Virus record (IMG/VR): IMGVR_UViG_3300027699_000150 | Location: 1-27,694 of that record | DNA from: a virus | Length of the DNA: 27,694 nt | Reading direction: 5' to 3' (one strand) | Shown here: positions 1-27,694 of the stretch, in pieces | How positions within the stretch are numbered: the stretch's first letter is position 1 | Layout: each line of letters opens with the position of its first letter | Made by a program: the position numbers and the translations under genes | Notes under the pieces: generated by a model | What the model was told of the DNA's origin: nothing | Databases searched by the model: none | What the model saw: the letters and a program-made list of their open reading frames with translations, nothing else

Positions 1-1
1 A

Positions 2-454
2 TATCATCATCCAACGGCATACGGCGGCACTACAAACTGTGGTGCTACTTTTGCTTGTTCTGCAAGTTGGACATGTGATACTTCTTCCTCAAGAAATTAT
101 TTACAAAGCTCTAACGCAATACCGTTTGGTACATATAGTGCATGTAAAGCTAATGCTATTCATACTGAAGACTCTGGAGGAGCGTTCTCGGCTGAACAAT
201 CAGGACACGGTCCTTGGAACCAAGTACAAGTTAAAGGAAGTATTCATAGAGCACCTCATATGGGGCATCCATTCTCACCAGGATGTTGGAATTCAAGTAG
301 AATGTGTGGATGCTATGAATCTACAGGATGTATACCTAGAGTTCCACCTGGACAAGGTGCTACTCATGCATTAGGTTGTCCTGGTGTGCGAGCAGTTGGA
401 ATGCGTGGCGGCCTAGGATATGTAAGAATAACATTTAAAGCAACCACACCATAA
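2..454 (+). CDS. Cys-rich, Gly-rich virion/adhesin-like protein, 5' truncated by window edge
   Basis: An open frame runs from the first full codon at base 2 to a TAA at 452-454 (150 codons), so the start lies outside the window. The C-terminal half aligns by eye with the C-terminus of the next gene: both have a Trp/Cys segment (CW, then CxC, then STGCIP or WSGCIP) and end in a Gly-rich strand of the type GGLGYVRI. I count 9 Cys in 150 residues. The closing pattern resembles the Gly-rich beta domains found at the ends of phage fibre and adhesin proteins. Seen: paralogy, Cys content, Gly-rich end. Inferred: a surface-exposed tail or adhesin component, given the neighbouring virion genes. No enzyme motif is visible. 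The ATG at 260 is internal to this frame and is not the real start. Confidence 0.75.
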   Translation, partial: YHHPTAYGGTTNCGATFACSASWTCDTSSSRNYLQSSNAIPFGTYSACKANAIHTEDSGGAFSAEQSGHGPWNQVQVKGSIHRAPHMGHPFSPGCWNSSRMCGCYESTGCIPRVPPGQGATHALGCPGVRAVGMRGGLGYVRITFKATTP

Positions 455-472
455 GAATTTAGGAAAAAGAAA

Positions 473-1579
473 ATGGCAAAATTATCAACTTTATTAGGCG
501 CAAAAGAAGCTATAGCAGGGGATGTCACTGAAACCAATTTAGAAAGTGGTAGAATATGGGGCTACGATCCAGCTAACTTTGGCGAATTTGCTACAGGTGG
601 ACGCTGGTTTGGTTGCCAACTTACTGATAATGATCAGAAAGTAGCAACTGTTGAAGTTGAAGCTTGGGGTCCTGGAGGACGCGGCAGTGCATGTCTATGC
701 TGTTGTGGTGGTGGCGTAGGCGGAAACCCAGGTGCTTATATAAAATTTACTGCTAAAACAACACGTTTTGGTTGGATGTGCTTTACTGGTATGAGATCCT
801 GTAACAGCGGTGGCAACTGTATGTGTGGTGGCTGCGGAACTTCAACTTGTATTCAGATTTGTCCTCGTTGTACAAGCGGAACATGTTCTGATTTTGGATG
901 TGCTTGTGTATGTGTACAACCTGGCGAAAGTGGTTCGTCTTTTTGTCATAATGGCGGCTCAATGATGTGTTGCTTAGGTCAAATAGGTTTTTGTATTACG
1001 CCAGGCTTTTCGCCCTGGGCTGGAGCCGGTAGTGTTAGCACAGGTTGCGGATATGTTTGTAATATGGGTAATGGTTCTGGGCCTACTTTAAATTTTGCAG
1101 CCTCCGATCACGGATTGCCTCATGCATATTACTCAGACGCTTCAGGTAAAGGTGCTGTTTCAGGAGTTACTTGCTGTGATCCAGGACTTGATAGAGTAGC
1201 ATGTATCTTTTATGGACATTGCAACTCTTGTTGCTGGCAATGCTTTACACAATTTCTTAAATCTAACGTAAACAGATATTCCACCGATGGAGCAGAATTA
1301 CGGCTGGGTCATCGATTTGGTAATTCTGTTTCTTATTATGGAGATGCAATGCATACTGCAATGATGGTTCAACAAGGACTTACTAGATCCCCAGGACACT
1401 TTCCATGGACTGCTTGTTGGGGACCAATGGGCTTGTGTCAGTGTTATGAATGGTCAGGGTGTATTCCTTGGATGGCTCCAACCTTACCAGCGCCTGCTTC
1501 GTTTGCCTGCTCTGGTGTTAGAACACATGGATACACAGGTGGATTTGGGGTAGTAAGAATTAAATATTATGGAGGTTAA
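473..1579 (+). CDS. Cys-rich (35 Cys), Gly-rich virion/adhesin-like protein
   Basis: The protein has 368 residues. After a 60-residue N-terminal part comes a Gly-rich beta-type region starting with VEVEAWGPGG, the signature of Gly-rich phage fibre domains in which turns are normally glycine. Here many turn positions are Cys instead: I count 35 Cys (about 9.5%), in clusters such as CLCCC, CMCGGC, CACVC and CNSCCWQC. The C-terminus GGFGVVRIKY closes the fold and matches the upstream truncated paralogue. The start ATG at 473 follows TAGGAAA at about 460-466. There is no signal peptide or membrane segment. Likely role (inference): distal tail or adhesin protein whose Cys either form disulfides after release into oxic seawater or bind metal. 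Cys clusters could instead suggest a metallothionein-like protein, but the Gly-rich fibre architecture argues against that. Confidence 0.75.
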   Translation: MAKLSTLLGAKEAIAGDVTETNLESGRIWGYDPANFGEFATGGRWFGCQLTDNDQKVATVEVEAWGPGGRGSACLCCCGGGVGGNPGAYIKFTAKTTRFGWMCFTGMRSCNSGGNCMCGGCGTSTCIQICPRCTSGTCSDFGCACVCVQPGESGSSFCHNGGSMMCCLGQIGFCITPGFSPWAGAGSVSTGCGYVCNMGNGSGPTLNFAASDHGLPHAYYSDASGKGAVSGVTCCDPGLDRVACIFYGHCNSCCWQCFTQFLKSNVNRYSTDGAELRLGHRFGNSVSYYGDAMHTAMMVQQGLTRSPGHFPWTACWGPMGLCQCYEWSGCIPWMAPTLPAPASFACSGVRTHGYTGGFGVVRIKYYGG

Positions 1580-1611
1580 TCCATAATTAATATATAATAT
1601 GATTTAAAAAG

Positions 1612-1619
1612 ACTAAATA
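1612..1619 (+). promoter_or_regulatory. Candidate T4-type late promoter octamer
   Basis: ACTAAATA matches the NNTAAATA form seen upstream of other genes here (T4 consensus TATAAATA). By T4 geometry the start would be near 1625, giving a leader of about 12 nt that holds GGAAG before the ATG at 1637. Confidence 0.5.
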
Positions 1620-1636
1620 ACTAAGGAAGAAAGAAA

Positions 1637-2326
1637 ATGCCAGCAAAGAAAAAATTTACATTTAACCTGCCAGATGAACCTTGGATTCAGACACGCAATA
1701 AAAATTTAACAGTAGACTTGATTTATAAGGGAGCGCGATATCATGTTTTTAGTGTAGATAATGCTACTAAAAAAGTATGGGCAGTAGAATGGTCAGGCGA
1801 TGACAAAGCACAAGGCGGAGATCCTGCAGACTTTGTTCATGAAGGTCATAGTTTTTATCTATTAGCTTCAAATGAAGACCCTGCGGCTGCTGCTTATTTG
1901 ACCGGGGATGATTGGGTTGTTACACCAATTCCAGATTATGTAGCTGAGATTCCAAATCATCCAGATGACGATGACGGAAATCCAGTTGAAAACGACGATT
2001 ATGAATATACGTATCCAACAACCGGAGTAGTTCAACATTGTTATAAACATGCAGAGGGTTTTGTTTATGATGCAGATACAAATACATTTACATATCCCGA
2101 CTATGCTGATCATAGTGAAGTAGTTTCAAAAGAAGAACTTTTTAAAGGTTTTAATGAAATTTGCATGAATATTGAAGCAGCATTAGCTGATCCGGATAAA
2201 GATTTAGATCCAGAAGATAAAGTAGAACTAGAAGCTCATTGCAAATGGCTCAAAGCTGCACCTACAGTATTTGCAGATGTTGATACTTGGAAAATACCTT
2301 ATCCACAAATTCCATCTTTTGAATAA
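1637..2326 (+). CDS. Acidic protein of unknown function in the fibre gene cluster
   Basis: A 229-residue protein with a basic N-terminus (MPAKKK) and an otherwise acidic body, including a DDDD run near residue 113 and a central Asp/Tyr-rich region. I recognise no catalytic motif, signal peptide or membrane segment. The last 60 residues look helical and charged (PDKDLDPEDKVELEAHCKW). The start is supported by AAGGAAG at 1623-1629 and by the late-promoter octamer at 1612-1619. It sits directly after the Cys-rich virion proteins. Small acidic proteins next to fibre genes are sometimes fibre-assembly chaperones, but that is only a positional guess. It could equally be a minor structural protein. 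Confidence 0.7.
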   Translation: MPAKKKFTFNLPDEPWIQTRNKNLTVDLIYKGARYHVFSVDNATKKVWAVEWSGDDKAQGGDPADFVHEGHSFYLLASNEDPAAAAYLTGDDWVVTPIPDYVAEIPNHPDDDDGNPVENDDYEYTYPTTGVVQHCYKHAEGFVYDADTNTFTYPDYADHSEVVSKEELFKGFNEICMNIEAALADPDKDLDPEDKVELEAHCKWLKAAPTVFADVDTWKIPYPQIPSFE

Positions 2327-2347
2327 ATAATTTCAAAAACATATAAC

Positions 2348-2421
2348 GCCCTTAATCTTATCTATAAGTAGTTATAACTACTTACACTAAGGGGAAATAG
2401 ATGAGATCAAGGGCTTTTTTT
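2348..2421 (+). terminator. Intrinsic-terminator-like hairpin overlapping the start of the GT9 gene
   Basis: The left arm 2348-2362 pairs with the right arm 2400-2414: 13 Watson-Crick pairs, one G-U and one A-C mismatch. Seven T follow at 2415-2421. The loop contains a perfect 20-base palindrome (2365-2384), an AAGGGGA Shine-Dalgarno (2389-2395) and an octamer resembling a late promoter (2363-2370). The right arm includes the ATG at 2401. It may end transcripts from the 473-2326 unit and also block translation of the next gene on read-through RNA. Confidence 0.6.
2363..2370 (+). promoter_or_regulatory. Possible late promoter octamer inside terminator loop
   Basis: TATAAGTA differs from the T4 consensus TATAAATA at one position. 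A start six bases downstream (about 2376) would give an RNA lacking the left arm of the 2348-2414 hairpin but keeping AAGGGGA before the ATG at 2401. The off-consensus G lowers confidence. Confidence 0.35.
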
Positions 2422-3348
2422 GTGAATGGAGGTTATGGTAGAACTGTCTGTTCTATTCCCGCATTCGAAGCATATGAAAAGGAATCAGATGATTCTGACT
2501 TTATTATAGTTTGTGAAGGAGGTACTGATGCATTCAAGGGACATCCTTTGTTGGATGATCGAACATATGACAATTGGCATAAAAATTTATTTAAAGAAAA
2601 ACTTGTAAATAGAGATATTATTACTACCGAACCTTATCGAATATGGGAATATTATAATCAAAAATGTAATTTAACACAAGGTTTTGATATACAAATTAAT
2701 AATAAAGGAATTAGAAACCTTCCTAAACCTAAAATGTATCTTTCAAAAGAAGAATTGTTAGTTGGTAGACAATTAATTAATCAAGTAAAAGAAAAAGTAA
2801 AAAAAGAAAAAATTATTATTATCCAGCCCTTCGGAAGGGGAATTCAGCATATAGATAATTCTTTTGTAGATAATACCGGCCGTAGTATTGAATTTAAAGA
2901 TTTCAAAACATTAATTAAAAAATTACAAGAACACGATTTTGGAGTAATAGTTATGGCTGAAATGGGTTTTGATTTTTCTAAAGATAATTTCAAAGATGAA
3001 GTTGCTATGCCAGAAAGTGTTTCATTACGACACTGGACTGCTGCTATTAAATTTGCTAATCATTTTATAGGTTGTGACAGCGTAGGACAACATTTATCAT
3101 ATATAGTTGAGACACCTACAACCGTTATTGTTGGACCTACTTTCCCTATAAATATATCTTATCCAGATTGCGATTTCTTTAATATTGTTGATTTAGGAAT
3201 GAAAGGTAGAGTATACGATCCTATTAGAATTATGCCAGATGAAGCTACTGCTAGACATAATGAAAATTTAATGACAATGACTTCTGATATTCAAGATTAT
3301 GTTGTTGATAGAGTATTAGGAAAACCGGAAGACGACGATGCCGAATAA
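2401..3348 (+). CDS. GT9 (heptosyltransferase-like) glycosyltransferase
   Basis: A 315-residue protein with features of the GT-B family GT9 (ADP-heptose:LPS heptosyltransferases). The N-terminus opens with a hydrophobic strand and Gly-rich turn (AFFVNGGYG) followed by a Pro-containing helix (SIPAF), like the first Rossmann unit of GT9. The C-terminal half holds FIGCDSVGQHLSY at about residues 222-234, then PTTVIVGPTFP. This matches the GT9 nucleotide-sugar site pattern DSGxxHxAxAxxxPxxxxxGxT. Canonical DSG is DSV here. Likely role: transfer of heptose or a related sugar from a nucleotide donor in the cytoplasm; the acceptor is unknown. The ATG at 2401 has AAGGGGA five bases upstream but sits inside a terminator-like stem. 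It overlaps the downstream carbamoyltransferase by 11 bases, so coupled translation is likely. The HldD- and GmhB-like genes on the opposite strand could supply its donor. Confidence 0.6.
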   Translation: MRSRAFFVNGGYGRTVCSIPAFEAYEKESDDSDFIIVCEGGTDAFKGHPLLDDRTYDNWHKNLFKEKLVNRDIITTEPYRIWEYYNQKCNLTQGFDIQINNKGIRNLPKPKMYLSKEELLVGRQLINQVKEKVKKEKIIIIQPFGRGIQHIDNSFVDNTGRSIEFKDFKTLIKKLQEHDFGVIVMAEMGFDFSKDNFKDEVAMPESVSLRHWTAAIKFANHFIGCDSVGQHLSYIVETPTTVIVGPTFPINISYPDCDFFNIVDLGMKGRVYDPIRIMPDEATARHNENLMTMTSDIQDYVVDRVLGKPEDDDAE

Positions 3349-5269
3349 GCCTGTATGGATTGCTGGAATTGCTAGAGGTCACAATGCAGGAATCTGTCTA
3401 CTTAAAGATGGTGAAATTGTTTTTTCTATCGAAGAAGAACGATTTACACGGACTAAGTATGATGGAGGTCCACTTGCTTCTATAGTTAAAGTTTTAGAGT
3501 ATACTGATAAACTAGATTATCTTGTTGTAGCACATACTACTAGTCTTAGTCAAGCCAATGGAGCAATAGAATTTACAGGCGAGAATGTATATACAGGCTT
3601 AGCTAGCAAACTAGGATTAATAGATCGAAAAAAGGATTTACAGAATCATCCGCAAGTTGTAGATTTAAGTCATGTACATCATAAATTGCATGCTGCTTGT
3701 GCTTTTTATCGATCAGGATTTGAATCTGCTATTGGAATAGTAGTTGATGGTGCAGGAACATTTATACCATTATCCATTGGAGGCGACGACACAATGGCTT
3801 TTGAAACTGAAACAATATTTGAATGTTCTTATCCTGGAAATTTTAAAACTTTATTAAGACACTTAGGAACTAGGGGTCCTCATCAAGGAGGAATAGTTTT
3901 AACACCTGACGGCGAAACTGATCATAAATTTCCAACAATAGTATCTGATCGAGCTGGAATTACAAAAGTCTATGAAGCTGTAACGCAATATTGTGGGTTT
4001 CAAGCCATTGAAGCAGGAAAAACTATGGGTTTATTTCCTTATGGAGTACCTAACGATAATATTCCTACGTTGTTTGATAAGGATGTAATAACACCGTTTC
4101 CTTTATCAAATAGAAATTTAATAATTCCTACATATCCAAATGCAGCTTGGATAAATGACGAGATGTATTCAGAATTAAACGAAAAACAACCAGTTTATAG
4201 TCGTGTCCCTCAAGAACAACATCAATTATACGGTACTGCATCAGCAATAACAAGTGGTGGGTCTGAAGATTTAACAGACGCAACAATCAAAAGTAGCACA
4301 CAACACAATGACGGTGGACAACAGCTGGGTGAAATTGATGTAACTTTATTACAAAATCGAAGAGATTTAGCATATGCATGTCAAATACAAACTCAAGAAC
4401 AGGTAGCTAACATTATTAGATATGCATTTGAAACAACTAAACAAAAAAATATTGTAATTAGTGGAGGTTATGGTTTAAATTGTGTTGCTAATTATTATTA
4501 TTTGGATGCATTAAAGGATTTAGATTTAAACATTTATGTAGAACCTGTTTCAAATGATGCTGGAACTGCAATGGGAGCAGCTTTTCTTTTTCATAAAACT
4601 TTAACAAACGATCATGTACCAATGCCTCGGCAAAATATTTTATTCTTAGGACCTAAGTATAAATTTAATACACAACAACTTAAATCTATAGCTAAAGAAT
4701 ATAATGCAGATACCGAAACATGTACTAATGAAAAAATTATAGAATTAATTACTTCAAAAAATATTGTTGCAATTTTTCAAGGCCGAAGTGAAAATGGTCC
4801 ACGAGCATTGGGGAATCGAAGTCTTATATTTGATCCTACATTTAAGGATGGAAAAGAACATGTTAATCAAGTAAAACATAGAGAATATTTCCGCCCCTTT
4901 GCTGGATCAATTTTAGAAGACGATGTACATGAATGGTTTGATTTACGAGGTATGGAATCATCACCTACTATGATGTATGCTGTAAATTGTAAAGAAGGCG
5001 TTGCTGAAAAAATTCCTTCAATTATTCATGTTGATGGAACTTGTCGCATTCAAACAGTTAATAGAGAACAAAATAGTTTATACTACGATATAATAAAATG
5101 CTTTAAAGATAAAACAGGCATTCCTATTATTTTTAATACTAGCTTTAATTTAGGAGGAGAACCTTTAGTAGAAACATTACAAGATGCACTCCGAACACTT
5201 CGTGATAGTGATCTTGAATATTTATACTTACCTGAATACGAATTTCTATTTACGGTAAAGAACGAATAA
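3338..5269 (+). CDS. O-carbamoyltransferase, NodU/CmcH/TobZ family
   Basis: A 643-residue protein of normal length for the family. The N-terminal Kae1-like domain shows GHNAGICLLKDGEIVFSIEEER (split: GHNAG at 14-18, EEER at 32-35), the His cluster SHVHHKLHAA (111-120) used for metal and carbamoyl-adenylate chemistry, and VVDGAG (135-140). The C-terminal YrdC-like domain shows SENGPRALGNRS (about 485-496), YFRPFAGS and NTSFNLGGEP (600-609). The family uses carbamoyl phosphate and ATP to carbamoylate a hydroxyl on a sugar or similar acceptor. A Ser/Thr/Gln-rich stretch around residues 285-335 looks like an insertion. The ATG lies inside the GT9 gene with GGAAG upstream, so the pair is probably translated together. 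Inference: the two enzymes act in sequence on one glycan. Carbamoylation of a modified nucleotide is an alternative, but the late-region position favours a virion or glycan target. Confidence 0.92.
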   Translation: MPNKPVWIAGIARGHNAGICLLKDGEIVFSIEEERFTRTKYDGGPLASIVKVLEYTDKLDYLVVAHTTSLSQANGAIEFTGENVYTGLASKLGLIDRKKDLQNHPQVVDLSHVHHKLHAACAFYRSGFESAIGIVVDGAGTFIPLSIGGDDTMAFETETIFECSYPGNFKTLLRHLGTRGPHQGGIVLTPDGETDHKFPTIVSDRAGITKVYEAVTQYCGFQAIEAGKTMGLFPYGVPNDNIPTLFDKDVITPFPLSNRNLIIPTYPNAAWINDEMYSELNEKQPVYSRVPQEQHQLYGTASAITSGGSEDLTDATIKSSTQHNDGGQQLGEIDVTLLQNRRDLAYACQIQTQEQVANIIRYAFETTKQKNIVISGGYGLNCVANYYYLDALKDLDLNIYVEPVSNDAGTAMGAAFLFHKTLTNDHVPMPRQNILFLGPKYKFNTQQLKSIAKEYNADTETCTNEKIIELITSKNIVAIFQGRSENGPRALGNRSLIFDPTFKDGKEHVNQVKHREYFRPFAGSILEDDVHEWFDLRGMESSPTMMYAVNCKEGVAEKIPSIIHVDGTCRIQTVNREQNSLYYDIIKCFKDKTGIPIIFNTSFNLGGEPLVETLQDALRTLRDSDLEYLYLPEYEFLFTVKNE

Positions 5270-5272
5270 ATA
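5265..5272 (+). promoter_or_regulatory. Candidate late promoter giving a near-leaderless mRNA
   Basis: AATAAATA overlaps the stop codon of the carbamoyltransferase (5267-5269). T4 spacing predicts a start near 5278, two bases before the ATG at 5280. No Shine-Dalgarno precedes that ATG. Confidence 0.4.
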
Positions 5273-5279
5273 TGTTATA

Positions 5280-5681
5280 ATGTTTAATTTGACTAAATTT
5301 TTTAACAAAGGTCTTAAAGATAGTGTTTTATTCTTATCAAATGGTGCAATATCTCACAATGGCCCATGGAAACAAATCTATGCAAATACCCTTGTAGATA
5401 GGTTTTATGTTGGAGACTTTTCTGCTGCAGAATATACTATTTCAGTAGACTTTGATAACGATAACAAAGAATTAATTAAATTATTAGTAACTGCTAGTAT
5501 AAGTGAAGCTAGTATTATTATATACGCTCGAAACAATCTAGGTACAGATCTTGTAGAATTAAGTGCTTCTGTCAACGAAAGCTATGTTGATATTATAGCA
5601 AATCCTACAGCCGGTAAAGACGGTTCTAAAATTATATACACTGTACAGTATTTCCAAAATCAAAATCCACTAATACTCTAA
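5280..5681 (+). CDS. Small unknown protein of the tail-fibre cluster
   Basis: A 133-residue, beta-rich protein with no signal peptide, membrane segment or catalytic motif that I recognise. The first 30 residues (FNLTKFFNKGLKDSVLFLSNG) are amphipathic. The rest alternates hydrophobic and polar residues in the way of a compact beta domain (YTISVDFDND, ASIIIYARNN, SKIIYTVQYF). It starts 10 bases after the carbamoyltransferase and has no Shine-Dalgarno, but a late octamer lies immediately upstream. It is followed by the fibre-like protein at 5735, so a small structural or fibre-attachment role is the best guess. Function is otherwise unknown. Confidence 0.7.
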   Translation: MFNLTKFFNKGLKDSVLFLSNGAISHNGPWKQIYANTLVDRFYVGDFSAAEYTISVDFDNDNKELIKLLVTASISEASIIIYARNNLGTDLVELSASVNESYVDIIANPTAGKDGSKIIYTVQYFQNQNPLIL

Positions 5682-5727
5682 TCCTCTAACATCTATAATA
5701 TGATAAATATGTTTATTAAGAGGATTA
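5679..5727 (+). promoter_or_regulatory. Inverted repeat enclosing a late promoter and covering the next RBS
   Basis: TAATCCTCT (5679-5687) is exactly complementary to AGAGGATTA (5719-5727). The left arm begins at the stop codon of the preceding gene. The right arm contains the AGAGG ribosome binding site of the 5735 gene. The 31-base loop contains GATAAATA (5702-5709). Read-through RNA could pair the two arms and hide the site; RNA starting near 5715 would not contain the left arm. Confidence 0.5.
5702..5709 (+). promoter_or_regulatory. Candidate T4-type late promoter octamer
   Basis: GATAAATA is the same octamer as at 21222 and 27090. T4 spacing gives a start near 5715 and a leader of about 20 nt containing AGAGG before the ATG at 5735. 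Confidence 0.6.
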
Positions 5728-5734
5728 TGATATT

Positions 5735-6637
5735 ATGGCTACAGTTACAAATACTGCGTTAAAATCAAAATATGGGTTTTCAAGTAATGGGTTTTCTGTA
5801 GATGTAAATGGTAATATAACAGCTAGAACATTAGTACAAACAGGTGCTGATATTGATCCTGGGCAACCCGCAGATTTTACAGTAGCCGAAAACGGAGGAG
5901 GCACAGCTTGGACTTTAGCTCCTTCTGTAGGAGAAAATCCTACAATAGCATTGTCTAGAGGTACATCTTATATAATAGATCTATCATTAACTACGACAGC
6001 ATTTTATATATATGATTCTACTCCAGCTCAATATTCTACTGGTTTAACACATTCTACTGGAGTTTCAGGAACAGATGCACAAGGATTAAGTACAGGAAGA
6101 ATGGTTTTTTCTATAGCAACAACTGCTCCTGATACATTAACTTATAGAAATTTATCAGGAACTATTTCAGGTTTAATTAATGTAATAGACCCTGCAGGAC
6201 GATTTGATACTTTAACAGTAAATGGTTCAACAATTTCTACAGATACTATTACAGGAGCATTAACAGTTGCTGGTGGTGTAGGATTTGGAAGCAATTTAAA
6301 TTTAGGTACTAATTTAAATTTAGGAGGTGATGTTACTGCAACAGGAAACATTATTTCTCCAAAAATATATCATGATTCTATTTTAACTGTTGAAGGAGAA
6401 ACTTCAATAGCTATTAAAATAGCAGACACATCTGTAGGTACAGTACTTTCAACTGGATTGAGTATTCCTATAAATAATAGTAATATAAACAGTACTGTTA
6501 TAGGAGACGTAACACCTTCTACCGCAAGTTTTACTTCTACTACAATTTCAGACGCTCCGACTACATTAACGTCAGGAACGAATAAGAAATATGTAGATGA
6601 AACTGCTACAGCATTATCAATAGCATTTGGATTTTAA
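5735..6637 (+). CDS. Tail-fibre-like structural protein with degenerate cupredoxin-like domain
   Basis: A 300-residue Thr/Ser/Gly-rich protein. Residues about 68-151 follow the cupredoxin-like module common in marine T4-like virion proteins: NPTIALSRGTSYIIDL, an FYI strand, TGVSGTDAQG, then APDTLTYRNL and a closing strand. In that module the loop before the last strand normally carries Cys, His and Met copper ligands. Here residues 137-146 (YRNLSGTISG) have none, so it is probably purely structural. Residues 155-215 contain fibre-type repeats (TVNGSTI, GALTVAGGVG, two copies of LNLG, GDVTATGNI). The C-terminus GTNKKYVDETATAL resembles the trimer or attachment ends of phage fibres. The start has AGAGG at 5719-5723 and a late octamer. 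It lies five bases before the giant protein gene, suggesting that both belong to one fibre or baseplate-periphery structure. Confidence 0.75.
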   Translation: MATVTNTALKSKYGFSSNGFSVDVNGNITARTLVQTGADIDPGQPADFTVAENGGGTAWTLAPSVGENPTIALSRGTSYIIDLSLTTTAFYIYDSTPAQYSTGLTHSTGVSGTDAQGLSTGRMVFSIATTAPDTLTYRNLSGTISGLINVIDPAGRFDTLTVNGSTISTDTITGALTVAGGVGFGSNLNLGTNLNLGGDVTATGNIISPKIYHDSILTVEGETSIAIKIADTSVGTVLSTGLSIPINNSNINSTVIGDVTPSTASFTSTTISDAPTTLTSGTNKKYVDETATALSIAFGF

Positions 6638-6642
6638 ATAAT

Positions 6643-9600
6643 ATGGCAAAAAAACAATTAAAAGACTACGTATTTAGACCAGGCGTCGGAGCAACTTCTT
6701 ATGTTTATCCAGATGGTTATAGCTTATTAAATAGCAACAAAGAATTTATACAAAAAGAATCTTCAGCCTGGATAGCAACACAAGTTGCTGCTGCAAATAC
6801 ATACTCTTATGCAGAAACAGTATTAACAGCAAATAAAAATTTTATAGCAGACGAAGCAGTAGCTTGGTTTGACGCTAATAACCCTGGTATACATAATGAT
6901 ACACGTCATGAAAAATGCGAACGTGATACGAAATATAATATTGATGCAATTGTAGCAGATCTTCATACTGGAGGTAATTCAGAAACTATTGCTACAGTAA
7001 AAAAGTATTGGGAAGGTGCTAGTTCTCAATTAGGCGCAGGGGAAGTAACATATGCCTTGTCTGTGAATAACAAAGTAGAAGAAATTATTAATGATTATGT
7101 TCTTACTAATAAAGCATATACAACTGGTCAATCAGGTCACGGATTAGCAGCTTCAGATACTGTAAACTTATTTGGTATTAAAACTAATTGTCAATTTGGA
7201 GATAAAGTTTATCCTCAAATTCCATTTTCAGGAATGTTTAGGATAACTAAAGTACCTGATGCTAATACTGTAGAATTTTTCCTACCAACTAGTGAAATAG
7301 ATCATGTTTATGTTGCTGGCGGGCAAATATTCTTAGCAGCTCCTACAAATGTAGGCGGTGCAACAAATATTAGTACTTTTGAATTTGATAATACAACAGG
7401 TCTTACTACTATAGGATCAAATGTACATGGTTTAGCAGTAGGTGATGCAGTTCAACTAGAAAATATTACAGTTTCTTGTCTTTACGGAAGTAAAGTTTAT
7501 CCAGATACCTCAACTACTTCTGGTATATTTGTAGTTTATGATGTAATTGATAACGATACATTTGTTATTGGAATGGACAAAAGTAAAATTGTACATACCT
7601 ATGTTAGTGGTGGCACAGTACAAAAAGTTAACGTACCCGTAAGTGGTGCTGTTAATATAACTGGCTTTATATTTGATCGGGTTCAAGGCATAGGTAGAAT
7701 TACAGCAGCAGCTCATGGTAGAACTGTAGGAGATATGATTGAAGTCGAAAATGTTAACTTTACTTGTTCTTTAGGAGCAAAAACATATCCAGTAACTTCA
7801 AACACTACAGCATTTACTGTTAGATCACAAAACTTGTCCACAACAACATTTGAAGTAGATATTGGAACAAGTGGTGTTACTCAAACTTATGTTAGTGGTG
7901 GCATTGTAGTTAAATCAGGAGGGGCTAGATTGCCAGTTTCTGATTTTAATTATAATACTGTAACAGGTATTGCTACAATTACTACAGCAACAAGCCAAAC
8001 AATTAATGCAAATACTGTATCAGCTGCAACATATACACCTGCAACAGGTGTAATGGTGTTAACTATTGGAGCACACAGTTATGAATTAAATGACTATATT
8101 ATGATTGCTCCAGAAAGTTTAACTTTTACTTGCGATCTAGATAGCCACGCTACTCAACATAGCTATCCACGGGCAACTGGTTCATCTGCACCTGGTGGGA
8201 AGGATTATGCTTATAATACACCTGTTAAAATTACAGCCACAGGAGCAACAACAATTACTGTAAATGTTGGTATATCAAGTGATACATCTACACATACATT
8301 TGTAAGTGCTACTGCTGGTGGTATATCAGAAAGCGATTCTAATAGTGCAGCAGATAGAGTAAAGTATCTAATAGGAATTATTAATGATGTTACTGAAAAT
8401 GGCTTAGACGCTATTCCTACAGGTCAAATTTATAGTGTATCGGCTGCAACATATACACCTACAACAGGATCTATGCAATTAACTATTGGGTCACACGGTT
8501 ATCAAATTGGTGACACTATTAGGATTGCTACAGAAAGTTTAACATTCACTTGTGCCAAAGATGGCCACGGTACTCAACATAGCTATCCAAGAGCTTCTGG
8601 AAGTACCGCACCAAGTGGAGCTGACTATGCCTATAATTCACTAGTGTTTATTACAGCCATTGGAGCAGCAACTATTACTGTAGATGTAGGTATATCAAGT
8701 GATACATCAACACATACATTTGTAAGTGCCACTGCTGGTTGTATAACATCACCTCCCGCAACTAATAGTGTATCAGCTGCAACATATACACCAGCAACAG
8801 GAGAAATGCAGTTAACTATTGGAACACACAGTTACACAGTTGGTAGCTCTATTAGAATTGCTCCAGCAAGTTTAACTTTTACTTGTGCTTTAGATAGTCA
8901 TGCTAGTAATCATACATATCCAAGAGCAACAGGTTCATCCGCGCCAGGTGGAAAGGATTATGCATATAATGCGCCGCTTGAAATTTCAGTAGTAAATGGC
9001 GATACAATTACTGTAAATGTTGGTATATCAAGTGATACATCAGTACATACATTTGTAAGTGCTACTGCTAATTGTATAACAAGCGATTCGTCTGCTTGGT
9101 CAAATTTTAGTTATGTTGTTGCTACATGTGAACGAGATGTAGGATATCTTCTTGATGCATACTTATATGATTTACGATATGGAGGTACTGCCGAAACATG
9201 TAAAATTATAGGATTTTATTGGGACGAAGAAGTAGCCCAAATAGATGGCAACCGTCTACCAGAAATTAATACTCATGAATTTATACGAGATCTTATTAAT
9301 AATTATGTTCTTACTAATACAGCATATTCAACAACTCAATCAACTGCGTCTCAAGTTATTGATCTTTCAAAAACTACAGAAGCCAATGTAACTTCTCGAA
9401 TTACTTCTTTAACAGGAATTGTAATTGACGTTATCACAAATGGGTTAACTGCATTACCAGGAATAACACCAACAGGTGTAGGCACAATACGAATTCAAGG
9501 ACGTTGGGATCAAGACAACCTTTTATTAATTACTAATACTACAGATAATATCACAATTTATAATTTTGTTACTCCTGAATTAGGTGGAATCTGTAGTTAT

Positions 9601-12600
9601 AAAGCGGGTGGGGATGATACAGATTTTCCAAGATATTTACAAGTTACAGATACTATAACTACAATAACACTTAATACAGATACATCTACACAAGCAGGAA
9701 CAGACGATTTACAAATCTTTGTAGAAGAAGAAAAAGAAAGTGCAATCAAAACAGACGCTATTGAACGTGATCGCGTATCAACAGCGTTAGCTATGCTTGA
9801 TGCTGACTTTGAATATGGCCTACAGCCTACTAAATGGAGTGCTATTGGAGTATTAAGAGGTTATCCTAGCATATATGAAATACCAGGCACTAATACAGAA
9901 GTTTATAATATAACATCTGATGCAAGTTCGGGAACAGGCGGTGTTGGACAAAGTTTAGTTACTGTAACAACACAAGGTCCTCATGGATTTATAGAAACAG
10001 ATCCTGTTACTGTTAAAGCATTAGAAAATTCAGTTGCAGGTGCATCTAGAGCAGAAGGGTCTTTTGTAATAACTACTGTTCCTACATCAACTTCATTTAC
10101 ATATTATTCTAAAGCAAAAGTAGGTACTAGTAATGGCGATGTCTTATTAACTTCTTATACACAATTAAGAAAAGCAGCATTTTATACAGGAGCATCAATT
10201 GGAAGTCCAACTTTTTCAGTAGCAACCCAAGGTAGTGGTGGAACAATGACTGTAGAATTAGATGTTCCTTCTGGTAATACAATAATTCCTTATGATGGGC
10301 AAACTCCAGGAACAGGTTCTCCATTAGTTAGTGCAAGTATTCCAACAGGTTCACAAGTAACAGGATCTATAGAACAATCAGCAGGTGGCGGAACATATTT
10401 AACTCCAGAAATATCAGGAGATTATATATCAGGAACATCTTCTATAACATTTGTTGATTCAACTGGTATATTAGTAAACCTAGGAGCTGATTCAGGAAAC
10501 GGAACAGTTACATATGTCGAAACTGTTAATCATCCTAGCAATACTATTACTCTTACATCACCATTAACTAGTTCTTTAATAGGAAATACTACTGTATATT
10601 CTAGTATTACAGGAACTAACGTAGCACCTATTGGTACAAATGTTGAAGTTAGTATTGATAATACAGCAACAACTTATTCTGTTACAGGCATTACTACCCC
10701 AGGTAATGACTATTCTGTAGGTGATAATTTACAGATACCAGGTACTGCATTAGGTGGCATTAACGTTGTTAATGATTTAAAATTAAGAGTTGCAACTCTT
10801 ACAGGGGCGAGCGGGGGAATAGCTTCTTTAGATGTTATTACACCAAATACAGGATTTAATGGCACTCATACTTTTACTGATGTACCAGCAGCAAATGTAG
10901 GCGGTAGTGGTACTGGCGCTGTTTTTGATGTAGTGTACGAAGATACTGTTTTTACTTCTGTAACACTAGCAGCAAGTTCTGTTGATGTTAACTTTACAGT
11001 TAATGATAGACTTGTTATTACAGGAACAACATTAAGTACTGCTGGTGTAGATCTTGTAAATGATTTAGTTATACTTGTTACAGGTGTAGGTGGTGGCGGT
11101 GATATAACTGGTTTTACTTTTAGTGGTCTTGCTCCTCATGCACAACAAATATATAATAATCCACAATGGACAACATCGGGCGGCGGCAGCCAAATTCTTT
11201 TCGAAGTAACAAGAACAGGCCAAGGCGATAGTGCTGGCAGTTCAATTGGAATATATTCACTTCAATTTACAGATTATGGAACAGGCTTTGCTAATTCAGA
11301 TACAATTGATATAGCAGGTGTAGAATTAGGAGGCGATTCTTCTGCTACTTATGATTTAGAAATTACAGTTACTGGTGTTGATGGATCAGGAACAATTACA
11401 GCATATTCCCCTGTAGGTCTTGCTGTTAATACCGATACAAAATTAAATATTAATGCTAATGCATTAATTGGATCGGGAGTTGAATTTACTGTTGATATAG
11501 CTGGGGGGAATTATACTGTTACAGGGCCATTTACTCCAAATGGAGGTGTTGGTTACGGTGTTGGTCAAGAACTTCTCATAGCAGGAAATTTATTATTAGG
11601 AACATCTCCAGCAAATGATTTAACAATAACTGTTACAAGTGTTGTTGCTGACGATTCCACTGGACGCGGCGAAGTCCTTACTTATACTAGTGCAGGATCT
11701 GCTGTAACAAACACTGGTTCATTTACAGGTATTCAACCAAGTACTGTAGCTGGAAGTGGAAGCGGCGCATTATTTCAAATTACTAGAACCAATACTGTAT
11801 ATTCAATTACTGCATATGAAAATTCAACAGGTTATACAATAGGTGATAGGTTATCAATTGCAGGTACTTTATTAGGAGGTGGTACTCCTGCTCACGATTT
11901 AATTCTGCGAGTAACTAGTGTAGCTGGCGGAAATGTAATTGATGGAGCAACAATAGAATCTGGTGTCGGTACGCCAGGAAGTATCTTTGATCTTATATGT
12001 ACTTTTACAATGACAGAAGCATCAAGTAGTATATTAGTAAAAGGTGCTAGTGTTGTATTTGAAGCATTAGCTTCCATCACAATAGATTTTCCATATGCTC
12101 ATGGCTTAGTTCCAGGCAGTAGTTTTATTACTACTATTACATCCGATGATGCTTCTAACAATCATACTCTTGCAGCCGGTTCTACAAGAGCAACAAATAT
12201 TCCAACTGAAAAACAATTAACATATCAAGCTAGATCGGGTGGCGTAATAGATGTATCAGGAGGTGATATTATTGGATACGTATATCCAAGACCAGATTCA
12301 TTCTTTGTACATAGACCGTTTGATGGAGGAGTAATGTTAGGAACAGGTGGTCCCCAACATGCTGCTCAAGCCATTCGTCAAAGTAAAAAATATCTTAGAT
12401 ATCAATCAGGTAAAGGTGTTATGTATACTACTGGTGCAATGTTTGCACCAAGTTATGAATTAAAATCTGTAACAGCAGACAGCCTCGAAGTTAATGCATT
12501 GATTACCGTAGTTACAGATGATAACGATCACGGAGTACAAATAGGTGGTATAATAAGACTTAAAGGTATTGACACTCCTGGATATAATTCAGGTCCAGAA

Positions 12601-14754
12601 ACTGCTACTCCTCCTGAATTTGATTATGAAGTAGTTAATGTTACAGATGAAAGAACATTTAAAATTAGAGCACAACGCAGATTGGGAGCAGTTGAAGCTG
12701 TGTTTGGTTTTAATGCTCAAATGAGTGTAGTACATTGGCATGGTTCTACTGTCCGAGCAGGAACATATGATGATCAAAATGGAACTTTTTGGGAATATGA
12801 TGGAACACAACTTTGTGTTGTACAAAGAACTGGCACATTCCAATTAGCAGGAACTGTTGCTGTAAATGCAGACTCTAATTATGTAACAGGTGTAGGTACA
12901 AGATTTATAGATCAATTAGCAACTGGTGATAGAATTATTATTAAAGGAATGACGCACGTTGTTACTCATGTTAAAAATCAAACAGCAATGTGTATTAATC
13001 CAGACTTTAGGGGTGTAGTAAATGTAACAGGCGCAAAAGCAATGCGAGTTACTGATAAAAGAATTAAACAAAAAGATTTTAACTTAGATACCTTTGACGG
13101 CAAAGGCGCTAGTGGTTTTGAATTAGATCCTGCAAGAATGCAAATGATTGGAATACAGTGGGCCTGGTATGGTGCAGGTAGAATTGATTTTTGGGCCAGA
13201 AAAGCAAGTGGTAAAATGGTTTCTGCTCATGGTATACGTGGGTCAAATATAAACACAGAAGCATATATGCGTTCAGGTAACTTACCAGTTCGATATGAAG
13301 TAACAAATGAAGGACCTCCAGGGAAACTTTCTGAAGCAATAGATGCTTCGCAAACTACTATTAAAATAGAAGATGCTAGCTTCTTTCCTACATCGGGTGT
13401 TTTATATATAGACAACGAGATAATTTCTTATGATGGAGTATTTGAAAATTCATTATTAAACTGTGTAAGAGGTGCTACATATACAAATTTCCAAGCTGGT
13501 GCTAGTCGGAGTTATACTGCGGCAGCAGCTACTACTCATTCAAATAAAACAGGAATAGTTTTAATATCTAATACTATTACACCGTTAATTAGTCACTGGG
13601 GTTCATCTTACTTAATGGACGGCGGCTTTGATTTTGATCGCGGTTATATCTTTTCATACGCTGAAACAAATATATCAGTAACAACTGTTAAACAAACAGC
13701 ATTTCTATTAAGACTTTCTCCTAGTGTATCAAATGCAATTGTTGGTGACTTGGGTGAAAGAGAGTTACTTAATCGTGCGCAGTTATTACTATATGGTATT
13801 GAGGTTACTTCTGATACTGGAACAGGTGGGTTTATTATTGAAGGTGTTATTAACCCTCAAAACTATCCTATCAACCCAGTAGACATTGGTTGGTCAACTT
13901 TATCAGGACTTGCCCAAGGCGGACAACCTAGTTTTGCACAAGTAGCTTCTGGTGGTTCAGTAGTATGGAGCACAGGTGCTACTCCAACAACTTCAACAGC
14001 AACAGCAGTTGCAACTGTTACAGGAGTTTTAGATTCGGGTCAATATACAAACTGGAATGGATCATATTATGTATATGTAAGTGCTACTGACTATCGGACT
14101 ACTTTTGGAAGTAATAGTTTAGATATTGTATTAGGTAAAAGCATATCTGGTTCAGGTATACAAACAGGTACTATCATTGATGGTGGATATATTTCAGATT
14201 ATGATAATTATGGTTACTTTTATCTTAACTTAAGAACAACAGCACAGGTTGCACAAAATACAGCTTCAGCTTTTACTGTTACTAACAATCCAGCACTTAC
14301 AAATGCTAACAAAGCATTCTTTGATACTACTTCGTTCTTAGCTAGTGGAGCAGCAGGTGGTACTGCTGTAACAAATGGCGGCAGTGTAACTTTCCCCCCA
14401 TCTACTTTTGTTAATACTATATCACTTAAAGAATGGGCTGGTACTGAATATTATGAAGTAACATTTAATAATGCATTTAGTGGTACGCTTGCTAATGGAT
14501 CTGGAACAGTAGAATTTACATTTGAACAACCTCCATATGCACTACCAGGAGAAACTGTATTTTCATTTATTGCTGTTCCAGGCGAACGTTCTACATTAGA
14601 CTTAGCAGAGATGAAAGAATTAACAAATACTCCTATAGGAGGTCGTGGAACATTTCCAAATGGACCTGACGTGCTTGCAATTAACATTTATAAAATTTCA
14701 GGTGCGGCAGTTACAGCTAATATTGTTCTTAAATGGGGTGAAGCTCAGGCTTAA
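6643..14754 (+). CDS. Giant repeat-built virion protein (2703 aa), fibre or baseplate-associated
   Basis: The N-terminus (LKDYVFRPGVGATSY, then KCERDTKYNIDAIVADL near residue 92) is typical of very large structural proteins of marine T4-like phages. A second CERD unit occurs near 829. Residues about 160-430 hold three diverged beta modules of the form HGLxxGD...C..G.K.YP...YVSGG. Residues 459-561, 599-701 and 710-812 hold three near-identical 103-residue modules that appear to be elaborated forms of the same unit. Residues about 1330-1790 hold five further repeats with the pattern YxVGDxLxIxGTxLGG...NDLxIxVTxV. From about 1880 (YPRPDSFFVHRPFDGG) to 2420 the sequence is non-repetitive and contains many Trp and Tyr; a Thr/Ser-rich tail follows. 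No enzyme motif was seen. Probable role: long fibre, or a baseplate-linked host-contact protein. It has no clear Shine-Dalgarno and follows the previous stop by five bases, so translation is probably coupled. Its stop overlaps that of the convergent phosphatase gene. Confidence 0.85.
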   Translation: MAKKQLKDYVFRPGVGATSYVYPDGYSLLNSNKEFIQKESSAWIATQVAAANTYSYAETVLTANKNFIADEAVAWFDANNPGIHNDTRHEKCERDTKYNIDAIVADLHTGGNSETIATVKKYWEGASSQLGAGEVTYALSVNNKVEEIINDYVLTNKAYTTGQSGHGLAASDTVNLFGIKTNCQFGDKVYPQIPFSGMFRITKVPDANTVEFFLPTSEIDHVYVAGGQIFLAAPTNVGGATNISTFEFDNTTGLTTIGSNVHGLAVGDAVQLENITVSCLYGSKVYPDTSTTSGIFVVYDVIDNDTFVIGMDKSKIVHTYVSGGTVQKVNVPVSGAVNITGFIFDRVQGIGRITAAAHGRTVGDMIEVENVNFTCSLGAKTYPVTSNTTAFTVRSQNLSTTTFEVDIGTSGVTQTYVSGGIVVKSGGARLPVSDFNYNTVTGIATITTATSQTINANTVSAATYTPATGVMVLTIGAHSYELNDYIMIAPESLTFTCDLDSHATQHSYPRATGSSAPGGKDYAYNTPVKITATGATTITVNVGISSDTSTHTFVSATAGGISESDSNSAADRVKYLIGIINDVTENGLDAIPTGQIYSVSAATYTPTTGSMQLTIGSHGYQIGDTIRIATESLTFTCAKDGHGTQHSYPRASGSTAPSGADYAYNSLVFITAIGAATITVDVGISSDTSTHTFVSATAGCITSPPATNSVSAATYTPATGEMQLTIGTHSYTVGSSIRIAPASLTFTCALDSHASNHTYPRATGSSAPGGKDYAYNAPLEISVVNGDTITVNVGISSDTSVHTFVSATANCITSDSSAWSNFSYVVATCERDVGYLLDAYLYDLRYGGTAETCKIIGFYWDEEVAQIDGNRLPEINTHEFIRDLINNYVLTNTAYSTTQSTASQVIDLSKTTEANVTSRITSLTGIVIDVITNGLTALPGITPTGVGTIRIQGRWDQDNLLLITNTTDNITIYNFVTPELGGICSYKAGGDDTDFPRYLQVTDTITTITLNTDTSTQAGTDDLQIFVEEEKESAIKTDAIERDRVSTALAMLDADFEYGLQPTKWSAIGVLRGYPSIYEIPGTNTEVYNITSDASSGTGGVGQSLVTVTTQGPHGFIETDPVTVKALENSVAGASRAEGSFVITTVPTSTSFTYYSKAKVGTSNGDVLLTSYTQLRKAAFYTGASIGSPTFSVATQGSGGTMTVELDVPSGNTIIPYDGQTPGTGSPLVSASIPTGSQVTGSIEQSAGGGTYLTPEISGDYISGTSSITFVDSTGILVNLGADSGNGTVTYVETVNHPSNTITLTSPLTSSLIGNTTVYSSITGTNVAPIGTNVEVSIDNTATTYSVTGITTPGNDYSVGDNLQIPGTALGGINVVNDLKLRVATLTGASGGIASLDVITPNTGFNGTHTFTDVPAANVGGSGTGAVFDVVYEDTVFTSVTLAASSVDVNFTVNDRLVITGTTLSTAGVDLVNDLVILVTGVGGGGDITGFTFSGLAPHAQQIYNNPQWTTSGGGSQILFEVTRTGQGDSAGSSIGIYSLQFTDYGTGFANSDTIDIAGVELGGDSSATYDLEITVTGVDGSGTITAYSPVGLAVNTDTKLNINANALIGSGVEFTVDIAGGNYTVTGPFTPNGGVGYGVGQELLIAGNLLLGTSPANDLTITVTSVVADDSTGRGEVLTYTSAGSAVTNTGSFTGIQPSTVAGSGSGALFQITRTNTVYSITAYENSTGYTIGDRLSIAGTLLGGGTPAHDLILRVTSVAGGNVIDGATIESGVGTPGSIFDLICTFTMTEASSSILVKGASVVFEALASITIDFPYAHGLVPGSSFITTITSDDASNNHTLAAGSTRATNIPTEKQLTYQARSGGVIDVSGGDIIGYVYPRPDSFFVHRPFDGGVMLGTGGPQHAAQAIRQSKKYLRYQSGKGVMYTTGAMFAPSYELKSVTADSLEVNALITVVTDDNDHGVQIGGIIRLKGIDTPGYNSGPETATPPEFDYEVVNVTDERTFKIRAQRRLGAVEAVFGFNAQMSVVHWHGSTVRAGTYDDQNGTFWEYDGTQLCVVQRTGTFQLAGTVAVNADSNYVTGVGTRFIDQLATGDRIIIKGMTHVVTHVKNQTAMCINPDFRGVVNVTGAKAMRVTDKRIKQKDFNLDTFDGKGASGFELDPARMQMIGIQWAWYGAGRIDFWARKASGKMVSAHGIRGSNINTEAYMRSGNLPVRYEVTNEGPPGKLSEAIDASQTTIKIEDASFFPTSGVLYIDNEIISYDGVFENSLLNCVRGATYTNFQAGASRSYTAAAATTHSNKTGIVLISNTITPLISHWGSSYLMDGGFDFDRGYIFSYAETNISVTTVKQTAFLLRLSPSVSNAIVGDLGERELLNRAQLLLYGIEVTSDTGTGGFIIEGVINPQNYPINPVDIGWSTLSGLAQGGQPSFAQVASGGSVVWSTGATPTTSTATAVATVTGVLDSGQYTNWNGSYYVYVSATDYRTTFGSNSLDIVLGKSISGSGIQTGTIIDGGYISDYDNYGYFYLNLRTTAQVAQNTASAFTVTNNPALTNANKAFFDTTSFLASGAAGGTAVTNGGSVTFPPSTFVNTISLKEWAGTEYYEVTFNNAFSGTLANGSGTVEFTFEQPPYALPGETVFSFIAVPGERSTLDLAEMKELTNTPIGGRGTFPNGPDVLAINIYKISGAAVTANIVLKWGEAQA
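8017..8325 (+). repeat. 103-residue coding repeat, copy 1
   Basis: First of three exactly 309-base in-frame copies within the giant gene. It begins VSAATYTPATG and ends near TFVSATAGGI. The last 60 bases are nearly identical in nucleotide sequence across copies, which indicates recent duplication. Confidence 0.85.
8437..8745 (+). repeat. 103-residue coding repeat, copy 2
   Basis: Same length (309 bases) as copies 1 and 3, in the same frame, 111 bases after copy 1. It shares SLTFTC, SYPRA, DYAYN and VGISSDTSTHTFVSATAG. Confidence 0.85.
8770..9078 (+). repeat. 103-residue coding repeat, copy 3
   Basis: Third 309-base copy, 24 bases after copy 2. It shares ATGSSAPGGKDYAYN with copy 1 and the VGISSDTS segment with both, and is followed directly by the second CERD unit of the protein. 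Confidence 0.85.
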
Positions 14755-15380
14755 TTATTTTGCATCCATTTTGCAAAAGAACTTAAATCATCAAATATTT
14801 TAGTTTGCTTTTTTATTTTTTGATACGTATGTCTTTTTAATTTTTCTTCAGTTTCGTTTCCGTAACCTGTTCGAACAAGAATAGGTTTAGCACCTATTTT
14901 TATTGCAGCTTTTAAATCTGTAAGTTTATCTCCTACATAATATCCCTTATTAAATTTAATATTAGGATTTTCTTTTTCACAACGTTTAAACATACCAACA
15001 TTAGGTTTTGCAAATTCATCATCTTTTCTATTACTAGAACTATAATATAATGCATCAATACTAGTACAGCCAGCATTACCTAATAATTGAAACATTTTAT
15101 CATGTATTCTATCTACATCACGCTGTGACATTATGCCTTGTTCTATTCCGCCCTGGTTAGTTATAATTACTATTAGAAATCCTAATTTTCTAAGAGAAGA
15201 AATAGCTTCTAAACTTCCTTCTATAGGATTAAAATCTTCAGGATTAATAACATATGTTCCTAAATCCTTATTAATAGTACCGTCTCGATCTATACCAATA
15301 ACAATATTAGAATTTTTTTGTTTGTCAGATATTAATTCTGGAATATCTGAACTCCATCTAATTATTGGGGATTCTACCAT
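14751..15380 (-). CDS. gmhB: GmhB/HisB-N-type HAD phosphatase (heptose-bisphosphate phosphatase-like)
   Basis: A 209-residue HAD protein with all class motifs. Motif I is DRDGTIN at residues 31-37, with a nucleophile Asp and a second Asp. Motif II is IITNQGG (72-78), with the Asn-Gln pair typical of GmhB and HisB-N. The basic residue of motif III is in AKPNVGM (124-130), and motif IV is GDKLTD (150-155). GmhB removes the 7-phosphate of heptose-1,7-bisphosphate in ADP-heptose synthesis. The usual Zn-binding Cys/His loop before the KP motif is absent: that segment reads YYSSSNRKDDEFAKP. Specificity is inferred from the motifs and from the HldD-like gene in the same unit; a histidinol-phosphate or other sugar-phosphate phosphatase is possible. 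The ATG at 15380 has AAGGAGATAG upstream, encoded in the last codons of the SDR gene, one base away. Its stop shares TTAA with the convergent giant gene. Confidence 0.75.
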   Translation of the reverse strand: MVESPIIRWSSDIPELISDKQKNSNIVIGIDRDGTINKDLGTYVINPEDFNPIEGSLEAISSLRKLGFLIVIITNQGGIEQGIMSQRDVDRIHDKMFQLLGNAGCTSIDALYYSSSNRKDDEFAKPNVGMFKRCEKENPNIKFNKGYYVGDKLTDLKAAIKIGAKPILVRTGYGNETEEKLKRHTYQKIKKQTKIFDDLSSFAKWMQNN

Positions 15381-15381
15381 T

Positions 15382-16239
15382 TTAGCTATCTCCTTCTATC
15401 GAATCGTCTGGATGCGGGTAAGAACAAAAAATTCCACCTACGTGTGCAATATCAGATTCAAAAGGCTTCCCTGGAAGGGTTTTACTTACTACATTATTTC
15501 TAAAAATTTCTGCATCATCTACGGGTTGATAACCTAAATGCGAAACTTTATGATTAGAGAAAAATGCTTCTTGATTATTAGATATACCATAAACTATAGT
15601 AAATCCTACTCTCTCTACTGTTAAACAACGTTCTACTAATTGTACAAGGTCTCTATAACTTAGCCAAGTAGCTAAATGTCTTCGATCACTAGGTTCTGGA
15701 AAACAAGAATTAATCCGTAAGCAAGCTGACTCTATATTAAATTTATCAAAATATAATTTAGCTAAATCTTCTACAAAACATTTAGATAATCCATAAAGAG
15801 TATCGGGTCTATGTGTTATATCTGTATCAGCACCTGCCTCACGTTGAACAAATCCAACAGCATGAACAGAACTTGCATAAACGATTCGACTAATACCGTG
15901 CTGTCGTGCTGCTTCGTAAATATTATAACCTCCCTTTATTGAAGAATTAAGAATTTCATTCCAAGGACGTTCTACAGAAGCTGCTCCAAAATGAACAATA
16001 GCATCACAACCTTCTACCACTTTCATTACAGCATTAAAATCACTTAATTCACATTGAATGACTTCTTCATTATCATTTGCCGAAGCCATCGACTCTCGGT
16101 CTGTTAAACGACATACTTCTGCAAGAGGTGCTAATCCTTTACGTAATTCTTTACCTAGATTTCCTGCTGCTCCTGTAATTAATAATCGATTAAATCGAGG
16201 CGTTTCACTCAGTTTTAGGAACTTCTTTAACTTCTGCAT
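15382..16239 (-). CDS. Extended SDR, uronate-dehydrogenase-like
   Basis: A 285-residue NAD(P)-dependent Rossmann protein. It has TGAAGNLG (22-29) for cofactor binding, a Ser pair in YASSVHAVGF (121-130), and YGLSK with Tyr149 and Lys153 as the catalytic pair. The run VHFGAASVERPW, YNIYEAARQHG, RINSCFPEP and DRRHLATWLSYRDLVQL closely follows bacterial NAD-dependent uronate dehydrogenases, which oxidise hexuronates to aldarolactones. In the SSxH segment the usual Asn is Val, so the substrate may differ. It carries an N-terminal extension of about 15 residues that overlaps the cupin gene by 35 bases. The ATG at 16239 is the only good start and has AGGAGATAG upstream. In a phage sugar cassette it may oxidise or epimerise a sugar made by its neighbours; this is inference. 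Confidence 0.75.
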   Translation of the reverse strand: MQKLKKFLKLSETPRFNRLLITGAAGNLGKELRKGLAPLAEVCRLTDRESMASANDNEEVIQCELSDFNAVMKVVEGCDAIVHFGAASVERPWNEILNSSIKGGYNIYEAARQHGISRIVYASSVHAVGFVQREAGADTDITHRPDTLYGLSKCFVEDLAKLYFDKFNIESACLRINSCFPEPSDRRHLATWLSYRDLVQLVERCLTVERVGFTIVYGISNNQEAFFSNHKVSHLGYQPVDDAEIFRNNVVSKTLPGKPFESDIAHVGGIFCSYPHPDDSIEGDS

Positions 16240-16606
16240 TTTGACTATCTCCTGGTACTACTCTATAATTGTCTTCAACTGAATCCGGAGTACTTACTTC
16301 TGTAATACTACTATTATCTTCTAATGCTTCTAACTGGTGTGGTTGCAGGGGCGGGTTATGCCAAACTTGTCCTTCTGTAAGTTCTTGTTGATAAAGAGAG
16401 GCATTGGTTGTGTCTATCCATCTAAGAAGAAATTTTCCTGAATTAACAAACCAAGTTTCATCTTTTTTACTATGAAAATGCATAGAAAACTTACTTCCTG
16501 CTTTTTCAAAAACCATTATTTTACAACAATACAAATCATTAGTTGCCCATATAAGTTCATAACCCCAGGCCTTTTTAACGTGTCCTTCTAATCTAGTTTT
16601 ATCCAA
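16205..16606 (-). CDS. Cupin protein, sugar-phosphate-isomerase-type, TTG start
   Basis: A 133-residue single-domain cupin. Motif 1 is complete: His43, His45, Glu50 and Gly57 in HFHSKKDETWFVNSG. Motif 2 has Gly79 and His90 in GQVWHNPPLQPH. The opening KKAWGYELIWA and the end STPDSVEDNYRVVPGD resemble the cupin domain of type II mannose-6-phosphate isomerases and related sugar-processing cupins. A metal-dependent isomerase or epimerase role is likely, substrate unknown. The start codon is TTG at 16606: no other start precedes the domain, an in-frame stop lies just upstream, and GGAGATAG sits at the right distance (16617-16610). It lies 19 bases after the oxygenase gene and overlaps the SDR gene by 35 bases. 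Confidence 0.75.
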   Translation of the reverse strand: MDKTRLEGHVKKAWGYELIWATNDLYCCKIMVFEKAGSKFSMHFHSKKDETWFVNSGKFLLRWIDTTNASLYQQELTEGQVWHNPPLQPHQLEALEDNSSITEVSTPDSVEDNYRVVPGDSQNAEVKEVPKTE

Positions 16607-16609
16607 AAT

Positions 16610-16617
16610 CTATCTCC
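16610..16617 (-). promoter_or_regulatory. Ribosome binding site that fixes the TTG start of the cupin gene
   Basis: GGAGATAG lies three bases before TTG at 16606. The same eight bases occur before the SDR (16245-16252) and phosphatase (15386-15393) starts. Confidence 0.7.
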
Positions 16618-16625
16618 ACACTTAA

Positions 16626-17312
16626 TTAATCAAATTTTATATCAAATACATTCCAACTCATTGTAATTCGTTCAACATCGCTGGTAAAAGGATATACTTG
16701 ATGCCTAAGTTGTGCTGGAAACATATAAAGTTCTCCTGTTACAGGATATTTTCTATATGCTCCTGCACCCCAAGAACCATGTACCCATTCTAATTGACCC
16801 GGGCAACGAGCATTTGACGCCATAGGTACTGTTCTAATTTCTGAAGAAATTTCTTCAGGAATTTGTACCATAACAATTCCATTAATTACACCAGAATGGC
16901 AATGTAAAGGATTAAATTCGTTTGCTCTCATAAAATTAAACCAAGTACCATTTCCTAAATGAAACTTAATTTTACTATAATCTGGCAAGGGGTTATTTTT
17001 TTCTTTCTCTAATTGAGGAAGCTGCTGTCTTTCCTGTATTTGACAAATTTTAAAATATTCTTGTATGTGAGGCAATAATATGTCTATCATCTTTCCCCGC
17101 ATTTCGTCACTTTCAATATCAGATCCTCTTTGCTCTGCAATATTTCCTGATAACATATCGCCTACAGGAGAAGCAGTACGGCTTAATTCTGCATACTCTT
17201 GGATAAATTTTAAATCGTTTGCGTTTAACACAGTTTCATATATTGGTGGACTAAATGGTAATAAAATACTATGTTCTTTTACAAACTCACCGTTTTTATT
17301 TTCAATATTCAT
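16626..17312 (-). CDS. Putative 2OG-Fe(II) oxygenase
   Basis: A 228-residue protein matching the small phage 2-oxoglutarate/Fe(II) dioxygenase family. The core has a Trp-Phe-Asn strand (TWFNF, 123-127), then FNPLHCHSGVINGIV with His137 and His139 as first-motif candidates. The distal motif is GELYMFPAQLRHQVYPF with His204, and Arg215 in ERITMSWN is the likely 2-oxoglutarate anchor. The two motifs have the order and spacing of the second oxygenase in this window (22049), but the sequences are otherwise diverged and this one has long inserts (about 90-115 and 155-185). Such enzymes hydroxylate proteins, nucleotides or small molecules. Its place between HldD-like and cupin genes suggests a sugar or glycan substrate (inference). 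The gene begins inside the HldD-like gene with an 11-base overlap. Confidence 0.7.
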   Translation of the reverse strand: MNIENKNGEFVKEHSILLPFSPPIYETVLNANDLKFIQEYAELSRTASPVGDMLSGNIAEQRGSDIESDEMRGKMIDILLPHIQEYFKICQIQERQQLPQLEKEKNNPLPDYSKIKFHLGNGTWFNFMRANEFNPLHCHSGVINGIVMVQIPEEISSEIRTVPMASNARCPGQLEWVHGSWGAGAYRKYPVTGELYMFPAQLRHQVYPFTSDVERITMSWNVFDIKFD

Positions 17313-18120
17313 TTATATAATCCACAATATTAATCCAATTAATATCAATAATAGAATTTAATTTACTCAAATCTGCATTAGTATATTTTTGATATTGTAA
17401 TTTTAAATTATCTGGCATAGGTATATATTCTATATCAACTTGATATTTTGATGCTACTGCTTTTGCAATAGCATAAAAACTTACAGGATTTCCGGTTCCT
17501 ATATTATATATACCTTCTGAAGTTGTTTGCATCATTTTTTTATGAACTTTACAAACATCTTCTACACAAATAAAATCTCTAAAATAATTTTCACTATTTT
17601 CAAATATTTGAATCACTTTATTTTCTTTTGCTTGATTTATAAATTTTGTATAAGGACTTGCTTGTTCTTTTTTATGATTTTCATAAGGACCATAAACATT
17701 AAAATATCTAAATCCTTGTACAGTAATATCAAATTCACTTAAATTTTGAGTTACAAATCTATCAAACAAATATTTTGACCAAGCGTACGGTGATTGAGGA
17801 AATAACAACCCATCTTCTGTAAAATGATGTGTAGGACCATAAACACTAGCACTCGAAGCATATTGAAAATTAATTCCTAAAGTATTACAAACTTGTAACA
17901 ATCTTAATGAGTATTCATAATTTTGCTCTATAATCTGATCTACATCAGAAAAAGTAGTATCACTAATTGCTCCTAAATGTACTACCCAATCATAACTACT
18001 AGGATCAGGAATAGTGTTAGGCATAAACTCCCAACCCTCTACTTGATGCCCTTGTTGCATAAAATAAGAAGTAAGATTCTGTCCAATAAAACCTTTATGT
18101 CCGGTTACTAATACTTTCAT
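17302..18120 (-). CDS. hldD: HldD-like ADP-L-glycero-D-manno-heptose 6-epimerase
   Basis: A 272-residue extended SDR, somewhat shorter than the usual 310 or so. It has TGHKGFIG (6-13) at the N-terminus, HLGAISDTT (48-56), NYEYSLRLL, YASSASVYG (87-95) and YAWSK with Tyr112 and Lys116. The HldD-specific segments are present: GFRYFNVYGPYENHK, IFENSENYFRDFICVEDV, GIYNIGTGNP, IEYIPMP followed by a YQxxTNADLSKL end. HldD converts ADP-D-glycero- to ADP-L-glycero-D-manno-heptose, the donor for GT9 heptosyltransferases. The family identity is strong; the exact substrate is inferred. The start overlaps the NUDIX stop as ATGA, so translation is coupled, and the 3' end overlaps the oxygenase gene. The shortening is mostly around residues 30-45, where the nucleotide-binding loop after the second strand is compressed. 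Confidence 0.8.
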   Translation of the reverse strand: MKVLVTGHKGFIGQNLTSYFMQQGHQVEGWEFMPNTIPDPSSYDWVVHLGAISDTTFSDVDQIIEQNYEYSLRLLQVCNTLGINFQYASSASVYGPTHHFTEDGLLFPQSPYAWSKYLFDRFVTQNLSEFDITVQGFRYFNVYGPYENHKKEQASPYTKFINQAKENKVIQIFENSENYFRDFICVEDVCKVHKKMMQTTSEGIYNIGTGNPVSFYAIAKAVASKYQVDIEYIPMPDNLKLQYQKYTNADLSKLNSIIDINWINIVDYINEY

Positions 18121-18557
18121 TTTTCGTCTAATAAACTAATTGTTTTAAATACTGTTTCTAATTTTAAAAGATTTACTTTATTTTGTAAAGTATTACGTAA
18201 GCCTAAATGTAATGGCTTTGGCCATTTACCAAAACTACACCATGAATATCCGCTATGCTCACTATTAAGTACTGGAATAAATTCTGACTGAACAACTACT
18301 ATATAAGTATGAAATTCAAATTGTGCATCATTAGAAACAAATGTTTCTAATGGTAAGGTTTTTTTAATTTTAGGAAGAGAACCTATTTCTTCCTGAATTT
18401 CTCTTTTTAAACCTTCCCACGGTGTTTCAGTATTTTGATTAGTACCACCTACTATACCCCACATATTTGCTTGTTTTCCATTAGATCTATGTAAAAACAA
18501 AAATCTATTTGTGTCAAGGGTATAAAAGAGAGCACCACTACAAACAATATCACTCAT
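18117..18557 (-). CDS. NUDIX hydrolase
   Basis: A 146-residue protein with a complete Nudix box at residues 38-60: Gly38, Glu44, then REIQEEIGS (52-60), matching GX5EX7REUXEEXGU. The strands before it (ALFYTLDTNRFLFLHRS, MWGIVGG) have the usual Nudix order. Nudix enzymes cleave nucleoside diphosphates linked to another group, including nucleotide sugars, dinucleotides and oxidised nucleotides. In this unit, just before the HldD-like gene, a nucleotide-sugar substrate or a housekeeping role is plausible, but the box does not give specificity. The ATG at 18557 lies 13 bases after gp15 with no clear Shine-Dalgarno. The 3' end overlaps the HldD-like gene by four bases. Confidence 0.85.
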   Translation of the reverse strand: MSDIVCSGALFYTLDTNRFLFLHRSNGKQANMWGIVGGTNQNTETPWEGLKREIQEEIGSLPKIKKTLPLETFVSNDAQFEFHTYIVVVQSEFIPVLNSEHSGYSWCSFGKWPKPLHLGLRNTLQNKVNLLKLETVFKTISLLDEK

Positions 18558-18570
18558 ACAAATAATTATC

Positions 18571-20043
18571 TTAAAATACTAAGCGCCAACTACCGTCTGG
18601 ATATTCGCCTTCAAACGATAATACCCATTCAGTTAAGTTCCATTTATATTGAATACCTGTATTTAAATTAGTAGTATAAGTTACAGCAGTAGAAGTTGAT
18701 GCATCAAAAACTATAGTCCAACTAGATCCGTCCCACTCAATTATATCATTAGCACCTGCAATGAAATCAGATCCATTTGTATTTTTCCAAGCATCAGGAC
18801 CGTCTGTATTATCAGTACTACCTATTGGTCCTAATAATAATATTCTACCACCTACTGTTTTAAGATCTGTGGGATTGGATTTACCAGGATCTATAATATA
18901 ATTAATTTTTGCACTATCACCTGTAGGACCAGTTATAACTGTATCAGTTGGTAAACTATCTTCGTCCCAGTTTACTACTGCCACTGTTAAATCATTGGGG
19001 TCAACAGCAAATGTTCCTATAATTTCATTAGTAAGGTCTATTCTTGATAATCGTACTTGTGTTAACCCTGCTTCATATGTAAAGGGGTATGCTTTTAAAT
19101 ATCCTTCCCAAGTTTCTCCTCCAACAATACCACTTTTAACTAATTGTATTGTATTATTTAATACTAATAAATTAGGATGATTGTGTGATATTCCTATTGT
19201 TGCTAGAGCTTCGCCAGCAGTGTACGGAGGATCTCCACCTCGTGCTAATTTACTAGGAGTTGGTGTCGCCACAACATCTCCTTCAGCATTTGTTGTTATG
19301 CCAGTTTCTGTAGTAGCATTGATAGTACTTAAAGGAGATGGAAAAGTAGAAAAGTTTAAAGTACTTATATTTCCTGTTTCATCAAAAATACTTTGAAGGA
19401 TACTAGTAATAATACCTAATCTTTTAACTTTTGTAGGAGGCGAAATATAAATAGGTGTTTTAAATCCTAATGTAGCAACATCTATTTCGCTTTCAGTTCC
19501 TGTTGGAATACTTCTACTACTAAAATTAATATTTTCTAAATTTACTACACTCAAACTAGTCCAATCTATATAATTATCTGTAGTTTGAATTTCTAAACTT
19601 GGATTAAACAACATTAGTATTTGTTCTAATATTTGAAGTTTTTGATCAGTATTTGTAGTCCAAATATCACAATTTACTCCTAACATATATGGAGTAGGCA
19701 TTAGTCGTTCCACAGTGAAGTTCTTTCCTGCTTCATTAAGATATTCTTCACCTTCTTCGTCATATGCCCTTTCTCTAATATGGAGTTTACTTACATAAGT
19801 AGGATCAGCAAGCATAGCAGTATTCATTTCAAGATCTCCTACATAAACCGCCATTCGCGGAGCACTAGGAAGTTTATTTTCAGAATTATCACGTAATAAA
19901 GTTCCCACTTGACGTGTAATATCTCCATACATTACAGGAACTTGTGTAAGAACTCCTTTCCCATCTTTATAAGAAAAATTACTCATTAATCTAATAATTT
20001 GGGTTAAGTATCGTCTAACTTGCCCGTCGTAAAAATGCTCCAT
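18571..20043 (-). CDS. gp15: Tail sheath stabiliser and completion protein, gp15-like
   Basis: A 490-residue protein. Its first 220 residues follow T4 gp15: HFYDGQVRRYLTQIIRLMSN at the N-terminus, a VPVMYGD strand, PTPYMLGVNCDIW, then QKLQILEQILMLFNPS and a closing strand ending in SPP. In T4 gp15 forms the hexameric ring that caps the sheath and tube and joins the tail to the neck. T4 gp15 has 272 residues; the extra C-terminal 250 residues are a Thr/Gly/Asp-rich region ending in Trp-rich repeats (IIEWDGSSW, YKWNLTEW, PDGSWRLVF), a style seen in marine T4-like phages. The start at 20043 shares one base with the gp14 stop (TAATG), so the two are translationally coupled. Confidence 0.85.
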   Translation of the reverse strand: MEHFYDGQVRRYLTQIIRLMSNFSYKDGKGVLTQVPVMYGDITRQVGTLLRDNSENKLPSAPRMAVYVGDLEMNTAMLADPTYVSKLHIRERAYDEEGEEYLNEAGKNFTVERLMPTPYMLGVNCDIWTTNTDQKLQILEQILMLFNPSLEIQTTDNYIDWTSLSVVNLENINFSSRSIPTGTESEIDVATLGFKTPIYISPPTKVKRLGIITSILQSIFDETGNISTLNFSTFPSPLSTINATTETGITTNAEGDVVATPTPSKLARGGDPPYTAGEALATIGISHNHPNLLVLNNTIQLVKSGIVGGETWEGYLKAYPFTYEAGLTQVRLSRIDLTNEIIGTFAVDPNDLTVAVVNWDEDSLPTDTVITGPTGDSAKINYIIDPGKSNPTDLKTVGGRILLLGPIGSTDNTDGPDAWKNTNGSDFIAGANDIIEWDGSSWTIVFDASTSTAVTYTTNLNTGIQYKWNLTEWVLSFEGEYPDGSWRLVF

Positions 20044-21203
20044 TAGTTATCTGCCTTTGGTTTAAGTGCTTTTGACAAACTTTGTTTTTCTGGTACAACT
20101 TCTCCAGCAATAGTGCTTGTAGTAGGATTATTAATAAACGTACCCTTTTGAGTAGCTCTTGTATCTGTATTTGTTAATGACATTCTCACTGCATTTTCCA
20201 TTTTTACCCACCTTGCTCCGTCGAATCTAAATAATCTATTAGGTAAGAAATCTGTTCTTAAGAAATAATCATAAGTTGATGGTACAAGTGGAAAACTTAT
20301 ACCGTGGCCAAAATCTGCTCCATTAGGAGGTAAACCGTCACCTATTAAATATCCTTGATAACCTTCTTTCTCAGGAGGTACCATTACTTTATCAACAGTT
20401 ATACCATCAGTTGCATCTAAATCCGAAGCATCTACTGTAACTAATGCTGTATCACCATTGTCATCTACGCTTAAAGTAAAAAGATGACTTGTATCATAAC
20501 CACTCTTTGCAGCATCTTCTTCTGCTTGTTTAACAATTGCATCATTAATTTGCATTTCTTGTTCGTATGTTGATAACAAATCTCTTAATGTATTGCCACC
20601 TGGTGCATCTTCTTCTGCTGGAAGATCTAAGATTTCTTTAAATTCTTGACTATCTACTATTTGCTTCATTTTTACACGATACAAATGTGGATACCATGTT
20701 TGTGTAAATCCTTCTGAAGCACGATTAACATCTTCTACTACATAAAATCTTTTAAGTGCAGTAGCATAATCGTTAAGTGCATATTCATCTACTAAATGAG
20801 GCAATTCGATTACATCACCCGACATTATTTTTCTTCCTAATGTTTTTACTGAACTACGAATATGAATAGTTAACATAAGCGTATCATTTTGTAAAAATAA
20901 TCCAAATTGAGTCATATCAAAATCTACATCTTGGACATTATAAACTCCTCGCATTGCATAAACATCAGGATCATATTTTCTATCACGGTTTTCCATAAAC
21001 AGCAAGTCTTGAATATTAGTTTCCTTTACGCTGTCATAACGTGGTTGATCTGCTGTAGCATCAGTTTCATCAGGATTTGATGGTCCTAAATATTTGTGAA
21101 CAAATAAATCAGTACCACCCACAGTAAACATTTCTAGAATTTGTCTATCTAAAAAGTCAAAATCGTTACCTTTTTCTGGTTTATATAAAGATAGTCTTGG
21201 CAT
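20043..21203 (-). CDS. gp14: Neck protein gp14-like
   Basis: A 386-residue protein assigned to the gp14 neck family of marine T4-like phages. The N-terminal half has LFMENRDRKYDPDVYAM, FGLFLQNDTLMLTIH, GRKIMSGDVIELPH and KRFYVVEDVNRASEGF, followed by WYPHLYRVKMK, the strand order expected for gp14. T4 gp14 has 256 residues. The extra part is an acidic helical segment (about 195-240) and a C-terminal module ending PNRLFRFDGARWV. Together with gp13 it forms the collar onto which the tail docks. Position next to gp15 and gp13 supports the call. There is no Shine-Dalgarno: the minus-strand octamer GATAAATA is followed by five bases and then the ATG, which predicts a leaderless transcript. Confidence 0.8.
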   Translation of the reverse strand: MPRLSLYKPEKGNDFDFLDRQILEMFTVGGTDLFVHKYLGPSNPDETDATADQPRYDSVKETNIQDLLFMENRDRKYDPDVYAMRGVYNVQDVDFDMTQFGLFLQNDTLMLTIHIRSSVKTLGRKIMSGDVIELPHLVDEYALNDYATALKRFYVVEDVNRASEGFTQTWYPHLYRVKMKQIVDSQEFKEILDLPAEEDAPGGNTLRDLLSTYEQEMQINDAIVKQAEEDAAKSGYDTSHLFTLSVDDNGDTALVTVDASDLDATDGITVDKVMVPPEKEGYQGYLIGDGLPPNGADFGHGISFPLVPSTYDYFLRTDFLPNRLFRFDGARWVKMENAVRMSLTNTDTRATQKGTFINNPTTSTIAGEVVPEKQSLSKALKPKADN

Positions 21204-21208
21204 ATAAC

Positions 21209-21216
21209 TATTTATC
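21209..21216 (-). promoter_or_regulatory. Late promoter for gp14 and the minus-strand unit
   Basis: Minus-strand GATAAATA. With T4 spacing the transcript begins on the A of the gp14 ATG (21203). The octamer forms an inverted repeat with the plus-strand octamer at 21222-21229: nine-base arms separated by GAA. Confidence 0.6.
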
Positions 21217-21221
21217 GGAAC

Positions 21222-21229
21222 GATAAATA
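21222..21229 (+). promoter_or_regulatory. Late promoter for gp13
   Basis: Plus-strand GATAAATA. The predicted start near 21235 leaves a 13-nt leader beginning AGGAG, the ribosome binding site for the ATG at 21248. Confidence 0.65.
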
Positions 21230-21247
21230 CAGTAAGGAGAACTTTAA

Positions 21248-22006
21248 ATGTCAGAATTGCAAACTCAAAGACAAGAAATTTTTGACTATGCTTATGCTAT
21301 GCTAGGTGGTGGGATGATCGATGTTGAACTAGATCCTGTACACTATAATACTGCTTTAACCAAAGCATTAACTAAATTTCGACAGCGTTCTGATAATTCT
21401 GTAGAAGAATCTTATATTTTCCTTCCTACAGTAGTAGATCAAAACGAATACATATTACCAAATGAAATTGTCGAAGTAAGAAAATTATTTAGACGGTCTA
21501 TTGGTTCTCGAAGCGGTGGCGGCGATGGTGGTACACTCTTTGAACCATTTAATTTAGCATACACAAATACTTACTTATTAGCAAGCTCTAATATGGGTGG
21601 ATTAGCTACTTACGAATTATTTTCACAATATCAAGAAATAGTAGGAAGAATGTTTGGCTCATTTATTGAATTTAAATGGAATCCAGCTAATAAAAAACTT
21701 ACACTTTTACAACGTCCACGAACAGAAGAAAACTTATTATTATATTGTTATAATTATAGACCCGATAGTGAACTTTTAACAGATTATCTAGCTAACCAAT
21801 GGCTAAGAGATTATACAGTTGCTACTTGTAAATTTATGCTAGGAGAAGCACGTTCTAAATTTGCTACAATAGCTGGTCCTCAAGGTGGTAGTCAATTAAA
21901 TGGCGATACCCTTAAAACCGAAGCAGCAGCAGAAATTGAAAAACTAGAAGCAGAAGTTTCTTCAGCAGTTTCGGGTGGTGTAGGTTACGGTTTTCTAATT
22001 GGTTAA
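21248..22006 (+). CDS. gp13: Neck protein gp13-like
   Basis: A 252-residue protein of the gp13 neck (head completion) family; T4 gp13 has 309 residues. The N-terminal helix and loop contain IFDYAYAMLGGGMIDVELDP and ALTKALTKFRQRSDNS. Next come a beta segment (ESYIFLPTVVDQNEYILP, then VEVRKLFRRS) and a core strand set (IEFKWNPANKKLTLLQRP, then LLYCYNYRP). The C-terminal helix has WLRDYTVATCKFMLGEAR and a Glu-rich coil. This order matches gp13 proteins of marine T4-like phages. It docks on the portal and binds gp14. AAGGAG at 21234-21239 sets the start. In T4, genes 13, 14 and 15 run in one direction; here 13 is divergent from 14 and 15. Confidence 0.8.
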   Translation: MSELQTQRQEIFDYAYAMLGGGMIDVELDPVHYNTALTKALTKFRQRSDNSVEESYIFLPTVVDQNEYILPNEIVEVRKLFRRSIGSRSGGGDGGTLFEPFNLAYTNTYLLASSNMGGLATYELFSQYQEIVGRMFGSFIEFKWNPANKKLTLLQRPRTEENLLLYCYNYRPDSELLTDYLANQWLRDYTVATCKFMLGEARSKFATIAGPQGGSQLNGDTLKTEAAAEIEKLEAEVSSAVSGGVGYGFLIG

Positions 22007-22013
22007 TAATTAC

Positions 22014-22042
22014 TTGACATTTATTCTTTAAGAGTATATAGT
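22014..22042 (+). promoter_or_regulatory. Sigma70-type promoter within the late region
   Basis: TTGACA (22014-22019) and TATAGT (22037-22042) are separated by 17 bases, near-ideal host sigma70 spacing. The predicted start is near 22049, the A of the next ATG, and no Shine-Dalgarno is present. It suggests early, host-polymerase expression of the oxygenase and kinase genes. Confidence 0.55.
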
Positions 22043-22048
22043 TATAAT

Positions 22049-22717
22049 ATGACTATAGAAGAACATTCAGTTAAAGTTATCCCTATGTTTTCTGTTCCTT
22101 TATTTCAAACAAATATTGGTCCACCTGACGCCATAACTAAAGCATGGATTGTAAACTTAGATTATCCTCAAGGTCGCGTAGGAGTAACAGCAGGAATAGG
22201 TTTAGTTGAAGAAGATCCTACTAAACAAGGATTCCATATCTTAAATAATCCTCAACTTAAATCTCTTAAAATAAAAATCCAAAAAGCTATTGATTATTTT
22301 GTGCATGACATATTAGATATTACTGATGATGTAACTGTGTCAATTGAAACTAGTTGGATAAATCAGTATAAACAAGGTGAGCACAATATGCTCCATAATC
22401 ATACTAATTCAATATTAAGTGGAGTATATTATATAGACTTCCCTCCCAATTCAGGAAATATTACTTTTTCAAAAACAAATCTTTATAATAATATATTTCC
22501 TATGCAGTTAATGCCTCAGTCAAAAGGAAAAAAGAATAACCAATATAATTTAAGTGGATATGAAATAGTTCCTGAGACAGGAAACGTACTTATATTTCCT
22601 TCATTTTTACATCATGGTGTACCTCCTAATCCTACAAAACAGGATCGATATAGTTTAGCATTTAATACTTATATTAGAGGAGAAATAGGTCACGGACCTT
22701 CTTTATTAACATTATAG
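22049..22717 (+). CDS. 2OG-Fe(II) oxygenase (phage PF13759-type)
   Basis: A 222-residue protein with the family hallmarks: a Trp strand (ETSWINQYKQGE, 100-111), then HNHTNSILSGVYYI with His116 and His118, and the distal motif GNVLIFPSFLHHGVPPN with His188 or His189. Arg200 and Asn206 lie in DRYSLAFNTY. The N-terminus VIPMFSVPLFQTNIG is the usual opening of these proteins. They are common in marine T4-like phages; their substrate is generally not known. The ATG at 22049 has no Shine-Dalgarno but follows a sigma70-type promoter by six bases. An alternative Met at residue 13 also lacks one and would remove part of the conserved opening. It is followed nine bases later by the nucleotide kinase, so the two probably share a transcript. 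Confidence 0.85.
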   Translation: MTIEEHSVKVIPMFSVPLFQTNIGPPDAITKAWIVNLDYPQGRVGVTAGIGLVEEDPTKQGFHILNNPQLKSLKIKIQKAIDYFVHDILDITDDVTVSIETSWINQYKQGEHNMLHNHTNSILSGVYYIDFPPNSGNITFSKTNLYNNIFPMQLMPQSKGKKNNQYNLSGYEIVPETGNVLIFPSFLHHGVPPNPTKQDRYSLAFNTYIRGEIGHGPSLLTL

Positions 22718-22726
22718 GACTATAAT

Positions 22727-23335
22727 ATGATTATTGGTATCTGTGGTTTAATCGGATCTGGTAAAAACACTGTTGCTGATATTTTAATTCAAGAACATAA
22801 TTTTCAAAAATTAAGTTTTGCAGACAGACTCAAAGATGCTGTAGCAGCTACATTTGGCTGGGACCGAATGATGCTTGAAGGTACAACCGATGTTAGTCGA
22901 ACTTGGCGCGAAAAACCTGATGAATTTTGGTCAAACGAAACTAATAGAACTATTACTCCACGATTAGTATTACAAGAATTTGGTACAGATTGTTTACGTG
23001 TTGGATTTTTTGATGGAATTTGGGTTAGTTTAGTTAAACAAACAATAATAGAAAATCCACATAATAATTATGTTATTACTGATGTGCGTTTCCAAAACGA
23101 AGTTAAAATGATGAAAAATATAGGTGGATTTGTATGGGAAATTAAAAGAGGACCTGATCCCAAATGGCGAATAGAATATGAAAATAATAACATAGAACCT
23201 TCAGTACATGCTAGTGAATGGCACTGGATTAAAGGTCCTAAAGATGTATATATTGAAAATTCTGGAACAATAAGCGATCTTAAAAATCAGGTAAAAGATC
23301 TCCTTGCTTCCACTGAACACCATCCTTCTGCATAA
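22727..23335 (+). CDS. gp1: Deoxynucleoside monophosphate kinase, gp1-like
   Basis: A 202-residue P-loop kinase. The nucleotide loop GLIGSGKNT spans residues 7-15; the position after the Lys is Asn rather than Ser/Thr, comparable to the Lys-Asp-Thr of T4 gp1. LSFADRLKDAVAATFGW follows, then LQEFGTDCLRVGF with the GTD typical of gp1, and YVITDVRFQNEV with the Walker-B-like Asp-Val-Arg. T4 gp1 phosphorylates dTMP, dGMP and hydroxymethyl-dCMP for phage DNA synthesis. The start has AGGA at 22716-22719. Because this is a DNA-metabolism gene among virion genes, its shared sigma70-type promoter makes sense. The last 56 bases overlap the convergent HNH-like gene. Confidence 0.85.
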   Translation: MIIGICGLIGSGKNTVADILIQEHNFQKLSFADRLKDAVAATFGWDRMMLEGTTDVSRTWREKPDEFWSNETNRTITPRLVLQEFGTDCLRVGFFDGIWVSLVKQTIIENPHNNYVITDVRFQNEVKMMKNIGGFVWEIKRGPDPKWRIEYENNNIEPSVHASEWHWIKGPKDVYIENSGTISDLKNQVKDLLASTEHHPSA

Positions 23336-23618
23336 TACGTTGACAATTTGCACATATTGTTTTTAAATTACTAAATTTACAATTAGCTAAACTTCCATCT
23401 ATATGGAATACATTAAACTGTTCTTGATAACTACTTTTAAAATTACATTTTTCACAGTAGTCTTTTTTATTATAACCTGACTGTTTCCATTTAGGAAAAC
23501 CATAACCTGTACTTCCGTAACGAGTACAAGTCTCGCATTTCTTACGGAAATATGTTTTTCCATTCTTTTTATAATTTATAGCAGCAGGTTTTAACCCACA
23601 AATACATAAAGGTCTCAT
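23280..23618 (-). CDS. HNH-like Cys-pair zinc protein
   Basis: A 112-residue protein with four Cys pairs: Cys5/Cys7, Cys28/Cys31, Cys55/Cys58 and Cys89/Cys92. Between the last two is an HNH-like core, FHIDGSLANCKFSNLKTICANC, with His72 (FHIDG), Asn79 and Asn84. The usual CxxCH ending is CxxCQ, so the final His is missing. Proteins of this type are frequent in marine T4-like phages and are usually annotated as HNH endonuclease or hypothetical. Zinc binding is likely; nuclease activity is uncertain. It is transcribed against the kinase gene with a 56-base 3' overlap. No Shine-Dalgarno is present: GGTAAATA is followed by five bases and the ATG, as at gp14. Confidence 0.75.
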   Translation of the reverse strand: MRPLCICGLKPAAINYKKNGKTYFRKKCETCTRYGSTGYGFPKWKQSGYNKKDYCEKCNFKSSYQEQFNVFHIDGSLANCKFSNLKTICANCQRIMQKDGVQWKQGDLLPDF

Positions 23619-23623
23619 ATAGA

Positions 23624-23631
23624 TATTTACC
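23624..23631 (-). promoter_or_regulatory. Candidate late promoter giving a leaderless mRNA
   Basis: Minus-strand GGTAAATA ends five bases before the ATG at 23618, the same arrangement as at gp14. Confidence 0.5.
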
Positions 23632-23686
23632 TACCCTTTATGGCCCCTTTTTACTAGAGTTTAATAACCTTTTTTATTCCGATAAT

Positions 23687-23694
23687 GGTAAATA
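23687..23694 (+). promoter_or_regulatory. Candidate late promoter for the tail sheath gene
   Basis: GGTAAATA lies upstream of the sheath gene. The predicted start near 23700 gives a leader of about 42 nt with TTAGGAGA before the ATG at 23742. Confidence 0.5.
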
Positions 23695-23741
23695 CAAGTA
23701 GATGATTTATCCCGAGAATTATACATTAGGAGAAAAATAAA

Positions 23742-26700
23742 ATGGCATTAGTATCACCAGGCGTACAGGTTAGCGTTATAGACGAAAGTTTCTATACTCC
23801 AGCTGAACCAGGTACAACCCCAATGATTTTCGTTGTAAGTGCTACAGGCAAGAAAAATGCTGCAGGTGATGGAACAGCACAAGGAACGACAAAAGCAAAT
23901 GCAGGTAAACCATTTTTGCTTACATCTCAAAGAGATTTAGCTGATACGTTTGGTGATCCTGTATTTAAAACAGACAGTAATAATAATCCAGTACATGCTG
24001 GAGAATTAAACGAATACGGTTTACAAGCTGCATATTCATACTTAGGTATTAGTAATAGAGCTTGGGTAACCAGAGCAGATTTAGATTTAGACGAGCTTAT
24101 AGGAACAGCAACAGCTCCAGCAGATAATCCAGCCTCAGGCGCATATTGGTTTGATACCTCAACTACAAAATTTGGTATTCAAGAATGGAATAGCGCAGCT
24201 ATTACTGAAACTGGAGGACAAAGTTTTACAAATAAAATACCATTAGCAATTACAAGTATTTCAGACGTTACTGGAACAGTAGAAAATCCAGGTGCGCCTA
24301 AAGCATCTGTAGGATCAATAGGCGAATATGCAATAGTTGCTATTACGACTCTTAACACAATGTGGTATAAATCCCCAGGTAATGCACCTAGCGTAACAGC
24401 TGGTGCTTGGGTTGAAGTAGGAAGCGAAGCTTGGATTAAAAGTTGGCCAACTGCTAAAGGAACTAAAGCTAATCCTACATTTGTAGGAACTACAGCTATT
24501 ACTTTAAATAGTGTTTCTGTAAGTATTACTTCGTCAGATGGTATTGCAGATGTTGCAACTACTATTAACGGACTAGCAATTCCAGGAGTATCTGCTTATG
24601 TTGTAGATAGCAGACTAGAACTTTATAGTGATGGTTCATCTTCAGGCGCAGGCGACTCTACATTAGGTGGTCCTATTGTAGTTGCTGGTGATGCCGCAAC
24701 ATTACTTTTAATTGGAATGGCTGCTGACACGTATTTGCCACCAGTACTACAAATTAGTAAACACACACAAGTACCAGAATTTAAAAGTACTGATACAAAC
24801 GAACGTCCTACAGGGAGTCTTTGGATTAAAACAACAGATCCTAATTTAGGCGCAAAATGGAAAGTAAAAACATTTAATTCAGGAACATTGTTATTTGATA
24901 CAATTTCTGCACCATTATATGCAACCAATGAAGAAGCATTATTTAACTTAGATCGAACTGGGGGTGGCGCAAATCTTGCAGCAGGTGATTTATATGTACA
25001 AACTAACGTTGCAGGAGATTCACAGCAATTAGGAACATTTAAAATATTCCGTCGAAATGCTGTAGGACCAACAACTATTACAAGTGGCAAAATCATTGCA
25101 GGTTCACTTACAGTTGGCGCAGGACGTATTTTCCGTGTTCAAACAACAGATGCAGCTACAGCAGCATTTGGCACAGCAGTTTCTGTTTCAGTTACAACTG
25201 ACGGTACTACTGCTGACGCCGATACAATTGCAGGCGCTATTAACTCTGCAAGCATTGAAAACGTTACAGCATCAGTTGATACGCAAAATAGAGTAACAAT
25301 TAGCCATTCACAAAGTGGTGAAATACGTTTTTATGATGATGTAAGTGTATTAACAGAAATGGGTTTTGGTGCTTATGCAAGCTCAACTAGCGGAACTCCA
25401 AATCTATTTTATGCACCAGGAACAGACGGATCGACTACTCCACTTGCTTTACAAGCATCTAATTGGCATGTTCTAAGTTATACTGCTAGTGATGATGAAA
25501 TTACATCACTAACAGCTCAAGATGCATTATGGTATAACTCAGTAGTAGACGAAGTAGATATTATGATACATAATGGTACTACTTGGGTAGGATATTTAGA
25601 TTCAACAAGTCCATATTTTAAAGCATCAGCTGCTGAGAAAACAGATCCAGCAGGACCAATCGTAAGTGCATCAACACCAGTACTACAGAGTGACGGAACT
25701 GATCTTAAAAATGGTGACGTTTGGATTAGTACTGCTGATGTAGAAAATTATCCACAAATTTATCGCTTTGATGCAAATCTACTAAACACACCTATTGCTA
25801 ATAGATGGCAACTACTAGATAAGTCAGATCAAACTACTGAAAATGGAGTTTTATTTGCAGATGCTCGCTGGAGTTCAGCAGGCGCAGATTCAACACCAGA
25901 AGACATTGATGTATTACTAGATAGTAACTATTTAGATCCAGATGCACCAGACGGAGCATTATATCCAAAAGGTATGCTATTATGGAATTTACGTAGAAGC
26001 GGTTTTAATGTTAAAAAATTCGAACGTGATTATATTAATGTTAATGACGAAAATATACGTTTTGGTGATGAAGAGATGGAACTTTATTATCCACATCGTT
26101 GGGTTACAGAATCTGGTAACCAAATAGATGGCGCAGGCAGTTTTGGACGGCATGCACAACGTAAAGTTGTTGTACAAGCACTTCAAGCACTTGTTAATTC
26201 AAATGAAGACATTCGAGACGACGAAGCAAGACTATTTAATTTAGTAGCTGCACCAGGATATTCAGAACTAATTGGTGAACTAATTAGCTTAAATCATGAT
26301 AGAGGATTGAGTGCATTTATTGTAGGAGATTCTCCAGCAAGACTTAAATCTAATGCAACTGCATTAAATGATTGGGCTACTAATGTTAACATAGCAGTAG
26401 AAGACAACGATGAAGGACTTGTTAGTACTGACGAATATATGGGCATGTTTTACCCATGGGGCTTTACAAGTGATAACTTTGGTAACAATGTTGTTGTACC
26501 ACCAAGTCATATGATGATGCGTACAATTGCGTTAAGTGACCAAGTTAGTTTTCCATGGTTTGCACCAGCAGGTATACGACGCGGTGGAATAACAAATGCA
26601 AGTTCAACAGGTTATATTGATGCTGAAGGCGAATTTGTATCAGTAGCACTTAATGAAGGACAAAGAGATACATTATATGCACAAAATGTAAATCCAATAA

Positions 26701-27086
26701 CTTTTATTACAGGTGCAGGACTTGTTGCTTATGGTCAAAAAACCCGTGCAAAGGGTGCAAGCGCACTAGATAGAATTAATGTTTCTAGGCTTGTAATTTA
26801 CTTACGTAGTCAACTAAATCAACTTGCTAAACCTTATATCTTTGAACCTAATGATAAAATTACACGTGATGAGATTAAAGGAGCAACAGAAAGTTTGATG
26901 CTTGAATTAGTTGGACAAAGAGCACTTTACGACTTCTTAGTTGTGTGTGATGAATCAAACAACACACCTGCAAGAATTGATCGTAACGAATTATATTTAG
27001 ATATTGCTATAGAACCAGTTAAGGCTGTTGAATTTATTTACATTCCACTAAGGTTGAAAAATACTGGTGAAATTGCAGGACTTTAA
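23742..27086 (+). CDS. gp18: Contractile tail sheath protein, gp18-like, with large insertion
   Basis: A 1114-residue sheath protein; T4 gp18 has 659. The N-terminus (MALVSPGVQVSVIDESFYTPA, then PFLLTSQRDLADTFGDP and LGISNRAWVTRADLDLDEL) and the C-terminal 370 residues (MLLWNLRRSGFNVKKFERDY from about 745; NEDIRDDEARLFNLVAAPGY near 820; the final IAIEPVKAVEFIYIPLRL) are the conserved sheath fold. Residues about 122-740 are inserted and modular. Four or so units carry a GxxW strand followed by a Trp or Tyr strand (GAYWFDT near 133, GSLWIKTT near 358, DALWYNS near 594, GDVWIST near 658), and two longer related units occur near 246-300 and 462-535. The insertion should project from the contracted tail surface. 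The sheath drives DNA injection. It is followed by gp19, as in T4. Confidence 0.92.
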   Translation: MALVSPGVQVSVIDESFYTPAEPGTTPMIFVVSATGKKNAAGDGTAQGTTKANAGKPFLLTSQRDLADTFGDPVFKTDSNNNPVHAGELNEYGLQAAYSYLGISNRAWVTRADLDLDELIGTATAPADNPASGAYWFDTSTTKFGIQEWNSAAITETGGQSFTNKIPLAITSISDVTGTVENPGAPKASVGSIGEYAIVAITTLNTMWYKSPGNAPSVTAGAWVEVGSEAWIKSWPTAKGTKANPTFVGTTAITLNSVSVSITSSDGIADVATTINGLAIPGVSAYVVDSRLELYSDGSSSGAGDSTLGGPIVVAGDAATLLLIGMAADTYLPPVLQISKHTQVPEFKSTDTNERPTGSLWIKTTDPNLGAKWKVKTFNSGTLLFDTISAPLYATNEEALFNLDRTGGGANLAAGDLYVQTNVAGDSQQLGTFKIFRRNAVGPTTITSGKIIAGSLTVGAGRIFRVQTTDAATAAFGTAVSVSVTTDGTTADADTIAGAINSASIENVTASVDTQNRVTISHSQSGEIRFYDDVSVLTEMGFGAYASSTSGTPNLFYAPGTDGSTTPLALQASNWHVLSYTASDDEITSLTAQDALWYNSVVDEVDIMIHNGTTWVGYLDSTSPYFKASAAEKTDPAGPIVSASTPVLQSDGTDLKNGDVWISTADVENYPQIYRFDANLLNTPIANRWQLLDKSDQTTENGVLFADARWSSAGADSTPEDIDVLLDSNYLDPDAPDGALYPKGMLLWNLRRSGFNVKKFERDYINVNDENIRFGDEEMELYYPHRWVTESGNQIDGAGSFGRHAQRKVVVQALQALVNSNEDIRDDEARLFNLVAAPGYSELIGELISLNHDRGLSAFIVGDSPARLKSNATALNDWATNVNIAVEDNDEGLVSTDEYMGMFYPWGFTSDNFGNNVVVPPSHMMMRTIALSDQVSFPWFAPAGIRRGGITNASSTGYIDAEGEFVSVALNEGQRDTLYAQNVNPITFITGAGLVAYGQKTRAKGASALDRINVSRLVIYLRSQLNQLAKPYIFEPNDKITRDEIKGATESLMLELVGQRALYDFLVVCDESNNTPARIDRNELYLDIAIEPVKAVEFIYIPLRLKNTGEIAGL

Positions 27087-27089
27087 AAT

Positions 27090-27097
27090 GATAAATA
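27090..27097 (+). promoter_or_regulatory. Late promoter for the tail tube gene
   Basis: GATAAATA begins four bases after the sheath stop. The predicted start near 27103 gives an 18-nt leader with AGGAG (27108-27112) before the ATG at 27121. It allows tube expression independent of sheath. Confidence 0.65.
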
Positions 27098-27120
27098 CAA
27101 TTATACTAGGAGCAAACTAA

Positions 27121-27694
27121 ATGTCAATTTCAACATTATCGAAAATTACAGTTCCATTAGCTAGCGGAGATTCTGCAAGTAACCAAGGACTGTTAATGCC
27201 CAAGTTGCAGTATCGCTTTAGGCTATCGTTAGAAAACTTTGGCGTAAGTACACCTACTACTGAATTAACAAAACAAGTAGTTGATGTTACAAGGCCTACA
27301 GTTGCTTTCGAACCTATTGAGATTCCAGTTTATAACTCTAAGGCATACTTAGCAGGCAAACATACTTGGAGTCCTATTACTATTAATTTACGTGAAGATG
27401 TTAATAATAACGTACAAAAAATAGTAGGTGAGCAGATCCAAAAACAATTTGACTTTTTTGAACAGTCAAGTGCAGCATCAGGACAAGATTACAAATTTAC
27501 AACTAGAATTGAAATTTTAGATGGCGGTAACGGAGCAAATGCACCTACCACATTAGAAACATTTGAGTTGTATGGTTGTTTTATTACAAATGCTAACTAT
27601 AACGAATTGGCATATGCTAACAACGAACCTGTAAGAGTTACAATAGAAGTTCAATATGATAACGCTATCCAAACACCACAAGGTAGTGGTATTG
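27121..27694 (+). CDS. gp19: Tail tube protein gp19-like, 3' truncated by window edge
   Basis: At least 191 codons; the frame is still open at the window end (T4 gp19 has 163 residues). The segments MPKLQYRFRLSLENFG, VDVTRPTVAFEPIEIPVYNSKAYL (split: PTVAFEPIEIPVYNS), HTWSPITINLRED and ETFELYGCFITNANYNELAY are characteristic of T4-type tube subunits. The last contains the conserved tube beta-sandwich. gp19 hexamers stack to form the inner tube through which DNA passes. It has its own late octamer and ribosome binding site, and position directly after gp18 supports the call. Confidence 0.93.
   Translation, partial: MSISTLSKITVPLASGDSASNQGLLMPKLQYRFRLSLENFGVSTPTTELTKQVVDVTRPTVAFEPIEIPVYNSKAYLAGKHTWSPITINLREDVNNNVQKIVGEQIQKQFDFFEQSSAASGQDYKFTTRIEILDGGNGANAPTTLETFELYGCFITNANYNELAYANNEPVRVTIEVQYDNAIQTPQGSGI

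Follow-up and report, generated by a model that had tools for sequence, protein, structure and literature searches.

What does a terminator-like hairpin do when one of its arms contains the start codon of the next gene and a late-promoter-like motif lies between its arms? The question arises at one locus in a 27.7-kb virus record (27,694 nt), the whole of which was analysed and is henceforth referred to as the window. The window contains tail sheath, sheath stabiliser and head-tail adaptor genes, and because contractile-tail and neck proteins are encoded in it we infer that it derives from a T4-like myovirus. A tRNA search of the window found none. The start codon belongs to a gene for a GT9-like glycosyltransferase. 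A Pfam search of the window protein itself gave no match; a relative with 64% identity to it (L008) scores 22.3 bits in Pfam, just over the GT9 cut-off of 22. In an annotated phage collection the nearest relatives of the window protein are proteins of Synechococcus and Prochlorococcus phages (~40–50% identity). A Nol-like carbamoyltransferase gene lies 3' of the GT9-like gene, and a co-directional gene ends 74 nt ahead of it. Further upstream, an ORF at 473–1579 is rich in cysteine and glycine and has no match in Pfam or PHROG. The features discussed below are as follows.

1637–2326, plus strand: co-directional upstream gene (ORF; weak phrog_9740 match), the proposed source of the read-through that would be stopped.
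2348–2364, plus strand: non-coding left arm of the outer stem, GCCCTTAATCTTATCTA (folds, inverted repeat, co-variation with the coding arm).
2363–2370, plus strand: late-promoter-like octamer TATAAGTA (enrichment before ORFs in relatives, near-fixed spacing from the left arm).
2365–2384, plus strand: inner palindrome or hairpin TAAGTAGTTA/TAACTACTTA (fold, inverted-repeat search).
2376, plus strand: predicted late transcription start (from the octamer position by the T4 rule).
2389–2394, plus strand: Shine-Dalgarno-like (SD) AAGGGG (sequence; unpaired in the read-through fold).
2398–2414, plus strand: right arm of the outer stem (folds, compensatory changes in relatives).
2401–3348, plus strand: GT9-like glycosyltransferase gene (phrog_8954, PHROG 3.6e-126).
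2415–2421, plus strand: T7 run, predicted to serve as the terminator's U tract (third base of Ala5 and the codons of Phe6-Phe7).

The hairpin is real and strongly non-random. The folded segment 2346–2421 has an energy of -27.8 kcal/mol (z -5.91), and the longer segment 2340–2430 has a z of -4.88; in each case none of 200 dinucleotide shuffles was as stable. Folds and shuffles thus bore out the initial sequence-only reading of a stem with seven T and a start codon in its arm. That reading had counted 15 pairs; there are 16, in two blocks (2348–2353 with 2409–2414, 6 pairs; 2355–2364 with 2398–2407, 10 pairs including one U.G) separated by a single mismatch, A2354.C2408. The right arm consists of the last three leader bases, the ATG and codons 2–5 (giving M R S R A) minus the last base of codon 5. 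The base of the stem, GCCC/GGGC, is G+C-rich, and T7 abuts it with no gap. The outer loop is long (33 nt) and partly folded: a perfect inner palindrome (2365–2374 with 2375–2384), absent from the earlier reading, holds most of the octamer, stacks on the outer stem and shortens the effective loop. Folds of L142, L144, L221 (= L019), L222 (= L007), L225 and L230 likewise contain a predicted inner helix. As had been proposed, the SD lies in the loop, in a 13-nt single-stranded stretch (unpaired 0.87–1.00 in the read-through fold of the window), and the ATG (2401–2403) lies in the right arm, paired throughout. Our terminator scan missed the hairpin because it covered loops of 3–8 nt only.

We collected relatives by six scans of a viral collection and a few other fetches, which gave 367 loci. 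A leader was assigned to class A if a significant stem between the leader and the 18 nt before the coding T run ended at that run. In the first set this layout was found in 10 of 112 non-redundant upstream regions (≤1/200 shuffles, no gap to the T run), and in a later set, where a gap of ≤1 was required, in 12 of 137 representatives; the 137 include second-copy genes, as the shorter stretch used there left the filter for such copies without any hit, and 20 rows lacking a run of four T. The members are the window, L004, L088, L090, L092, L007, L019, L225, L230, L142, L144 (with its near-copy L146) and, weakly, L177. The gap between stem and T run is zero in all 12 class A representatives. The weak member L177 (= L178 = L318; arms 78 nt apart, z -5.6, only TATAAT between the arms) is counted in the class A tallies and left out of the eight-version co-variation and motif tests. 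L019, too near a contig end for the first tallies, was added for the tree and later tests, and L007 (= L222) gave 0/200, 1/100 and 2/300 across three shuffle tests. One second-copy gene (L115, at 7747) reached 1/200 shuffles with a one-base gap to the T run and was excluded.

The layout is confined to one gene family in the material scanned. The scan covered 1,235 ORFs, drawn from the collected loci, from four stretches of cyanophage DNA and from 75 kb of T4. A T run close to the start is present in 542 of them and the class A layout in 12; all 12 belong to the GT9-like family and no other gene in the scan has it. The design is thus repeated within a single gene family and not used generally. 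In the protein tree (113 rows, built before L225 and L230 were added), the window group and L142/L144/L146 fall into separate, well-supported clades, and at least two changes of the class A label are required when the groups are compared without unlabelled rows. A co-directional ORF lies upstream in 7 of the 7 class A versions with enough sequence, L019 being the version not judged. The upstream gene of L225 is related to that of the window (E 3e-14); for L142 no clear relation is seen (E 0.077).

The two arms change together. Over core pairs 1–9, the eight distinct versions form 69 of 72 standard pairs with their own arms, with G.U pairs at core positions 2 and 8; the three mismatched cells are pair 7 of the window and of L225 and pair 9 of L019. 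When left and right arms were re-paired among versions, 2 of the 40,320 arrangements, the true one included, scored as well as the true one, and the best arrangement in which no arm kept its partner formed 65 core pairs. Cross-pairing energies fit own-arm pairing for most arms, not all: in the window, L019 and L007 the right arm has a slightly better score with the left arm of another lineage than with its own. Synonymous changes in the Ser3 codon (TCA/TCT/TCG; pair types at the third base TA 4, AT 3, CG 1) and in the Lys4 codon (AAG/AAA; CG 5, TA 3; the window has Arg there) are mirrored in the non-coding left arm, and because of this mirroring we take the co-variation as direct sequence evidence of selection on the RNA stem. 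Compensation between the arms, the test by which the earlier reading proposed to stand or fall, was thus found. Shuffles, co-variation and the specificity scan together rule out a chance hairpin.

The octamer TATAAGTA differs at one position from the T4 late consensus TATAAATA. The earlier reading had placed it after the left arm; it does lie between the two arms, at the coordinates given, and overlaps the last two bases of the left arm. Within the window alone it is not over-represented (2 + 5 matches on the two strands vs 3 + 3 for the reversed pattern), and we rejected it as a promoter repeated across the window. The evidence for it comes from relatives. Upstream of 365 ORFs from 108 non-redundant loci, a set that includes the GT leaders themselves, we found ATAAATA in 91 regions (17.6 expected; reverse complement 18 vs 12.1), CTAAATA in 45 (8.3 expected) and TATAAGTA in 14 (2.7 expected; reverse complement 3 vs 2.5). 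This enrichment is strand-specific, and most copies lie 25–40 nt ahead of the start codon. A cyanophage late promoter is given as NATAAATA in PMC2984593. In 8 of 8 class A versions a late-type motif starts 5–7 nt after the 10-nt arm core (15–17 nt from the stem base), while 32–51 nt separate it from the ATG. With a near-fixed spacing from the arm and a variable one to the ATG, promoter and left arm move as a unit. The product of shuffle frequencies for this spacing is 1.5e-8, a value that assumes independence and concerns a motif picked after the data had been viewed. Stems bracketing a promoter-like motif, at 0/100 shuffles, number 25 of 173, and 2 of 173 in a control placed 400 nt downstream, in a set that still contains near-copies such as L088/L089. 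From these sequence patterns we infer that the octamer is an active late promoter. In L064, L068 and L072, TATAAGTA lies, by eye, only ~8–10 nt before an in-frame ATG of the GT9-like gene, so close that a late transcript would have almost no leader.

The T4 late octamer spans -13 to -6 relative to the start, according to PMC1524935. Applied to the window, this rule predicts a start at 2376, inside the inner palindrome, which it halves. Because 2376 lies 3' of the left arm, a late transcript would lack that arm, which exists solely in transcripts arriving from upstream. The predicted leader 2376–2421 has next to no structure (-0.7 kcal/mol, a stability equalled or exceeded by 199 of 200 shuffles), in agreement with the earlier proposal of a loop-started transcript freed of its left arm. 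The further proposal that such transcripts are translated agrees with the fold of this short leader and is weakened by longer models (to 2440 or 2460), in which the SD pairs partly with downstream codons (unpaired only 0.17 in 2376–2440), making a fully open late start less likely.

We consider it probable, from the arrangement of the sequence, that the element is an intrinsic terminator that exempts its own gene by means of a promoter in its loop. The stem, the T run, the order of the parts, the co-variation and the recurrence suggest the following course, in which termination, promoter activity, start site and translation block are all predicted. A polymerase arriving from the upstream gene would transcribe the left arm, the inner hairpin and next the opening codons of the GT9-like gene. 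As the U7 codons emerge the outer stem would close, and transcription would stop ~20 nt into the coding sequence. In read-through RNA that escaped, the start codon would be held in the stem and translated poorly. The late promoter would fire just after the left arm, giving transcripts open at their 5' end that could not terminate at the stem because the left arm is missing. As the gene's own promoter is inside the loop, the stop signal would form only in upstream read-through RNA. The wider claim, to which we give slightly better than even credence, is that coding sequence has come to serve as an intrinsic terminator's 3' half: codons 1–5 would co-evolve with a non-coding arm so that all transcripts but the gene's own are stopped, and the arrangement would have arisen, or been kept, in separated phage lineages.

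The main rival is that the hairpin does no more than mask translation, as at T4 e, soc, 49 and I-TevI, with the start hidden, the T run serving as Phe codons and no termination. The order left arm, late octamer, SD/ATG is that of the T4 soc, e, 49, segB and I-TevII leaders, the ATG is fully paired in the window, and the gene at 5735 of the window has a hairpin of this kind that lacks a T run. Read-through folds of L144, L146, L019 and L230 show a paired SD; this counts against a pure terminator, which has no need of such pairing, and for the first three of these it suggests that masking may be present as a second layer. Pairing of the AUG is lost or partial elsewhere, however: the ATG is unpaired (0.64–0.87) in L142, L144 and L146 and sits in a bulge in L230, and in the window it is the SD that is unpaired. 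Nor would a mask require a stem that extends across codon 5 to the T run, or a GCT or GCC codon at Ala5. That codon is GCT or GCC in 10 of 10 class A members and 25 of 102 others, and codon 4 ends in G (AAG/AGG) in 8 of 10 vs 9 of 102, counts that are taken over dependent kin sequences and in which the 102 include 17 second-copy genes and rows with a residue other than Lys at position 4. These codons mostly give a G+C base followed by an unbroken T run, which, with the gap-free junction in 12 of 12 and the sister lineages that place a terminator stem ahead of the ATG, favours termination. We did not accept the T run alone as evidence of a terminator, since the family-wide protein motif AFF also fixes it (A5 and F7 invariant in 18/18). 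On these sequences and models we rank read-through termination first and T4-e-like masking of the start second, masking alone being unlikely but worth keeping in view; either effect is predicted to be bypassed by transcripts from the loop promoter.

An ordinary terminator of the upstream gene that overlaps the next start by chance, with a fortuitous or independent octamer, would agree with the co-directional gene 74 nt away, the lack of another strong hairpin between the two genes in the folds made, and the separate terminators at the same place in other lineages. It does not account for a late-type motif whose spacing is near-fixed in all eight versions or for the promoter-like matches between the arms in 11 of 19 sister leaders, and we regard it as improbable. 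We give still less weight to a processing or protein-binding hairpin, such as a site for RNase III-type cleavage or a phage protein's operator. A long, near-perfect stem of 16 pairs with a conserved layout would suit it, but a sequence-specific operator is disfavoured by arms whose sequences change while pairing is kept, the exact junction with the T run is left without explanation, and Rfam at gathering level matched no family in the window.

The self-exempting terminator also finds support in leaders outside class A. In nineteen further representatives the T run of a significant terminator stem precedes the start codon, and in 11 of these the arms enclose a promoter-like match; inspection by eye places the SD after the T run in all except L213, where it lies in the right arm. 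The leaders of L195, L184 and L213 are intermediate in layout, with the SD in the right arm and the T run between SD and ATG. In the GT9-like leaders of L105, L121, L122, L128 and L013, the terminator stem has TATATAAT in its loop and TTGTAC or TTGTGC 17 nt before it (spacing by eye), inside the left arm, which looks like a sigma70-type promoter embedded in a terminator. GATATATAAT occurs in 12 of the 365 upstream regions against 0.2 expected. Many loci (L111, L115, L120 and L123 among them) have a second GT9-like copy ~2.7 kb downstream, at the end of the carbamoyltransferase gene. These second copies, with no promoter seen, served as a built-in negative control: a terminator-like structure was found in 1 of 17 copies directly after the carbamoyltransferase gene vs 52 of 95 primary copies. 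The function does not extend to every leader, since 43 of the 95 primary ones have no terminator by the criteria used.

The window contains a second hairpin with a late promoter-like motif, at 5679–5727. In it TAATCCTCT (5679–5687), which overlaps the stop of the preceding ORF, pairs with AGAGGATTA (5719–5727), GATAAATA (5702–5709) lies between the arms, and the ORF at 5735 has its SD in the right arm. Its stability is modest in one test (z -2.06, 7/200 shuffles) and higher in another (0/100). As it has no T run, it resembles the hairpin of T4 e.

We compared the element to known systems. In T4 e, soc, 49 and I-TevI, hairpins limit translation to late transcripts, as described in PMC3014915 and PMC2988022. 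According to these papers, the T4 late-promoter hairpins (e, soc, 49, I-TevI and segB) share with the window element a stem that forms only in upstream transcripts, TATAAATA between the arms and a left arm absent from late transcripts. The control leaders of T4 soc, e, 49, segB and I-TevII, when refolded, gave the published folds, in which the right arm covers the SD/ATG and no T run abuts the stem; in the window the stem reaches into codon 5 and stops where T7 begins, and relatives do not conserve the pairing of the AUG. The likeness to e and soc that had been noted at the outset thus extends to the late octamer between the arms; the AUG is paired in the window and open in some relatives, the SD is paired to varying degrees, and what is kept is the junction of stem and T run. 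Restriction of translation to late transcripts, as also suggested there, presupposes early read-through, and the read-through is probably late too because the rest of the window carries virion genes. A role in shielding the gene from its upstream neighbour would fit better than timing.

Arbiol 2010 and Comeau 2014 reportedly describe PeSLs as composite promoter-terminator motifs of T4-like phages. In papers citing them, PeSLs are promoter early stem loops that shuffle genes (PMC4503421), early promoters being combined with stem loops (PMC4503421, PMC5931544). The window element resembles them in uniting a promoter and a terminator stem-loop in one small cassette; it differs in having a late-type promoter inside the stem and a coding 3' arm. 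An early sigma70-like promoter, which defines PeSLs, is not what the window has, its octamer being of late type, and the sister leaders with TATATAAT come closer. In leader attenuators and intrinsic terminators ahead of genes, a terminator stem also stands right at the gene start. We propose no alternative antiterminator fold of the attenuator kind here; the switch would be the promoter from which the RNA originates. No title or abstract in the open-licence literature searched describes a terminator that has a coding 3' arm and encloses a late promoter.

Judged from its sequence and that of its relatives, the element, a variation on the T4 e/soc/I-TevI hairpins and PeSLs, is real and under selection and most likely works as a self-exempting terminator in a group of aquatic T4-like viruses. 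Under the rule given in PMC3037559, a terminator is retained if it is intergenic or lies no more than 10 bp from the end of an ORF, and because pipelines with such a rule would discard elements of this type, similar ones may be hidden elsewhere. The element is also a small natural part for testing promoter-in-loop terminators. If our reading is true, it would insulate a gene from its neighbour compactly, with no extra spacer, and the promoter of origin would decide whether the terminator forms, with no protein or ligand needed. It would also explain, in a way open to measurement, which codons are chosen where a gene begins.

Follow-up and report, generated by a model that had tools for sequence, protein, structure and literature searches.

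A probable marine phage cassette for ADP-heptose synthesis in which a small cupin is predicted to take the place of GmhA

We analyzed the 27,694-base record IMGVR_UViG_3300027699_000150 (the window), which stems from a marine virus of bacteria. Judged from its genes, this virus appears to encode most of the gene set for ADP-heptose, a seven-carbon sugar donor. According to the gene annotation the heptose cassette is surrounded by tail and structural genes. For coordinates and supporting matches see Table 1. An earlier note on this DNA had described a GmhB-like and an HldD-like gene in one phage unit and a GT9-like gene at 2401, and all three assignments hold; the first two reading frames are on the minus strand. 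In related phages the gene order is Nudix-HldE-HldD-cupin-GmhB. The Nudix hydrolase is the first gene of the cassette there and is followed directly by HldE, which is missing from the window. The second SDR was found among the relatives in the near-twin record only (L003/L004).

Table 1. Heptose-related features of the window.
Feature	Position	Strand	Basis
Divergent GT9 glycosyltransferase, candidate heptosyltransferase, phrog_8954	2401..3348	+	PF01075 matches of the family; predicted fold
NodU/Nol-type carbamoyltransferase, overlaps the GT9 gene, candidate for sugar carbamoylation	3338..5269	+	PF16861 E 1.5e-57; PF02543
GmhB-like HAD phosphatase of 209 aa that has lost the zinc loop	14751..15380	-	NF006506 E 1e-40; PDB 4pnh and 2gmw
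Second SDR, Azf glucose-6-phosphate dehydrogenase-like	15382..16239	-	NF041293 E 3e-39, below cut-off
Small cupin of 133 aa starting at TTG, predicted to isomerize sedoheptulose-7-phosphate	16205..16606	-	phrog_7851; neighborhoods, swap with GmhA, residue signature of lyxose isomerase
2OG-Fe(II) oxygenase, variable cassette member	16626..17312	-	PF13759 E 3e-13; present in only some relatives
Predicted HldD-type ADP-glyceromanno-heptose 6-epimerase, 272 aa	17302..18120	-	TIGR02197 E 9e-69; PDB 1eq2 E 4e-46; catalytic S/Y/K/K kept
Nudix hydrolase	18117..18557	-	PF00293 E 1.5e-13; conserved order in relatives

The best NCBIfam model for the HldD-like protein is TIGR02197 with 232 bits, and the next, non-HldD model reaches 74 bits. 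The score lies below the equivalog cut-off of 274.6 bits and part of the cofactor half, which is shorter by about 28 residues, is missing; the substrate half is mostly kept. E. coli HldD (1eq2) is the best match in the PDB. An alignment with Salmonella HldD resulted in 111 identical out of 271 aligned residues (41%), and the catalytic residues S116, Y140, K144 and K178 of HldD are all aligned and kept. By these comparisons the protein is classified as an HldD-type epimerase, predicted to act on C6 of ADP-heptose.

The GmhB-like protein scored 139 bits against its model (cut-off 178), compared to approximately 60 bits for HisB models. The catalytic residues D11, D13, K111 and D136 of GmhB are retained as D31, D33, K125 and D151, with D31, D33 and D151 invariant in the 60 rows of the family alignment. 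In the residue alignment all four zinc ligands of GmhB (C92, H94, C107 and C109) are replaced in the window protein, and the cysteine ligands of the zinc loop are missing in 60 out of 60 rows of the family alignment. Because these ligands are lost, the predicted product is classed as GmhB-like rather than as GmhB proper. A placement of either protein outside the HldD and GmhB families, the outcome that would have spoken against the earlier reading, was not seen; model ranking and residue alignment keep both inside.

The GT9-like protein of the window had no Pfam match on its own, and 25 out of 35 members of its family match PF01075. Its predicted fold resembles the GT9 structures 3tov, TibC, WaaC and WaaF, and the model fits TibC, a protein heptosyltransferase, at least as well as WaaC. 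In cyanophages the gene lies within the heptose gene region: GT9, carbamoyltransferase and heptose genes share one region in P-SSM2, S-SSM7 and S-CAM1. Family matches and modeled fold point to a divergent GT9 glycosyltransferase, and this gene linkage makes it a candidate heptosyltransferase.

Neither HldE nor GmhA is present among the open reading frames of the window or in the near-twin record, in agreement with the earlier note. Among related loci spanning the spot, however, 65 out of 66 carry HldE in the same gene unit. This finding, together with the position of the GT9-like gene in cyanophages, bears out the pathway link that had been proposed. The HldE of the relatives is compact (~379 aa), and their HldE, HldD and HAD genes are recognized by curated models. 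The window's genotype thus appears to have lost HldE from its usual place; the earlier description as a partial pathway is correct for this genotype but not for the phage group. GmhA (SIS-fold, TIGR00441) was found in none of 50 and none of 22 further viral records (0/72), nor in three complete cyanophages. The label "phosphoheptose isomerase" of phrog_1238 in P-SSM2 belongs to a 114-aa protein that matches EcbF/BcbF HAD phosphatases and not GmhA, and it was discarded as a candidate. As regards the GmhA step, the earlier note was right that the gene is missing; it did not mention the small cupin inside the interval that it quoted (14751-18120), which probably supplies this step.

The cupin is located within two reading frames of GmhB in 77 out of 80 loci. 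A separate scan with the cupin alone yielded 74 further viral loci, all of them with HldD and the kinase and adenylyltransferase (the HldE domains) alongside. In roughly half of its loci the cupin has no recognizable HAD phosphatase nearby, and some of its homologues in bacteria have no adjoining heptose genes. Its family, phrog_7851, carries the copied label "cysteine dioxygenase". The D-lyxose isomerase model PF07385 is matched by 35 out of 48 cupin members (E <= 0.01; best 2.7e-7), although the window cupin alone does not reach it, and a mannose-phosphate isomerase model is matched by 22 out of 48. Among annotated sugar enzymes, aldose-ketose isomerases come closest to the cupin. Residues H43, H45, K48, E50, H90, E103 and S105 are invariant in 50 out of 50 sequences, and the invariant residues, including H43, H45, E50, H90 and K48, align with those of the lyxose isomerase from B. 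subtilis (2y0o). In a lyxose isomerase the matching His/His/Glu/His residues bind manganese, and the lysine may stabilize the intermediate (PMC8378251). The window cupin has a cysteine at a position where glycine is kept in 48 out of 50 sequences. A fold comparison ranked quercetinase and oxalate decarboxylase above lyxose isomerase and did not single out the isomerases. A PDB search with the single sequence gave only weak matches to oxalate decarboxylase, so that a profile was needed. In the open-access papers searched we found none connecting a cupin to the GmhA step; heptose genes in phages have already been reported.

The cupin also occurs in cellular genomes. In DPANN archaea the operon order is cupin-HldD-kinase-GmhB-adenylyltransferase. 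Genomes of one archaeal order were sorted by what lies up to 6 kb from the adenylyltransferase gene: the cupin only (10), GmhA only (13), both (0) or neither (10). The Fisher p of 0.002 overstates independence, as these archaeal genomes are incomplete and related. The heptose kinase is fused to the cupin in two genomes and to GmhA in three, with identical domain order. In a kinase tree, built from a quick search only and with many weakly supported forks, the kinases of the cupin fusions branch beside one kinase of a GmhA fusion (SH-aLRT 93). A cupin operon together with a GmhA-like gene elsewhere was observed in 5 out of 22 cellular genomes. From these sequence comparisons, the cupin appears to replace GmhA in the DPANN ADP-heptose operon.

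Based on the observed gene identities, their conserved order and co-occurrence, the mutual exclusion of cupin and GmhA within one archaeal order and the two kinds of kinase fusion, we consider it quite likely that the interval holds a set of phage genes for making ADP-L-glycero-beta-D-manno-heptose, with HldE lost from the usual place, and that in the full version of the cassette the cupin performs the GmhA step. It is also fairly likely that the cupin represents a new family of sedoheptulose-7-phosphate isomerases, unrelated in fold to GmhA, which serves ADP-heptose synthesis in marine T4-like phages, cyanophages and DPANN archaea and has been swapped with GmhA as a kinase-fused domain. For the chemistry we infer the following sequence. 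The cupin would convert sedoheptulose-7-phosphate to D-glycero-D-manno-heptose-7-phosphate, and the two-domain HldE would phosphorylate C1. The C7 phosphate would be removed by GmhB, or by a host or other phosphatase, after which HldE would add AMP. In the next step HldD would epimerize C6. The GT9-like enzyme would then transfer the heptose, which the carbamoyltransferase probably carbamoylates. In the window's phage the HldE step would be provided either by the host or by an unsequenced part of the phage genome.

The acceptor of the heptose is inferred as well. Alteration of the host LPS or O-chain against superinfection, rather than of virion proteins, is compatible with this pathway and is a possibility to be taken seriously, if the less probable one. 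GT9 includes WaaC and WaaF, and rfaE and glycosyltransferases of pelagimyophages have been read in exactly this way (PMC7029224). The fit of the GT9 model to TibC, however, argues against it. We lean towards decoration of the virion, because the cassette lies amid tail genes and because cyanophages carry it although cyanobacterial LPS is without heptose and KDO (PMC4390846). The window's phage group is itself probably not a cyanophage group, since psbA, present in the three cyanophages, is missing from all 21 long related viral records. Judged by the tail sheath, Agrobacterium phage Atu_ph07 is among the closest isolates, the others also being large phages.

Cupins include RmlC-type sugar epimerases as well as isomerases. 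The cassette could therefore make ADP-heptose with a host GmhA, and the cupin could act later, modifying the finished or transferred sugar. The unspecific fold ranking and the presence of other variable tailoring genes, e.g. 2OG oxygenases, are consistent with this, but we regard it as unlikely: the cupin is not variable, being kept in nearly all loci of both scans, cupin and GmhA alternate and occupy the same place in the kinase fusions, and isomerases are its closest annotated relatives among sugar enzymes. Still more doubtful is the synthesis of a different nucleotide sugar, in which the shortened HldD-like protein, the phosphatase without zinc ligands and the second SDR would act on another substrate. 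Scores of the first two proteins below the curated cut-offs, the family-wide loss of the zinc ligands, the missing HldE and the extra SDR would fit such a route, whereas the HldD-like protein retains the catalytic residues and the greater part of the substrate half, and the same proteins adjoin HldE homologues in relatives. Some phages glycosylate their DNA, and the earlier note had named this as one possible use. Attachment of the heptose to phage DNA is nevertheless very improbable, as it found no support in the window: no base-modifying partner was recognized among its genes, and LPS or proteins are the acceptors of the related GT9 structures.

If the cupin indeed acts as the isomerase, a missing step of a textbook sugar pathway would be filled in phages and archaea, and the widely copied label of phrog_7851 would be wrong. 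Many marine phages would then own, and not borrow, a route from a pentose-phosphate intermediate to activated heptose, and a direct search for heptose on virions would therefore be worthwhile.

Heptose kinase, HldD and related genes are known as host-like genes of marine T4-like phages, i.e. cyanophages and, with rfaE, pelagimyophages (PMC7378029, PMC7029224). A phosphoheptose isomerase is among the genes listed in the cyanophage paper; the P-SSM2 gene so labeled encodes the small HAD protein of EcbF/BcbF type, and the cupin is labeled cysteine dioxygenase. With the protein heptosyltransferases TibC/BAHT the phage GT9 protein has the GT9-type fold in common at ~12% identity, and ADP-heptose is its expected donor. 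With the bacterial ADP-L-glycero-beta-D-manno-heptose pathway (GmhA, HldE, GmhB, HldD; WaaC/WaaF) the phage group shares a GT9-family transferase and a gene set that unites homologues of HldE, GmhB and HldD. It differs in having the cupin instead of GmhA, a compact HldE (in the relatives), a zinc-less GmhB, a shortened HldD and a location amid tail genes. The cupin is accordingly proposed, as a prediction from sequence, to be an analogue of GmhA and not a member of its family. It has the fold and the predicted reaction type in common with D-lyxose isomerase, cupin phosphoglucose isomerase and type II phosphomannose isomerase, and with the first of these also the metal-ligand and K-x-E signature. 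Its sequence is only remotely similar to those of these enzymes; the phage cupin is also shorter, has heptose genes as neighbors and is predicted to act on a C7 phosphosugar.

The heptose genes of the window lie in one unit (see table) in which adjacent genes overlap or almost abut. For the HldD-like protein the top model is TIGR02197, with a large lead over all others, and the top structure is PDB entry 1eq2. It is identical to Salmonella HldD at 111 of 271 aligned residues and keeps S116, Y140, K144 and K178; approximately 28 residues are absent from the cofactor half. The epimerase assignment of the earlier note thus holds. The phosphatase proposed there retains D11, D13, K111 and D136. It has lost all four zinc ligands, and the loop cysteines are absent from every one of the 60 rows in the family alignment. 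Its sequence looks like that of a GmhB; because one of the defining features is missing, we refer to it as GmhB-like and not as GmhB proper. A second SDR is nearest to Azf-type glucose-6-phosphate dehydrogenase. It occupies this position only in the window genotype and its near-twin record, both of which also lack HldE.

Coordinates of features in the window and in related loci
Feature	Record	Position	Strand	Remark
Heptose unit	window	18557-14751	(-)	order Nudix, HldD-like, 2OG oxygenase, cupin, second SDR, GmhB-like
Cupin, 133 aa	window	16205-16606	(-)	
Second SDR	window	15382-16239	(-)	between cupin and GmhB-like
GT9-like gene	window	2401		
Overlap of GT9-like and carbamoyltransferase genes	window	3338-3348		
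Cys- and Gly-rich protein	window	2-454	(+)	upstream of GT9-like gene
Cys- and Gly-rich protein	window	473-1579	(+)	upstream of GT9-like gene; no PHROG match
Small HAD, EcbF/BcbF type	P-SSM2 (L084)	9140-9484		labeled phosphoheptose isomerase (phrog_1238)
Cupin	P-SSM2 (L084)	8803-9159		labeled cysteine dioxygenase (phrog_7851)
Cupin	Marinoscillum pacificum isolate (L091)	7986-8369		
Aldolase-like gene	phage cassette (L182)	4371-5159		between HldE and HldD
Two flavoprotein genes	related locus (L202)	949-3929		between Nudix and HldE
Formyltransferase-like ORF	related locus (L009)	7117-7635		between HldD and cupin

The link of epimerase and phosphatase to the ADP-heptose pathway, drawn in the same note, is borne out by related loci. 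In 80 IMG/VR loci, gathered by the presence of a phosphatase relative, the genes usually run from Nudix through a 378–424 residue protein, HldD and cupin to GmhB, followed by a large structural gene on the opposite strand. This 378–424 residue protein is HldE, which combines a PfkB kinase with an adenylyltransferase. It is present in 65 of the 66 loci spanning Nudix to GmhB, the lone exception being the near-twin. The Nudix and HldD genes of the window overlap by four bases, which leaves no room for an HldE remnant between them. Some relatives carry additional genes. The product of the aldolase-like gene, which by eye resembles class I fructose-bisphosphate aldolase, might supply sedoheptulose phosphate. 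The two flavoprotein genes look tryptophan halogenase-like by eye, and an annotated tryptophan halogenase lies inside the S-SSM7 cluster. The inserted formyltransferase-like ORF, seen in one relative, is PurN-like by eye.

The cupin lies at most two ORFs from GmhB in 77 of the 80 loci. GmhA was found neither in 50 + 22 viral records, several of them longer than 120 kb, nor in the complete genomes of three cyanophages. A separate scan by the cupin only, with neighbors sought within 6 kb, yielded 74 new loci. Kinase, adenylyltransferase and HldD were present in all 74, whereas the phosphatase was GmhB in 31, a small HAD in five and no recognized HAD in 38; the viral loci are kin to each other and these counts are not independent. 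HldE, HldD and the cupin thus form a stable core, to which the phosphatase is optional. The Marinoscillum pacificum cupin is 66–68% identical to that of the window and has no recognized heptose genes within 8 kb; its contig is possibly phage or prophage.

In cellular genomes, cupin relatives occur in operons of Woesearchaeota and Nanoarchaeota, where the gene order is cupin, HldD, kinase, GmhB, adenylyltransferase and the genes overlap or abut. Of 99 genomes from one archaeal order, 33 had a strong adenylyltransferase match, and we scored 6 kb around it. Ten had only the cupin, 13 only GmhA, none both and ten neither (Fisher p 0.002, for genomes that are related and incomplete). Fusions in the DNA of archaeal loci join the kinase to the cupin (two genomes) or to GmhA (three genomes); in 5/5 the isomerase part is at the C-terminus. 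A quick kinase tree gave the kinase-cupin pair a kinase-GmhA fusion as its neighboring branch (SH-aLRT 93); over the tree, the cupin/GmhA label switches at least five times. Five of 22 cellular genomes reached via the cupin also have a full-length GmhA-like match, in no case in the cupin operon. Three of these five genes adjoin what looks by eye like a gene for a GHMP sugar kinase, an arrangement also seen in the other (GDP-) heptose pathway.

The GT9-like sequence of the window alone has no Pfam match, but PF01075 is matched by 25 of 35 family members, and the first matches of its predicted structure (pLDDT 85.8) are the GT9 entries 3tov, TibC, WaaC and WaaF, in agreement with the earlier assignment. 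The clusters of P-SSM2, S-SSM7 and S-CAM1 encode a carbamoyltransferase, an adenylyltransferase, a kinase, a small HAD and a cupin; HldD is encoded on the other strand. In P-SSM2 and S-CAM1 a relative of the GT9-like protein is the immediate neighbor of the carbamoyltransferase; in S-SSM7 it lies in the same region. This placement supports the earlier proposal that the heptose system includes the GT9-like gene, which lies at a distance of 12 kb. The overlap of the GT9-like and carbamoyltransferase genes suggests that the former enzyme would transfer the heptose and the latter would then carbamoylate. 7-O-carbamoyl heptose is known from the Pseudomonas LPS core; our open-access literature search returned no paper on it. 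Both database labels listed for P-SSM2 look wrong.

The window, a virus record of 27,694 bases, represents part of a large T4-like phage; its recognized products include tail sheath stabilizer gp15, a head-tail adaptor, a tail sheath protein and further structural proteins. Among isolates, the tail sheath is best matched in Agrobacterium phage Atu_ph07, Sinorhizobium phage Phosso and phages of the Pseudomonas PA5oct type, each time at <60% identity. psbA, present in the comparison cyanophages, was not found in long related metagenomic records. From these matches and the psbA-less relatives, the host is probably not a cyanobacterium.

As to the use of the sugar, the pelagimyophage authors interpreted rfaE and glycosyltransferases as modifying the host O-chain (PMC7029224). 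Cyanobacterial LPS, however, is devoid of heptose and KDO (PMC4390846), yet the cassette occurs in cyanophages. Since it also lies near tail genes, both in the window and in cyanophages, we lean towards virion proteins as the target, by analogy with TibC acting on autotransporters. The two Cys- and Gly-rich products may reside on the virion surface and could be targets of glycosylation. DNA glycosylation, also considered in the earlier note, found no support here; overall, its observation was confirmed and its interpretation supported in part.

The cupin was confidently modeled as a single cupin barrel (pLDDT 91.7). Foldseek was not specific by itself: it placed quercetinase and oxalate decarboxylase first and ranked lyxose isomerases 24th and 35th. 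Sequence comparison was more informative: of 48 family members, 35 hit the D-lyxose isomerase model and 22 the mannose-phosphate isomerase model. Cupin and B. subtilis lyxose isomerase (2y0o) have Y-C-x-K, H-x-H, K-x-E, a later His and E-x-S in common, nearly all invariant in 50 sequences. In the Thermofilum lyxose isomerase, manganese is coordinated by the equivalent three His and one Glu, and a role in stabilizing the cis-enediol has been proposed for the Lys (PMC8378251). The window cupin has Cys at residue 28, where 48 of 50 have Gly, and Ala at position 13, usually Gly; relaxed constraint after HldE loss is a possible reason.

Based on linkage, exclusivity, fusion and active-site residues we predict that the cupin is a non-homologous substitute for GmhA. 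Heptose genes in marine phages are already known (PMC7378029; PMC7029224); the new element is this predicted substitute of another fold. Conversion of sedoheptulose-7-phosphate to heptose-7-phosphate is the same type of ketose-aldose step, with manno outcome, as that of lyxose isomerase, and a precedent is known in the cupin-type phosphoglucose isomerases (PMC2876114).
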